Below are positions 1 through 64,000 of a DNA stretch of 64,000 nt, one piece after another (position 1 is the stretch's first letter; each line of letters starts with the position of its first letter). A program made the position numbers and the translations under genes. The notes below the pieces were generated by a model. That model searched no databases and had not been told where the DNA came from. It saw only the letters and a program-made list of their open reading frames with translations. Origin of the DNA: Lysobacter avium (GTDB lineage: Bacteria; Pseudomonadota; Gammaproteobacteria; Xanthomonadales; Xanthomonadaceae); the NCBI RefSeq assembly GCF_015209745.1, contig NZ_CP063657.1, positions 992,001 through 1,056,000 on the forward strand, read 5' to 3'.

Positions 1-260
1 GTTTGCTGCTGCAGCAGCTCGATGTGGGCCTCGCGCTGCGCGAGCGCCATCGGCCAGGCGATGCCGGCCGGTGGCGGATCGAGCAGCTGACGACGCTGGC
101 GCGCGCGCTCCTCGCCCAAGGCCTCGATGTGGCGCTCGATCTCCATGCAGGCGGCGCGTTTCGCCGCGACTTCGCGCTGGTGCTGGAGCACCAGTTGCTG
201 CGCGGCCTGGGTGCGGTGCTCGCGCAGGCGGATGAGCGTCGCCAGTGGATAGCGTTTCAT
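1..260 (-). CDS. sctO: SctO (YscO/FliJ-like) T3SS stalk protein, 3' end cut by window edge
   Basis: Reading the minus strand from an ATG at 260 gives an open frame to the window edge (86 complete codons) that begins [20 protein letters not shown]. It is rich in Arg, Glu, Gln and Ala, with the heptad-like pattern of the long coiled-coil hairpin of the YscO/FliJ family. That family is the stalk that enters the hexameric ATPase and links it to the SctV export gate. The ATG overlaps the sctN stop as ATGA, so the two are translationally coupled, as expected for sctN-sctO. Sequence identity in this family is low, so the call rests mainly on position, coiled-coil character and size. Confidence 0.75.
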
Positions 261-1594
261 GGGAACAGCCTGCGCAGCGCGTCAGCGGAGCGTTCGAACG
301 GCACCAGCTCGGTCGCCGGCTGCTGCAGCAGGCGGCGTATGGGTTCAATGCGGTCGATGGCGATGTCCGCCTCCGGATCGGTGCCGCGCTGGTACTCACC
401 CAGCTGCAGCAGCAGTTCGATGTCCTGGTACTTGGCCAGGTACTTCCGCAGTTGCCCGGCGGCGTGCTGGTGGGTGCGGTCGACCACGCGCGGCATCGTC
501 CGGCTGAGGCTGCCGAGCACGTCGATGGCGGGGTAGTGGTAGGCCGCCGCGAGCTTGCGCGAGAGCACCACGTGGCCGTCGAGGATCGAGCGCACCTCCT
601 CGGCGATCGGGTCGCTGCCGTCCTCGTCCTCCATCAAGACGGTGTAGAACGCGGTGATACTGCCCTTGTCGTTGTTGCCGGCCCGCTCGAACAGGCCCGG
701 CAGGGCGCTGAAGACGGAGGGCGGATAACCGCGACGGGCCGGGGGCTCGCCCACCGCAAGGCCGACATCGCGCAGGGCGCGGGCGAAGCGGGTCACGGAG
801 TCGAGCAGCAACAGTACGCGCTGGCCGCGATCGCGGAAGTGCTCGGCGATCGCGGTGGCGACCCAGGCCGCGCGGCTGCGCTCCAAAGCGGGCCGGTCGG
901 AAGTAGCCACGATGACCACCGAGCGCGCCAGGCCTTCGGCGCCCAGGTTGTCCAGGATGAATTCGTTGACCTCGCGGCCGCGTTCGCCGACTAGGGCGAT
1001 GATGTTGACGTCGGCATCGCCGCCGCGCGCCAGCATCCCTAGCAGCGTGCTCTTGCCGCCGCCGGCGACAGCGAAGATGCCCAGTCGCTGGCCCTCGCCA
1101 ACGCTCATGACGCTGTCGATCGCCCGCACCCCGGTCGAAAACGGCCGGTCGATCAACTTGCGTGATAGCGGGTTGGGCGAACTGGCGTAGATGGGTGCGG
1201 GCACGCCGCCACTGATCGGTCCGAGGCCATCGATCGGGTTGCCGTGGGCATCCAGGACGCGGCCCAGCAGGCCATCGCCGGCGAGCACGGTGGCCTGACG
1301 TCCGGTCGCATAGACCTCGGTGGTTGCCGACACCCCGTCCAGGGCGCCCAGGGGCGTCAGCAGGGTGTGCTGTCTGGATACCCCGACCACCTCGGCGGCG
1401 AGATGGAAGTCCGCCGGACCTTCATGCGGCGGATTGCGCAGTTCGCACAACTCGCCGATTGCTGCCTTCAGGCCGGTCGCGCGGATCAGGGTGCCGTAAG
1501 CCTCAGCGACCTTGCCGACCCGCTCGACAGTGCGTGCGCGGTTCAGGGCGCCGGCGAGCAGCGCGTCCTGTTCGTTGCCAAGCAGCGTGCTCAC
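257..1594 (-). CDS. sctN: SctN type III secretion ATPase
   Basis: This 445-residue protein has the FliI/YscN/F1-beta architecture: an N-terminal beta-barrel, a P-loop at residues 175-182 (AVAGGGKS), a Walker B strand ([15 protein letters not shown]) near residue 260, and the family segment [20 protein letters not shown]. It is the cytoplasmic hexameric ATPase that strips chaperones from substrates and unfolds them for export. Translation starts at a GTG that overlaps the sctL stop (GTGA), and its own stop overlaps the sctO start. Placement among sctL, sctK, the sctJ lipoprotein and an sctI rod gene marks it as the injectisome rather than the flagellar ATPase. Confidence 0.96.
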
Positions 1595-2340
1595 GTGGAA
1601 TTACCGCGCGAGGCGCCGGCGCCTTCATCCGACCCACCGGCTTCCGCCTCAGCATCGGGATCCACCGCCGGCGTGTGTGCCGCCAGCGCGGAGCGGATCG
1701 CTTCGATCTGCTGGGCGATCCCGGCGCGCACCTGTCCCGCCTCCGACACGACCACGCAGCTCAGCGGGTCCAGGCTCTCGTCATCCACCAGCTCGATCAC
1801 GCCGACAGCCGGGTGCGCCTGGCGCACGGCGCCAAGACCGGCCGTCACCGATTCGCGTACCGAGGGATGCACGCGGATCAGAAGGAACTGTTCGGCCTGC
1901 GCAGCCTCGACGGCCTCCATGACCAGTGATGGCGCAACCTGGGCCGGATCGAATCCCGGCGCCAGGCGCGCAACGATCGCGCAGGCCAGGTCAATCACGC
2001 GCTGCTGGGCCTCGCCGAGCACGCGGGCGCGCCGCTCATTGAGTGATGCGAGCTGCTCCGTCATCTGCGTCTGGGCGCGGGCGATGCCTTCGGCGTATCC
2101 CGCCGCCGCCGCTTCCTTGCGCGCCTGCTCGATCTGCTCGCTCGCCTGTGTGTGCAAGGCGTTGACCTGCTCGACCACGGCATCGACGTCGGCCAGTCGC
2201 TCCCAGGAATCCGGCGGCACGATGTTGCCCGCCAGCACGCGCTCGAAACGCCCCGGCTCCAGGACGCCAACACCGCCATGCGGCCTCCGGGTGGCCGGGG
2301 ATGTCGAGGAAAAGGTGCTGGACTGATCGTCTGAACGCAT
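1591..2340 (-). CDS. sctL: SctL (YscL/FliH-like) ATPase stator/regulator
   Basis: This 249-residue protein has a low-complexity N-terminus, a central Ala/Glu/Gln-rich helical stretch (about residues 55-105) and a C-terminal FliH/YscL domain (residues about 110-230). SctL dimers bind SctN and connect it to SctQ in the cytoplasmic sorting platform. The stop overlaps the sctN GTG start. The C-terminal 25 residues are acidic and Ala/Gly-rich and look disordered. Recognition rests on domain pattern and gene order; primary sequence is variable in this family. Confidence 0.88.
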
Positions 2341-2373
2341 GGTGTCGATATCTGCTTCTTCGGCTAGGGTGGG

Positions 2374-2991
2374 TCAGTTGCCCGCGTGGACGGAATAGAG
2401 CTGTTGCACCGCCGAGGGAGGCAGGTGCGTCGGCGGCAACGCCTGCTCACGCGGATGCAGAAGCGCCAGCCATTCGGTGAACGCCGGATCACGCGGATGG
2501 GCCCAGGCGCGCAGTTCGGCGCAGCCGTGGCGGTCCAACAGCGAGAGCAGCCCAGGCGTGGGATCGGTTTCCTCAATCGCGGTGCGCATCGTCTGCTGCA
2601 GCCGGAGCTGCACGTCACGCGGCACCTCGCCATCCCAGACATTGCGATCCAGCGCCAGCAGGTAGCGCTTGTCGAGCGCCAGCTTCAGGCGGCGCACCGG
2701 CTCGCGGCCGACCTCTGAACGGATAGCCGGCGCGAAAGCGAGGACGCCGATGTTGCGCACCAGTGAGCGCAGCTTTTCCGGTGACCAGCGTGCTACGACA
2801 CGATCCAGCGCAGGCTTCGGAGCAGGCGCCAGCAGCGTCGAAGCCGCGCCGCGTGCGAGCGTGCGCGCCAGCAGGCGGCGTCCCAGCGGACTGGTGCGCG
2901 CTGCGACAAGCAACGTGGAATCAAATTCGTCCAGCCAGCTGGCGTCGGTGCCTTCAATCACCGTGTGCAAGCCGGGCGCCGTATCCATCAA
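2374..2991 (-). CDS. sctK: SctK (YscK/PscK-like) sorting platform protein
   Basis: This 205-residue, mostly alpha-helical soluble protein lies exactly between the sctJ lipoprotein gene and sctL, the position of yscK/pscK. SctK links the inner-membrane ring protein SctD to the SctQ pods of the sorting platform. Visible features are paired Arg/Leu helices (residues 35-95), a basic helix around VRRLKLALDKRYLLALDRNV, and a C-terminal region ending in HLPPSAVQQLY. The start overlaps the sctJ stop by four bases (ATGA). Sequence conservation of SctK is weak, so the assignment leans on synteny and size. Confidence 0.72.
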   Translation of the reverse strand: MMDTAPGLHTVIEGTDASWLDEFDSTLLVAARTSPLGRRLLARTLARGAASTLLAPAPKPALDRVVARWSPEKLRSLVRNIGVLAFAPAIRSEVGREPVRRLKLALDKRYLLALDRNVWDGEVPRDVQLRLQQTMRTAIEETDPTPGLLSLLDRHGCAELRAWAHPRDPAFTEWLALLHPREQALPPTHLPPSAVQQLYSVHAGN

Positions 2992-3764
2992 TCACTCCAG
3001 GCCGGTGGCTTTGCCTCGGCCGCTGGACTCAGACGCGCGCGCAGCTTTCCGCGGAACGCGATGCCCAGCCCGAGCAGGGCGGCCAGCACGACCGCCACCA
3101 GCGCCATCGGGCCCATCGATGACATGGCTATCGGTGCATTCGTTTGCTGGTCAGCCGCGCCCGGAGCGGCGATGGTGAAGAACTTGATGGTGACCTTGTT
3201 GACGTCGGCCAGTCCTTCAACGCTGTCCTTGATGAAGACCTTCAGGTCGGTTTCGCGGTCACGCAGCTTCGCGCCGGGGCGCTCGAAGATGATCACCGAT
3301 GCCGAGGAGTCGTTGTCGCGGCCACCCAGCGGGTCCGGCGGCGGCAGGGCGATATGCACGCGCGCTTCCACGACGCCGTCGATCCGCGACAGGGTCCGCG
3401 CGATCTCCTGCTGCAGCCCGTCCATGTAGCGCGCGCGCTCGTCCATCGCCGAGGAGACGAAACCTTCCTTCTTGAAGATCTCGCCCATCGAGCGGTAGCT
3501 GGCGTGGGGCAGGCCCTGCGAGTTGAGCACCTGCATCGCGTACGGGAAGTCGCCCCGGTTGACCCGCACTTCCCAACCCTTCTTGCTGGAGGACGGCGCT
3601 TTCTCCGATGAAACCCCGGACCCGAGCAGTGCCGCCATGACCTGGTTGGCCTGTTGCTCATCCAGCTCGTTGTAGAGCGTTACCCGGTTGCAGGCGGCCA
3701 GCAGCAGGCAGGCCAGAATGATGCAGGTGATTCGCCACGGGAATGCCCGGTTGGGAAGGTTCAT
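2988..3764 (-). CDS. sctJ: SctJ inner-membrane ring lipoprotein
   Basis: This 258-residue YscJ/PrgK-family protein begins with a lipoprotein signal peptide; the lipobox is LLAAC with the modified Cys at residue 25. Two ring-building alpha/beta domains follow, containing typical YscJ segments such as LYNELDEQQANQVMAAL and VVEARVHIALPPPDPL, then one C-terminal transmembrane helix near residues 217-237 and a short basic tail. It forms the inner ring of the basal body with SctD. A lipobox is a mark of injectisome SctJ and is absent from flagellar FliF, which helps classify the locus. Confidence 0.95.
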   Translation of the reverse strand: MNLPNRAFPWRITCIILACLLLAACNRVTLYNELDEQQANQVMAALLGSGVSSEKAPSSSKKGWEVRVNRGDFPYAMQVLNSQGLPHASYRSMGEIFKKEGFVSSAMDERARYMDGLQQEIARTLSRIDGVVEARVHIALPPPDPLGGRDNDSSASVIIFERPGAKLRDRETDLKVFIKDSVEGLADVNKVTIKFFTIAAPGAADQQTNAPIAMSSMGPMALVAVVLAALLGLGIAFRGKLRARLSPAAEAKPPAWSD

Positions 3765-3776
3765 GCGTGCTCCTGC

Positions 3777-4211
3777 TTACGACTGCTGACGGAACAATTG
3801 CTGGATGCCGTCAGAGGAACGGTTGGCAACGTTGGAGGTCAACTGCGCGGTGAACAGGAACTGGTGGCTGCGCATGGTGAGCTGAATCATCTCGCCCGGG
3901 GTGAGATCGGCACCGTTGGCGGTCAGGATCTGCGACATCGACTCGATCTTGTCCGCGCCGCCGTTGAGGCCGTCGAGGGCGCCCAGCACTGCCCGTGTTC
4001 CCTGCGATGGCTCCGATGCCGTTGGCGGCGCCACCGGCGCCGGTGCGTTCGCATTGGGCGCCGCGCCAGTGCGCTCCATCGTCGCGGCGAAATCACGCAC
4101 GTCGAACGGCGTTGCCTGCGCTTGCGACGTTTGGGTCTGCTGGGCGGGCGACAGACCTCCAGCGCCGGTTTTGGCGGCGTCGAGCGCCGATACCTGGATT
4201 GCTTCGATCAT
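3777..4211 (-). CDS. sctI: SctI (YscI/HrpB-like) inner rod protein
   Basis: This 144-residue protein has a Gln/Ala/Pro-rich, probably disordered first half. Its helical C-terminus (LTPGEMIQLTMRSHQFLFTA followed by QLTSNVANRSSDGIQQLFRQQ) matches the hydrophobic pattern of the YscI/HrpB rod family, where this segment polymerises to form the rod joining the export gate to the needle. The gene lies 12 bp upstream of sctJ and just downstream of the needle candidate, the order seen in Ysc/Psc-type operons. Confidence 0.85.
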   Translation of the reverse strand: MIEAIQVSALDAAKTGAGGLSPAQQTQTSQAQATPFDVRDFAATMERTGAAPNANAPAPVAPPTASEPSQGTRAVLGALDGLNGGADKIESMSQILTANGADLTPGEMIQLTMRSHQFLFTAQLTSNVANRSSDGIQQLFRQQS

Positions 4212-4237
4212 GATCGTGTCCTCGCGAGGGGGTGGAA

Positions 4238-4561
4238 TTACTGGCGCTTGCCGAGCGTTTCCAGTGCGTGGCCGACAGCGTTCTGCGAGGTCGCCGCATT
4301 GTTGGACATGAACTGCATGCGCAGGCTCTCCGCGGTCAGCTGGACCATGTTGGAAGGCTGGTCGCCACCCGACGCGATGGCATCCGACAGCTGCGTCACG
4401 CGCGCCGCCTGGCCGTCAAGCGTCTGGCCCCAGGCGCGGGACATCGCCTCGTACCAGCTGCCGCTGTCGCCGGAGGACACGCTGCTGCGGGTGCTGCCAC
4501 TGCTCGCGGTGGCAATGAAGGTCGTGACGGGCGCGTTCGGATCGTTGGCGTTGATGCTCAT
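4238..4561 (-). CDS. sctF: Putative SctF needle subunit (divergent)
   Basis: The ATG at 4561 is chosen over an in-frame upstream start because AAGGAG lies 7 bases before it, giving a 107-residue protein beginning MSINANDPNAPVTTF. After a Thr/Ser-rich N-terminus, residues 34-107 show the needle pattern: a Trp (W36) in the first amphipathic helix, a turn with the PSN motif (69-71), and a second helix (QFMSNNAATSQNAVGHALETL) comparable to the C-terminal polymerisation helix of MxiH/YscF. It is longer than typical needles (about 80-90 residues) and divergent. Position directly upstream of sctI-sctJ-sctK-sctL, as with pscF, supports the call. An unrelated small secreted protein remains possible. 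Confidence 0.65.
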   Translation of the reverse strand: MSINANDPNAPVTTFIATASSGSTRSSVSSGDSGSWYEAMSRAWGQTLDGQAARVTQLSDAIASGGDQPSNMVQLTAESLRMQFMSNNAATSQNAVGHALETLGKRQ

Positions 4562-4589
4562 GAGGTTTCTCCTTGATTCCCTTGGCGGG

Positions 4590-5969
4590 TTACATCCGGT
4601 TGGTGCGTGGATTGGCGGCAACGAATTGCCTGGCGACTGCATCGGTGGGGCGGGCTTCCTGCGTCTTCTTCGCAGCTTCCGCGGGCGAGGGCCGGGAGCT
4701 CTTGCTGCCGGAATCCGCGGCCGTGGCTATACCGCGGGTGCTTTCATCGCCTGACACGCCTGCCGCAGCGGGTTCATCGACCTCGACCGGCGGATCGGGT
4801 TTGACCTGGTTGACCTTGCCGTCGACCAGTGCCCACGCGGACTTGCCAATAGCGACGAGCGTGCCGCGATCATCTGGGAGTTCGGCTCCCACCGCGTAAC
4901 GCGTGCCGTCGGCGGCGAGGACGTAGGAATCGTCACCGCCCACGATCGACACGATGCGGGTCCGCTCTACCGGCACCGTTGCGCGCGGGAGTGACTTGGC
5001 GTCCTCGTCGGCGTAGTTGCGCGGGATCACGCGGTTGATGCCGGTGACGTCGATCATCGCTCGGGAAGTCGCGGCCGCGCGCAGCTTGTCCTGGTCCTCG
5101 AAACGTCCGCTCACCTCAACGTCGCCGTTGCCCAGATAGCGGGTGCGCGCGGTGATGCCCTGGCTGCGCAGCACCTCGGCGACGTCCGCGGCGACGTCCT
5201 CGCCTGTGCGCAGGTTGAGTCGGATGGGAATTTCGTTCGACTCGACATGTTGCTGGATACGGGCGCGGGAGACGCTGTCGGGCACTGTTCCGGTCAGCAC
5301 GGTCATGCCTGCGTCGTTGGTCGATACCGTGTTGTCGCCGATGTCGTAGGTGGTCACGAGTGCTGCGACCTGGTCTTCGATACTCGGGACGGGCGCTGCG
5401 GCGGGGCGCACCGACGCGTAGATACCGGCGGAGACGAGTGAAAGCACGGCCAGCCCGGCCAGTGTCCTGGACAGCCCGGGGCGCACCGCGCGTCGCGCAT
5501 TCAACGGCGTCTGCTCGACTTCATCGAGGCCGTCGGCAGGCATCCATTTTGGATCGCTGGCATCACCCACGGCAAAGCTCGCATCGCCCAATCGAACCGG
5601 GGCGCCAAGCTGCAACTCGATGGGGTCGCCCGGGTACAGCGGGTCACCGGCGAAACCGGCTGGTGCATCGATCGCCCGCAGTGCCAGTGAGTCGCCGTTG
5701 CGCAGCAGCATGGCGTGATGGGGCGCGACGCCTTCATCGGAAAGCACGATGTCGCAGTCCTCACCGCTGCCGACCAGCAGCATCTCCTGATCCCCCAGGA
5801 TCCGGCTGGCGCCGATGTGGAGGCCGGCAAGAATCCGCAGAACCAGCTTCGTGGCGGGCTTGGCAGTCATGGATTTTTCTTCTGTCCCGACCGCAGTTGC
5901 CCCGGGCTGCCGAGGCGTCTCCGGCGTAGCGGAGACCTGGTCTGGATCGGGGACGATGTCGTCGATCAT
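4590..5969 (-). CDS. sctD: SctD inner-membrane ring protein with FHA domain
   Basis: The chosen ATG at 5969 is preceded by AAGGAG with a 9-base spacer and gives 459 residues. Layout: an acidic N-terminal tail; a cytoplasmic FHA-like domain (about 40-140, with MLLVGSGEDCDIVLSDEGVA and a conserved HHAML); one transmembrane helix (about 167-187); periplasmic ring-building repeats (about 195-400); and a Pro/Ala/Ser-rich C-terminal tail. This is the YscD/PrgH architecture. The protein connects the SctJ ring to the secretin and docks SctK through the FHA domain. A start at the internal ATG at 5870 cannot be excluded. It lies between sctV and the needle candidate in one transcription unit. Confidence 0.9.
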   Translation of the reverse strand: MIDDIVPDPDQVSATPETPRQPGATAVGTEEKSMTAKPATKLVLRILAGLHIGASRILGDQEMLLVGSGEDCDIVLSDEGVAPHHAMLLRNGDSLALRAIDAPAGFAGDPLYPGDPIELQLGAPVRLGDASFAVGDASDPKWMPADGLDEVEQTPLNARRAVRPGLSRTLAGLAVLSLVSAGIYASVRPAAAPVPSIEDQVAALVTTYDIGDNTVSTNDAGMTVLTGTVPDSVSRARIQQHVESNEIPIRLNLRTGEDVAADVAEVLRSQGITARTRYLGNGDVEVSGRFEDQDKLRAAATSRAMIDVTGINRVIPRNYADEDAKSLPRATVPVERTRIVSIVGGDDSYVLAADGTRYAVGAELPDDRGTLVAIGKSAWALVDGKVNQVKPDPPVEVDEPAAAGVSGDESTRGIATAADSGSKSSRPSPAEAAKKTQEARPTDAVARQFVAANPRTNRM

Positions 5970-5997
5970 TGGAATTTCTCCTTGCATGCGTGATGCG

Positions 5998-8049
5998 TCA
6001 TGCGTTGATCTGTCCTGCCTGCGAGATTCGCAGGTCGGCTGCCAATTCCTGGTACGAAAGCACGGGCAACTCGAAGAAATCGTTCTCCAGCAGCTTGCGC
6101 AAGTGCCTGCGCACGTCCAGTGAACACAAAAGGACGGGTCGAACGGACCCGCCTTGGCGGGCCAGCTGGGTGCGCACTTCGCCGGACAGGCGGGCCGCCA
6201 GCTCGGGTGCAATGGCGAGCTGGCTGGCGCCACCGGCAACGCGCACCGACTGGCGCAGACGGTCTTCCAGCTCCGGGTGGATCAACAGCACGTGCAACGT
6301 CCGCTCGCCGTCGGCATAGCGATCTGCGATCTCCCGCTTCAGCGCCACCCGCACGTATTCGGTCAGCAGCACGACGTCCTTCTCGCGCCCGCCCACGTCG
6401 GTGATCGCTTCAAACACGTCGCGCAGGTTGCGCACCGGAATGCCTTCCTCGGCCAGGCGGCGCAGGACGTCGGCCACCCGCTGCGGAGCTACGACGCGCA
6501 GCATTTCCTTGACCAGGTCGGGGTAGTCGCGCTGCATCTTCGCGAACAGGTTGGAGGCCTCCTGGATGCCGATGAAGCCGCCCAGCCGGCGCTGCAGCGC
6601 GCGGCGGACGTGCTCGGTCAGCATCTCCAGCGGAGCGAGCGTGTCCTCGCCAGCGTCGTCCTGCCATTGGCCGGCGAGCGGCGGGTGGAAGCCCGCCAGC
6701 GCGGGGGTGTTGTCACCGCTGCTGCGTGCCGGGCGGAAGTGGGCGCCGGTACGCAGTACCCCGTTGGCCATGCGGGCACCGAACGCGGTGAGCTGGTACT
6801 CGCCGTCCCCCAGGGTGGCGTCGACGCGTGCCGTCGGCGCCGGCACCGGCACGCCGAACTCCTCGCGCAGGCGTTGGCTGATCTGGGTGAGCCCATCGAG
6901 CAGCGGCTGCTTGCCGAACTCCGCGGCAAGGCTGGGCGACACCGCAAGCTGCAACGGTGCAGGCGGAGCAAGGTCGTCGATGTCGACCGGCTGCTGGTGG
7001 CTCGCCATGGCCTCGTCGGTGACCCGGAACGCGCGCCGCAAGAGATCGTTCTGGTGCCTGTAGCGCCACGCGGCGATGGTCAACAGCGTTGCGCCCAACA
7101 GGCCGAAGACGACGGTGGGGAAGCCGGGCACGAGCATCATCAGCAAGGACAGCACGCCGGTGATGGTCAGCACCCGGGGCTGGGCGGAGATCTGCTTGGA
7201 AATCGCGTCGCCCAGGTGGCGGTCGTCTTCGATGCCGGTGGTGCGGGTCACCACCAGTCCCGCCGAGATGGCCGCCAGGATCGCCGGGATCTGTGCCACC
7301 AGGCCGTCGCCGATGGTCAGGATGCTGTAGGTCTGGGTGGCGTCGCCCAGCGACATGTCGCGCTGCAACACGCCGATGGCCAGGCCACCGAGCAGGTTGA
7401 TGATGATGATCACGATGCCGGCGATCGCGTCGCCTTTCACGAACTTCATCGCTCCATCGAGGCTGCCGTAGAGCTGGCTCTCGGTTTCCAGGTAGCGACG
7501 CTTCTTGCGCGCCTCGTCCTTGTCCAGCAGCCCGGAGCGCAGGTCGGAATCGATCGACATCTGCTTGCCGGGCATCGCGTCCAGAGTGAAGCGCGCGGCG
7601 ACTTCGGCCACGCGCTCGGCGCCCTTGGCGACGACGATGAACTGGACCACCGTGATGATCAGGAACACCACCAGCCCGACCACCAAGTTGCCGCCGGCGA
7701 CCATCGTGCCGAAGGTGTCGATGATGTGGCCCGCCTCGGCTTCCAGCAGGATCGATTTGGTGATCGCAATCGACAGCGCAAGGCGGAACAGCGTGGTCAG
7801 CAGGAGAACGCTGGGAAAACTGGAAAACGCCACCGGCGACGGGATGTAGATCGCGAGCAGCAGCAGGCCGAACCCGATCGCGATATTGAAGGCAACCAGA
7901 GTGTCGATCACCGCCATCGGCAGCGGCAGGATCATCAGGCTGATGATCAGGACGGCGGCAAAGGCCAGCACGATGTCGCTGTAGCCGCCGCGCACGCGGG
8001 GGGCTGCGCCGGCCGGCGCAGCCATCAAGGATCCGATCAGCGTGCGCAA
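5998..8049 (-). CDS. sctV: SctV export gate protein (FHIPEP family)
   Basis: This protein of about 683 residues has eight predicted membrane helices in the first half and a cytoplasmic nonamer-forming domain in the second. The FHIPEP signature is clear (KGAERVAEVAARFTLDAMPG, then KQMSIDSDLRSGLLDKDEAR), and the cytoplasmic part ends in the typical SD4 region. SctV is the major export gate that receives SctN-SctO and couples the proton gradient to export. The 8049 start is a TTG; an ATG at 8025 is the alternative and neither has a strong ribosome site. It is the first gene of the minus-strand sct operon, followed 28 bp later by sctD. Confidence 0.96.
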   Translation of the reverse strand: MRTLIGSLMAAPAGAAPRVRGGYSDIVLAFAAVLIISLMILPLPMAVIDTLVAFNIAIGFGLLLLAIYIPSPVAFSSFPSVLLLTTLFRLALSIAITKSILLEAEAGHIIDTFGTMVAGGNLVVGLVVFLIITVVQFIVVAKGAERVAEVAARFTLDAMPGKQMSIDSDLRSGLLDKDEARKKRRYLETESQLYGSLDGAMKFVKGDAIAGIVIIIINLLGGLAIGVLQRDMSLGDATQTYSILTIGDGLVAQIPAILAAISAGLVVTRTTGIEDDRHLGDAISKQISAQPRVLTITGVLSLLMMLVPGFPTVVFGLLGATLLTIAAWRYRHQNDLLRRAFRVTDEAMASHQQPVDIDDLAPPAPLQLAVSPSLAAEFGKQPLLDGLTQISQRLREEFGVPVPAPTARVDATLGDGEYQLTAFGARMANGVLRTGAHFRPARSSGDNTPALAGFHPPLAGQWQDDAGEDTLAPLEMLTEHVRRALQRRLGGFIGIQEASNLFAKMQRDYPDLVKEMLRVVAPQRVADVLRRLAEEGIPVRNLRDVFEAITDVGGREKDVVLLTEYVRVALKREIADRYADGERTLHVLLIHPELEDRLRQSVRVAGGASQLAIAPELAARLSGEVRTQLARQGGSVRPVLLCSLDVRRHLRKLLENDFFELPVLSYQELAADLRISQAGQINA

Positions 8050-8171
8050 GACAGCCCCCGGCCGTCATTGGCGAGGGCCATTCCCCGGGTATGGATCAGT
8101 GCTGCTGCATATCGCATCCGTTGCCTCTCTCGATTTGACACACGAGCGTCGCGGCGGTGCCCGGCGGCGGC

Positions 8172-8200
8172 TTTATCGTGCGTAACTTCCCGCCTTGAGC
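8172..8200 (-). promoter_or_regulatory. Candidate sctV operon promoter
   Basis: On the minus strand GATAAA (8172-8177) resembles a -10 box. The matching -35 position (8195-8200) reads GCTCAA, which is poor. That is what an activator-dependent promoter looks like, and the -35 position lies inside the 29-bp dyad. A start of transcription near 8165 would leave a leader of about 115 bases before the TTG start of sctV. Prediction only. Confidence 0.35.
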
Positions 8201-8221
8201 GTCACTATGTGACAATCAAGG
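8193..8221. promoter_or_regulatory. 29-bp dyad, candidate activator binding site upstream of sctV
   Basis: The left arm reads CCTTGA-gc-GTCAC and the right arm GTGAC-aa-TCAAGG around a TAT centre. All 22 arm bases outside the two dinucleotides flanking the inner arms pair perfectly. The centre (8207) lies about 42 bp upstream of the start of transcription predicted from the GATAAA box, the usual position for a class II activator. The FixJ-like regulator encoded 1.8 kb away is an obvious candidate ligand; that link is inference. Confidence 0.55.
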
Positions 8222-8279
8222 TCAATCGAACGTAGCCGAATGCGATCTGCAATACCAGCCTGAAGCGTGTTTTTTTTCC

Positions 8280-8314
8280 CTATCTGAGACTTTTGGACGA
8301 CGCCGTTCAGATAG
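8280..8314. repeat. Inverted repeat with perfect 8-bp arms
   Basis: CTATCTGA at 8280-8287 and TCAGATAG at 8307-8314 are perfect inverted copies separated by 19 bases. On the minus strand the hairpin is followed by GGGAAAAAAAACACG, so it is not a standard terminator for the FliO-like gene. Read on the plus strand the T-run precedes the hairpin. It may be a second regulator site in the sctV control region. Confidence 0.4.
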
Positions 8315-8394
8315 CCCGTAAGTCACTGTCCGCCTTCACTAAAAGCTAACGCGAGACTGCTGACGGTAGGGCGGGATGCGCTGGCTGCAAGGGG

Positions 8395-8838
8395 TCAGAT
8401 GCCCGGGTCCCCGGCATCCACCGCGATGTCAGCGGCGTCGAGTTCTGCTATCAGATTCAGGGATTGCGCCCCGACGCCGATCGCGAATACCCGGTCGGCA
8501 CGGGTCTTCAGTACCACCACCCGCTCGCGGGGGCCCACCGGCAGCACCTGCACGATGGACAGGGCAGCGTCGCGGCCGGTCAACTTGTAGCGGCGACGGG
8601 CGAAGAAAAGGATGGCGAACAGGCCAGCGATGACGAGAAGCAAAGGCACCACGACCGCAATCAGGTCCCACATGAATGAGCCGGACGCAGCCGCGGGCGT
8701 ACCGGCCGCGGCCGCCAGGTCGGGGTCAACGGACGTGGCGGCCTGCATCGCTGCCCGGGCAGGAAAACAGCCCAGCGCCAGTAATGACGCGGTGGCGGTC
8801 GCGATGGGGTGGCGCGGGAAGAGGGTCATGTCAGCCAT
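8395..8838 (-). CDS. FliO/MopB-like export apparatus protein
   Basis: This 147-residue protein has a signal-like N-terminus (ASLLALGCFPARAA), an Ala-rich spacer, one strong transmembrane helix (about residues 57-80) followed by RRRYKLTGRD, and a small C-terminal domain (IVQVLPVGPRERVVVLKTRA, then FAIGVGAQSLNLIAELD). The order of helix, basic stop-transfer and beta-rich domain with L-P-V-G-P-R-E-R and I-G-V matches the FliO family. In flagella FliO acts in assembly of the FliP (SctR) core of the export gate. Injectisome loci usually lack it, so its place here next to sctV and sctQRST is unusual. No other flagellar gene is in the window. Confidence 0.75.
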   Translation of the reverse strand: MADMTLFPRHPIATATASLLALGCFPARAAMQAATSVDPDLAAAAGTPAAASGSFMWDLIAVVVPLLLVIAGLFAILFFARRRYKLTGRDAALSIVQVLPVGPRERVVVLKTRADRVFAIGVGAQSLNLIAELDAADIAVDAGDPGI

Positions 8839-8939
8839 CGGAGCGGGACTCGGGCGGGAAGGGCGCGGCTACGGTAGCAGCAAGGCACCTCGGATCCGGA
8901 TGCCGATTGCGGGGACAAGAGTGAGGGGATGGGCTTGGA

Positions 8940-10016
8940 ATGAGCAGTGAAGTGAAAACCGCGGTCCCGCGGAAAACGACATCGCCCGACTCCTGTCCTG
9001 ACCTGCTGGCGGTTTTGGACGGGTTGCCGTTCGCGTGCGCCGCGTTTGATCCGGCCAGCGAGGGACTGGTGGGCGCCAACAAGCGCTACCTGGACGAGTT
9101 TGGTCCGCTGCCGGGGCACGTCGCGCGCGATCAGTTGCTCGCCCACTTCCCCGGCGCCAGCGACGAGGTGCGGCTGGAGCACAACGGGCGCTGGTACGGG
9201 CTGCACTGGAGCAGCATCACCACCGCCGCTGCGTCGTTGGCACTGCTGACCGCGGTCGACATCAGCGAGCGCCTGGAAGTGCTCGACTCGCACAAGAGCC
9301 AGCAGGAAAAGTTGCTGTTCACCTCGCGGATGATGTCGGTCGGTGAAATGGCGGCGACCCTGGCCCACGAGCTCAACCAGCCGTTGGCGGCGATCGTTAA
9401 CTACCTCAACGGCAGCCTGCGCCTGGTCGCGCAGGCTGGCGGCCCGGTGCAGGTGGAGCGCGCGCTGCAGGCCGCGCGCACCCAGGCGGAACATGCCAGC
9501 GCGGTGATTGCCCGGGTCCGCGAGTTCGTCCGCGCCCGCGAACCGCGCCGCTCCCCGCAGGCGCTGGCATCGATGGTCGAGACGGTGCTTGAGCTGCTTC
9601 GACTGGAAGCCGAGCGCCAGCAGCTGCGCATCGACGTGATCCTGCCACCGGTGCTGCCGTCCGCGTGGGCCGACCACGTGATGGTCGAGCAGGTGCTGTT
9701 GAACCTGGTCAAGAACGCGATCGAAGCCATGCGCGAGGTTCCCGCCGAGCGTCGTGCCCTGCGCGTGGAAGGCCGGGTCAACCTGGACGGCGACCTGGAG
9801 GTGCGCGTGATCGACCGTGGCGTCGGCCTGGCCGAGGACGAGCAGGACCAGTTGTTCTCGCCATTCTTCACCACCAAGGCCGATGGTCTGGGAATCGGTC
9901 TGGCGATCTGCCGCTCGATCATCGAGTACCACGAGGGACGCCTGTTCTTTGAACCCCATCCCGACGGCGGCAGCGTGTTCGGCTTTACCCTGCCTACGGC
10001 TCAGGGGCGGCAATGA
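8940..10016 (+). CDS. Soluble FixL-like sensor histidine kinase
   Basis: This 358-residue protein has no membrane segment. An N-terminal PAS-like domain (about 20-110, ending ALLTAVDISERLEVL) precedes a HisKA domain with the H-box at residues 140-149 (TLAHELNQPL, His143) and an HATPase_c domain with N-box (NLVKNAIEAMREV), G1 (DRGVGL), F-box (FSPFFTTK) and G2 (GLGIGLAI). This is the FixL/TodS-type kinase group and would phosphorylate the response regulator 33 bp downstream. Being cytoplasmic, it probably senses an internal redox, gas or metabolite signal; no heme-binding residue is evident. It is the first gene of the plus-strand unit leading into sctQ, divergent from the FliO-like gene. Confidence 0.9.
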   Translation: MSSEVKTAVPRKTTSPDSCPDLLAVLDGLPFACAAFDPASEGLVGANKRYLDEFGPLPGHVARDQLLAHFPGASDEVRLEHNGRWYGLHWSSITTAAASLALLTAVDISERLEVLDSHKSQQEKLLFTSRMMSVGEMAATLAHELNQPLAAIVNYLNGSLRLVAQAGGPVQVERALQAARTQAEHASAVIARVREFVRAREPRRSPQALASMVETVLELLRLEAERQQLRIDVILPPVLPSAWADHVMVEQVLLNLVKNAIEAMREVPAERRALRVEGRVNLDGDLEVRVIDRGVGLAEDEQDQLFSPFFTTKADGLGIGLAICRSIIEYHEGRLFFEPHPDGGSVFGFTLPTAQGRQ

Positions 10017-10049
10017 CGGGCCAGGCGGTTTTCCACACCGGAGGCTGGC

Positions 10050-10667
10050 ATGACTGACGTCGCTGCAATCGCAACGCTTGTCCATCTGGTCGATGACAAC
10101 GACGCGTTCCGCGAATCGATCGCATGGCTGCTGCAGACCGCGGGTTTCGAAGTGCGCGAATATGCCTCGGGGCCGCAGTTCCTCGCCGAGGTGGTGGATG
10201 CGGCCGTGACGGCGTCATCGACATCTTCGGCGCCGGCCGAATGCCTGGTGTCGGACATCCGCATGCCCGAGATGAGTGGCCTGCAGTTGCAGGCCGAACT
10301 GCGCCGTCGAGACAACGCATTGCCGCTGGTGTTCGTGACCGCGCACGGCGATGTTCCGCTGGCGGTGGAGGCGATGCGCAATGGCGCCGCACACTTCCTG
10401 GAGAAACCTTTCTCCGATGACGCGCTGATCGAGGCGATCCGCACCGCCTTGGCCAAGCCGGTAGGCGCGGCCGTGGCGCTGGCCAAGCTGACCCCGCGCG
10501 AGAAGCAGGTGCTGGACCTGGTCGTGGCGAGCAAGCCCAACAAGATCATTGCCGACATCCTCGGCATCAGCATCAAGACCGTTGAACTGCACAGGGCGAA
10601 CATGATGGCAAAGCTTGGGGTACGGTCGGTGCCCGATTTGATGAAGGTGGCACTCGGACATGGCTGA
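10050..10667 (+). CDS. FixJ-family response regulator (receiver + LuxR HTH)
   Basis: This 205-residue protein has a receiver domain with the acidic pair at D15-D16, the phospho-acceptor D69 in LVSDIRMPEMSG, the switch segment FVTAHGD and the conserved Lys in FLEKPF. A LuxR/GerE helix-turn-helix follows (LTPREKQVLDLVVASKPNK, then IADILGISIKTVELHRANMM). GGAGG lies 5 bases before the ATG. Together with the upstream kinase it forms a FixLJ-type two-component system. Its 8-base overlap with sctQ argues that it controls this secretion system, replacing the HrpG/HrpX or ExsA-type control of better-known systems. Confidence 0.92.
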   Translation: MTDVAAIATLVHLVDDNDAFRESIAWLLQTAGFEVREYASGPQFLAEVVDAAVTASSTSSAPAECLVSDIRMPEMSGLQLQAELRRRDNALPLVFVTAHGDVPLAVEAMRNGAAHFLEKPFSDDALIEAIRTALAKPVGAAVALAKLTPREKQVLDLVVASKPNKIIADILGISIKTVELHRANMMAKLGVRSVPDLMKVALGHG

Positions 10668-11781
10668 TGCGGGAAGTGGAACGATCGAGGCGAACCGGGA
10701 CGACGCCGCCGCAGCCGAGACCAAGGTCACCTCGCTGCGTGGGCGCGTGCCGTCAATCGCGGCGTCGCAGCTGCTTCCGCTGCAGGCCTTGTTCGAATAC
10801 CCGCGCCGATGGCATCTGGCCGATGGAGGCCGCCTGCTGTTCTCGCCGGGTGTACCCGATACCGGTGCCGCAACCTTCGCCATCGATGCGGACGGCACGG
10901 GCATGGCGCTGCGCCTGGACGAAGATCGGTCGGCGGAGCGTGCCGGCTTGCACTGGAGCGATTACGAGGGCCGCTCACGCGTGCTCGCCTGGAGCCTGGC
11001 CCAGGAATCCCGGCTGGCGCGCCTGAGCGAAGCGCTGGGAATGGCACTGGTACCGGTGCTGCAGGCGGCCGATGCGTCCTCCGCAGCGGTCGCGACCGAT
11101 GCGGACTCCGGGGATGTCTGGCTCGACTTCGTGGTTGAAGAGCCCGACATCCCCGACGAGCCCAAGCCGCCGGGCCTGAGCGGGCTGCTGCGCCTGCCGG
11201 TCGACAGCCTGGCGCCCCTGCTTGCGCGCGCCGGAGACCCGTACGGCGAGGATCCGCCGGTGCCACTGGGCGCCTGGCCTGGCTTGCCCGCCAACGTGGC
11301 GATTGCTTTTGCCGGACCCGATATCCCCCTTGCCGAATGGCGGACCCTCACGCCGGGCAGTGTCGTTGTTGCCGGTCGCCTGAGCGCGCCTCCGCCGGTG
11401 CACGCGTTCGCTTGCGGACGACGCTGGCCGCTGGCGTCCGACGGTCAGGGTTGGCGCGTGGACGGCCCATCAGAACCTTTGTCACCCCCTCAGGAGAGTT
11501 CCATGACCAGCAACGATGAAGCCGGCGCGCAGCCGGAAGCGGAGGCCCCGGTTGGCGGCGAGGGTATTGAGCAACTGCCGGTCCAACTGCGGTTCGAACT
11601 GGGCGAGCTCGAGCTGAGCATCGCCGAGTTGTCGGCCCTGCAACCCGGATACGTCTTCCCGCTGGCCAGCCGCCTGGAAGGCGCCAACGTGGCGATCCGC
11701 GCCAATGGCCGCAACGTCGGTCGCGGCGAGGTGGTCGCGGTCGGCGACACGCTGGGTATCCGTCTGCTGGCGTGGAGCTGA
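10660..11781 (+). CDS. sctQ: SctQ C-ring / sorting platform protein
   Basis: This 373-residue protein has a variable N-terminal region and a C-terminal SPOA (FliN/YscQ) domain (about 300-373: VQLRFELGELELSIAELSAL, later VGRGEVVAVGDTLGIRLLAW). SctQ forms the cytoplasmic pods that recruit substrates and the ATPase complex. The first SPOA copy is weakly recognisable around residues 190-270. The ATG overlaps the response regulator stop by 8 bases. The sequence from 11492 contains a good internal ribosome site and ATG (see the separate entry), as in yscQ and spaO. Confidence 0.88.
   Translation: MADAGSGTIEANRDDAAAAETKVTSLRGRVPSIAASQLLPLQALFEYPRRWHLADGGRLLFSPGVPDTGAATFAIDADGTGMALRLDEDRSAERAGLHWSDYEGRSRVLAWSLAQESRLARLSEALGMALVPVLQAADASSAAVATDADSGDVWLDFVVEEPDIPDEPKPPGLSGLLRLPVDSLAPLLARAGDPYGEDPPVPLGAWPGLPANVAIAFAGPDIPLAEWRTLTPGSVVVAGRLSAPPPVHAFACGRRWPLASDGQGWRVDGPSEPLSPPQESSMTSNDEAGAQPEAEAPVGGEGIEQLPVQLRFELGELELSIAELSALQPGYVFPLASRLEGANVAIRANGRNVGRGEVVAVGDTLGIRLLAWS
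11503..11781 (+). CDS. sctQ: Predicted SctQ short form (SctQ-C) from an internal start
   Basis: An in-frame ATG at 11503 (codon 282 of sctQ) is preceded by AGGAGAG at 11492-11498. This is one of the best ribosome sites in the locus and is better than the one before full-length sctQ. It would give a 92-residue protein made of a short acidic leader and the complete second SPOA domain. In Yersinia YscQ and Salmonella SpaO the same arrangement yields a C-terminal fragment that joins full-length SctQ in the sorting platform. Seen here: site and frame; production of the fragment is inference. Confidence 0.6.
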   Translation: MTSNDEAGAQPEAEAPVGGEGIEQLPVQLRFELGELELSIAELSALQPGYVFPLASRLEGANVAIRANGRNVGRGEVVAVGDTLGIRLLAWS

Positions 11782-11784
11782 CGC

Positions 11785-12678
11785 GTGGACTTCAGTTCCT
11801 TCTCCCCGGCGCTGATCCTCGTCACCGTCGTCAGCCTTGCGCTGGCGCCGTTCGTGGCGGTGATGGTGACCTCGTTCACCAAGATCGTGGTGGTGCTCAG
11901 CCTGCTGCGCAACGCGCTCGGGCTGCAGCAGGTCCCGCCCAACGTGGTCATCAACGGCCTGGCCATCGTGCTGTCGATCTACGTGATGTATCCGGTGCTG
12001 CTGGACACGCACGCGGCGATCACCGGTCAGGTCCAGTCCACCAGTGCGACCGCGTCGGCCACGCAACCCGGCGCGCCTGAAACCCCCGCTGCGGCCGCGC
12101 TGGCGCTGGTTCCCGGCGTCGAGGTTGCGGTGGACAGCACGGCGCAGATGCTGGGCCCGGCCGGGTCGCAGGTCGCCGCGCAATCCCAGGGCGACAATCT
12201 TGCCGAAGCTGGGGAGGCGGAAGCGGAAGCGGAGCAGGAAGGCGTCGCTGCACTGCCGCCGCTGGCACCGGGCGAGCGCATGGATACCGCCCGCCTGCTG
12301 AAGCTGGTCGAGGTGGGCAAGGAGCCGCTGCGCGGGTTCCTGATCAAGCATTCCAGCGACACCGAACGCGCGTTCTTCCTGCGCAGCGCGCAGCGGCTGT
12401 TGCCACCGGCGCGGCAGGCGGACATCTCCGCCAACGACTTCATTGTGATCGTGCCGGCCTTCACCGTCAGCGAACTCACCGCCGCATTCCAGATCGGCTT
12501 CCTCATCTTCCTTCCGTTCCTGATCATCGACCTGGTGGTCGCCAATATCCTGCTGGCGCTGGGCATGATGATGATGTCCCCCACGATCGTCTCGCTGCCC
12601 TTCAAGCTGCTGCTGTTCGTGCTGATCGATGGCTGGGCGAAGCTGGTGCACGGACTGGTGCTCACGTATGCGATCTAG
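11785..12678 (+). CDS. sctR: SctR export gate protein with unusual periplasmic insertion
   Basis: This FliP/YscR-family protein starts at GTG 3 bp after sctQ. The N-terminal helix (ILVTVVSLALAPFVAVMVTS, then FTKIVVVLSLLRNALGLQQV) and C-terminal half (VIVPAFTVSELTAAFQIGFL, later MMMMSPTIVSLPFKLLLFVL) are highly typical. At 297 residues it is about 75-80 longer than usual SctR (about 215-220). The excess lies between membrane helices 2 and 3 (about residues 84-162), is rich in Ala, Glu, Gln and Pro, and is predicted to be in the periplasm. SctR forms the pentameric core of the SctRST export gate. Confidence 0.95.
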   Translation: MDFSSFSPALILVTVVSLALAPFVAVMVTSFTKIVVVLSLLRNALGLQQVPPNVVINGLAIVLSIYVMYPVLLDTHAAITGQVQSTSATASATQPGAPETPAAAALALVPGVEVAVDSTAQMLGPAGSQVAAQSQGDNLAEAGEAEAEAEQEGVAALPPLAPGERMDTARLLKLVEVGKEPLRGFLIKHSSDTERAFFLRSAQRLLPPARQADISANDFIVIVPAFTVSELTAAFQIGFLIFLPFLIIDLVVANILLALGMMMMSPTIVSLPFKLLLFVLIDGWAKLVHGLVLTYAI

Positions 12679-12729
12679 GCCAGGTGCCGTCAGTCGTGGC
12701 CCCGCCTGGCGCATTTCCGGAGTCCGGCC

Positions 12730-12996
12730 ATGAACGAGGTGCTGGAGCTCACCAAGCAGGCGCTGTGGCTGGTGCTGATCCTGTCCGGACCGCCGATCGC
12801 CGCGGCGGCGATCTTCGGGCTGGTGATCGCCTTCCTGCAGGCGGCGACCCAGTTGCAGGAGCAGACCTTCGCCTACGCGGTCAAGTTGCTGGTGATCGTG
12901 CTCACGCTGTTCATCACCGCATCCCTGCTGGGCGGGACGCTGTTTACCTTCGCCGAGCGCCTGTTCATCGAGTTCCCCGGGCTGGTCAGGCGATGA
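12730..12996 (+). CDS. sctS: SctS export gate protein
   Basis: This 88-residue FliQ/YscS-family protein has two hydrophobic helices (about 12-40 and 50-75) joined by FLQAATQLQEQTFAYAVKLL, the conserved polar hairpin that forms part of the M-gate. It assembles with SctR and SctT into the export gate. Size and position between sctR and sctT are standard; 51 bp separate it from sctR. Confidence 0.95.
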   Translation: MNEVLELTKQALWLVLILSGPPIAAAAIFGLVIAFLQAATQLQEQTFAYAVKLLVIVLTLFITASLLGGTLFTFAERLFIEFPGLVRR

Positions 12997-13072
12997 CCCC
13001 GCGGACCGGCGTGCGCGCACTCGTCGGCAAGCGCGACGGTTTCAGGCCGGCGCAGCCACTGAAGTCCGACTG

Positions 13073-13855
13073 ATGCCCTTTGACGGTGTCGGCAATGCGC
13101 TGCTGGCCCTGGCACTCACGCTGCCGCGGGTCATCGGTGCGTTCGTGATGCTGCCTTTGCTCACCTCGCAGAACATCCCGGCGATGGTGCGCAACAGCTT
13201 CCTGGTCAGTCTTGCCGTGGTGGCACTGCCGATTGCGATGGCCGGAGCGCCGATCGATGCGATGGGCGCACCCATGTGGCCGGTGATCGTGCTCAAGGAG
13301 ATCTTCCTGGGCATGGCGATCGGATTCTGTTTCGGCATGGTGTTCTGGGCGATCGGTGCGGCCGGCAACCTGATGGACAGCCAGGTCGGCATGGCCATGG
13401 CGTCGATCTTTGATCCCATCCAGGGGCACCAGGCGGCGCCCCATGGGCAGTTCCTGTCGCAATTGGCGGCCTGGCTGTTCATGGCCAGCGGCGCGTTCCT
13501 GATCTTCCTCGACCTGCTCCTGTCCAGTTACGCGCTGTGGCCGGTGATGTCCTACTTCCCGCAGATCCAGGCCGAGGGCAGGGAGCTGTTCATCGGCCAG
13601 TTCAGCTATCTGATGACCGCGCTGCTGGTGATGGCCTCGCCGGCGCTGATCCTGCTGCTGCTGGTGGATCTGTCCTTCGGACTGGTCAACCGCTACGCGC
13701 CGCAGCTGAACGTGTTCGCGCTGACGCTGCCGATCAAGGCCTGGGTGGCGACCGGGATGATCCTGCTGCTGATGGGGGTGTACGTGGAGATGGTGCTGAA
13801 GAAACTGGGTGAGAACCGCGCCCTGCTGGAAGTCCTCAACCGGGTGTTTTCCTGA
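13073..13855 (+). CDS. sctT: SctT export gate protein
   Basis: This 260-residue FliR/YscT-family membrane protein has about six hydrophobic helices. Typical family segments include the N-terminal LALALTLPRVIGAFVMLPLL, the conserved GNLMDSQVGMAMASIFDP loop and the polar SFGLVNRYAPQLNVFALTLP stretch before the last helix. It forms the SctRST core complex. It is the last gene of the plus-strand unit starting with the histidine kinase and meets sctU tail to tail with a 36-bp gap. Confidence 0.95.
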   Translation: MPFDGVGNALLALALTLPRVIGAFVMLPLLTSQNIPAMVRNSFLVSLAVVALPIAMAGAPIDAMGAPMWPVIVLKEIFLGMAIGFCFGMVFWAIGAAGNLMDSQVGMAMASIFDPIQGHQAAPHGQFLSQLAAWLFMASGAFLIFLDLLLSSYALWPVMSYFPQIQAEGRELFIGQFSYLMTALLVMASPALILLLLVDLSFGLVNRYAPQLNVFALTLPIKAWVATGMILLLMGVYVEMVLKKLGENRALLEVLNRVFS

Positions 13856-13891
13856 CCGTCCCGCAGTGACGGTGCGCTGCCCAGACCGGCC

Positions 13892-14956
13892 TCAGTCGCG
13901 CGAGTCGCGCACGCCCTCGGCCCAGTGCAGGACCTCGGCGACGGCCTCGAAGAACTCGTTGCTGATGTGGTCGTCCAGCGCGACCTTCTCGTGCAGCCCG
14001 CGCGCCAGTGGAATGTTCTGCAGGATCGGAACCCCGGCTTCCTCAGCTGCCTGGCGGATCATCTCGGCGGTATGGCCTTCGCCCTTGGCGACGACAATCG
14101 GCAGGTCGGTCTCGCCGTCCTGGTAGCGCAGCGCGATGGCGATGTGGGTGGGGTTGGTCACGACGACGTTGGCTCCGCGCACGGCATGCATCATGTTCTG
14201 CTGCGACCACTCCTGATGCAACTGGCGACGGCGCTGTTTGACGTGCGGGTCGCCCTCGCTGTCCTTCAGCTCCTGGCGGATGTCGCGCCGGCTCATGCGC
14301 AGGTTCTTCAGGTACGAGTACTTCTGGTACGAGGTGTCCAGCGCGGAGATGAAGAAGAACACGCAGATTGTCCAGATCACGATCCGCGACAGGCCCTGCC
14401 ACAACGCTGCGCCGATCGCCTGGGGCGGGGAGGTCGGCAGCTGGAGCAGGTCGGGAAGCATCGCGCGTACGACGATCCAGCCAATCCCGATCAGCGCGGT
14501 GGACTTGATGATCGATTTGACCAAGTCCACCAGGTTGTCCATCGAGAACATCTTCTTGATGCCTTCCACCGGGTTGAGCTTGTCCATCTTGGGTTTGACC
14601 TTCTCCCAGCTCAGCAACGGCCCCACCTGGAGGAACTCGATCAGCAGGCCCAGCATCAGCGACATCGCGAGCAGCGGCAGCATCAGCCACAGGAAGGTCT
14701 CGATCGCGGTCTGCGCCAGCAGCGGCAGGCTGGTCTCAAAGGGCTGTCCCAGGGTCGCCAGACTCTGTTCGAACAGGTTGTTGATGCGCGCGTGCATGGA
14801 GCCCACCAGCATCCATGCCGTCACCAGCCAGCCCATCACCAGCACGGTCCCGGTGAGGTCGCGGCTCTTGGAGACGTTGCCTTCCTTGCGCGCATCGAGG
14901 ATGCGTTTTCGGGTAGGGGGCTCGGTCTTGTCGGCGCCTTTGTCTTTCTCCGACAC
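13892..14956 (-). CDS. sctU: SctU autoproteolytic substrate-specificity switch
   Basis: This 354-residue FlhB/YscU-family protein begins with the family N-terminus DKTEPPTRKRILDARKEGNV and has four membrane helices between residues 35 and 215. Its cytoplasmic domain carries the self-cleaving NPTH motif at residues 268-271. SctU wraps around the SctRST gate and switches substrate class after autocleavage. Start is GTG at 14956 with GAGGG upstream. Unlike most loci, where sctU follows sctT on the same strand, it is inverted here and needs its own promoter in 14957-15141. Confidence 0.95.
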   Translation of the reverse strand: MSEKDKGADKTEPPTRKRILDARKEGNVSKSRDLTGTVLVMGWLVTAWMLVGSMHARINNLFEQSLATLGQPFETSLPLLAQTAIETFLWLMLPLLAMSLMLGLLIEFLQVGPLLSWEKVKPKMDKLNPVEGIKKMFSMDNLVDLVKSIIKSTALIGIGWIVVRAMLPDLLQLPTSPPQAIGAALWQGLSRIVIWTICVFFFISALDTSYQKYSYLKNLRMSRRDIRQELKDSEGDPHVKQRRRQLHQEWSQQNMMHAVRGANVVVTNPTHIAIALRYQDGETDLPIVVAKGEGHTAEMIRQAAEEAGVPILQNIPLARGLHEKVALDDHISNEFFEAVAEVLHWAEGVRDSRD

Positions 14957-15141
14957 GGGCGGCCCTCGATTCTGGGAGGATCAGAGGCTAGCATGTGCCC
15001 ACGCCGGTTCCGACAGCCTGCGGATGGACCTGAATACGCCGGCAGCACCCTGGTAGTTACCCCAGATGCCAGGGTCGGCCACACGCGGTACATTTCAGCC
15101 ATCCCTCCGTTCCCGGGTGTTATCGAGGCCAACGCAAACGC

Positions 15142-15471
15142 ATGAACAGCATCGGCAACAGTCCACAACTTGATCGCGCCGGCCTGCAATCGCTCGCCGA
15201 CCGTCTTGCGCTGGATGATCCTGCACGCCATGGCGCGCAACTGCCGACTGCCACTCCTGCGATCGACGAAGCCGCAGGATTACGCAGCCACGCGCCTCCC
15301 GCTCTTGTCGATGCCGGCGAGCAGGCGCTGGGCGTGGCGGCATGGGACGGTGTGGCTGGCGGGCAGCGGATGTTGTCCAGCGACATGGCGCTTCAGGGCA
15401 TGCTCGGTCGCCTCGACCTGGCATCAGCGGTCGATGCCGGCGTCGACGCGGTAGTCGCCGCACTCGGCTGA
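15142..15471 (+). CDS. Small unrecognised protein of the T3SS locus
   Basis: I do not recognise this 109-residue protein. It is acidic, rich in Ala, Leu, Gly and Asp, has no signal peptide or membrane helix, and starts MNSIGNSPQLDRAGLQSLAD. The Ser/Asn/Gln-containing start and the helical C-terminus (MALQGMLGRLDLASAVDAGV) would suit a small secreted component or regulator. It is divergent from sctU and 55 bp upstream of another unknown gene with which it probably forms a unit. The ribosome site is weak (GAGG at 15125, spacer about 13). A role in secretion is suggested only by location. Confidence 0.5.
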   Translation: MNSIGNSPQLDRAGLQSLADRLALDDPARHGAQLPTATPAIDEAAGLRSHAPPALVDAGEQALGVAAWDGVAGGQRMLSSDMALQGMLGRLDLASAVDAGVDAVVAALG

Positions 15472-15526
15472 GGGCTAGCATCGGCCCGACGCAGCGTTTG
15501 GATCCTGCGCGGAGACCGGTTGCCCC

Positions 15527-16204
15527 ATGAATGACATTCCTTCGTCCGACGGACTGCGCTCGGCTTCGGCCAGCCTGGTGGCAGCGCTCGCGTCGCACTC
15601 GGATCCCGAGTACCGGCTGAGCGTGCTCAAGCGGCTCGCACGCCGTCTGGGCGAAGCGCGCTATCCCGTCTTCCTGCGCATACTGGGCGTGATTGCCGAG
15701 AGCGACGATCTGCGCGCGCAGCGGCTCCTTGCCGATACCTTCGGGCTGGCGCTGCGCCGCATGGACCTGCCCGGCGGTGCCTTGAGCTCCTGGGGCGCGA
15801 CCGGCCTGCCCGACAGCAAGACGCCGGTCGCGGCCAGCACCTTTTCCGGCAACTTCTTCGGCGCCACGCCGCAACGTCTGCTGGGCCCATTGGAGTACCT
15901 GGCGGTGTGGCACCTGCAACGCACCCAGCGCCAGTTACTCGGTCGCGACGCTTTTGTACAGGCGACCTCACGTCTGGTCGCGCTGCTCAACCACAGCGAG
16001 GACGCGCGTCGGCTGTATCCGCAGAAGCTCGCCGTTGACGCCCAGAACGAGCTGGAAGGCGCCTACACCCGGACCACCCGCGAACGTCTCGCCGCCATGG
16101 CGGTCGCGTGGCAGTCGGGGAAATCGCCCGAAGAGGTGGCGCGCGCGGCGCTGGGGGTTGCTCCCGACTCACGGGAAGGGCAGTGGGTCGTCCATGATCT
16201 CTAG
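15527..16204 (+). CDS. Unrecognised helical protein at the end of the T3SS locus
   Basis: This 225-residue soluble protein is predicted almost entirely helical, with repeat-like helix pairs in the first 75 residues (YRLSVLKRLARRLGEARYPV, ILGVIAESDDLRAQRLLADT). A Gly/Ser-rich middle follows (about 80-115), then a second helical block (PLEYLAVWHLQRTQRQLLGR, later LAAMAVAWQSGKSPEEVARA). No signal peptide or membrane helix is seen. No family is recognised. Its place between the sct genes and the thrS operon, downstream of a small unknown gene, makes it a candidate secretion regulator or chaperone-like component, but nothing in the sequence proves this. Confidence 0.6.
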   Translation: MNDIPSSDGLRSASASLVAALASHSDPEYRLSVLKRLARRLGEARYPVFLRILGVIAESDDLRAQRLLADTFGLALRRMDLPGGALSSWGATGLPDSKTPVAASTFSGNFFGATPQRLLGPLEYLAVWHLQRTQRQLLGRDAFVQATSRLVALLNHSEDARRLYPQKLAVDAQNELEGAYTRTTRERLAAMAVAWQSGKSPEEVARAALGVAPDSREGQWVVHDL

Positions 16205-16482
16205 TCGCAGACGGGCCTCTGCTTGCCCGCCGTGCCCGTGGCCGTTGACTTGGAGGTCGTGGTCCCCAATATTAGAAGGTCACGCGGTGAGACTTCGCCG
16301 CCCCATCCTGCAAAGGTGGCCCGCACCCACGTGCCGGTCGAGTGTGTGACATGAGCACTACGCGCATCCAACGCTAGAACCGCCCCGGGCTTCCATTTCG
16401 ATGCAGGCGCCCAGGGGGCGCTTTTCTCTTTTCGGGTCGGACGTTTTTCCGACCTCCAGCCAGACTCTTTGTAGATACCGCC
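16205..16482. other. Intergenic region before thrS
   Basis: No gene is visible in these 278 bases. They contain a terminator-like hairpin (16407-16432) 50 bp before thrS and a weaker dyad with arms AAGGTCAC and GTGAGaCTT around 16275-16296. No tRNA or recognisable riboswitch was seen. The thrS promoter should lie here, but I cannot pick one with confidence. Confidence 0.5.
16407..16432 (+). terminator. Terminator-like hairpin upstream of thrS
   Basis: GCGCCC (16407-16412), a 3-base loop and GGGCGC (16416-16421) are followed by TTTTCTCTTTT. It could end transcripts coming from the T3SS side, or act inside the thrS leader as an attenuator. The 50-bp distance to the thrS ATG leaves little room for a promoter after it, so a leader role is possible. 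Confidence 0.6.
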
Positions 16483-18384
16483 ATGATCGCAATCACCCTT
16501 CCCGACGGCAGCCGCCGTGAATTCGACGCACCCCTGAGCATCGCCGACGTGGCCGCATCCATCGGCCCGGGACTGGCCAAGGCCGCGCTGGCCGGCAAGG
16601 TGGATGGCGATCTGGTCGATACCAGCTACTGCCTGACCGGCGACGCCGCGCTGGAAATCGTCACCGACAAGCATCCCGACGCGCTGGAGGTGATCCGCCA
16701 TTCCACCGCGCACCTTCTCGCCCAGGCAGTGCAGCGTCTGTTCCCGGGCACCCAGGTCACGATCGGCCCGGTGATCGAGAACGGTTTCTACTACGACTTC
16801 GCCTACGAACGGCCCTTCACCCCTGAAGACCTGCCAGCGATCGAAGCGGAGATGCACAGGATTGCCAAGGAAGCGCTGCCTGTGAGCCGGGAAGTGAAGT
16901 CGCGCCACGACGCGATCCATTTCTTCAACGGGATCGGTGAGCACTTCAAGGCCGAGATCATCGCCTCGATCCCGGACGGCGAGGACCTCTCGCTTTACAG
17001 CCAGGGCGAGTTCACCGACCTGTGCCGCGGTCCGCACGTCCCCAGCACCGACAAGCTGCGCAGCTTCAAGTTGATGAAGGTCGCCGGTGCGTACTGGCGC
17101 GGCGACCACAACAACCAGATGCTGAGCCGCATCTACGGCACGGCCTGGCTCAACGACAAGGACCTGAAGGCGCACCTGCTGCAGCTGGAGGAGGCCGAGA
17201 AGCGCGACCACCGCAAGATCGGGCGCGCGCAGGACCTGTTCCACATGCAGGAGGAAGCGCCGGGTCTGGTGTTCTGGCATCCCAAGGGCTGGGCGATCTG
17301 GCAGGTGGTGGAGCAGTACATGCGCGGCGTTTACCGCAACAGCGGCTACGACGAGGTGCGCTGCCCGCAGATCCTCGACGTCTCGCTGTGGAAGCAGTCC
17401 GGCCACTGGGACAACTACCAGGAGAACATGTTCTTCACCGAGTCGGAGAAGCGCACCTACGCGCTCAAGCCGATGAACTGCCCGGGCCACGTCCAGGTCT
17501 TCAACCACGGCCTGCACAGCTACCGTGACCTGCCGATCCGCTACGGCGAGTTCGGCGCCTGCCATCGCAACGAGCCGTCCGGTGCGCTGCACGGCATCCT
17601 GCGCGTGCGCGGGTTCACCCAGGACGATGGCCACGTGTTCTGCACCGAGGCGCAGATCGAGTCCGAGGTCACCGCGTTCCACCAGCAGGCGATGAAGGTG
17701 TACGAGGACTTCGGCTTCACCGACGTGCAGGTCAAGCTGGCACTGCGCCCGGAGCCGCGCATGGGCGACAACGAGACCTGGGACAAGGCCGAGGAGGCCT
17801 TGCGCCTGGCGCTGCGTGCCACCGGGGTGGAGTGGGAGGAGCTGCCCGGCGAGGGCGCCTTCTACGGCCCGAAGGTCGAATACCACCTCAGCGACGCGAT
17901 CGGCCGTACCTGGCAGCTGGGGACCATGCAGGTCGACTTCATGATGCCCGGCCGCCTTGGCGCGGAATACATCGATGAGTCCAGCCAGCGCAAGCACCCG
18001 GTCATGCTGCACCGGGCGATTGTCGGCTCGATGGAGCGCTTCATCGGCATCCTGATCGAGCATCACGCCGGCCACTTTCCGGCCTGGCTGGCACCGGTAC
18101 AGGCGGTGGTGGGCAACATCACCGACGCCCAGGCAAGTTACGCGGCAGAAGTGGCCCAATCCCTTGCAGATCAAGGGTTCCGGGTGGAAAAGGATTTGCG
18201 CAACGAGAAAATCGGCCGTAAGATTCGCGAGCACACGCTCCAGCGCGTGCCGTACCTGCTCGTGGTCGGAGACCGCGAAAAGGAGAACGGCCTGGTCGCG
18301 GTGCGCACGCGTGGGGGGGAAGATCTTGGCTCGATGTCCGTTGCCGAGTTCGCCGCGCGTTTACGTAACGAAGACGCCCGCTAA
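16483..18384 (+). CDS. thrS: Threonyl-tRNA synthetase
   Basis: This 633-residue class II synthetase charges tRNA-Thr with threonine. Domains in order: N-terminal TGS domain ([20 protein letters not shown]), editing domain with [12 protein letters not shown] and the CRGPHVPST zinc/editing segment, class II catalytic core (motif 2 [20 protein letters not shown], motif 3 around [19 protein letters not shown]), and C-terminal anticodon-binding domain. Length equals the family norm. It leads the translation cluster and is followed 65 bp later by infC. Confidence 0.98.
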
Positions 18385-18449
18385 GGCAGCGTCGTCCATA
18401 CTGTGTCGGCCGCACGTGCGGCCGAACGACCCATACCGGAGATTGCAAC

Positions 18450-18971
18450 ATCAGTACCCCCGACAAGCGGAACCGCAAGAATCAGGAGATCCGCGCGCTG
18501 AAAGTGCGCGTGATCGGCAGCGATGGCGAACAGGTCGGCGTGCTTTCACGCGACGAGGCGCTTGAGCTCGCCCAGGAAGCAGGTCTCGACCTGGTGGAAA
18601 TCCAGCCCCACGGCGATCCGCCGGTGTGCCGCATCATGGATTTCGGCAAGTTCATCTTCGATCTGCAAAAGAAGGCCAATCTGGCCAAGAAGAAGCAGAA
18701 GCAGGTCGAGATCAAGGAAATCAAGTTCCGCCCGGTCACCGATGAAGGCGACTACCAGATCAAGCTGCGCAACATGCGCCGTTTCCTGGAAGACGGGGAC
18801 AAGATCAAGGTCAACATCCGGTTCCGTGGCCGCGAGATGCGCCACCAGGACCTCGGTCGCCAGATGGCGGACCGGATCGAGCTGGACCTGGGTGAGGACA
18901 TCGTCGTGGAATCGCGTCCCCGTCTGGAAGGCCGTCAGATGGTGATGATGATCGCGCCGAAGAAAAAGTAA
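18450..18971 (+). CDS. infC: Translation initiation factor IF-3 with AUC start codon
   Basis: The frame from ATC at 18450 encodes 173 residues starting (M)[18 protein letters not shown], the normal IF-3 N-terminus. GGAGA at 18438-18442 precedes it by 7 bases. The first ATG/GTG in frame (18504) would delete the conserved RNKNQEIR segment. IF-3 binds the 30S subunit, enforces start-codon choice and splits ribosomes. Both domains are complete (N-terminal [18 protein letters not shown]-terminal [16 protein letters not shown]). Rare AUU/AUC starts let IF-3 repress its own synthesis in enterobacteria; the same control is likely here. Confidence 0.95.
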
Positions 18972-19028
18972 TTCCGCGTGCTGCCGCCTGGCAGCCGCAA
19001 ACCCGGATGACGCCATTCCCCATTTGTG

Positions 19029-19057
19029 TTGCGCGCACCCTGCGGTGCCGGCATAAT
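19029..19057 (+). promoter_or_regulatory. Candidate promoter for rpmI-rplT
   Basis: TTGCGC (19029-19034) and CATAAT (19052-19057) are separated by exactly 17 bases in the 240-bp gap between infC and rpmI. Transcription would start near 19064, at the edge of the hairpin listed next. Prediction from sequence only. Confidence 0.5.
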
Positions 19058-19062
19058 GGGCG

Positions 19063-19078
19063 GCCCGGTTCGCCGGGC
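19063..19078 (+). promoter_or_regulatory. UUCG-capped hairpin in the rpmI leader
   Basis: GCCCGG-TTCG-CCGGGC forms a very stable tetraloop hairpin followed by TTGTTGTTT. It could end infC transcripts, stabilise the 5' end of an rpmI-rplT mRNA started just upstream, or be part of an L20-binding leader. The interrupted T-run makes termination inefficient at best. Confidence 0.4.
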
Positions 19079-19211
19079 TTGTTGTTTGCAGTATCAGGAC
19101 CTGTTGCTGATCCTTTTCGGATCAATGACTTACCGACCGATACGGGCAGGACGGAAAGTGTGGCCATGCCACCGCCCATGTCAGTGACATATACCCGAAA
19201 GGACCTTCGCA

Positions 19212-19409
19212 ATGCCCAAGATCAAAACCCACCGTGGGGCGGCCAAGCGTTTTCGCAAGACCGCGTCCGGCAAGTTCAAGTGCGGCCACGCCAACCGTAG
19301 CCACATCCTCACCAAGAAGGCGACCAAGCGGAAGCGCAACCTGAGGCAGACGAATTACGCCCGCCCGGAAGATGCCGGCCGTATCAATCGCATGCTGCCG
19401 TACGCCTGA
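19212..19409 (+). CDS. rpmI: 50S ribosomal protein L35
   Basis: This 65-residue, very basic protein ([20 protein letters not shown], then the conserved [19 protein letters not shown]) has the usual length of L35 and lies 13 bp before rplT. It is a component of the large ribosomal subunit. Expression is probably tied to rplT through the shared leader. Confidence 0.98.
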
Positions 19410-19422
19410 GGAGGACTGAGAA

Positions 19423-19782
19423 ATGGCACGAGTCAAACGTGGTGTACAGGCGCGCCGTCGCCACAAAAAGGTGTTGGACCTCGCCAAGGGCTATTACCAT
19501 GCCCGTCGCAAGGTCTATCGCGTCGCCCATCAGGCCGTCATCAAGGCACAGCAGTACGCCTACATCGGCCGCAAGCAGAAGAAGCGCAATTTCCGTTCGC
19601 TGTGGATCACCCGCATCAACGCGGCTGCCCGCATGAACGGCATGAGCTACAGCCGTTTCATCAACGGTCTGATGAAGGCCGGCATTACCCTTGATCGCAA
19701 GGTGCTGGCGGACATCGCCGTGCACGACGCAGCGGGTTTTGCCGCGCTGACCGAGAAGGCCAAGGGCGCGCTCGCAGCGTAA
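19423..19782 (+). CDS. rplT: 50S ribosomal protein L20
   Basis: This 119-residue L20 begins [20 protein letters not shown] and contains the invariant [20 protein letters not shown]. It binds 23S rRNA early in assembly and in other bacteria represses the rpmI-rplT mRNA. AGGAGG lies 7 bases before the ATG. Confidence 0.98.
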
Positions 19783-20898
<1,116 letters not shown>

Positions 20899-20914
20899 GC
20901 CAGGGATCGATTGA

Positions 20915-23308
20915 ATGAAGTTTTCCGAAAACTGGCTGCGCCAGCACGTATCTACCACTGCCAGCCACGACGAGCTGGTCGACACCCTCACCGCGATCGG
21001 CCTGGAGGTGGAGGAGGTCACTCGTATCGGCGACGGCCTCGACAACGTCGTTGTGTCGCGGATCGTATCGGCGGACAAGCACCCGGAGGCCGACCGCCTG
21101 CAGGTGTGCCAGGTCGATGCCGGCGACGGTGAGCTGGTGCAGATCGTCTGCGGTGCGCCCAATGCCCGCGCCGGCCTGATGGCCCCGCTGGCGAAAGTCG
21201 GGGCGGTTCTGCCCGGCGGCATGAAAATCGAGGCCGCCCAACTGCGCGGCGTCGAGTCCTTCGGCATGCTGTGTTCGGCGAAGGAACTGGGCACCGACAG
21301 CGATGCGTCCGGGCTGCTCGAACTGCCCGCCGATGCCGCTCCCGGCACGCCGGTAGGCGATCTGCTGGGCCTTCCCGATTCGGCCATCGAGATCAAGCTG
21401 ACCCCCAACCGCGCCGACTGTTACGGCGTGCGCGGCATCGCCTTCGACGTGGCGGCAGCCGCGGATGCTGCCGTATCCGGTTTCAACGTGGACCCGGTGG
21501 AGGCGCGCATTGAGGACGCGCTGTCGATCCAGCTTGATGCCGGCGCCGACGCAGCGCGCTACTGCGGTCGGGTGCTGCGTGATGTGGACGCGACTGCACG
21601 CACCCCGCTGTGGATGGCCGAGCGCCTGCGTCGCAGCGGCGTGCGCCCGGTATCGCTGCTGGTGGATGTGACCCAGTACGTGATGCTGGAGCTCGGCCAA
21701 CCGATGCATGCGTTCGATCGGGACCTGCTCAGCGGCGGCACGGTAGGTGTCCGCCGCGCCCGCGACGGGGAGCGGCTCAAGCTACTGGATGGCCGCGACG
21801 CCGCGCTCGACCCGCAGTTCCTGCTGGTTACCGATGCCGACATGCCGATCGCGCTGGCGGGGATCATGGGCGGTTTTGACGCCCGCGTGACCGAGGCGAC
21901 CCGCAGCGTGTTCCTGGAGGCCGCACACTTTGCGCCCGCCGCCATCATCGGCCGCAGCCGCAAGCTCGGCCTGCACACGGACGCCAGCCACCGCTTCGAG
22001 CGCGGCGTGGATCCCGAACTTCCGCGCATCGCCATCGAGTACGCCACCGCGCTGATCCTTGATGCCGCCGGCGGTAGCGCGGGCCCGGTGGTCGAGGCGG
22101 CGCTGCATGAGCATCTGCCGCAACCGCAGCCGATAGTGTTGCGCCGTGCGCGGCTGGCACGGGTACTTGGCATCGAGGTACCCGGTCCGCGGGTCGAACG
22201 CATCTTCCGCGCGCTCGGAATGCAGGTGGAAGCGCTGGAAGAGGGCTGGCAGGTCATCGCTCCCAGCCGCCGCTTCGACATCGCGATCGAGGAGGACCTG
22301 ATCGAGGAGGTCGCCCGCATCCACGGCTACGACAACATTCCCACTACGCTTCCCAGCGGGGCGTCGCGACTCGCCGCCCCTACCGAAACCATGGTCGACG
22401 GCGGCGATATCCGTCGGCACATGGCCTCGCGTGATTATCTGGAGGCGATCAACTACGCCTTTGTCGGTGGCGACCTGCTCGACTCGTGGACCGCTTCGGA
22501 GGGCGCGGTGGCCATTGCCAATCCCCTCAGCGCGGAGCTCGGCGTAATGCGCACGATGCTGCTGCCGGGTCTGGTCTCGGCGCTGGCGCGAAATGCCGCG
22601 CGACAGCAGTCCCGTGTCCGCCTGTTCGAGCTCGGCAATGTCTTCACTGCCGCGGACGGCGAGGCGCCGCTGCACATCGAGCGTATCGCAGCGGTGGCCT
22701 GCGGCGATGCGGCCACCGAGCAGTGGGGCCACCCGTCGCGCGAGGTTGGCTTCCACGATCTGCAGGGCGATCTGGAGAGCCTCGCCGCGCTGTCCGGCGC
22801 GCGCCTGGAGTACGAGCCCGTCGTCACGCCCTGGGCGCATCCCGGGCGCTGTGCGCGTGTCCTGCGTAGAGCCGAGGCAGGCCAGGCCACGCCGCTGGGC
22901 TGGATTGCCCAGCTGCACCCGCGCTTGCTGCAGACCCTGGAAATCGATGTCGACGTGATCGCCTTCGAGCTGGATCTGGAGCCCCTGCAATCCCGAGCGG
23001 TGCCCAAGGCGAGCACGCGCTCGCGGTATCCCTCAGTGCGGCGGGATCTGGCATTTGTGCTACCCGAAGGCGTGCCTTGGGGCGAGGTTGCGCGCAGTGT
23101 CCGCAAAGCGGCCGGCCCTGTCCTGCGCGATCTGGTCCTGTTTGACCGCTACCAGGGCAGTGGGGTGGAATCCGGATGCAAGAGTCTTGCTATGGGCTTG
23201 ATTTTGCAGGAAGAATCCCGCACGCTCATCGAGTCTGACGTCGATCGCGTCGTGGCTTCCGTCACGACCGCCATGCTTTCCGATCACGCAGCGAAGATTC
23301 GGGACTGA
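20915..23308 (+). CDS. pheT: Phenylalanyl-tRNA synthetase beta subunit
   Basis: This 797-residue protein has the full bacterial PheT layout: N-terminal EMAP/OB-like tRNA-binding domain (about 40-150, with [19 protein letters not shown]), B3/B4 editing domain ([40 protein letters not shown]), B5 domain ([20 protein letters not shown]) and C-terminal anticodon-binding fold ([16 protein letters not shown]). It edits mischarged Tyr-tRNA and binds tRNA-Phe. Length is normal. Confidence 0.98.
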
Positions 23309-23367
23309 GCCGGTTTTCGGCCTTCAGCTGGCGAACCGGCACACAGCAGCAGGGGATGGAGCGGACA

Positions 23368-23670
23368 ATGGCGTTGACCAAGGCTGAAATGGCCGAGCGG
23401 TTGTTCGACGAGGTCGGCCTCAACAAGCGTGAGGCAAAGGAATTCGTCGACGCCTTCTTTGATTCCCTCCGCCAGGCGCTGCAGAGCGGTCGCCAGGTCA
23501 AGCTGTCCGGCTTCGGCAACTTCGATCTGCGGCGCAAGAAGGAGCGGCCTGGACGCAATCCCAAAACCGGTGAGGAGATTCCGATCTCGGCCCGAACCGT
23601 GGTGACCTTCCGCCCCGGACAGAAGTTGAAGGAACGCGTCGAATCCTACGCCGGTACTGAAAATGCTTGA
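23368..23670 (+). CDS. ihfA: Integration host factor alpha subunit
   Basis: The start [20 protein letters not shown] at 23368 has GGATGGAG upstream; an ATG 12 bases earlier lies in that ribosome site. The 100-residue HU/IHF protein contains the DNA-bending arm around [20 protein letters not shown] and the [16 protein letters not shown] end. IHF alpha pairs with IHF beta to bend DNA at specific sites and acts at many promoters. Its place after pheT is conserved in gammaproteobacteria. Confidence 0.97.
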
Positions 23671-24019
23671 TCCGGGCAGCAACCGCGAACTTCCGCCGAT
23701 CCCGGCCAAACGCTACTTCACCATTGGCGAGGTCAGCGAGCTGTGCGACGTCAAGCCGCACGTATTGCGGTATTGGGAAACCGAATTTCCTTCACTCAAG
23801 CCGGTCAAGCGTCGCGGCAACCGGCGCTATTATCAGCGCCACGAAGTGCTGATGATCCGCCAGATCCGCGGCCTGCTGTATGAGCAGGGATACACCATTG
23901 GTGGCGCGCGGCTGCGGCTGGAAGGGGAGGAGGCCAAGGACGAATCAGCGCTGAGCACGCAGATCATCCGGCAGGTCCGGATGGAACTGGAGGAAGTGCT
24001 GCAGATGCTTCGTCGATGA
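23663..24019 (+). CDS. MerR-family transcriptional regulator
   Basis: This 118-residue protein overlaps the ihfA end by 8 bases. A MerR winged helix-turn-helix (residues about 18-85: [40 protein letters not shown]) precedes a short dimerisation helix. No effector-binding domain or metal-binding Cys pattern is present. It belongs to the short MerR proteins commonly found after ihfA in this group; target genes are unknown. Confidence 0.92.
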
Positions 24020-24112
24020 CAAGCCTTCATCCTGAACACGCTGAAGGGCTCGCGATCTGTTGATTTTCGGCTATACTTATCCGTCGCCAAAACAGCGGCG
24101 GAAGGCAACAAC

Positions 24113-24191
<79 letters not shown>

Positions 24192-24207
24192 ATTCCTGTG
24201 ATTTGCC

Positions 24208-24242
24208 AGAATGCTCGCGGAGATTTCGCGGGCATTCTTTTT
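24208..24242 (+). terminator. Terminator after tRNA-Pro
   Basis: AGAATGCTCGCG (24208-24219) pairs with CGCGGGCATTCT (24227-24238) with one T-G pair and is followed by TTTT. It ends the tRNA transcript and separates it from the convergent dxs gene. Confidence 0.85.
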
Positions 24243-24310
24243 GCGCGATTGAACGGCACGCCTCTGCCCGCCGGGGATGGACGGCGCGGCCCCGCCGCGG
24301 CCAGGAAGGC

Positions 24311-26230
24311 TCAGATCGCCGCGGTGCGCGGCGGCGCGCTGTCGATGTCGTGCCAGCGCTGGACGATTGCAGCGCGGATGCCTGCGACATCCAGACCGGC
24401 CTCGGCCAGGAGTTCCTCGCGGCTTCCGTGCGGCTGGAACGCATCCGGCAGCCCCAGGTGCAGCATCGATACGCTCAGGCCCTCTGCCGCCAGCAGCTCG
24501 GCGACACCGCTGCCGGCGCCTCCGGCCACAACGTTGTCCTCCAGCGTGACGAATCCCTCGTGGTCTGCCGCAAGGTGCAGGATGAGCGCCCGGTCAAGCG
24601 GCTTGACGAAGCGCATGTTGACCACGGTGAGCCCCAGTGCCTCGCCGACCTCTTCCGCTGCAGGCAGCAGGGAGCCAAAGGCGAGCAGGGCGATACGCGA
24701 GCCGCGCCGGCGCAGTTGTGCCTTGCCGATCTGCAGGACATCCAGACTGGATTGCACGGCAACGCCCGGACCGCTGCCGCGAGGATAGCGAACGGCAGCG
24801 GGGCCATTGAAGCGGAAGCCGGTGGACAGCATCTGGCGACACTCGTTCTCGTCCGCCGGCGCCATGACCACCATATTGGGCACGCAGCGCAGGTAGCTCA
24901 GGTCGAGGTTGCCCGCGTGCGTTGCACCATCCGGTCCCACAACGCCGCCGCGGTCGATCGCAAACAGCACGTCGAGTTCCTGCAGCGCCACGTCATGAAC
25001 CAGCTGGTCGTAGCCGCGTTGGAGGAAGGTCGAGTAGATCGCGACGACGGGCTTGGCGCCCTCGCAGGCCATTCCGGCCGCCAGGGTGACGGCGTGCTGC
25101 TCGGCGATGGCGACGTCGAAATAGCGCTGCGGATACTCCTTGCTGAAACGCACCAGGCCGGAGCCTTCACGCATCGCCGGGGTAATCCCCATCAGCTTGT
25201 CGTCGGCGGCGGCCATGTCGCAGATCCAGTCGCCGAAGACGTCGGTGTAGGTCACCTTTTTCGCGCCGGCCTTGCTGACCATTCCGAGCTCTGGATTGAA
25301 CGGACCGACCGCGTGATAGCCGATCTGGTCGCCCTCGGCGCGCTCGTAGCCCTTGCCCTTGGTGGTGATGATGTGGAGCAGCTGCGGGCCCTTCATCCCC
25401 TGCAGGGTCTTCATGATGCCAACCAGGGCTTCCATGTCGTGGCCATCGATCGGGCCGGTGTAGTGGAAACCGAGCTCCTCGAACATGGTCGAGGGGACGA
25501 ACATGCCCTTCCACTGCTCTTCCCAGCGTTTGACGAACTTCGCCGCCGGGCGGTTCTTGTCGCCAAGCAGCTTCTTGCCGCCCTCGCGCAGCGCGTTGAG
25601 GGTGCGGCTGCCGGTCAACCGTCCGAGCATGCGGGTCACGCCGCCGACGTTCTCGGAGATCGACATCTGGTTGTCGTTGAGGATGACCAGCAGGTTGGGT
25701 TCGATGCCGTCGGGTTCATCGCCCATGCCGCCGCCGTGCGCCAGCGCCTCGAAGGCCATGCCGCCGGTGATCGCACCATCCCCGATGACGGCCACTACCT
25801 TGCGCTCGTCGCCGGCGCGCTGGAGGGCAAGCGCCATGCCCAGGGCGGCCGAGATGCTGGTCGAGCTGTGGCCGACGCCGAAGGTGTCGAATTCCGATTC
25901 GCCGCGCTTGGGGAAAGGCGATACGCCGTCCTTCTGCTTGACGGTCTGGATCACGTCGCGACGACCGGTAAGGATCTTGTGCGGATAGGTCTGATGGCCC
26001 ACGTCCCAGACCAGCCTGTCGGTGGGGGTGTCGTAGAGCCAGTGCAACGCCACCGTCAGCTCGATCACGCCCAGGCCCGCGCCAAAATGTCCGCCGGACT
26101 GCGCGACCTGCTCGATCAGGTACGCCCGCAGCTCATCGGCGATGGCTGGCAGTTCCTGCTCCGGAAACTCGCGCAGGTCGGCGGGCACCTGGATGCGCGA
26201 GAGGCGGGGGTAGCGTTGCGGATCGATCAT
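24311..26230 (-). CDS. dxs: 1-deoxy-D-xylulose-5-phosphate synthase
   Basis: This enzyme of about 639 residues (ATG at 26230; the preceding TTG is less likely) condenses pyruvate and glyceraldehyde 3-phosphate, the first step of the MEP isoprenoid pathway. Seen are the thiamine diphosphate segment [20 protein letters not shown], the N-terminal [17 protein letters not shown], the transketolase pyrimidine domain ([17 protein letters not shown]) and [20 protein letters not shown]. The ispG gene of the same pathway begins at the other end of the window. Confidence 0.98.
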
Positions 26231-26316
26231 CAATACGGTGTCGGACGGTGGTACGCCATTGTCCCGCCCGGGTCGCGGCGGGGCAAGGCGACCCGGCGCT
26301 GCGCTGCCGGTGGAGT

Positions 26317-27441
26317 TCAGCGGCCGCGGAAGCGTCCAAACAGGCCGGTGGGCTTGCGCGGCTCGGGTTCGGGTTCGGGCGGGCGTTCCACTTCGGCGAA
26401 ACCGGTGGCCAGATTGGCATTGACGAAATCGGTGACGTCACCGACCGAGACGCCGCTCGCGTCGGCAATCTCGTCCAATGCCGCCGCGCCCTTCATCATC
26501 ACCGTGGCGATACGGAAGTGGCGGGGAAATTCGCGTTCGGTTTGCGGCCACTTCAGCATCAGGAAGCGGGCTTGCGGGTCAAAGCCGGGGAGGAGCTTTC
26601 CGCCGCCGGACATGAGGCCACCAAACCAGAGCAGGCGCGACAGCGGTTGCGCAGCGCCGAGCCCCGCGACCTCCTTTTCCCAGTCGGTAATGACGGTGAA
26701 ATCCGCGGCGTCCGTATCGGTCGTGACGTGCGCACCCAACGGCTTCAAGGTTGCCGGTCCGAAGTATTCGCGCCGGTCCAGGTCAAGCAGCAGCTTGAGT
26801 CCCTCTCGCTCGAAACCGACCTGGCCGGTAATTCGCCCGGATGCAAGCCATTCGGTGAGCGTACGCGGTTCGACTGGTGCCGGTGCAGGGTCCAACGGCG
26901 GAGTGTGCAGCGCTGGATTGGTGGCCGCGGGCATGATCGCCGCGGACGCCGCGCTGGCAGGTTCGGAAGGGTCGTTCAGCTCATTGGTCACAACCCGGGC
27001 AGCGTCAAGGCCGTCGCGCGGACTGGTCTCTTCGTCGGCGGGAACCCGCTGTTCTTTCGGCAGCTGATCCTGCGGCTGGGGCGCAGGGCTGAGACCGCTG
27101 GGCACAGGCTCGGCATGCTCGGATGCGCCGTTGACGACTTCAGGCGCCAGCTCCACGAGAAGCCGCTGCACCGATGCCGCGTCGAAGGGTTGCGCAAGGC
27201 GATAGTCGGCCTGGGTACGAGGGGCGGAAGTCAGCCCGATCACCGTTTTGCCGGCCGCGTGCAAACGCAGCCAGCTCATCGGACCGTACATGCTGTCCAT
27301 GTCGACGATCACATGGTCGGCCGTGTCATTGGCCAGCAACTCCCAAGCTCCGGCGAGTTGGGAGTTGGCAATGGAGAAAGCCACCTTGAGCGACGCTTCC
27401 GTGGCCGGATCCATGCCGGTCAGGCCAAGTGTGAGGGCCAT
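26317..27441 (-). CDS. Conserved-looking protein of unknown function with pseudo-receiver-like N-terminus
   Basis: The frame opens at 27453; the ATG at 27441 ([20 protein letters not shown]) is equally likely and gives 374 residues. Residues 1-110 have the alternating strand-helix pattern of a receiver-like or Rossmann domain ([33 protein letters not shown]) without the full phosphorylation site. A Pro/Ala-rich linker follows, then a second alpha/beta domain and a helical block with a helix-turn-helix appearance ([20 protein letters not shown]). The end is basic ([12 protein letters not shown]). No signal peptide or membrane helix is seen. I do not recognise a named family; a signalling adaptor is possible. 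Confidence 0.6.
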
Positions 27442-27543
27442 TGTCGAGTCCATGTCTTAACAATCACCCAGTGTCGCGGAGCATGGTACGGGCGTCAATG
27501 AAGCGTCCGGCGTTGGCCGAACGCAACCGCGGCGACCACGAAT

Positions 27544-28251
27544 TCAAGCAGTTTGTGAACTCCGGACGAGCAGGCGGTCGCGGGCGTGTTTTTTCGGCAG
27601 CTGGCTCTTCAGGAATGCCATCTGGTCGGCAAGGATGTGGCGGTTGGACAGGATCAGGTGTTCGACCCAACTGGGCCGGTAGGGCACTGCGAGCAGTGGC
27701 ATGTTCGCCTGTTGCGGCGTCCGGCTGCCCTTGCGCGAGTTGCAGTGGAAGCAGGCTGCGACGACGTTTTCCCAGACGTCGCGACCGCCGCGTGAGACCG
27801 GTTTCACGTGATCGCGGGTCAGGTGTGGACGGTTGAATTGCCCGCCGCAGTAGAGACAGAGGTGGGCATCCCGGGCAAAGAGCGCGGCGTTGGTCAGCGT
27901 CGGGGTCGGGTTGGCCGCGCGGGCGCTGGCGTGACCGCGCGCCGCCACAATCGGATGCAGGCGCAGGATGCTGGCCTCGCCGCTGCGGCGGTTGAGGCCA
28001 CCGTGCACCGTCAGGCAGGGATCACCCAGGGTCCAGGCAACCGCATCGCGCGCGTAAAGGCAGGCTGCGTGCTGCCAGTTCATCCAGTCCAGCACCCGTC
28101 CGTGCGCATCAAGCGAAAGCAGGCGCACTGAATTGAGCTGTTCCAGCGCATGGCGCGGGGCAAGCGCCGACACATCCGGGTCCCACCGGCGCTCAGACGT
28201 GGCGGGAGTTCCGGGCCCGGCCACGCGTTGCATCACTGTGTCGGTCTCCAT
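27544..28251 (-). CDS. HNH endonuclease family protein
   Basis: In this 235-residue protein the nuclease fold lies at about 130-185: a first CxxC (CLYCGGQF), the catalytic His in LTRDHVKPVSRGGRD, WENVVAACFHCNSRKG with the second CxxC, then a helical tail. The first 120 residues (RLLSLDAHGRVLDWMNWQHA) are typical of a chromosomal HNH group found in many proteobacteria outside mobile elements. The biological role is unclear. No partner methylase or phage gene is nearby. Confidence 0.85.
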   Translation of the reverse strand: METDTVMQRVAGPGTPATSERRWDPDVSALAPRHALEQLNSVRLLSLDAHGRVLDWMNWQHAACLYARDAVAWTLGDPCLTVHGGLNRRSGEASILRLHPIVAARGHASARAANPTPTLTNAALFARDAHLCLYCGGQFNRPHLTRDHVKPVSRGGRDVWENVVAACFHCNSRKGSRTPQQANMPLLAVPYRPSWVEHLILSNRHILADQMAFLKSQLPKKHARDRLLVRSSQTA

Positions 28252-28327
28252 GAGAAATCGAGCATATACCCGAACCGAAGCGATTTGTCTGCAGCGATTT
28301 CCCAGGCCCCGCAGCCGAATTCCGTCC

Positions 28328-30118
28328 TCAGGCGTCGAAGTGTTCCGCGTCGAGAGTCATCAGGGAGGCGCTGCCACTGCGGATTGCCGCTGCATGGGCA
28401 AGCGTCCGCGGCAGGATGCGGGCGAAATAGAACTTCGCCGTTTCGCGTTTTCCCGCCTTGAACGCGTCCGACCCGCTGCCGGTCTCACTGGTCGCCACGC
28501 TGCGAGCCCACCAATAGGCGAGTGCGACGTAGCCCGAGTACATGAGGTAGTCGTATGCGGCGGCTCCGATTTCTTCCGGATCGCGGCCGGCTCTGTCGAC
28601 CACCTCCATGGTGAGCTGCTGCCATTGCGCGGCGTGCTTCTGCAGCGGGGCGATGAACTCGGCGACTTCGGGGTTGTCGGCGTGCTCGGTGCAAAGTTGC
28701 TGGATCATTCCCAGCATCACCTTGAGCCCGGCGCCCTGCAGTTGCAGGATCTTGCGGCCGAGCAGGTCGATGGCCTGGATGCCGGTCGTGCCTTCGTACA
28801 GGGTCGTGATGCGGGCATCACGGGCGAGCTGCTCGACGCCGTTCTCGGCGATGTAGCCATGGCCGCCGTAACACTGCACCGCATGATAGGTGCACTCCAC
28901 GCCCCATTCGGTGAGGCAGGCCTTGACGATCGGCGTGATGAAGCCGACCAGATCGTCGGCCTGCTTGCGCTGTGCCTCGTCGGGCGAGTTGTGGGCGACG
29001 TCGATCTGCAGTCCGGCGTGGTAGCTCATCGCGCGGCCGCCTTCAACGAGGGCCTTGCAGGTCAGCAGCATGCGGCGCACGTCGGGGTGGACGATGATCG
29101 GATCGGCCGGCTTTTCGGGGAACTTCGGTCCGGACAGCGACCGCATCTGCAGGCGTTCGCGGGCGTAGGCAAGGGCGTTCTGGTAGGCGCGATCGGACAG
29201 TCCCAGCCCCTGCAGCCCCACGGCGAGGCGGGCAGCGTTCATCATGGTGAACATGCCGCTCATGCCCTTGTTCGGCTGACCGACCAGGTATCCCTGGGCG
29301 CCGTCGAAGTTGATCACGCAGGTCGCCGAACCGTGGATGCCCATCTTGTGCTCGATGCTGCCGCATCGCACATGGTTGGGCTCTCCCATGCTGCCGTCGC
29401 GGTCCACGCGAAGCTTGGGCACGACAAACAGGGAAATTCCCTTGCTGCCCGCCGGGGAGTCGGGCAGGCGCGCCAGGACCAGGTGGATGATGTTCTCGGT
29501 CAGATCGTGCTCGCCGGCGGTGATGAAGATCTTGGTCCCGGTGATTGCGTAGCTGCCGTCCTCGTTGGGTTCGGCACGGGTCTTCAACAGCCCCAAATCG
29601 GTGCCGCAGTGCGGTTCGGTCAGGCACATGGTGCCCGTCCAGCGACCCTCGACCAGTGGCTTGAGGAACACCTCGCGCTGCCAGTCCTCGCCGTGATGCA
29701 CCAGCGCTTCGGTCGCGCCGTGGGAAAGCAGGGGGAAGTTGCCCCAAGCAAGGTTGGCGGCGTCGATCATTTCCTTCTGCGCGAAGCCCACTGCCTGCGG
29801 CAGGCCCTGGCCGCCGAACTCGGTGGACGCGACCAGACCGGTCCAGCCGCCGTCGACATACTGCGAATAGGCTTCCTTGAAGCCCGTCGGGGTCGTCACA
29901 TCGCCAGTCGCCTGGTCAAAAGTGCAGCCTTCGCGGTCGCCCACTTCATTAAGCGGCGCCAGCACTTCCTCGGAAAAACGGGCGCTCTCATCCAGCACCG
30001 CGTCAACGACTTCGCGGCTGGCGTCCTCAAAACCCAGGCGCTGGAATTCTGATTCCGCGCCCAACAGGTCGAACAGGACGAAACGCATATCCCGCAGGGG
30101 GGCTTTGTACTGGCTCAT
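28328..30118 (-). CDS. Acyl-CoA dehydrogenase
   Basis: This 596-residue FAD enzyme shows ACAD signatures: TMCLTEPHCGTDLGLLKTRA (FAD/substrate loop), ITGTKIFITAGEHDLTENII, the helical core and QCYGGHGYIAENGVEQLARD with the FAD-binding GGxGY. The long C-terminal extension after about residue 470 marks the group that includes DmdC-type and long-chain dehydrogenases. It would oxidise an acyl-CoA in beta-oxidation; the chain length cannot be read from sequence. No other fatty acid gene is adjacent. Confidence 0.92.
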   Translation of the reverse strand: MSQYKAPLRDMRFVLFDLLGAESEFQRLGFEDASREVVDAVLDESARFSEEVLAPLNEVGDREGCTFDQATGDVTTPTGFKEAYSQYVDGGWTGLVASTEFGGQGLPQAVGFAQKEMIDAANLAWGNFPLLSHGATEALVHHGEDWQREVFLKPLVEGRWTGTMCLTEPHCGTDLGLLKTRAEPNEDGSYAITGTKIFITAGEHDLTENIIHLVLARLPDSPAGSKGISLFVVPKLRVDRDGSMGEPNHVRCGSIEHKMGIHGSATCVINFDGAQGYLVGQPNKGMSGMFTMMNAARLAVGLQGLGLSDRAYQNALAYARERLQMRSLSGPKFPEKPADPIIVHPDVRRMLLTCKALVEGGRAMSYHAGLQIDVAHNSPDEAQRKQADDLVGFITPIVKACLTEWGVECTYHAVQCYGGHGYIAENGVEQLARDARITTLYEGTTGIQAIDLLGRKILQLQGAGLKVMLGMIQQLCTEHADNPEVAEFIAPLQKHAAQWQQLTMEVVDRAGRDPEEIGAAAYDYLMYSGYVALAYWWARSVATSETGSGSDAFKAGKRETAKFYFARILPRTLAHAAAIRSGSASLMTLDAEHFDA

Positions 30119-30210
30119 GCCGGCCTCGCTTTATTTGAGGAAAGTGGGGTGGCGTCGTGCGGGTGCCGGATCTGCCGGCGCAGCCGGACGACGCAATATC
30201 GGGGCATCAT

Positions 30211-30693
30211 TCAGCGCAGCACCCCGGGCAGACCTGGGGCAGGGCTGAGTGCGCTGGAGCGCTTGACCTTGAACTCCCGCTGGCGTTGCTCGTCGGGCGT
30301 TGCGGTCACGGTGCCGTCCAGCGAGTACTGCACGCCCTGGCGCCCTGCGAGTCCGTCGGCCACAGCCAGTTTGGCGGCGACCGTGGGCGAAACCACGACG
30401 CTGATGACGTCGGCGGACTCCGGTCCGATGGTCAGCGCGGGCTGCGCGCTCAGCGTGCCCGCGTCCTGTTCGGCGATTTTCATCGCGAACTGGAAGCTGT
30501 CAAAGCGCATCGGGATGCTGCTGAAGTTCTCGATCCGCAGATCAGCTGTCCAGCTGCCATCGGCGAGCACGGTGAGCTGCTGGATCCTGGCCGAGGGCTC
30601 CGACACCCGGCGTACCGGTCCACTGGCGCACGCGACCAGGGTCGCAACGCAAACCAGCCAAACCGCCCACCGCATCCCGCGTGTTGCCCGCAT
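30211..30693 (-). CDS. LEA14-like (LEA type 2) lipoprotein
   Basis: This 160-residue protein has a lipoprotein signal (VCVATLVAC). A single beta-sandwich-like domain follows (IQQLTVLADGSWTADLRIEN, FSSIPMRFDSFQFAMKIAEQ), resembling the LEA14/WHy fold found in bacterial envelope lipoproteins. The role is unknown, presumably at the outer membrane or periplasmic face. It may share transcription with the upstream tRNA-Phe on the same strand. Confidence 0.65.
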   Translation of the reverse strand: MRATRGMRWAVWLVCVATLVACASGPVRRVSEPSARIQQLTVLADGSWTADLRIENFSSIPMRFDSFQFAMKIAEQDAGTLSAQPALTIGPESADVISVVVSPTVAAKLAVADGLAGRQGVQYSLDGTVTATPDEQRQREFKVKRSSALSPAPGLPGVLR

Positions 30694-30831
30694 GTCGACC
30701 GCTCCGTCTTGAGTGCCCCGAGCATACTACGGCGCATGGTGCGGGTGCCGCAAAGTCCGGACCCCGGAAACGCGAAACCCCGCATCGGCTGTGGCCGTTG
30801 CAGGGCTTGGGTCTTGCAGTGCCACCTAAAC

Positions 30832-30907
30832 TGGTGGCCGGGGAGGGAATCGAACCCCCGACACGGGGATTTTCAATCCCCTGCTCTACCAACTGAGCTA
30901 CCCGGCC
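30832..30907 (-). tRNA. tRNA-Phe (anticodon GAA)
   Basis: On the minus strand GGCCGGG at the 5' end pairs with CCCGGCC, followed by A and an encoded CCA. The D-arm is GCTCAGTTGGTAGAGC, the anticodon arm GGGGA-TTGAAAA-TCCCC gives GAA, and the T-arm contains GGTTCGATTCC. The length is 76 bases. Confidence 0.97.
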
Positions 30908-30936
30908 ATGTCACGGGCTGGCCGTGAAGGAGCGGA

Positions 30937-30965
30937 ACTATAGCGGGGCAGTCGCTTGCCTGCAA
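30937..30965 (-). promoter_or_regulatory. Promoter of tRNA-Phe
   Basis: On the minus strand TTGCAG (-35, 30960-30965) and TATAGT (-10, 30937-30942) are separated by exactly 17 bases. A start near 30930 gives a short leader before the tRNA. This is the best sigma-70 type promoter I can see in the window. Confidence 0.8.
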
Positions 30966-31072
30966 GCCGCCGTGCTGGTCGATCACGCTTCACGGACGAT
31001 GAAGGCCGGTGACGTGATCATTGCTGTCACAGGCCCGCGGCGAAGCGGGCCGCTGCCGAATCGGAGTCGGTC

Positions 31073-31501
31073 ATGAGGAATCTGTTGTTTGCCATCGTGA
31101 TTTCGCTGGCTCTGGGGGCGTGCGCGAGCGCAGGCCCACGCCTGACCGATGACCAGCGTCTGGAGATCCACCGCGCGCATGCGGGCGCGCCGGTCCGCAG
31201 CTTCCAGAATTTCGGCACCCTGTACAGCTGGACGGCGCTCGGTGACAGCGCGCTGACGGTGTGGACGCGTCGCCACCAGGCGTATCTGCTGGAGCTTGAC
31301 GGACGATGCCCCGATCTGGATTTCTCACACACGATTGGCTTCAGCGCGCAGGGCGGGACCGTGTTCGCCGGCATGGACAGCGTGGTCGTGTTGGACCGTC
31401 AGAATGCCAGTTTTCCGTGCCGGATCAGGGAGATCCGCCCGGTAGACACCAAGGCGGTGGAGAACGCCGAGCGCCGTGCGCGAGAGAGTTCGACGCGTTG
31501 A
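31073..31501 (+). CDS. Small lipoprotein (DUF6491-like)
   Basis: This 142-residue protein has a short lipoprotein signal (FAIVISLALGACAS). The mature part has two Cys (GRCPDLDF and SFPCRIREI) that may form a disulfide, and the pattern SFQNFGTLYSWTALGDSALT - VWTRRHQAYLLELDGRCPDL that I associate with a small lipoprotein family common in Xanthomonadaceae. The function is unknown. GGAG lies 6-9 bases before the ATG. It stands alone, convergent with yggX. Confidence 0.7.
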   Translation: MRNLLFAIVISLALGACASAGPRLTDDQRLEIHRAHAGAPVRSFQNFGTLYSWTALGDSALTVWTRRHQAYLLELDGRCPDLDFSHTIGFSAQGGTVFAGMDSVVVLDRQNASFPCRIREIRPVDTKAVENAERRARESSTR

Positions 31502-31525
31502 GCATGGCGTCATCCGCCAGCCGGC

Positions 31526-31801
31526 TCAGTCCTGTTCGGGCGGGACGTAGCCGGCCACCTGGGTGACGTTGCCTTCGAACAGGAACGCGAGCATCTGTTC
31601 CTGCAGGAACCTGCGGTGCGCCGGATCCATCGGGGACAGGCGGTTCTCGTTGATGAGCATGGTCTGGTGCGCCAGCCATTTCGCCCATGCGGGTTTGCCG
31701 ATGTGGGCGAAGACGCGCTGGCCGGCCTCGCCGGGCCAGGGCGCGAAGTCGAGGCCTTCGGCGTCGCGCTTCTCGAATTCACAGTAGACGGTACGGGTCA
31801 T
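31526..31801 (-). CDS. yggX: Fe(2+)-trafficking / oxidative protection protein YggX
   Basis: This 91-residue protein starts [20 protein letters not shown] with the single conserved Cys (C7), followed by [20 protein letters not shown] and the [19 protein letters not shown] helix, as in YggX. The family protects Fe-S clusters against oxidative damage. The gene overlaps the end of mutY by 23 bases in another frame. The mutY-yggX pair is conserved in gammaproteobacteria and fits, because MutY is itself an Fe-S enzyme for oxidised guanine. Confidence 0.95.
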
Positions 31802-32876
31802 CGGATTCCTCGTGGGATGGTCGGCCGCCTTCCAGCAGGCGGCGGATGGGCGCGGGGATGCCCAGCGTGGCCAGATCTGCCGGTGCGACCCAGCGCGAAT
31901 GGTTATTGTCCTGCACCGCGCTGCGCAGGGCGACTCCGCGCCACCGCCGGGGCAACAGGTCCAGCTTGTAGTGGCTGAAAGCGTGGGCGATCGGTGGCAA
32001 CACATCCCCATCGCCGTTGGCGCCGTCGATATGAGCGCGCAGGAAGTCCGCCACCGTGGCGTCATCGTCGGCTTGCGGCAGGGTCCACAACGATGCCCAG
32101 ATGCCAACGGGAGGACGTTTTTGCAGCAGGACGCGGCCGTTTTCGTCCTCCAGCCACATGATCCATGCTTGGCGGTGCGGCACGGCCTTCGCGGGTTTGC
32201 GTGTTGGCAGCTCCGCGGTGCGGCCATGAAGGTAGGCGGCGCAATCCGCGGACAATGGGCAGGAGCCGCATGATGGGCGGGCGCGGGTGCAGATCGTCGC
32301 ACCCAGATCCATCTGCGCCTGGGTGTAGTCGGCCAGGCGGTCATGGGGCAGGTGCTGCTCGGCAAACACCCACAGCTGGCGCTCGACCGCAGGCGATCCG
32401 GGCCAGCCGTCCACGCCGTGGAATCGCGCAAGGACCCGTTTCACGTTGCCATCGAGAATGGCGTGGCGGTCGCCCCAGGCCTGGGCGAGGATGGCTGCGG
32501 CGGTGCTGCGGCCGATGCCCGGCAGCGCGACCAGGGCGTCAAGGTCACGGGGCAGTTCGCCGGCGTGCGCAGACATGCACTCCTGCGCGGCCCGGTGCAG
32601 GTTGCGCGCGCGGCTGTAGTAGCCAAGCCCCGACCACAGCGCGAGGACGTCATCCATCGGTGCGGCGGCGAGGGCCTGCAGGCTGGGCAGGGCGGCGACG
32701 AAGCGCTCAAAGTAGGGCGCGGCGGTCTTGACCTGGGTTTGCTGGAGCATCACCTCCGACAACCAGACCCGGTAAGGCGAGCGCGGATGCTGCCACGGGA
32801 GATCGTGGCGGCCGTGATCGTCGAACCAGTGCAGCAGGCGACTGGCGAAGCTGTCTGCCTTGACGGTCGCCTTCAT
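31779..32876 (-). CDS. mutY: A/G-specific adenine DNA glycosylase
   Basis: This 365-residue enzyme has the helix-hairpin-helix/GPD core ([20 protein letters not shown]), the catalytic Asp in [13 protein letters not shown], the 4Fe-4S cluster ligands ([18 protein letters not shown] region) and a C-terminal NUDIX-like domain that reads 8-oxoguanine. It removes adenine opposite 8-oxoG. Its ATG overlaps the stop of the upstream AsmA-like gene (ATGA). Confidence 0.97.
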
Positions 32877-34216
32877 CGGCCCGGTCCGGAATCCGGAATG
32901 CGATCGGGTTCCGGCAGCCCCTCGCCGCCCTCGTGGTCGCCGTCATCGATTTGTAGTCGCACACCGGTCAGGGTTGCGCCAGCGACTTCAATCCGTGGCG
33001 TCGTCAGGGTTCCGGTGAGGGGCGGCAGCGGGGTGCCATCGGCCAGCTGCGCGATCCAGTCGGTCAGCTCGGGCAGCCGGAATTGTCCGTCGAAGCGGGT
33101 TTCGTCCCGGCTCAATTGCAGATTCAGCGGGTCGGACAAGTCGGTAGCGCCGGCGTAGTCCACGGTGAACGGGAATGGAGAGACCGATTCCCCCAGCGGT
33201 GCCGGCAGGTCGGGCCATTGCGCGGGCCAGTCGGCGACCTCGCCCGAAAGGTGCAGCTCGAGCGACTCCCCGAACAGGAGCGAACCGGTAGCGTCGACTC
33301 TCGCCGGGACCTTGGCCTGCCCGCGGACGGCTGCAGCCAGCGGCGCCACGACCAGGTCGCCGCCTCGATAGCGCACGCGGCCGGAGATGCCCAGCGCAAA
33401 TGCAATCGTGGGCTCTTCGTCGGAGGGCTCGCTGAACCAGCGTGCGTGGGCGCCCAGCCGGGTTGCATCCAGGCCGATTCCGTCCGCGTCGTCGCGCAGG
33501 ACTCCCGACAGGTTCAGCGCCATTGGCATCCGCAATTGCCCGCTGCGAACACTGGCGATGCCCGCAATGGCGGCACCGGCGCCGATCGCCGGTCTGGTCA
33601 GCGCCAACTGCAAATCGAACGGGGCGGTCGTGGTGGACATGAGCAGACGCCCGGTCAGGCGCGCAGCAAGTGCTTGGCTCGCCGATACGTGATCGGTGGC
33701 AATACTCAGACGATCCCCCGACCAGCCATCGCCCGCCACAAGACCGCGGGTGATGCGCAGGCCATCGATCAGCGTCGGAATGCGCAGCGGCCCGCCCTCT
33801 GGCCGGGTTGCCATCCAGTCCTGCAACGCGCTCAGATCGAGCTGCGGCCCATCGAGTTCGACCCGGCGGATGGTCAGGTCCTCGCCACCGGCCCACAGGG
33901 TTGCCCACGGCAATGCCAGATAAGCGCGCTCGGCGGTGAGCAGGGCCGTCGCGCTGCCGGGCTGGCGAACGTCAAGTCCGCGAACGGTCAGCATCGGCGT
34001 TCCGCGCAGGCGGTATTCACTTGTTCCCGACGCGGTGATCTGCAGTCCGAGCGAGGTGCCGACCTGATCCAGTATCAACGCACTCAGCCGTGCAGGACGC
34101 GAGATCCAGCCGATCGACGCGACGAGGCCCAGAAGCACCACCACACCGACGATCGCGACGATTCGACCGCCGCGTCGCCAAGGGGAGCGGGGCGCGGGAG
34201 TGGCTTCCGCGGGCAT
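32873..34216 (-). CDS. AsmA-like envelope protein
   Basis: The ATG at 34216 (MPAEATPAPRSPWRRGG) lies 11 bp after the ftsY stop and is preferred to in-frame starts inside ftsY. The 447-residue protein has one N-terminal membrane helix (IVAIVGVVVLLGLVASIGWI) and a long beta-rich periplasmic part with AsmA-type segments (LTVRGLDVRQPG, LTIRRVELDGPQLDLSALQD). AsmA-like proteins are bridge-like factors of the outer membrane lipid system; the exact role here is unknown. The C-terminus is acidic. It is coupled to ftsY and mutY in one operon. Confidence 0.75.
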   Translation of the reverse strand: MPAEATPAPRSPWRRGGRIVAIVGVVVLLGLVASIGWISRPARLSALILDQVGTSLGLQITASGTSEYRLRGTPMLTVRGLDVRQPGSATALLTAERAYLALPWATLWAGGEDLTIRRVELDGPQLDLSALQDWMATRPEGGPLRIPTLIDGLRITRGLVAGDGWSGDRLSIATDHVSASQALAARLTGRLLMSTTTAPFDLQLALTRPAIGAGAAIAGIASVRSGQLRMPMALNLSGVLRDDADGIGLDATRLGAHARWFSEPSDEEPTIAFALGISGRVRYRGGDLVVAPLAAAVRGQAKVPARVDATGSLLFGESLELHLSGEVADWPAQWPDLPAPLGESVSPFPFTVDYAGATDLSDPLNLQLSRDETRFDGQFRLPELTDWIAQLADGTPLPPLTGTLTTPRIEVAGATLTGVRLQIDDGDHEGGEGLPEPDRIPDSGPGR

Positions 34217-34226
34217 GGCGCGCGCG

Positions 34227-35540
<1,314 letters not shown>

Positions 35541-35607
35541 CGACAGTAGGATTCACGAATGCGCGAGAATGGCGCCCATGCTAGCACCGGCCTGATTTCG
35601 CGACCCC

Positions 35608-36797
<1,190 letters not shown>

Positions 36798-36849
36798 TCG
36801 CCGGCACCTCGCCGACGTCATATTCCAACCAACAAGAATGGGGAACGCC

Positions 36850-37353
36850 ATGAACACCACCGCCCGCCTGATGCTTGTCGCCCTGTTGTCGCTGCCGCTG
36901 CTGGCCGCGTGCGACAAGGCTCCAACTGAGACCACCGAAGATGCCGCGGTCGCGCTTGCGCCGCTGTCGGCGCCGACCACCAACGATGACAACGAGTGGG
37001 GCAGCTACCTGTCCGCGGTGGTGACCCGCAACATGGGCGACGTGACCTCCAGCCCTTACCTGTACTACCTGCCCAGCAGCGACAGCGAAGGCTTCGAAGG
37101 CGCCCACGAGCGCCTGCGCGAGGAAATCGAGAACGCGATGCAGCGCGGCATCGTGGAAGGCAACCTGGTGGCCTTCGGTTCGCCCGAGTCGGCGATGATG
37201 GCCGACATCATTGTTGGCGCCTTCCAGAAGGTCGGCCCGGGTTCGATGAAGGGGGTGCGTCTGCTCTTCATCGGCGCGCCCGCCGACAGCGAGCGTGTCC
37301 AGCAGGCGGTGACGCCGGCCGGTGTCGAATACGTGTTTGTCGAAGCCAAGTAA
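36850..37353 (+). CDS. Putative lipoprotein of unknown function
   Basis: The ATG at 36850 (MNTTARLMLVALLSLPLLAA) starts a 167-residue protein with lipobox LLAAC. The mature protein has a charged N-terminal region and an alpha/beta domain whose C-terminal half (GSMKGVRLLFIGAPADSERV, VTPAGVEYVFVEAK) looks like a small Rossmann-type unit. No family is recognised. It lies between coaD and the ferredoxin gene, which are usually neighbours, so it may be a lineage-specific insertion. Confidence 0.65.
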   Translation: MNTTARLMLVALLSLPLLAACDKAPTETTEDAAVALAPLSAPTTNDDNEWGSYLSAVVTRNMGDVTSSPYLYYLPSSDSEGFEGAHERLREEIENAMQRGIVEGNLVAFGSPESAMMADIIVGAFQKVGPGSMKGVRLLFIGAPADSERVQQAVTPAGVEYVFVEAK

Positions 37354-37419
37354 CCCTCGGTTTCATTACGAGTAACAGCGCGTGGTGGGGCTTGCCCCAT
37401 CCGCGCATAGCGGCAGCCC

Positions 37420-37674
37420 ATGTCCCTCAAGATCAACGAGCTTTGCGTCAACTGCGATGTCTGCGAACCGGCATGCCCGAACCAGGCCATCTCGCAGGGT
37501 GAGGAGATCTACGTGATCGACCCGGCGCGCTGCACGCAGTGCGTGGGCCATTTCGATGAGCCGCAGTGCGTGGTGGTGTGTCCGGTGGAATGCATTGACC
37601 CGGATCCCGATTTTCCCGAAACAACCGGCCAGCTGCTGGCCAAGCTGGCCCGGTTGCAGCAAGAACAGGAGTGA
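37420..37674 (+). CDS. YfhL-type 2[4Fe-4S] ferredoxin
   Basis: This 84-residue protein has two cluster motifs: CVNCDVCEPACPN and CTQCVGHFDEPQCVVVCPVE. The second has the 8-residue insertion between Cys 2 and 3 that marks the YfhL/Allochromatium-type ferredoxins. It is an electron carrier of unknown partner; a coaD-ferredoxin neighbourhood is common in proteobacteria. Confidence 0.94.
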   Translation: MSLKINELCVNCDVCEPACPNQAISQGEEIYVIDPARCTQCVGHFDEPQCVVVCPVECIDPDPDFPETTGQLLAKLARLQQEQE

Positions 37675-37678
37675 TGTG

Positions 37679-39436
37679 ATGCGAATTGCGACGCGAACCG
37701 CAGTGGTAACCGGTTTCCTGGCGCCGTTGCTGGCGTTCGCCATCGGGGGCTGCGCGACGACCGCGGACTCTTCGCCTCGCGCGGCTCCGGTGTCACGCAC
37801 CACGCCAGCGACCGCGGCGACTCCGCCTGGCGCGGCGATCGCAAGCGCGCACTCGCTGGCCACCGAAGCCGGCGCGCAGATCATCAATCAGGGCGGCAAC
37901 GCCTTTGATGCGGCGATTGCCGTGTCTGCCGCACTCTCGGTGGTCGAGCCGATCAGCTCCGGGATCGGCGGTGGCGGATTCTTCCTTTTGCACGACGCGA
38001 AAACCGGCCGCGACGTTTTTGTCGATGCCCGGGAGACCGCGCCCGAATCGGCGACACCTGAGGCATATCTGGACGAGAAGGGCGAGCTCAACCGCGACCG
38101 TGCCACCAACGGGCCCTGGTCAGCCGGCATTCCCGGCCTGCCCGCGGCGCTGGTGCATCTGGCCGACGACTACGGCCGCCTGCCGCTGGCCACCTCGCTT
38201 GCGCCCGCGATCCGGCTTGCCCGCGAGGGTTTCCCCGTCTACGGCCGGCTCGAAAAAGGCTACGCAACCCGCAGCAAGGTGATGGAGCGGTATCGCGGTA
38301 CGCGCGAGGTATTCCTGGCCAACGGGCGTGCTCCCCGGACAGGCGACATCCTCAAGCAGGAAGACCTGGCGCAGACGCTGGAACTGCTGGCCCAGCGTGG
38401 CCATGCCGGCTTCTATCAGGGCCAGGTCGCCGATCAACTGCTGGCGGCGGTCGCCGAGGAGGGCGGCCGTTGGACTGCTGCCGAACTGGCCGGCTACCGG
38501 ATCCGCGAGCGCGAGCCGATCATCTTCGACTACCGCGGCTGGAAAGTGGTCACCGCGCCGCCGCCGTCTTCGGGCGGAGTGGCCTTGGCGGAAATGCTGC
38601 AGGTGCTGCAGCCGTGGAACCTGTCCAGACTCGATTCCGCGCAGCGCACCCATCTGATCGTCGAGGCGATGCGCCGCGCCTACCGTGACCGCACCCTCTA
38701 CATGGGTGATCCGGATTTCGTCGAGATGCCGATCGCGATGCTGACCGACCCGGCCTACGCCGCCGGCCTGCGGGCGACAATCCATCCCGACAAGGCGACG
38801 CCCAGCGAGCTGCTTTCCGGCCAGCCAACGCCGATGGAGGATGACGAGACCACCCATTTCTCGATCATCGATACCGACGGCAACATCGTCTCGGCGACCC
38901 AGACCGTCAACCTGCTGTACGGCTCGGGCATGATTGCGCCGGGCACTGGCGTGCTGCTCAACAACGAGATGGACGACTTCGCGCTCAAGCCCGGCACGCC
39001 CAATGCCTTCGGCGTGATGGGCTTTGACGCCAACTCGGTGCAAGCGGGCAAGCGCATGCTCAGCTCGATGACCCCGACCTACATCGATTCACCCGACAAG
39101 CTGGCGGTGCTGGGTGCGCCGGGTGGCAGCCGGATCATTACCGAGGTGTTGATCGGCATCCTCGGTTACGACGCCGGCATGACCGCGCAGGCGGTGGCCG
39201 CCGAGCCGCGCATCCACCACCAGTGGATGCCCGACGCCATCTCGGCCGAACCAGGCGCGTTGGATGCCGCGACCGTCAAGGCGCTGAAGAAGATGGGACA
39301 CACGGTGAATGCGGGCGAGGGCACCTGGGGCAACCTGCAGACCGTCGCCTGGGACAAGCGGACCGATGAGCTGTCCGGCGGTACCGACCCGCGCAACCCG
39401 GTGGGTGAGGTCGAGGTGGTGCTGGACCGGCCCTGA
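37679..39436 (+). CDS. ggt: Gamma-glutamyltransferase (lipoprotein form)
   Basis: The ATG at 37679, with AGGAG 7 bases upstream, gives 585 residues. A lipoprotein-type signal (AFAIGGCATT) is followed by the Ntn-hydrolase precursor. The autocleavage/catalytic Thr lies in DDETTHFSIIDTDGNIVSAT and is followed by NLLYGSGMIAPGTGVLLNNE; GIGGGGFFLLHD and GAPGGSRIITEVLIGIL are also family marks. It hydrolyses or transfers gamma-glutamyl groups from glutathione in the periplasm. Lipid anchoring instead of a plain Sec signal is somewhat unusual. Confidence 0.95.
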   Translation: MRIATRTAVVTGFLAPLLAFAIGGCATTADSSPRAAPVSRTTPATAATPPGAAIASAHSLATEAGAQIINQGGNAFDAAIAVSAALSVVEPISSGIGGGGFFLLHDAKTGRDVFVDARETAPESATPEAYLDEKGELNRDRATNGPWSAGIPGLPAALVHLADDYGRLPLATSLAPAIRLAREGFPVYGRLEKGYATRSKVMERYRGTREVFLANGRAPRTGDILKQEDLAQTLELLAQRGHAGFYQGQVADQLLAAVAEEGGRWTAAELAGYRIREREPIIFDYRGWKVVTAPPPSSGGVALAEMLQVLQPWNLSRLDSAQRTHLIVEAMRRAYRDRTLYMGDPDFVEMPIAMLTDPAYAAGLRATIHPDKATPSELLSGQPTPMEDDETTHFSIIDTDGNIVSATQTVNLLYGSGMIAPGTGVLLNNEMDDFALKPGTPNAFGVMGFDANSVQAGKRMLSSMTPTYIDSPDKLAVLGAPGGSRIITEVLIGILGYDAGMTAQAVAAEPRIHHQWMPDAISAEPGALDAATVKALKKMGHTVNAGEGTWGNLQTVAWDKRTDELSGGTDPRNPVGEVEVVLDRP

Positions 39437-39518
39437 GTGGCGCCTGCTTTCGCCCATCGTGTCGATCACCGATGATGGTTGTTGAGGCAGCCTTGGCTGC
39501 GCAACGATGGAGTCGACG

Positions 39519-40409
39519 ATGAAACTCTGGTCGCTGATGGGCAACAGCCAGAAGCTCGATGGCGGGGCGATGTTCGGCAACGCGCCGCGCGCGATGTGGA
39601 GCAAGTGGGTCGAGTCCGACGAGCACAACCGTATCGACCTTGCCTGCCGCGCGTTGCTCGCCAGCCCGCTGGGCGGCAAGACGGTCCTGTTCGAGTCGGG
39701 AATCGGTGCCTTCTTCGAGCCGAAGCTGCGCGAGCGCTACGGGGTGGTCGAGGATCGCCATGTCCTGCTTGAGTCGCTGGATGCCGCCGGCTTCAAGCCG
39801 GAGGACATTGACGTGGTGGTGCTGTCGCATCTGCATTTCGACCACGCCGGGGGTTTGCTCGCCCCGTGGGAGGAAGGCCAGCCGCCCCGTCTGGTTTTCC
39901 CCAACGCGAGCTATGTGGTGGGGCGCGAGCACTGGCAGCGCGCCATCGAGCCGCACCCCCGCGACCGCGCCAGCTTCATCCCGGAGCTGCCCGGCCTGCT
40001 GGAGGCGACCGGGCGGCTTGAGCTGGTCGACGGCGAGTTTTCCGACACGCTCGGGAAGGCCGTGCGGTTCCATTACAGCGATGGCCACACGCCCGGGCTG
40101 ATGCTGGCCGAGATCATCGGTCCCGAACGCGTCGATGGTCAGGACATGGGTGGCCTGGTGTTCTGCGCCGACCTAATTCCCGGCCGGCCCTGGGTGCACG
40201 TGCCGATCACAATGGGGTATGACCGCAATGCGGAACTGCTGATCGACGAGAAAAAACGCTTCCTGGCGGACATGCTGGAACGCAACGTCCATCTGTTCTT
40301 CACCCATGACCCCGGCTGTGCGCTCGCCCAGGTGACCCGCGACGAGCGTGGCCGCTACCGCACCGAGCATGAGGTGGCCGAACTGCACGCGAGGACGCTG
40401 GCTGCATGA
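39519..40409 (+). CDS. Metallo-beta-lactamase-fold hydrolase
   Basis: The ATG at 39519 follows GGAG (39506 ATG is the alternative) and gives 296 residues. The metal-binding motif HLHFDH ([20 protein letters not shown]) is followed by [29 protein letters not shown] and [13 protein letters not shown] with the remaining His/Asp ligands. The substrate is unknown; the layout resembles lactonase/quorum-quenching-type and related hydrolases, but that cannot be decided. No signal peptide. The stop overlaps the next gene. Confidence 0.88.
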
Positions 40410-41167
40410 GCCTGCGGCGCCTGATGGTCGTCCTTGTCCTGGCAGGCGCGGCAGCCTCCGCGTCGGCCGACGAGGCACCGCGCAGCGACCCGCAACCGGC
40501 TGCGCCAATGGGCGAGCCGGTATCCGCCGCCCCAATCGAGGACACCGACTTTGGCGTGCGCACTCGCCAGTTCGGGCTCGAACGACGCGTGGAGATGTAT
40601 CAATGGCAGCGCGACGGGCGCGGTGGCTATCAGCAGGTATGGAAGCCGGCGCTGGTGGACTCCTCCGCTTTCGAAGACGGTCATGAAAACCCGCGCAGCT
40701 TCCCGCTGGAGAACCGTATCTGGTGGGCGCGCGATGTCAGCATCGACGGCAAGCCGGTGGAGCTGTCGGTGATCAAGGCGCTGGGCCAGTGGCAGGAATT
40801 CCGCCCCGGTTTCACCCGCCTGCCGGCGAATCTGGCGGCGACTTTCCAGCCTGAAGGCGATGGGCTGGGAAGTGCCCTGAACCCGCTCGATCCCAACAAC
40901 GGCGACATCCGCATCCACTGGCGCGCCCTCCACCTGCCGCCGCTGGCCGGAAAGGTGCAGCTGCGGGGTGGGAAGTGGCATTTGGTGGCTGCTGCCCCGT
41001 CGAAAGACCCGGTCAGTGCCACGCCCGTCGCGACCGACCCTGCACCAGCCGCGGAGACATTGCCCAAGCGCGGGGAGGTTCGCCTGATCGGCAAGCTGAT
41101 CCTCGGTGCGCTGCTTGCGCTCGGCGTCTTGCTGGTTGGCCGATATCGCCGTCGACGCCGCGCCTGA
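40406..41167 (+). CDS. TMEM43-family membrane-anchored protein
   Basis: This 253-residue protein has an N-terminal signal peptide ([16 protein letters not shown]), a central domain with the pattern [12 protein letters not shown] ... [20 protein letters not shown] - [20 protein letters not shown] resembling TMEM43, and a C-terminal membrane helix ([20 protein letters not shown]) with a basic end. It is shorter than most TMEM43 proteins, which have more membrane helices. The role is unknown. It is coupled (ATGA) to the metallo-hydrolase. Confidence 0.7.
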
Positions 41168-41194
41168 CGCCGAGCTGGCGCGACGCGCTTAAAC

Positions 41195-41231
41195 AAAAAA
41201 CCCGGGCCGGCGCCGAAGCGCCCAGCCCGGG
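41195..41231 (-). terminator. Terminator of the catalase gene
   Basis: On the minus strand CCCGGGC (41225-41231), an inner GCGC-TTCG-GCGC element and GCCCGGG (41201-41207) form a long hairpin followed by TTTTTTG. It lies 13 bp after the catalase stop and also faces the end of the convergent TMEM43-like gene. Confidence 0.88.
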
Positions 41232-41243
41232 GTCGGGTCCGGC

Positions 41244-42743
41244 TCAGCCTTCGCCCATGCCTTCGGCCGGCTCGGGTGCCATGCCGCTGCGCACCTTGTC
41301 CTCGATCTGCTGGCCGGTAGCCGGGTCGACGTTCTTCCAGTACTCGAACGCCCGCTCCAACACCGGACTGCGCACGCCGCCCAGCAAGCTGCCGGCGACC
41401 TGGTCGACGAACTGCGCGCGCTGGGCGTCATTCCAGACCTCGCGGACCAGCGTGCCGGGCTGGCCGAAGTCGTCGTCCTCGGCGTGCAGGGTGTAGGCGC
41501 TGCGGACCATGTCTCCGTCGGTCTCCCAGCCGTCGGGCATCGGACCGGTTTCGTCGGCCCAGCTGCGCTCGCCGCTGTTGGGGGCGTAAACCGGCGCGTT
41601 GCCGCTGTGGTGGTAGGCCATCTGGCCATCGAACATGTAGGTGTTCACCGGCACCTTGGGCTGGTTGACCGGCAGCTGGTGGAAGTTGGTGCCGATGCGG
41701 TTGCGCTGCGCGTCGGCGTAGGCGAATGCGCGGCCCAGCAGCATCTTGTCAGGCGAGAGGCCGATGCCGGGAACCGTGTTGCCCGGCGAGAACGCCGCCT
41801 GCTCGATCTGGGCGAAGAAGTTCTCCGGATTGCGGTTCAGGGTCATCGTGCCGACTTCGATCAGGGGATAGTCCTTGTGCGACCAGGTCTTGGTCAGGTC
41901 GAAGGGGTTGAAGCGGTAGTCCGTTGCCTCGGCATACGGCATGACCTGCACGGACAGGACCCACTCCGGGTGCTCGCCGCGCTGGATCGCATCGAACAGG
42001 TCACGGCGGTGGTAATCGGCGTCGCTGCCGGACATCTCGGCGGCTTCGGCGTTGGTGAAGAACGCCATGCCCTGGCGGGTGTGGAAATGGTATTTGACCC
42101 AGAACTTCTCGCCGGCCGCGTTGATCCACATGTAGGTATGCGAGCCGTAGCCGTTCATGTGGCGCCAGGTCCGCGGCAGCCCGCGCTCGCCCATCAGGTA
42201 CGTGACTTGGTGCGCGGATTCCGGGTTGTTGGTCCAGAAATCCCACTGCATGTGGTTGTCGCGCAGGCCCGAGTCGGGCAGGCGCTTCTGGCTGCGGATG
42301 AAGTGCGGAAACTTCATCGGGTCGCGCACGAAGAAGATCGGCGTGTTGTTGCCGACCAGGTCGTAGTTGCCCTCGTCGGTGTAGAACTTCAGCGAGAAGC
42401 CGCGCACGTCGCGCCACGTGTCCGGACTGCCCAGTTCGCCAGCGACGGTAGAGAAGCGCGCAAGCATGTCGGTCGACGCACCGGGCTGGAACAGCGCGGC
42501 ACGGGTGTAGCGCGAAACGTCGGCGGTGGTCTTGAACACCCCGAAGGCGCCGGCACCCTTGGCATGCGGCCGGCGCTCGGGGACGTTTTCGCGGTTGAAA
42601 TGCGCCATCTGCTCCAGGAAGTGCACGTCGTGCAGCAGGATCGGGCCGTTCGCGCCGACGGTCAGCGAATTGCGGTCGCTGGGTGCGGGGCTGCCGGAGC
42701 CGGTGGTGGATCCGGTCGCGGTCTTGTCGTGTGGGTTACTCAT
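41244..42743 (-). CDS. Monofunctional heme catalase (small-subunit, clade 3 type)
   Basis: This 499-residue enzyme has the catalytic His in [20 protein letters not shown], the distal Asn in [20 protein letters not shown] and the heme-ligand Tyr in [20 protein letters not shown]. It breaks down hydrogen peroxide in the cytoplasm. The N-terminus is Ser/Thr/Gly-rich. AGGAG lies 8 bases before the ATG. Length fits clade 3; no convincing OxyR site was found upstream. Confidence 0.96.
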
Positions 42744-42929
42744 GGGGAGACTCCTGGCGTCAATTGCTGGGGGACTGAACCTGTGACGGGAGTTGCACTT
42801 CCTCCCGTTCGTTCCAGTCTGCCTACGCGGCCGAAGGCTTGCCAGTTGATTGGATGGAATGGATCGATAGCGCCGGTCTCTGAGAGTGCGTAAATGAAAT
42901 GCGTCGGCGGAGCAGCGGGTGGCGCGGGG

Positions 42930-43011
42930 GGTGGATGCCCTTGCGGCGAATGTCCCCCGGCACCGATGAAGCCGGTGCCTCCTCCTTTATTTCGCCGCAA
43001 GGGCATTCACC
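42930..43011. repeat. Structured palindromic repeat, copy 1
   Basis: The outer arms of about 21 bp read GGTGGATGCCCTTGCGGCGA and its near-perfect complement (ending 43011); the central 15 bp (42936-42950 with 42991-43005) pair perfectly. Inside, GGCACCG and CGGTGCC form a second stem, flanked by the unpaired strands TGTCCCCC and TCCTCCTTTAT. Copy 2 is the same element in opposite orientation. Confidence 0.85.
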
Positions 43012-43066
43012 CCCACCGTTCCAGCATCGCTGGCGGTTGTAAAAGCGGATACCCGCCAATCCAGGG

Positions 43067-43158
43067 GTGAGCTGGATGCCTTCGGGGCGAAATAAAGGAG
43101 GAGGCCGCCGCCGCAGGCGGAGGCCGGGGGACATTCGCCCCGATGGCATGCAGTTCAC
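43067..43158. repeat. Structured palindromic repeat, copy 2 (inverted)
   Basis: The outer arms 43067-43091 and 43134-43158 pair over 25 bases with three mismatches (core TTCGGGGCGAA). The internal strands ATAAAGGAGGAGGC and GCCGGGGGACAT are exactly the complements of those in copy 1. Both outer and inner stems differ from copy 1 yet still pair, so the secondary structure is conserved by compensatory change. It looks like a dispersed REP-type element. Confidence 0.85.
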
Positions 43159-43208
43159 GCCCCCCCCTCGCGCCGTTCCGGTTGCCACCGGGAGCTTGGA
43201 AAAGGACA

Positions 43209-43232
43209 ACAAAAAGCCGGGTTTCCCCGGCT
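43209..43232 (-). terminator. Terminator of the aminotransferase gene
   Basis: On the minus strand AGCCGGGG-AAA-CCCGGCT is followed by TTTTGTTG. It lies about 50 bp after the aminotransferase stop, before the palindromic repeats. Confidence 0.85.
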
Positions 43233-43282
43233 CCTTGTGTGCTTGATCCGCGCGATCGCCCGCGCAGTCGTTTTGCGCGACG

Positions 43283-44782
43283 TCAGTTGCTGGCGCGCGG
43301 ACCTTCGCGCAACGCCCGACCGACCATGTTCACCAGCAGTTCGATCTCGGCGCTGGTGCTGGTGAAGGTCGGGGTGAAGCGCAGGGAGTTCGCCCCGCCG
43401 TGGATCACGCCGATGCCGTGCTCGCGCAGCCATTCCTCGGTCGAATTGCTGCCGAAGCATTTGAAGTCGTTGGAGAGCTCGCACGAGAACAGCAGGCCGG
43501 TGCCCTGGACCTTGGTGATCATGCCGCCCAGCTCGGACTTGAGCGCTTCCAGCTTCTCCAGCGCTTCGGCGCCGCGGGCACGGATATTCTCCTGCAGTTC
43601 CGGGGTGACCATCTCCAGCACCGCGCAGGCGGTATCCAGCGCGCGCGGGTTGGTGGTCATGGTGTTCCCGTACAGGCCCTTGCGATACGCGCTTGCGGCA
43701 CGCTCGGTCACGGCCAGCACGGACAGCGGGTACTGGCCGGCATTGAGTGCCTTGGAGTAGGTCTCCATGTCCGGGGCTTCCACGCCCTCGAAGCCTGGGT
43801 AGTCGATGATCGACAGCACGCCGTTGGCACGCAGCCCTGCCTGGATCGAGTCGACCAGCAGCATCGAGCCGTGGTTGCGGGTCAGTTCGCGGGCGGCCTT
43901 GTAGAATTCGACCGGAACGCTGCGCCCCGGGTCGCCTTCGCCCATCACCGGCTCCAGGAACATCGCTTCGATGAACCAGCCCTTCGCCTCGGCGTCGGCA
44001 AATGCCTGCTTGAGCGCATCCATGTCGTAGGGCTCCACGACGATCACGCTGTCCTCCCCGCGGTAGCTGGCCAGGTACTGCTCGTAGGCCTTCCGGGTGG
44101 AGTTGGAATACAGCGCCGGTCGATCCGTGCGGCCGTGGAAGCCGCCCTTGACCACGAGCCGCTTGATGCTGTGCCCGGCGCGCTTGCCACCGTCGTCGGT
44201 TACGGTCTTGGCGTTGGCGTCGGCGATGCGCGCGGCCAGGGTGACCGACTCGGAGCCGGAGTTGAGGCACATGAAGTGGGTGAACGGACACTCGCGCTCG
44301 ACACCGATCGCCTCGCGCAGCAGCGTGCTCAGGCGCAGTTGGGAGATGCTCGGGGTCATGATGTTGGCCATCGCCTGCGGCTTGGCCATGGCGGCGATCA
44401 CCTGCGCAGGCGCGTGGCCGAAGCCGAGCATGCCGTAACCGCCCGAGTCATGGATCACCGCGCCCTTCAGGGTCACGATCCACGGACCGCGGGCGGCGAG
44501 GGCGACGTACGGGTTGACCGCGTCGTCCTGGTAGAAGTTGATGAAGCCGGCCTGCAGCTTCTCCATCTGGCTGGCTTCGTCCAGATCCAGAAGTTCGGCG
44601 AAACGGTTCTTTACCTCGGCGTACTCGGTCAGCGCAGCATCCACCGCTTCGCCCAGCTCGGCGTTGTCGGCGAACTGCGCCAGGACCGCATCATCCAGAC
44701 CGACGGTGCGGCGTGAGCCGCCGTGGGCGCGCAAGGGCGCAAGCTTGCCGGCGATGGCGTTTGAGTGGGTGGTGCTGGGCAT
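43283..44782 (-). CDS. Class III PLP-dependent aminotransferase (atypical)
   Basis: The ATG at 44782 is preceded by GGAGGAG, giving 499 residues. The fold-type I aminotransferase pattern is clear: CLNSGSESVTLAARIADANA, VVKGGFHGRTDR and the Schiff-base Lys in METYSKALNAGQYPLSVLAV. The usual D-E-x-x-T-G box is changed to LLVDSIQAGLRANG: the Asp that binds the PLP nitrogen is kept but Glu and Thr are lost. An N-terminal extension of about 100 residues (FINFYQDDAVNPYVALAARG) is also unusual. The substrate (omega-amino acid, GABA or diaminobutyrate type) cannot be decided. Confidence 0.85.
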   Translation of the reverse strand: MPSTTHSNAIAGKLAPLRAHGGSRRTVGLDDAVLAQFADNAELGEAVDAALTEYAEVKNRFAELLDLDEASQMEKLQAGFINFYQDDAVNPYVALAARGPWIVTLKGAVIHDSGGYGMLGFGHAPAQVIAAMAKPQAMANIMTPSISQLRLSTLLREAIGVERECPFTHFMCLNSGSESVTLAARIADANAKTVTDDGGKRAGHSIKRLVVKGGFHGRTDRPALYSNSTRKAYEQYLASYRGEDSVIVVEPYDMDALKQAFADAEAKGWFIEAMFLEPVMGEGDPGRSVPVEFYKAARELTRNHGSMLLVDSIQAGLRANGVLSIIDYPGFEGVEAPDMETYSKALNAGQYPLSVLAVTERAASAYRKGLYGNTMTTNPRALDTACAVLEMVTPELQENIRARGAEALEKLEALKSELGGMITKVQGTGLLFSCELSNDFKCFGSNSTEEWLREHGIGVIHGGANSLRFTPTFTSTSAEIELLVNMVGRALREGPRASN

Positions 44783-44888
44783 CGGTGTTGCTCCTCCACA
44801 GGGTTGATCGCAGTGGCAAGCCACCGCAAACAAAAATGCGCGGGCGCGCCGCGCAAGAGATTTACGTTGTATTTCAATCAGTTAGCCG

Positions 44889-44917
44889 ATTCTAACACGG
44901 CGCGGAGATCGGCATAA
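44889..44917 (-). promoter_or_regulatory. Candidate promoter of the aminotransferase gene
   Basis: On the minus strand TTATGC (44912-44917) and TAGAAT (44889-44894) are separated by 17 bases, in the 218-bp divergent region shared with queA. The leader would be about 100 bases. Prediction only. Confidence 0.45.
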
Positions 44918-45000
44918 CCCCCGGGCTCTATACGGCGTATCGCTACACTATGCGATTTGCCGCAGGCCTCGTGTCCCGTCCTGCCATCTCGCCTGCACCC

Positions 45001-47183
<2,183 letters not shown>

Positions 47184-47275
47184 CGCGGTGCGATCCGCTA
47201 CCCGCGTCGCCCGCGTGGGCATTCGCAAGCCATGACATAATCTCCGGCTGTTTTTCGTCCTTACGGAATATCAAC

Positions 47276-47614
47276 ATGAACCTGCTTGATCTGGTGATCG
47301 CTCCCGCCCATGCCCAGGCCGCCGCTGCTCCGGCGGGTGGACTGGGAATGTCCCTGCTGTTCCCGGTCCTGCTGATCGGCGTGATGTACTTCCTGATGAT
47401 CCGTCCGCAGATGAAGCGCGCGAAGGAGCACAAGGCGATGCTTGGCCAGCTGGCCATGGGTGATGAGGTGCTGACCAACGGCGGCGTTGCTGGCGTGGTC
47501 ACGGCTCTGGGGGAGAACTTCGTCACCGTGGAGATCGCAGACAACGTCCGCATCCGCGTGCAGCGTGGCTCGATCGCCAACGTGCTGCCCAAGGGCACCT
47601 TGAAAGCCGCCTGA
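47276..47614 (+). CDS. yajC: Preprotein translocase accessory subunit YajC
   Basis: This 112-residue protein starts MNLLDLVIAPAHAQAAAAPA, has one membrane helix (LLFPVLLIGVMYFLMIRPQM) and the cytoplasmic domain with GDEVLTNGGVAGVVTALGEN. It is part of the SecDF-YajC complex that helps SecYEG. Gene order tgt-yajC-secD-secF is the standard one. Confidence 0.97.
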   Translation: MNLLDLVIAPAHAQAAAAPAGGLGMSLLFPVLLIGVMYFLMIRPQMKRAKEHKAMLGQLAMGDEVLTNGGVAGVVTALGENFVTVEIADNVRIRVQRGSIANVLPKGTLKAA

Positions 47615-47675
47615 TCGCGGTCACCACTTTTTTCTAGAAGCAGGGGCGGCCGGACGGCCGCCGCAGGGGTAATCG

Positions 47676-49541
47676 ATGCTCACTTACGCGCGCTGGAAAT
47701 ACGTCGTCCTGGTGCTGGCCATCCTGTTCAGCACGATCTACGCGTTGCCGAACCTGTACCAGAAGGATCCCTCGGTGCAGGTCACCGCCAACCGCGGCGC
47801 CCCGATCGACGAGGCGCTGGTCCAGCGCGTGTCCGAAACGCTGCGCAAGTCCGGGATTCCGACCAAGCAGGTCGCCATCGATGGTGACAACCTGCTGGTG
47901 CGCCTGACCGGCACGGACGACCAGTCCAAGGCCGCCGACGCGCTGGCGCCGGTGCTGGGCAACGACTACGTCACCGCGCTGAACCTGGCATCGACTGTCC
48001 CGCCGTGGCTCGACAATATCGGCGCCCACGGCATGCTGCTCGGCCTTGACCTGCAGGGCGGCGTCCACTTCCTGATGCAGGTCGACCAGAAGGCGGCGCT
48101 GGACAAGCACCTGGATGCGATCGTCGAGGACGTGCGCGTGGTCCTGCGCGACGGGCGCGTGCGCTACGAGTCGGTCACCCGGCGCCCGGACAACTCGGTC
48201 AACGTGCGCCTTGTGGACGCGGCCGATGCGGCTGCGGCGCGCAAGAAGATCATGGCCAGCCAGCCGGACCTGCGCCTGGACGGCAATGGACAGGTCCTGA
48301 CCTTGCAGATCCCGGAACCGGAAATGCAGCGGATGATGACCGACGCGCTGAACCAGAACCTGGGTACGCTGCGCAACCGCATCAACGCGCTGGGCGTGGC
48401 CGAGCCGCTGATCCAGCGTCAGGGCAACGACCGCATCGTGGTCGAGCTGCCCGGCGTGCAGGACACCGCGCAGGCCAAGCGCGTGATCGGCGCGACCGCG
48501 ACACTGGAATACCGCGCGGTGGTCGAAGGCGATGCCTACGACGCCGTGGCCACCGGCAACGTGCCGCCGCAGGCCAAGGTCTATTACCGGCGCGAGCTGG
48601 GAATCGACGGCAAGCCGGTGCCGATCCTGCTCAACAAGCGGGTGATCGCCTCCGGTGACCAGCTGGTCGGCGCGACCTCGGGCCTGGATCCGCAGTCGGG
48701 CACACCGTCGGTCTCGGTCAAGCTGGACAGTTCCGGCGGCCAGCGCATGTTCGACTTCACCAGTGCCAGCGTCGGCAAGCCGATGGCGGTGGTCTACATC
48801 GAGCGCATCCCGCAGGTCCGGATGGTCGATGGCAAGGAGATCCGAAGCACCAAGGTCAGCGAGGAGGTCATCTCGGTGGCCAACATCAATGGCGTGTTCG
48901 GCAAGGATTTCCAGACCACCGGCCTGGAAAGCATGAAGGAGGCGTCCGACCTGGCGCTGCTGCTGCGCTCAGGCTCGCTGGCCGCGCCGATGGATTTCGT
49001 GGAAGAGCGCATCGTCGGCCCCAGCCTGGGCCGCGAGAACATCGAGCGCGGCGTGAAGGCGGTCGTGTTCTCCTTCAGCTTCGTGCTGCTGTTCTTCCTT
49101 ATCTATTACCGCATGTTCGGCATCATCACCTGCGCGGCGCTGTTGCTGAACATCCTGATGCTGGTGGCGGTAATGTCGCTTTTCGGCTTCACCATGACCT
49201 TGCCGGGAATGGCCGGTATCGCGCTGACCGTCGGCCTGTCGGTGGATGCGAACGTGTTGATCAACGAGCGAATACGCGAGGAATTGCGGCTCGGCGTGCC
49301 ACCCAAGTCGGCCATTGCACTGGGCTACGAGAAGGCCACCAGCACGATCGTGGATGCCAACCTGACCACCTTGCTGGCCGGCGTGGCCATGTTTGCCTTT
49401 GGCACCGGCCCGGTGAAGGGATTTGCTGTCGCACTCATCGTGGGCATCATCACCTCGATGTACACCGCGGTTTCCGCCTCGCGCGGGATGGCAACGCTGC
49501 TCTACGGCAATCGCCGCAAGCTCAAGTCCATTGCGATCTGA
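47676..49541 (+). CDS. secD: Protein translocase subunit SecD
   Basis: This 621-residue RND-type protein has a first membrane helix (YVVLVLAILFSTIYALPNLY), a large periplasmic domain (LGLDLQGGVHFLMQVD; RNRINALGVAEPLIQRQGND) and five C-terminal helices (GMAGIALTVGLSVDANVLIN with the conserved D-A-N). It uses the proton gradient to pull exported proteins. It is followed 12 bp later by secF. Confidence 0.98.
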   Translation: MLTYARWKYVVLVLAILFSTIYALPNLYQKDPSVQVTANRGAPIDEALVQRVSETLRKSGIPTKQVAIDGDNLLVRLTGTDDQSKAADALAPVLGNDYVTALNLASTVPPWLDNIGAHGMLLGLDLQGGVHFLMQVDQKAALDKHLDAIVEDVRVVLRDGRVRYESVTRRPDNSVNVRLVDAADAAAARKKIMASQPDLRLDGNGQVLTLQIPEPEMQRMMTDALNQNLGTLRNRINALGVAEPLIQRQGNDRIVVELPGVQDTAQAKRVIGATATLEYRAVVEGDAYDAVATGNVPPQAKVYYRRELGIDGKPVPILLNKRVIASGDQLVGATSGLDPQSGTPSVSVKLDSSGGQRMFDFTSASVGKPMAVVYIERIPQVRMVDGKEIRSTKVSEEVISVANINGVFGKDFQTTGLESMKEASDLALLLRSGSLAAPMDFVEERIVGPSLGRENIERGVKAVVFSFSFVLLFFLIYYRMFGIITCAALLLNILMLVAVMSLFGFTMTLPGMAGIALTVGLSVDANVLINERIREELRLGVPPKSAIALGYEKATSTIVDANLTTLLAGVAMFAFGTGPVKGFAVALIVGIITSMYTAVSASRGMATLLYGNRRKLKSIAI

Positions 49542-49553
49542 CCGCAGGAATCG

Positions 49554-50522
49554 ATGATGAAACCTTTCACCCTTATCCCCAACGTCACCAACATCGACTT
49601 CCTGCGCCTTCGTGGGGCGTCGTTCGTGGTCTCCATCCTGCTGCTGGTGGTGTCGGTTGGCGCGATCGCGTTCAACGGGTTCAATTTTGCCCTGGACTTC
49701 ACCGGCGGCACGGTGACGGAGCTGCGCTTCGAGCAGCCCGTTGACGTCAACGAAGCGCGAAAGCGGCTGGCTGACGCCGGTTACGGCAGTGCCGAGGTGC
49801 TGACCTTCGGTTCCGGCAACGACCTGCTGGTACGCCTGCAGTCCGGCGAGGAAGGCGCGGACGGCGATCTGGAAACCAACGACCGCACCGCCAGGCAGAT
49901 CACCAACGCAGTATCGACGGCCGACAATCCCGGCACGGTGATGCGCAGTGACTTCGTCGGCCCGCAGGTCGGAAAGGAGCTGGCGCTCAACGGCATCTGG
50001 GCGTTGATCTTCGTGGTCGTCGGATTCCTGGTCTACATCTCGACCCGGTTCGAGCGGAAGTTCGCCATTGCTGCCGTGCTGACCTCCTTGCAGGACTCGG
50101 TGATCGTGGTGGGCTGGTTTGCCCTGAGCGGCCACGAGTTCGACCTCACCGTGCTGGCCGGCATCCTGTCGGTGGTGGGCTTCTCGATCAACGACACGAT
50201 CGTGGTGTTTGACCGTATCCGCGAGAACTTCCGCACAATGCGCACCACGCCTGGCGCGATCATCAACGCCTCGATCAACCAGACGCTCTCGCGCACGATC
50301 ATCACCTCGGTGGCCTCGTTCCTGACCGTGTTCGCGCTGTACATGTACGGCGGCGGATCGCTGCAGGGCATGGCGGAGGCGATGATGATCGGCGTGGTGA
50401 TCGGGACGATGTCCTCGATCTTTGTGGCCTCGCCGCTGTTGACGGTCGGTTTCCTGAAGGTCACCAAGCAGGACCTGATGCCGAAGGCCCGCGACGAAGA
50501 GGCCCTGGCCCGCAGGCCGTGA
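49554..50522 (+). CDS. secF: Protein translocase subunit SecF
   Basis: This 322-residue partner of SecD has six membrane helices, a periplasmic domain starting FNFALDFTGGTVTELRFEQP, and VVGFSINDTIVVFDRIRENF with SVASFLTVFALYMYGGGSLQ. Two ATGs in a row leave the exact start open by one codon. A strong terminator follows. Confidence 0.98.
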   Translation: MMKPFTLIPNVTNIDFLRLRGASFVVSILLLVVSVGAIAFNGFNFALDFTGGTVTELRFEQPVDVNEARKRLADAGYGSAEVLTFGSGNDLLVRLQSGEEGADGDLETNDRTARQITNAVSTADNPGTVMRSDFVGPQVGKELALNGIWALIFVVVGFLVYISTRFERKFAIAAVLTSLQDSVIVVGWFALSGHEFDLTVLAGILSVVGFSINDTIVVFDRIRENFRTMRTTPGAIINASINQTLSRTIITSVASFLTVFALYMYGGGSLQGMAEAMMIGVVIGTMSSIFVASPLLTVGFLKVTKQDLMPKARDEEALARRP

Positions 50523-50545
50523 GTCTGTAAACGCCGCAATCAAGA

Positions 50546-50575
50546 AAGGCCGCGCTGGAATGCGCGGCCTTTTTT
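50546..50575. terminator. Bidirectional terminator between secF and suhB
   Basis: AAGGCCGCGC (50546-50555), a 6-base loop and GCGCGGCCTT (50562-50571) are followed by TTTT on the plus strand and, in reverse, by a short T-run after the minus-strand stem. It serves secF and probably convergent suhB. Confidence 0.88.
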
Positions 50576-50636
50576 GATGGTCCGATTTGTTGGTCCGATG
50601 GAGCGGGATGGGTCTGCTCCGCGTTCGCCCGCAAAA

Positions 50637-51467
50637 TCAGTCGAACGTGGCGGCGTAGCCGGTATTGAGGATGCGCTGCTGCAGCAGGCCGGCCACCTTG
50701 AGGTTGCCGGCAATCAGCGGCCGGGGATTGATGCCGCGGCTGTCCATCGGGCCCGTGCTGCGATCGCGGAAATCGCTGACCTTGCCGCCGGCCTCGCGCA
50801 CCATCAGTGCACCGGCGGCGATGTCCCAGGGCTTGATCCCGGCTTCGAAGTAGGCGTCGGCGCGTCCGCAGGCCACGTAGGCCAGATCGAGCGCGGCCGA
50901 GCCGGAGATGCGGATGTCCTGGATTTCGGTGAACAGGGTGTCCAGCGTCGTCAGCTGCGCGCTGGCGCGCTTGCGCTCGCGCGGCGGGAAGCCGGTCAAC
51001 ACCATCGCCCCGTCCAGGTCCTTGCGGTCGGCGACGCGGATGCGCTTGTCGTTCAGCGTGGCGCCACTGCCGCGGCTGGCGGTGAACAGCTCGTTGCGCA
51101 GCGGATCGAAGATCACCCCGTGCACGGGCTCGCCGTTCTCGACCAGGGCGATGGACACGCAGAAATGGGGGATGCCGCGCAGGTAGTTGCTGGTGCCGTC
51201 CAGCGGGTCGATGACCCAGGTCGAGCGCGCCGTGCCGCTCTTGGGCGACAGCAGGCCGCCTTCCTCGCCCAGGATCGCGTAATCGGGCGTGGCGCGGCGG
51301 AATTCCTTGATGATCTCCTTCTCGGCCAGCTCATCGACTTCGCTGGCGAAGTCCATCCGGTCCTTCTCCACGACGTTCAGCGCATCCAGCTTGTGCATGT
51401 GCCGTAGCAGCACATTGCCGGCGGAGCGGGCGGCCTTGACCATGAGGTTGATGGCGGGTTTCTGCAT
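50637..51467 (-). CDS. suhB: Inositol monophosphatase family protein SuhB
   Basis: This 276-residue Mg-dependent phosphatase has [16 protein letters not shown], the metal site GEEGG and [20 protein letters not shown], and the C-terminal [20 protein letters not shown]. SuhB hydrolyses inositol monophosphate and in Escherichia coli also joins the Nus complex for rRNA transcription. It is divergent from trmJ, the usual arrangement in this group. Confidence 0.96.
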
Positions 51468-51574
51468 GGCAAAACGGCCTCGAGCGGGGAGGTGGGGGAG
51501 TGGGCGAAGGGAAAGAGCGACCGGCGATGGACGAACATGGTTCGTTGCCGGCCGCGCAGTTTACCATTGCCGCC

Positions 51575-52363
51575 ATGACCGCCGACCATCCGCACTTTCC
51601 GCCTGATCCCTCCCTGGCACAGCGCATCCGCATCGTCCTGGTCGGTACCCAGCATCCGGGCAATATCGGCTCTGCGGCTCGGGCAATGAAGACAATGGGA
51701 CTGGACCGTCTGGTGCTCGTCGCGCCGCAACGCGCGCCCGACGTGGAGTCCTTCGCGCTGGCGGCCGGTGCAAATGATGTGCTGGACGGCGCGGTCATCT
51801 ACGACACGCTGGCCGAGGCCGTTGCCGATTGCCGGCTGGTGCTGGGGTGCACGGCGCGCAGCCGCCGGATCAGCCTGCAGGAGCTGATGCCCCGAGAGGG
51901 TGCCGAGCGGGCGGTTTCGATCGCCGCCGAGGCGGAAGTGGCGCTGGTGTTCGGTCGCGAGCGCACCGGCCTGGAGAACCATGAGCTGCAGCTGTGCCAC
52001 GCGGCGATCCATATCCCGGCCAATCCGGACTACAGCTCGCTGAACCTGGCGGCCGCGGTGCAGGTCATCAGCTACGAGCTACGGCTTGCGCTGCTGGCGA
52101 GCCCTGAGGCCAATTCCCCCACGCCAGCAGTGTCCGCCGAGCGCAATCCGCCCGCCTCGCACGCACAGTTAGAGCACTTCTTCGCCCAACTGGCCGAGAC
52201 CCTGGATGCGATCGACTTCCACAAGGGCAGGTCGCCAGACTCGGCAATGCGCAAGCTGCGCAGGCTGTTCTTACGCGCCGATCTGGAGGATCGGGAATTG
52301 CGCCTTCTGCGTGGAATCCTCGCCGATGCCAGCCGCATGGCAATGTTGGCCGGACAACGCTGA
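51575..52363 (+). CDS. trmJ: tRNA (cytidine/uridine-32-2'-O)-methyltransferase TrmJ
   Basis: The SPOUT fold is clear: RIRIVLVGTQHPGNIGSAAR at the start, EVALVFGRERTGLENHELQL and the C-terminal knot SSLNLAAAVQVISYELRLAL, then a helical tail. The frame is open from GTG 51500 with ATG at 51527 and 51575; the last fits the homologous N-terminus, giving 262 residues. It methylates position 32 of tRNAs. Confidence 0.93.
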   Translation: MTADHPHFPPDPSLAQRIRIVLVGTQHPGNIGSAARAMKTMGLDRLVLVAPQRAPDVESFALAAGANDVLDGAVIYDTLAEAVADCRLVLGCTARSRRISLQELMPREGAERAVSIAAEAEVALVFGRERTGLENHELQLCHAAIHIPANPDYSSLNLAAAVQVISYELRLALLASPEANSPTPAVSAERNPPASHAQLEHFFAQLAETLDAIDFHKGRSPDSAMRKLRRLFLRADLEDRELRLLRGILADASRMAMLAGQR

Positions 52364-52403
52364 TCATGCCCTGTACGCTCATCAGTGGGGCGTGGGGGAG
52401 CGA

Positions 52404-53369
52404 ATGCAACTGATTCCAGAGCAGGACGGGCGCGGCCGCATGGCCGCCATCACGCGGCGGTTGGGCCATCTGTTTCTCGCAGCGATTCTGGTCGCTGGCC
52501 TCGGTATGCCAACGGCTTGGGCAGGTGACGCCGATATCCTGGTGCTGGGTCGCATCAGCGATGACCCCAGCACCCATTACGAACAGCTCAAACCATTGCT
52601 TGATTACGTCGTGCCGCGCATGGCGGAGGTCGGAATCCGCGAAGGTCGCATCCTGATGGCCAAGGATCCCCAGCAGATGGCCAGCTACCTGCGTCGCGAG
52701 CGCGTTGACTGGGTCACCGAGACCGCGGGATCGGCGGCGATGCTGGCCGAGCGCGCCGACGCGCGTCCGCTGCTGGTGACCGAGCGCGACGGGGAAAGCC
52801 GCTACCACAGCGTTTTTTTCGCCCGCACCGACAGCGGAATCACCGACATCGAGGCGTTGCAGGGCTTGCGCATCGCGTTCCAGCGGTCCACATCGACAAG
52901 TGCCTACTTCATCCCCGCCGGTCAATTGCTGCGCAGTGGCGCCGAGCTTGAGATCCTCATGTCTCCACTGGACACCGTCAGTTCCGATGCACTGGCATAC
53001 CTGTTTGCGCGTTCGGAGCTGAACATCGCGACCTGGGTGCACAAGGGCCTGGTGGACGTCGGGGTGATGAGCAACCTTGACTGGGAGAATCCGCGACGCA
53101 TGCCTGCGGCCTTCAAGCAGGACATGCGGTTGATCGGTCGCAGTGAAGAGTTCCCGCGTGCGCTGGAACTGGTGCGCAAGGACCTGGATCCCAAGGTGCG
53201 CACGCGTCTGCGCGAGGTCCTGCTGTCGGCCGCAGACGATCCGCAGGCATCCGCCGCGCTGCACGAGTTTTTCGGCACCACCCGTTTCCTGCCGGTGGAT
53301 GAGGAGGCGCGACGGGAGCTCGCGGAGGTGCAGGCGCTGGTTCGCCTGGTCAGGGAAAAGGTTGAATGA
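52404..53369 (+). CDS. PhnD-like periplasmic substrate-binding protein
   Basis: The ATG at 52404 after GGGGAG gives 321 residues; ATG 52440 is the alternative. A signal peptide (LGHLFLAAILVAGLGMPTAW, cut after AWA) precedes a two-lobe phosphate/phosphonate-type binding domain (LVLGRISDDPSTHYEQLKPL, LQGLRIAFQRSTSTSAYFIP). There is no ABC permease or ATPase nearby. Instead its stop overlaps the start of a GGDEF-EAL protein, so it probably works as the ligand sensor of that protein rather than in uptake. Confidence 0.85.
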   Translation: MQLIPEQDGRGRMAAITRRLGHLFLAAILVAGLGMPTAWAGDADILVLGRISDDPSTHYEQLKPLLDYVVPRMAEVGIREGRILMAKDPQQMASYLRRERVDWVTETAGSAAMLAERADARPLLVTERDGESRYHSVFFARTDSGITDIEALQGLRIAFQRSTSTSAYFIPAGQLLRSGAELEILMSPLDTVSSDALAYLFARSELNIATWVHKGLVDVGVMSNLDWENPRRMPAAFKQDMRLIGRSEEFPRALELVRKDLDPKVRTRLREVLLSAADDPQASAALHEFFGTTRFLPVDEEARRELAEVQALVRLVREKVE

Positions 53370-55534
53370 AGGCAATCCTTTCCGGTCTTTTCAGCGGATT
53401 GCAGGCGCGGGTACTGGCCATGTTGCTGGCCGTGCTGGTGGTGTTTGGGGCTTTGACCGCCCTCATGCTCCACCGTCAGGCGCAGACCCAGCACGAGGTC
53501 GAGCGCGTCAGCAACGCTGCGATGCAGGAGGTCGCGGAAGAAAACCTCAAGCAGCGCGGCGAGAACATGGTTGGTCCCCTGGCCGAGCTACTGGTCAACC
53601 CGCTTTATTACCACGACCTGGACGGCATGGGCGCGCTGTTGCAGGGAGCCCTGAAGCAGCACTGGATCCGCTACGTCTACGTGTTCGATCCCCAGGGCAA
53701 CGTGCTGCACGATGGCAGCGAATCCATACCCGGTTACGGGCTCGCGATGGAGGATGCGCTTGCACCGGCTGCCGTCGCGGCGCCCTCGTTGAACACCCAG
53801 TTCAGCGACTCGGTCATGGATGTCTCGGCGCCGATCATGATCGGCCGGGAGCGCCTGGGAGGAGTCCGTATCGGATACGACCTCGATGCGATGCGCACGC
53901 TGCAGCAGCGCGCTTCGCTCCAACTGGGCACTCGGCTGAAGGCATTGGCAGAGCAACAGTTGCTGTGGATGTTGCTGCTTGGCATCGCATTGATGGCGGT
54001 CGGTGGCGCGGTCCTGTGGGCGATCCAGCGCTGGCTGGTACGGCCGATCCGCAGTCTGGCCGACGCCGCCCGCAAGATCGAATCCGGCCACTACGACGTG
54101 CTGACCTCCGACAGTGCGCGCAAGGACGAGTTGGGCGAGCTGATCCGCGCCTTCCGCCACATGAGCCAGAGCGTCGCCCGGCACGACCGCGATATCCGCA
54201 CCATGGCCTACACGGACGCGCTGACCGGACAGGCCAACCGGCTCGCGTTCCGCGAGGCGCTCGATGAGCGACTGACCAGGCTGCGCGGTACCGGCCGCCA
54301 GCTGGCGTTGCTGTTCGCCGATATCGACGATTTCAAGCGCGTCAACGACACCCTTGGCCATGACGTCGGCGATGAGGTGCTGCTGGAGGTATCGCGCCGG
54401 ATTCGCGACGTGGTCCAGCGTCTGGGAGGGCCGGGCGCCATGCTGGCCCGCTTCGGGGGCGACGAGTTCGTGATCCTGGTAGAGGCATCCAGTCCCGGCA
54501 TGGACGTCCGGGCGACGGCGACCGCGCTCGGCGACGCCCTGGTGGAAGAGCTCGGCGCACCGCTGGAGCTGCGCGAGCGCGAGGTGTTCCTGGGCATATC
54601 GATCGGCATCAGCATGTATCCCGATGACGCCGCCACCGCTGCGATGCTGATGAAGAATGGCGACATCGCCATGTACCAGGCCAAGCTGGCCGGCAAGAAC
54701 TGCGCGCGCTACTACGACAACGTCATGAACCAGGCGGTGGAGCGGCACGTGCGGCTGGAGACGGAATTGCGCGGGGCGTGGGACCGCGGCGAGTTGAGCA
54801 TGGTGTACCAGCCGGTATTCCGGGTCTCCGATAATGCGGTGGTGGGCGCAGAGGCTTTGCTGCGCTGGCACCATCCCGAGCTTGGGGAAGTGCCGCCGAC
54901 GGTGTTCATCGATGTTGCCGAGAAGACCGGGCTGATCGAGATGATCGGCCCGAAGGTCATGGTCGCGGCCTGCCGCGATGCGGCGCGCTGGCCGTCAGTG
55001 GATGGTGGAGCGCCGCCATTCGTGTCGGTCAACGTCTCGGCCCGCGAGCTGCGCAGCGGCGACCTGCCGCGCAGCGTGGCCAAGAGTCTGGACTACAGCG
55101 GTCTGGATCCGGGCCGCCTGCTGGTGGAGTTGACCGAGACGGCCATGATCGGTGATGAAGCCCATGCCGGCAGACTCCTGCAGCAACTGCGGGCAACCGG
55201 CGTGCGGGTCTGGCTGGACGACTTCGGCACCGGCTTCTCCGGCCTGAGCCATCTGCGGCGGGTGCCAGTGGATGGGGTCAAGATCGACCGCAGCTTTGTT
55301 GCCGACATCCTCCACGATGCCGATGACCTGGCACTTACGACGGCGATCATCGCGATGGCGCGCTCGCTGGGAATCACCGTGATCGCCGAGGGCGTCGAGA
55401 ACCGCGCGCAATATGAGCTGCTACGCGAGCGTGGCTGCGATCTGGCGCAGGGCTTCAGCCTGGCCTATCCAATGAGCGCCGACGAATTCATTGAGCTTTG
55501 CAAGCGGACGAGGACGGATGAGCTTCCGGTTTGA
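53366..55534 (+). CDS. Membrane GGDEF-EAL cyclic-di-GMP protein with HAMP domain
   Basis: In this 722-residue protein an N-terminal membrane helix (VLAMLLAVLVVFGALTALML), a periplasmic sensor domain (about 35-190), a second helix (LLWMLLLGIALMAVGGAVLW) and HAMP are followed by GGDEF (intact LARFGGDEFVIL; DALTGQANRLAFREAL) and EAL (GAEALLRWHH, LTETAMIGDE, DDFGTGFSGLSHLRRVPVDG, VKIDRSF) domains. The visible active-site residues are present in both, so it may make or cleave c-di-GMP. The periplasmic domain probably reads the upstream PhnD-like protein. Confidence 0.95.
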   Translation: MKAILSGLFSGLQARVLAMLLAVLVVFGALTALMLHRQAQTQHEVERVSNAAMQEVAEENLKQRGENMVGPLAELLVNPLYYHDLDGMGALLQGALKQHWIRYVYVFDPQGNVLHDGSESIPGYGLAMEDALAPAAVAAPSLNTQFSDSVMDVSAPIMIGRERLGGVRIGYDLDAMRTLQQRASLQLGTRLKALAEQQLLWMLLLGIALMAVGGAVLWAIQRWLVRPIRSLADAARKIESGHYDVLTSDSARKDELGELIRAFRHMSQSVARHDRDIRTMAYTDALTGQANRLAFREALDERLTRLRGTGRQLALLFADIDDFKRVNDTLGHDVGDEVLLEVSRRIRDVVQRLGGPGAMLARFGGDEFVILVEASSPGMDVRATATALGDALVEELGAPLELREREVFLGISIGISMYPDDAATAAMLMKNGDIAMYQAKLAGKNCARYYDNVMNQAVERHVRLETELRGAWDRGELSMVYQPVFRVSDNAVVGAEALLRWHHPELGEVPPTVFIDVAEKTGLIEMIGPKVMVAACRDAARWPSVDGGAPPFVSVNVSARELRSGDLPRSVAKSLDYSGLDPGRLLVELTETAMIGDEAHAGRLLQQLRATGVRVWLDDFGTGFSGLSHLRRVPVDGVKIDRSFVADILHDADDLALTTAIIAMARSLGITVIAEGVENRAQYELLRERGCDLAQGFSLAYPMSADEFIELCKRTRTDELPV

Positions 55535-55539
55535 ACGCT

Positions 55540-56181
55540 TCAGCCGTGGATCCACTGCGCGATCATCGTTGCCAGCTGACCCGAGATCAGGCTGAAGAAC
55601 ACCACCGCTGCCGTTCCGGCCAACCAAGCCACGATCATCAGGTAGCCGTCGCGCTCAAGCAGGGCGAGCGCGAACAGCAGGAGCAGCACCCCGAACAGGT
55701 AGTTGGTGAACGGGATCGGCAGGCAAAGCAAGCACCCCAGAGCCACCAGCAGCAGGCCGGTGACGAAGTTGGCCAGCCGTCGCTCGAGCATCGCCGGCGC
55801 ACGCGGCCGGGAGAGACGCTCCAGCCGTTCCAGCCACGGTGCGATGCGGTCACGGAAGCGACCAATGGTTCGCCGTGCGGGTCCGCGGCGGGCGACAAAG
55901 CCCGGCAGCCACGGCACCCTCAGTCCGACCATAAGCTGCAGGCCCAGCAGAACCACCAGCAGTCCACTGGCGCCGCCGATCCCGGGTATCGGCAGGAACG
56001 ACGGCAGGATGGCGATGAATACCAGCATTCCAAACGAGCGCTTGCCGAGCCCGCCAAACATCGTGCCCAGTGGCAGGATTTCTTCCGGATCGCCCACCGT
56101 GAACGACTCCAGGAATGCGCGCGTGCCGACGCCGTCCCCGGAAGCCGCAGGACCGCCAGCGTCGCTATCCGCTGGTTTCAT
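55540..56181 (-). CDS. ExoD-family membrane protein
   Basis: This 213-residue protein has several hydrophobic helices (MLVFIAILPSFLPIPGIGGA, LLVVLLGLQLMVGLRVPWLP, LFGVLLLLFALALLERDGYL) and the start DPEEILPLGTMFGGLGKRSF, which resembles the ExoD exopolysaccharide-synthesis family. Its exact function is unknown. It overlaps the end of the CNNM gene by 17 bases and is convergent with the GGDEF-EAL gene. Confidence 0.85.
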   Translation of the reverse strand: MKPADSDAGGPAASGDGVGTRAFLESFTVGDPEEILPLGTMFGGLGKRSFGMLVFIAILPSFLPIPGIGGASGLLVVLLGLQLMVGLRVPWLPGFVARRGPARRTIGRFRDRIAPWLERLERLSRPRAPAMLERRLANFVTGLLLVALGCLLCLPIPFTNYLFGVLLLLFALALLERDGYLMIVAWLAGTAAVVFFSLISGQLATMIAQWIHG

Positions 56182-57505
56182 CGTTTTCAGGATCCTGCAC
56201 GGGCTCGCTCTGCAGCAGCAGCTTGTCGATCCGGGGACCGTCCAGGTCGATCACCTCGATCCGCCACCCAGGCCAGGCGAACTGCTCGCCGACGTTGGGA
56301 ATGCGGCCGAAGTGGGCTATCACCATCCCCGCCGCGGTGTGGAAGTCGTGTTCTTCTTCGCCGGGCACGGAACCGGACACCAGCTCGTGAAGATCCTCCA
56401 GATGCAGGCTGCCATCGATCAGCCACGAGCCGTCGGCGCGCTGCACCACCGGTCCGGCGGTCTCGTCGTGATTCTCGCTGCTGCCGTTGCCCATGCCTGC
56501 CTGGACGCGCCCGATGACGGCGCCCATCACGTCATTGAGTGTCACCAGTCCGGTGACATCCCCGTACTCGTCCACCACCAGCGCAATTGATTGCTGCTCC
56601 TCGCGGAAGATCTCCAGCAGCTTCATCGCGTGGGTCGATTCGGAGACAAACAGCGCCTCGCGCATCTGGCCGAAAAGGTCGATCGGCACCCCGGGCATCA
56701 GGCCGCGCAGCAGTGATTTGGCCTCGACCACGCCGATCACGTCCTGGTCGGTGCCGCGCAGCACCGGGAAGCGGGACACCGGCGAGGTGCGCATCGTCTC
56801 CAGGTTGTCATCCAGCGGCGCTCCCGCGTCCAGCCAGGTGATCCGGGTGCGTGGGGTCATCAGGCTGTCGGCGGTGCGGTCACCCAGTCCGAGGACCCGA
56901 TTCATCATCTTGCGCTCGTCGGCATCGATCACGCCCTGCTCGTGGCTCTCGCTGACCAGCAGGCGGATTTCCTCTTCCGTCACGTTCGACGCCTGGGTCT
57001 CGTCCAGGCGCATCAGTTTGAGCATGCCCTGGGTACTTACCATCAGCAGCCAGACGGCCGGCGTGGCAATCCAGGACACCCAGTGCATCGGTGCGGCGAC
57101 AAAGCTGGCGAGCTTCTCCGGCGCAAGCAGGGCCAGCCTTTTTGGCAAAAGCTCGCCCAGGACAATGCTGAGGTAGGTGATCAGCCCTACCGCGATGACC
57201 AGGCCGATCGTGCCCGCATAGTCGGCCAGGAACGGCAGTTGCAGCGCCAGCCACGCGCCGATGGCCGAGCCGATCGCCTCGCCACCGAACATGCCGGTGA
57301 GAATCGCGATCAGCGTGATTCCGACCTGCACGGTGGAAAGAAAGCGGTCCGGGTGCTCGGCCAGGTCCAGCGCCTTGCGGGCGCGCCGGCTGGTGACCGC
57401 CATGTGCCGCAGCCGCGCCTTGCGCGAGGTGACAACCGACATCTCCGACAACGCAAAAAATGCGTTGAACGCGATGAGCACCAGCACGATCCCGAACTTC
57501 AGCAT
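56165..57505 (-). CDS. CNNM/CorC (hemolysin C-like) transporter
   Basis: The ATG at 57505 (MLKFGIVLVLIAFNAFFALS) gives 446 residues. Layout: CNNM membrane domain with three helices (HPDRFLSTVQVGITLIAILT, VGLITYLSIVLGELLPKRLA), two CBS domains (about 210-330: SLMTPRTRITWLDAGAPLDD, LVVDEYGDVTGLVTLNDVMG) and a CorC_HlyC domain at the end (RADGSWLIDGSLHLEDL). Members act in Mg or Co efflux; the old hemolysin name is misleading. Confidence 0.93.
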   Translation of the reverse strand: MLKFGIVLVLIAFNAFFALSEMSVVTSRKARLRHMAVTSRRARKALDLAEHPDRFLSTVQVGITLIAILTGMFGGEAIGSAIGAWLALQLPFLADYAGTIGLVIAVGLITYLSIVLGELLPKRLALLAPEKLASFVAAPMHWVSWIATPAVWLLMVSTQGMLKLMRLDETQASNVTEEEIRLLVSESHEQGVIDADERKMMNRVLGLGDRTADSLMTPRTRITWLDAGAPLDDNLETMRTSPVSRFPVLRGTDQDVIGVVEAKSLLRGLMPGVPIDLFGQMREALFVSESTHAMKLLEIFREEQQSIALVVDEYGDVTGLVTLNDVMGAVIGRVQAGMGNGSSENHDETAGPVVQRADGSWLIDGSLHLEDLHELVSGSVPGEEEHDFHTAAGMVIAHFGRIPNVGEQFAWPGWRIEVIDLDGPRIDKLLLQSEPVQDPENDETSG

Positions 57506-57835
57506 GCCGCTGGCCTCGTTTGAGTGGGGCAGCGCACCGCTGGGCCACGGCGGCACGAGGGCGCCGTGGAGCATGTAGACGGAGGTTTTGGATCGTCGCC
57601 CATGGAGCGCAGGAGACCGTATTGACGCGTCCAAGCGACGCCGCCGGATTTTAGCAGGTAGGCCATGCCGGCCATGGAACGATCAATGACTGGGCGTGAA
57701 GCCGGCGAAACCGTCATAATCGCACCCCCGGGTTGCCGCCCGGAGCGCAACGAAGAAGTCCGGCGCGGTTTTTGCCGGATTTCGGCTCCCTCCACCACGA
57801 CGCGTTGCCCTACGGCACGACGAGGTATTGCACCG
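57506..57835. other. 330-bp divergent intergenic region
   Basis: This stretch lies between the CNNM gene (minus) and the DUF47 gene (plus). A CATAAT box lies at 57714-57719 without a clear -35, and GCCCGG-type short palindromes follow (57735-57755). I compared it with the yybP-ykoY manganese riboswitch that can precede such transporters and saw no match. Promoters for both genes should be here. Confidence 0.4.
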
Positions 57836-58462
57836 ATGTTTTCCCTGCAGACGATGTTCGGCCAAGGCAACCAGTTCTACGACCTGCTCGAGCAATCCGC
57901 CGTTGCCGCCCATGACAGCACCAAGGCGCTGCACGAAATGCTCAAGGGGGACCAGCGCGAACCTGCGCTGGATGCGTTCAAGCTGGCCCGTCAGCGCGAG
58001 CGCGACGCGTCCGAGAAGATCAGCCAGGAACTGGTGGACAGCTTCATCACGCCGATCGAGCGTGAGGACATCGAAGCGCTCAGCTCGGCCCTGCACAAGA
58101 TCAACAAGCAGGCGGAGAAGTTTGCCGATCGCTACACGCTGGCGGTGCAGCACCTGGAGCACATCGATTTCGCCCCGCGCGCCGCGATGCTGGAGCAGGC
58201 GGCGAGCGTCGTGGTGAAGATGGTCAAGCAGCTGCGCAAGATCAAGCTGGGGCCGATGAAGGCGCTCAATGACGAGCTGCGCTCCATCGAGAACGAAGCC
58301 GACCGCCTGATGCTGGAGCTGTACCGCGAGATCTACTCGGGCGACCTGGAACCGTTGCAGATGTTCCTGCTGAAGGAATTCTTCGAGATCCTGGAGAAAG
58401 CGATCGACCGCTGCCGCGAGGCCGGCGTGGTGGCGTACGACATCGTCCTGAAGAACTCCTGA
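57836..58462 (+). CDS. DUF47 (PhoU-like) Pit accessory protein
   Basis: This 208-residue all-helical protein (QFYDLLEQSAVAAHDSTKAL, ITPIEREDIEALSSALHKIN, ELRSIENEADRLMLELYREI) has the PhoU-like bundle of the DUF47/Pit accessory family. It is followed 10 bp later by pit and probably regulates the transporter. No PhoB box was recognised upstream. Confidence 0.93.
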   Translation: MFSLQTMFGQGNQFYDLLEQSAVAAHDSTKALHEMLKGDQREPALDAFKLARQRERDASEKISQELVDSFITPIEREDIEALSSALHKINKQAEKFADRYTLAVQHLEHIDFAPRAAMLEQAASVVVKMVKQLRKIKLGPMKALNDELRSIENEADRLMLELYREIYSGDLEPLQMFLLKEFFEILEKAIDRCREAGVVAYDIVLKNS

Positions 58463-58472
58463 GGCGCCGCGC

Positions 58473-59600
58473 ATGTTGACCCTGGTCATGACGGTGGTAA
58501 TCGTCGCGCTCGTGTTCGAGTACATCAACGGCTTTCACGACACCGCCAACTCGATCGCCACCGTGGTTGCCACCAAGGTGCTGTCGCCGGCCCAGGCGGT
58601 GGCGATGGCCGCGAGCATGAACCTGATCGGAGCGCTCGTCGGCACCGCGGTCGCCAAGACGATTGCCTCCGGGCTGATCGATATCGGCGTGGTGGAGGTG
58701 GGCGCGCAACTGATCCTGTGCGCACTGCTGGGCGGAATCATCTGGAACCTGATCACCTGGTGGATCGGCTTGCCATCGTCCTCCTCGCACGCCCTGATCG
58801 GCGGACTGATCGGCGCTGCGCTGGCCGCCGCGTCCAACAATTTCGACGCGATCATCTGGTCCGAGCCTGCCGAGCCGATCTACCACAGCGCAGGCGTGCT
58901 GTGGAAAGTGGTCGTGCCGATGTTCAGCTCGCCGATCCTGGGCTTCGTTGCCGGCTTCCTGCTGATGGCCGTGTTGTTTGCGGTGATTTCCGGCATGGCC
59001 AGCAGTGGCGGTTTCCTGGCGCGCATGGCGCGGCCGCGCTGGGTCAACGGTTTCTTCGGCAAAGCCCAGATCGTCAGTGCGGCTGGCATGGGTTTCGCCC
59101 ACGGCATGAACGATGCCCAGAAAACCATGGGTATCATCGCCCTCACCCTGGTGAGCGCACAAAGCACGGGCGTACTCGACAATCTCCCGGGCTGGCTGGC
59201 ATTCCTGCACCCCTCGCCAGGCGCGTTGACCGACGGCGATATCGACCTGTGGATCAAGTTCGCCTGTGCACTGGTGATGGCCGCCGGCACCGCGGCCGGG
59301 GGCTGGCGGATCATCAAAACGCTCGGTCACAAGCTGGTCAAACTGCACCCGATCCACGGTTTCGCCGCCGAGACGAGTGCCGCCTCGGTGATCCTGGCGG
59401 CGTCCTCGCTGGGCATCCCGGTGTCGACGACCCACAACATCTCCGCCGCGATCATGGGCGTGGGCACGGCCAAGCGCCTCAACGCGATCAAGTGGACGAT
59501 CGTGGAGCGGATGATCTGGGCGTGGATCCTGACGATTCCGGCCGCCGGAGGAATCGCGTGGCTGGCGTTTCGCGGTCTGGCGGCATTGGGCTGGGCATAG
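58473..59600 (+). CDS. pit: Inorganic phosphate (PiT-type) transporter
   Basis: This 375-residue membrane protein has the duplicated PiT motifs: FEYINGFHDTANSIATVVAT and GFAHGMNDAQKTMGIIAL, with SSSHALIGGLIGAAL and VSTTHNISAAIMGVGTAKRL as the second pair. It imports metal-phosphate with protons. It forms an operon with the DUF47 gene. Confidence 0.96.
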   Translation: MLTLVMTVVIVALVFEYINGFHDTANSIATVVATKVLSPAQAVAMAASMNLIGALVGTAVAKTIASGLIDIGVVEVGAQLILCALLGGIIWNLITWWIGLPSSSSHALIGGLIGAALAAASNNFDAIIWSEPAEPIYHSAGVLWKVVVPMFSSPILGFVAGFLLMAVLFAVISGMASSGGFLARMARPRWVNGFFGKAQIVSAAGMGFAHGMNDAQKTMGIIALTLVSAQSTGVLDNLPGWLAFLHPSPGALTDGDIDLWIKFACALVMAAGTAAGGWRIIKTLGHKLVKLHPIHGFAAETSAASVILAASSLGIPVSTTHNISAAIMGVGTAKRLNAIKWTIVERMIWAWILTIPAAGGIAWLAFRGLAALGWA

Positions 59601-59657
59601 TGCCCGCGGCTTGTGCCCTGGGGTGCACCTTGCTGGAGGACGCCCCTAGAGCACTTT

Positions 59658-60068
59658 CTAAAGCACGTCGCGCTCGCCCGAGAGTGCGCGTTCCATGCGA
59701 TCGCTGGTGCCGCCGATGTCCAGCACCAGGCGGTGGACCTCGGCACCGTCCAGACCTTCAAACGGGCGGTTCTCGCACAGCTGCAGGTACGCATCCCCGC
59801 CCATCTCACCGATGGCCAGGTAGCCGACCCGGCTTTGCCAGTTGAATTTCAGCGCACGCGTGACGTCGACACCGTCGGCGACGGCCACCGCGCTGCTGAC
59901 GCGCAGGTACGGACGCCCGTCCTCATCCTGCAGCTCGGAGAGGAAGATCGTCTGGTAGCGGGTCCCCTGTTCCAGCGAGAGCTCGATGCTGGCGACGCCT
60001 TCGTCCTGCAGGACGACATTGAAACCGGCACCGGTCAGGTGCTGGCGGATCGACTTGAAGGTGTGCAT
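59658..60068 (-). CDS. Small protein of unknown function (YbjN/T3SS-chaperone-like pattern)
   Basis: The ATG at 60068 (GGAG upstream) gives 136 residues; an upstream TTG is less likely. The alpha-beta pattern (MHTFKSIRQHLTGAGFNVVL, VDVTRALKFNWQSRVGYLAI, VHRLVLDIGGTSDRMERALS) resembles the small fold shared by YbjN and type III chaperones, but the similarity is by eye and weak. No export signal. It lies far from the sct genes and is divergent from the alkyltransferase-like gene. Confidence 0.5.
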   Translation of the reverse strand: MHTFKSIRQHLTGAGFNVVLQDEGVASIELSLEQGTRYQTIFLSELQDEDGRPYLRVSSAVAVADGVDVTRALKFNWQSRVGYLAIGEMGGDAYLQLCENRPFEGLDGAEVHRLVLDIGGTSDRMERALSGERDVL

Positions 60069-60103
60069 GGCGGACTCCAACGGGGGACGCCTATGCTACC
60101 GCG

Positions 60104-60436
60104 ATGGAAAACCCGGCCCATAGGCGCGTGATCGCGGCGATCCGTGCGATCCCTTCCGGCCAGGTGGCCGGCTACGGGGAGGTTGCGCGCCGTGCAGGGC
60201 TGCCGGGTCGGGCGCGGATGGTCGCGCGGCTGCTGGCGGACAACGATGATCCCGGCTTGCCGTGGCACCGCGTCGTTCGTGCCGACGGGCGCATTGCCTT
60301 TCCGGCAGGCTCGGACTTGTACCTTGAGCAATGCCGGAGACTCCGGGCGGAGGATGTTCAGGTGGAGGCGGGGCGGGTTCGCGGCATGCGTCCGTCACCC
60401 TCTTTGGACGAGCACCTGTGGGGAGATCCCGGCTGA
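60104..60436 (+). CDS. Alkyltransferase-like protein (ATL, MGMT family)
   Basis: This 110-residue protein matches the DNA-binding domain of O6-methylguanine methyltransferase, but the active-site PCHR is PWHR (LPWHRVVRADGRIAFPAG), the mark of ATL proteins. They bind O6-alkylguanine without repairing it and hand it to nucleotide excision repair. Helix-turn-helix residues (VAGYGEVARRAGLPGRARMV) are typical. Some C-terminal residues extend past the normal end. Confidence 0.92.
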   Translation: MENPAHRRVIAAIRAIPSGQVAGYGEVARRAGLPGRARMVARLLADNDDPGLPWHRVVRADGRIAFPAGSDLYLEQCRRLRAEDVQVEAGRVRGMRPSPSLDEHLWGDPG

Positions 60437-60517
60437 GGTGGGAGGTTACTTCGGGCAAACCTGTCCCTTGCAAGCCCTTCCAGCAGCTACCATTGCGGGA
60501 CTTTGTAAGGAGCTGCA

Positions 60518-61174
60518 ATGTTTTCCAATCTTCCCCCGGTCACGCGCGCGCTGCTGATCGCCAACGCGGTTGTGTTCCTGCTCCAGAACGTCCTCGGGGA
60601 AGCCGCGCTCTCGGCCTTCATGCTGTGGCCCATCGGCGGCGGGGAAGGCCTGTATCCGGGCCGCGAATTCCTGCCCTGGCAGTTGCTCAGCTACGGCTTC
60701 ATGCATGGCAGCTTCACCCACCTGTTGTTCAACATGGTCGCGCTGCTGATGTTTGGCGCGCCGCTGGAGCACACCTGGGGCGAGCGGCGTTTTCTGACGT
60801 TCTTCCTGGTCTGCGTGGCTGGCGCGGCCGTGTGCCAGCTGGCGGTGGGCGCGTGGACGATGTCGCAGGGCGGCATGGCGTACCCAACGGTGGGCGCCTC
60901 GGGCGGTGTGTTTGGCCTGTTGCTGGCCTACGGGATGCTGTTCCCGAACCAGCGGGTAATGCTGCTGATCCCGCCGATCCCAATGAAGGCCCGGACGCTG
61001 GTGATCGTCTACGGTGCGATCGAGTTGATGCTGGGCTTCAGTGGTTACCAGCCGGGCGTGGCGCACTTCGCGCATCTGGGCGGCATGTTGTTTGGCTGGC
61101 TGTTGATCCGCTATTGGCGCGGCCAGCCGCCGTTCGGGCGACGGGGTCCACCGCGGCCGCGCGTGGTGCGCTGA
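60518..61174 (+). CDS. Rhomboid-family intramembrane serine protease
   Basis: This 218-residue membrane protein has HGSFTHLLFNMVALLMFGAP, the WGERRF segment, catalytic Ser in VGASGGVFGLLLAYG and catalytic His in HFAHLGGMLFGWLLIRY. It cleaves membrane proteins within the bilayer; the substrate is unknown. AAGGAG stands 6 bases before the ATG. The C-terminus is basic. Confidence 0.94.
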   Translation: MFSNLPPVTRALLIANAVVFLLQNVLGEAALSAFMLWPIGGGEGLYPGREFLPWQLLSYGFMHGSFTHLLFNMVALLMFGAPLEHTWGERRFLTFFLVCVAGAAVCQLAVGAWTMSQGGMAYPTVGASGGVFGLLLAYGMLFPNQRVMLLIPPIPMKARTLVIVYGAIELMLGFSGYQPGVAHFAHLGGMLFGWLLIRYWRGQPPFGRRGPPRPRVVR

Positions 61175-61206
61175 GCGCGGCCGGCAGGATCCCGGTAGCA
61201 CAACGG

Positions 61207-61234
61207 AAAACGGCGCGTCTGCACGCGCCGTTTT
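61207..61234. terminator. Terminator between rhomboid and M13 peptidase genes
   Basis: AAAACGGCGCGT (61207-61218), loop CTGC and ACGCGCCGTTTT (61223-61234) make a perfect hairpin with A/T-rich ends on both sides, so it can work in both directions for the convergent genes. Confidence 0.88.
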
Positions 61235-61239
61235 CGTTT

Positions 61240-61263
61240 CTGTCCCGCCAGGTGGCGGGACAG
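61240..61263. repeat. Second perfect hairpin between convergent genes
   Basis: CTGTCCCGCC, loop AGGT and GGCGGGACAG form a perfect 10-bp stem directly after the terminator and 6 bp from the M13 peptidase stop. No T-run is present on either side; it may reinforce mRNA ends. Confidence 0.7.
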
Positions 61264-61268
61264 AGCGC

Positions 61269-63278
61269 CTACTTCTTGCGCTTTTCCGCTGCCGGCTCCG
61301 GGCGGAGCACGATGCGATCGTCCGCTTTGAGCTGCATTGGTGTACCCGCCTTGCAGCCATAGGTCGTGCCGAAGGCGGCCATGTTCATCAGCGGGCCGTT
61401 GGTCCGCCATTTGCCCGGCGCATGCACGCCGTGCTTGGCGAGCTGGGCGGCCGACTCCGCGCTCAGGTGCTGGGGCCACAGTCCCGCCCAGCCTTCAAAG
61501 AATGCCTCGCGGGCTTTCTTGTCGGCGTCCGGCACGGCCTTGTTGTAGGCCTCCCATGCGAGCTGGACACCGGCGATGTCGGCGATGTTCTCGTCACGGG
61601 TCGCCATTGCGTTGACCTTGACGCCACCGAGCATCGGATAGTCGAAGCCGCTGTACTGCGCCACGACGCGGTTGCCCATTGCTTCCCAGGTGGAGGCGTC
61701 CTGCGGGGACCACCAGTCACGCAGGCTGGTGTCGGCGGCGATATGCCGGCCACGCGAGTCGAACCCGTGGCTGATCTCGTGGCCCACCAGCGCGCCAAAA
61801 CTGCCGTAGAGGGTCGCGTTCTGCGCCAGTGAGCCCAGCAGCGGCGCCTGCAGCGCAGCAGCAGTGACGATCAGCCGGTTCTGCGCCAGATCGTAGGTGA
61901 GTGCCGGTTGTTGCGGCAGCACGTCCCAGCGACGGTCTGCGTTGTCCGCGCCGATGCGACGCATTTCCTCGCGGTGGCGCCAGGTGGACGCAATAAGCAT
62001 GTTGCCGCCGAAGCTGCCGCGTCCCATCGGCTGGATGGTGAAGTCCAGGTCACGGGCCGGCACGCCCAGTTCGATCTTCATCTTCGCCAGCTTGGCGGAC
62101 GCTTCAGCCCTGGCCTGATCGCTGATGCGGGTGTCACGGGCCAGCGACTCTGCCAGCGCGTTGCGGACCTGGCCGGCAATCAGCATGGCCTGGTTGCGGG
62201 TTTCTGGCTTGAGGTAGCGCGCGGCGTATTCGTGACCCAGCATCGGACCGGCGGCGTGGTTGATCGCATCCAGTACCTGCTGCTCGCGCGCGGGTTGAGC
62301 CGCAGTGCCGGCGATCACTCGGCCGTGGAAATCGAAGTGGGCGTCGCGCCAGGCCTTGGCCAGATACGGGGCCATCGAGTCGCCTACGCGCCAGCGCAGG
62401 TAGGCACGCCATTGCTCGGGCTTGAGCTCGCCGATGAGCCGGTCCACCTCCGCCAGGCGCGCAGGGGTGGCGATGGACACCGTGGGCGTGCTGACGCCCT
62501 GGGCTTCGAGGAACTTGTCGAGCTCAAGGTTGGGGTACTGGGCCCCCAGGCTGGCGGTATCGACCGCGCCGTAGTTACTGCGCGGGTCGCGCAGTTCAGC
62601 CAGGGGGCGGGATGCCTTCGCCAGGCGTGTTTCAAGGTCGATGACGAGCTGCGCCTGTTTCGCCAGTTCCTTGTCCTTCACGCCGGTGAGCGCGAGGATC
62701 TTCTCGATATAGGCGCGGTACTGCCCCATGACGGCCTGGGTCGGCTCGTCGGTGCGCAGGTAATACGCTGGATCAGGCAGGCCTGCGCCGCCCTGGCTGA
62801 AGTAGCCGATGTGGCGCGACAGGTTGGCCAGGTCGATGTCGGCACCGAAGTGGAACGCCACCGGAATGCCCACCTGGTGCAGCGCGGCGATGGCCGGAGC
62901 GATGCTCTTGCTGCGCTTGATCGCGACTATCCGGTCCAACAGCGGCGCCAACGGCTGGGCGCCATCGGCTTCCACGCCCGCCTCGTTCAGGCCACTGGCC
63001 CAGAAATCACCCAGCAGCTGCTGGACGGGGCCCTGCGGCGCCTGCATGGCGCTGTTGAGCAGCTCGATCTGCTCCTGACGGGCGCGCGTCTCGAGCTGGC
63101 CGAGGGCGGAAATGGAGTCCGCGCCTGCCGGCAGCGGGTTGGCCATCAGCCAGCCGGCATTGGCGAAGCCGTGGAAGTCGGTGCAGGCATCGGCCGCATC
63201 CTGCGCACTGACGGAAGGCGAGGCGAGACCGGCGGTCAAGCCGATCACGAGGGCACAAAACAGGGGTCGCAGGGTCAT
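61269..63278 (-). CDS. M13-family (neprilysin-like) zinc metallopeptidase
   Basis: This 669-residue protein has a signal peptide ([20 protein letters not shown]), the N-terminal M13 domain ([20 protein letters not shown]) and the catalytic domain with zinc-binding HEISH ([20 protein letters not shown]) and Glu in [17 protein letters not shown]. The end C-K-A ([20 protein letters not shown]) is near-typical. It is a periplasmic or secreted oligopeptidase, common in several copies in Lysobacter-like bacteria. Confidence 0.95.
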
Positions 63279-63340
63279 CGGGTAGTCCTTCCAGATTATC
63301 CCCGGCAGTCTATCAAGGTGGCGGGCAGTACAATGGCCCG

Positions 63341-64000
63341 ATGAGCCAACACGTCGACTTGCCCTGCCTTGCCCCTGCCTTCGGTCCGATGCCGCGCCGC
63401 GTCACCCGCGCGGTCAGCATCGGTGGTGTCACCGTGGGCGGCGGGGCGCCGGTGGTCGTGCAGTCGATGACCAATACCGACACCGCGGATATCAATTCCA
63501 CGGTGAAGCAGGTGGCCGATCTGTGGCGTGCCGGCTCGGAGCTGGTCCGTATCACGGTGAACAACGCCGAGGCCGCCGCCGCGGTGCCGCGCATCCGCGA
63601 CAAGCTGGCGATGATCGGCGCGCCGGTGCCGCTGATCGGCGACTTCCATTACAACGGCCACCAGCTGCTTACCGCCGAGCCGGCGGCCGCGGAGGCGCTG
63701 GCGAAATTCCGCATCAATCCGGGCAACGTCGGGTTCGGCAAGAAGCGCGACACCCAGTTCGCGACCCTGATCGAGCTGGCGATCCAGTACGGCAAGCCGG
63801 TGCGCATCGGCGCGAACTGGGGTTCATTGGACCAGTCGCTGGCGCGCGAGCTGATGGACGAGAACGCCTTGCGTGCTGAACCCTGGGACGCCGGCCGCGT
63901 GCTGCGTGAGGCGCTGCTGCGCTCGGCGCTGGATTCGGCGGCGCGTGCGGTGGATATCGGGTTGCCTGCAGACCGGATCGTGCTCAGCGCCAAGGTGAGC
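63341..64000 (+). CDS. ispG: 4-hydroxy-3-methylbut-2-enyl diphosphate synthase, 5' part
   Basis: 220 codons to the window edge. The N-terminal TIM-barrel part is clear: [81 protein letters not shown]. The Fe-S cluster cysteines lie beyond the window. IspG makes HMBPP in the MEP pathway, which begins with Dxs at 24311. TACAAT at 63329 may be part of the promoter but sits very close to the ATG. Confidence 0.96.

Follow-up and report, generated by a model that had tools for sequence, protein, structure and literature searches.

The window analysed here is a stretch of 64,000 nucleotides of the Lysobacter avium genome. Near its left end lies an injectisome-type T3SS locus that includes a gene for a FliO-type protein. 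The features of the locus, with the evidence for each assignment, are as follows.

257-1594, minus strand: sctN ATPase (PF18269 T3SS_ATPase_C, 80.5 bits, over cut-off)
1591-2340, minus strand: sctL stator (TIGR02499, 60.1 bits, under 78.7; PF02108 FliH, 28.4 bits, over cut-off)
2374-2991, minus strand: sctK-like gene (position and conserved order; no family match in Pfam or NCBIfam)
2988-3764, minus strand: sctJ lipoprotein (TIGR02544, 176.1 bits, over cut-off)
3777-4211, minus strand: sctI-like inner rod candidate (PF17001, 16.5 bits, under the cut-off of 32.4)
4238-4561, minus strand: sctF-like needle candidate, 107 residues from an internal ATG (position)
4590-5987, minus strand: sctD, FHA-type inner ring (TIGR02500, 91.4 bits, over cut-off)
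5998-8049, minus strand: sctV, export gate (TIGR01399, 731.6 bits, over cut-off); next gene downstream of fliO
8395-8838, minus strand: FliO-type protein, 147 residues (Pfam FliO, hydropathy, predicted model)
8940-10016, plus strand: histidine kinase (HisKA and HATPase_c over cut-off); divergent from fliO, 101 bp apart
10050-10667, plus strand: response regulator with LuxR-type DNA-binding domain (Response_reg and GerE over cut-off)
10660-11781, plus strand: sctQ (TIGR02551, 118.4 bits, over cut-off)
11785-12678, plus strand: sctR, enlarged, 297 residues (TIGR01102, 245.7 bits, over cut-off; alignment)
11986-12315, plus strand: SctR loop, residues 68-177, 110 residues long (mostly 35 in relatives that have the secretin SctC)
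12730-12996, plus strand: sctS (PF01313 Bac_export_3, 77.3 bits, over cut-off)
13073-13855, plus strand: sctT (PF01311 Bac_export_1, 185 bits, over cut-off)
13892-14956, minus strand: sctU (TIGR01404, 386.6 bits, over cut-off)

The genes form a leftward run headed by fliO (fliO-sctV-sctD-sctF-sctI-sctJ-sctK-sctL-sctN), while rightward, across 101 bp from fliO, the kinase and response-regulator genes are followed by sctQ-R-S-T. The gap between fliO and sctV (8050-8394) measures 345 bp, and no usable promoter-like, terminator-like or Rfam match was found in it or near fliO. The start of sctD is taken to be an internal ATG, read from the translation. Both the name and the start of the sctF-like candidate are putative: a similar gene occupies the matching position in T3SS loci, and neither Pfam nor NCBIfam gave a family match over cut-off. 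For sctN, TIGR02546 reached 586.6 bits, slightly under its cut-off of 604.75. Six proteins, SctV, SctJ, SctD, SctQ, SctR and SctU, all exceed the NCBIfam T3SS equivalog cut-offs, which supports an earlier, sequence-only reading of this DNA as an injectisome-type locus. The same reading placed fliO between sctV and sctQRST. The gene does adjoin sctV on its upstream side, but the kinase and response-regulator genes separate it from sctQ.

Several neighbouring genes deserve mention in their own right. The kinase/response-regulator pair (8940-10667, plus strand) stands beside fliO in all 56 T3SS loci examined and is probably the local regulator. To the right of sctU, a 225-residue protein (15527-16204, plus strand) has no family match; genes similar to it are found close to sctU in 30 of 40 loci without SctC and 13 of 16 loci with it, some loci being cut short. 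A 109-residue open reading frame (15142-15471, plus strand), likewise without a family match, has a similar counterpart in 26 of the 40 SctC-less and none of the 16 SctC-positive loci. At the other end, an sctO-like frame (1-260, minus strand) runs past the left edge of the window. In L114, it is followed by an HpaP-like (SctP) gene (14104-14763, minus strand; 20 bits, under the cut-off of 23.8). Also to the left of the window, about 3 kb downstream of sctN, lies a gene (L114:11530-12354, minus strand) whose 274-residue product has a signal-like N terminus and carries a DUF6683 domain (PF20388, 57 bits). Of 40 genomes with this T3SS, 26 contain a DUF6683 match, 23 of them over cut-off, and the coordinates place it beside the T3SS in several.

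Identity and layout of the FliO-type protein

The open reading frame begins with ATG and encodes 147 residues. In the Pfam search, residues 79-139 matched PF04347 FliO (38.1 bits, E 1.7e-9; gathering cut-off 22). The NCBIfam model TIGR03500 FliO gave 40.3 bits, under its equivalog cut-off of 55.25, so the protein is treated as a member of the FliO family and is not filed as flagellar FliO. When a profile of T3SS-borne FliO was compared with a profile of flagellar FliO from the same family of bacteria, the two matched over 82 columns (probability 96.2, E 2.1e-9). Judged by these profile matches, the protein is a FliO homologue; the Pfam check that had been proposed thus came out in favour of the suggested homology. 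No credible FliO match was found in the PDB.

The layout described beforehand (signal, helix at 57-80, small domain) is borne out by hydropathy and by structure prediction. The highest-scoring 19-residue hydropathy windows, 59-77 to 62-80, mark a single strong transmembrane segment. A second, less pronounced hydrophobic stretch, located within about residues 11-37, is compatible with a signal sequence. The AlphaFold model, built from 54 sequences and of middling confidence (mean pLDDT 67), contains a helix spanning 55-84, the block values for residues 51-80 being 81-94, and four strands (94-100, 106-111, 117-122 and 127-133) that form a small beta domain. Together, they give an N-terminal part, a single membrane helix at about 57-80 and a small C-terminal beta domain, as in FliO. 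The motif LPVGPRERVVVLK begins at residue 99, and V101, G102, P103, R104 and R106 are invariant across 54 aligned relatives.

Distribution and origin of the T3SS-borne fliO

Among 297 genomes of the family, SctV of this type occurs in 39 (at least 74% identical to that of the window and at least 1037 bits, next best 401) and FliO of this type also in 39 (at least 130 bits, next best 45), draft genomes among the sample being liable to miss a gene. The two sets of genomes are identical. In each of the 39 genomes, fliO precedes sctV on the same strand, and the gap between the matches ranges from 217 to 493 bases (median 357). A sister family of the same order contributes 13 further T3SS, with SctV 60-65% identical, and FliO is in the matching place in all 13 loci found through SctV, of which 12 are new, L161 and L075 apparently coming from one and the same genome. 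The proposed search for the same gene in related T3SS loci was therefore positive in every family genome with this SctV and in every sister-family locus.

A scan of named genome records, limited to the best 80 of 107 loci, included 43 (L034-L076) in which FliO lies between the kinase gene and the sctV of this T3SS, without exception. As these loci were found with FliO as the query, only their gene order is informative. The other 37 of the best 80 are called flagellar by gene order and low similarity, not by individual flagellar models. With the sister family included, the position between kinase gene and sctV holds in 56 of 56 T3SS loci (43 + 13). The FliO profile scores 74-145 bits in all 16 SctC-positive loci and 61-86 bits in all 37 flagellar-like ones. 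In more distant T3SS, the profile found no FliO at the 9 loci covered, several of which are on short contigs; 7 of 11 non-own matches were covered. The best candidate there, at 14.5 bits, proved to be a STAS domain. Within the order Lysobacterales (Xanthomonadales), the FliO-type protein is a fixed component of one non-flagellar T3SS lineage.

The L. avium genome, assembled as one contig of 2.85 Mb, contains one FliO over the cut-off. Since its one FHIPEP gene is sctV, FlhA and a complete flagellar export gate are absent. Rather than being encoded with flagellar genes, fliO adjoins sctV in a genome without FlhA. Chance, an assembly error or a stray flagellar cluster is rejected as an explanation, given the lack of FlhA and the constant fliO-sctV adjacency across genomes and loci.

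The phylogenetic comparison with flagellar FliO, another of the checks proposed, was carried out at the level of the family, on 123 FliO domains and 97 columns. The 56 T3SS copies form one clade of their own (99/88) that spans two families, and 30 flagellar copies of the own family form a separate clade (100/98). Six genomes contain both a T3SS and a flagellar copy. These results bear on the notion that the gene is vestigial or was recently captured from a flagellar fliO of the same lineage. In its favour, FliO is a flagellar family, the own genome lacks FlhA while some relatives have flagellar genes, and a topology in which T3SS and family flagellar FliO are held together against the rest was not rejected (AU p 0.19). 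Against it stand the two distinct clades, obtained on only 97 columns, and the genomes with both copies. In addition, the invariance of V101 to R106 in the 54 relatives argues against decay. Taken as a whole, the notion is very improbable. The separation of the T3SS clade from the family's flagellar FliO makes a recent local capture, in particular, unlikely on phylogenetic grounds. The earlier statement that the lineage "kept or acquired" the gene can be narrowed to that extent; either inheritance from a flagellar ancestor of this T3SS or a single acquisition would agree with the FliO tree.

Secretin loss and the enlarged SctR

Two genes of the L. avium genome encode secretin domains, assigned by NCBIfam to PilQ and GspD. 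The PilQ gene adjoins pilMNOP and the GspD gene adjoins T2SS genes; since both sit beside pil or T2SS genes, a hidden SctC elsewhere in the genome is rejected, and the system of the window has no T3SS-type secretin SctC. Of 40 genomes carrying this T3SS, 2 have a match over cut-off to the SctC model TIGR02516, the own genome not among them. The two are Coralloluteibacterium (L069) and Rudaea (L075), in both of which sctV and sctD flank sctC. Judged by similarity to the Rudaea SctC, the gene has the same position in L076 and in 13 of 13 sister-family loci, and none was found by this similarity in any of the 40 SctC-less loci. For L057, L059, L065 and L076, the secretin was looked for at the locus only. 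The 38 SctC-less genomes, the own one included, divide equally into 19 with exactly two secretin-domain matches and 19 with three to five; no secretin match in the 38 is over the SctC cut-off (best 143.1 against 238.45 bits). Genomes with extra secretin-domain matches may make use of a borrowed outer-membrane pore. DUF6683 is not favoured as a secretin replacement because it is also present in the SctC-positive genome G329.

The absence of the T3SS secretin from five Lysobacter strains was described by de Bruijn et al. in 2015 (PMC4657364, in the part of the text available). For Lysobacter Hz25, a 2026 paper (PMC13163355) names the secretin encoded at the T2SS locus as that of the T3SS. For GspD at the T2SS locus of the own genome, a dedicated T3SS role is not favoured; its use may be shared with the T3SS.

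In a tree of SctV, SctN and SctT with 56 rows, the 41 SctC-less systems form one clade (SH-aLRT 99), which has the SctC-positive Coralloluteibacterium as its sister and is nested among SctC-positive systems. The simplest reading of this tree is that SctC was lost once, within SctC-positive relatives. An ancestral absence of the secretin, as in a primitive T3SS of the Myxococcus type, is not what is seen, the SctC-less clade being nested with support of 99.

The same systems differ in SctR. The SctR loop, measured from the second conserved hydrophobic segment to the GKEPLR motif, presumably lies on the periplasmic side, given the known topology of SctR/FliP. In the 15 of 15 SctC-positive loci measured, it comprises 35 residues in 13, 40 in one and 52 in one. 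In 37 of 40 SctC-less loci, it comprises 102-162 residues, the other three being cut by contig ends; with the window, where it has 110, measured SctC-less loci number 38. The extra part is rich in Ala and Pro (81% P, A, T, S, G, Q, E or D). A poor structure model of SctR (mean pLDDT 56) is least confident at residues 89-156, below pLDDT 50, and has no helix or strand at 93-167. Over the aligned columns, 15 relatives are 69-91% identical to the SctR of the window. Rough start calls give a median FliO length of 154 residues in the SctC-less against 129 in the SctC-positive group, a slightly longer SctQ in the former and little difference in most other T3SS proteins; such lengths contain start-codon errors, with outliers such as an SctR of 342 residues in an SctC-positive locus.

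The sequence-only reading linked FliO to SctR, suggesting that the factor was there "perhaps for its enlarged SctR". The two do coincide in the window and likewise in the remaining SctC-less loci, where FliO is also somewhat longer by the rough start calls given above. However, FliO is present in all 15 SctC-positive loci with a loop of only 35-52 residues, and the SctV, SctN and SctT tree places the enlargement later. The suggestion is contradicted: FliO occurs on both sides of the change in SctR, so its presence is not explained by an enlarged SctR. That FliO was kept or adapted in order to handle the enlarged protein can hardly be upheld. FliO was already present before the secretin was lost.

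Absence of the secretin and a long SctR loop match perfectly in the sample, and by the tree both changes fall on one branch. As a result, they amount to a single coincidence and not to repeated evidence. One speculative reading, to which little probability is given, is that in the Lysobacter/Luteimonas branch SctR gained about 65-125 Ala/Pro-rich and probably disordered residues as the secretin went, that the loop does part of the secretin's job or reflects re-use for periplasmic export, and that FliO, present beforehand, was retained as gate assembly factor. If this were true, the loop might, for example, guide or lengthen the channel through the periplasm or dock onto a different outer-membrane pore, GspD and PilQ being candidates; in the re-use case, the machine would now deliver its substrates to the periplasm. 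No text linking the SctR loop to secretin loss was found in the literature covered (open access with few subscription papers, preprints aside), and the coupling of the two on the same branch may be new. The larger question concerns the working of a conserved injectisome once its own outer-membrane channel has gone. For this question, the match between secretin absence and the SctR loop is a testable starting point, and this correlation is the part worth following.

Likely role of FliO and comparison with known systems

Flagellar FliO protects FliP and promotes the FliP-FliR complex with which export-gate assembly starts, and it is undetected in completed basal bodies, according to the available part of PMC5542435. 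By analogy, we infer an assembly-chaperone role for the T3SS-borne FliO at the SctR/SctT export gate. The FliO-type protein would stabilise SctR and help it assemble with SctT, after which SctS, SctU, SctV and the SctJ and SctD rings would join and the FliO-type protein would be released. The system of the window belongs to a sub-clade that has lost SctC and in which, on the same branch, SctR gained its long Ala/Pro-rich loop. The protein is thus likely, with good though not full confidence, to be a FliO-type single-pass inner-membrane assembly factor, fixed in one Lysobacterales T3SS lineage and most probably serving as a chaperone of the SctR/SctT gate. The injectisome is described as lacking FliO in the accessible text of PMC5542435; well-studied injectisomes assemble SctR without it, so such a chaperone is no general requirement. 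The passages covered contain no experiment on a T3SS-borne FliO.

A different client, or a lasting structural role such as stabilising SctU or SctV or anchoring the gate, has a modest probability, well below that of the chaperone reading. The gene adjoins sctV, not sctR, in every locus examined. In Campylobacter, FliO affects the stability of FlhB rather than other export proteins (PMC12403147, in the text available), which makes SctU the main alternative client. Against this, sctQ and sctR begin only about 1.8 and 2.9 kb from fliO, within the same locus, and the classical function of FliO concerns FliP and FliR (PMC5542435, available in part).

FliO has long been described as specific to flagellar export gates, and here it is the strict partner of one injectisome lineage. 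FliO-aided gate assembly is therefore open to study in a non-flagellar setting, namely in environmental bacteria, of which some have both a T3SS and a flagellar copy.

The presence of FliO in Lysobacter/Luteimonas-type T3SS is already known. A 2025 study (PMC12403147) reports FliO from the non-flagellar T3SS of Myxococcota and of several orders of Pseudomonadota, Xanthomonadales included, and names Luteimonas huabeiensis (WP_024891899.1) and L. arsenica. The earlier statement that FliO has no standard counterpart in injectisomes is out of date in this respect. The Luteimonas huabeiensis FliO belongs to the same gene family and the same kind of locus, the contig of strain HB2 (L048) being among those that show the arrangement described here. 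The 2025 study reports the presence of FliO; gene order, the single clade, secretin loss and the SctR loop are unmentioned in its available text. For Lysobacter antibioticus 76, fliO is listed among three "flagellar" genes (PMC9410377, partial text) and may be this T3SS gene. In L. enzymogenes, flagellar-type export proteins have been considered in connection with twitching (PMC7277350), and FliO is not mentioned in the part available.

Compared with flagellar FliO of Salmonella, which is bitopic with a cytosolic C-terminal domain (available text of PMC5542435), the protein described here has a matching family and profile. In Salmonella, however, fliO adjoins fliP, whereas the gene of the window adjoins sctV in a genome without FlhA and its product falls in a separate clade. 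The Lysobacter T3SS of de Bruijn et al. (PMC4657364) is presented, in the text available, with no mention of FliO; the secretin absence reported there is here found in 38 genomes and interpreted as a single derived loss. The T3SS of Myxococcus resembles that of the window in having FliO and lacking a secretin (PMC3459982 and PMC12403147, both available in part). In PMC3459982, the Myxococcus-type systems are placed at the base and also lack SctF, and their ancestor is read as secretin-less, whereas the secretin loss in the lineage of the window is derived, having arisen within SctC-positive relatives.
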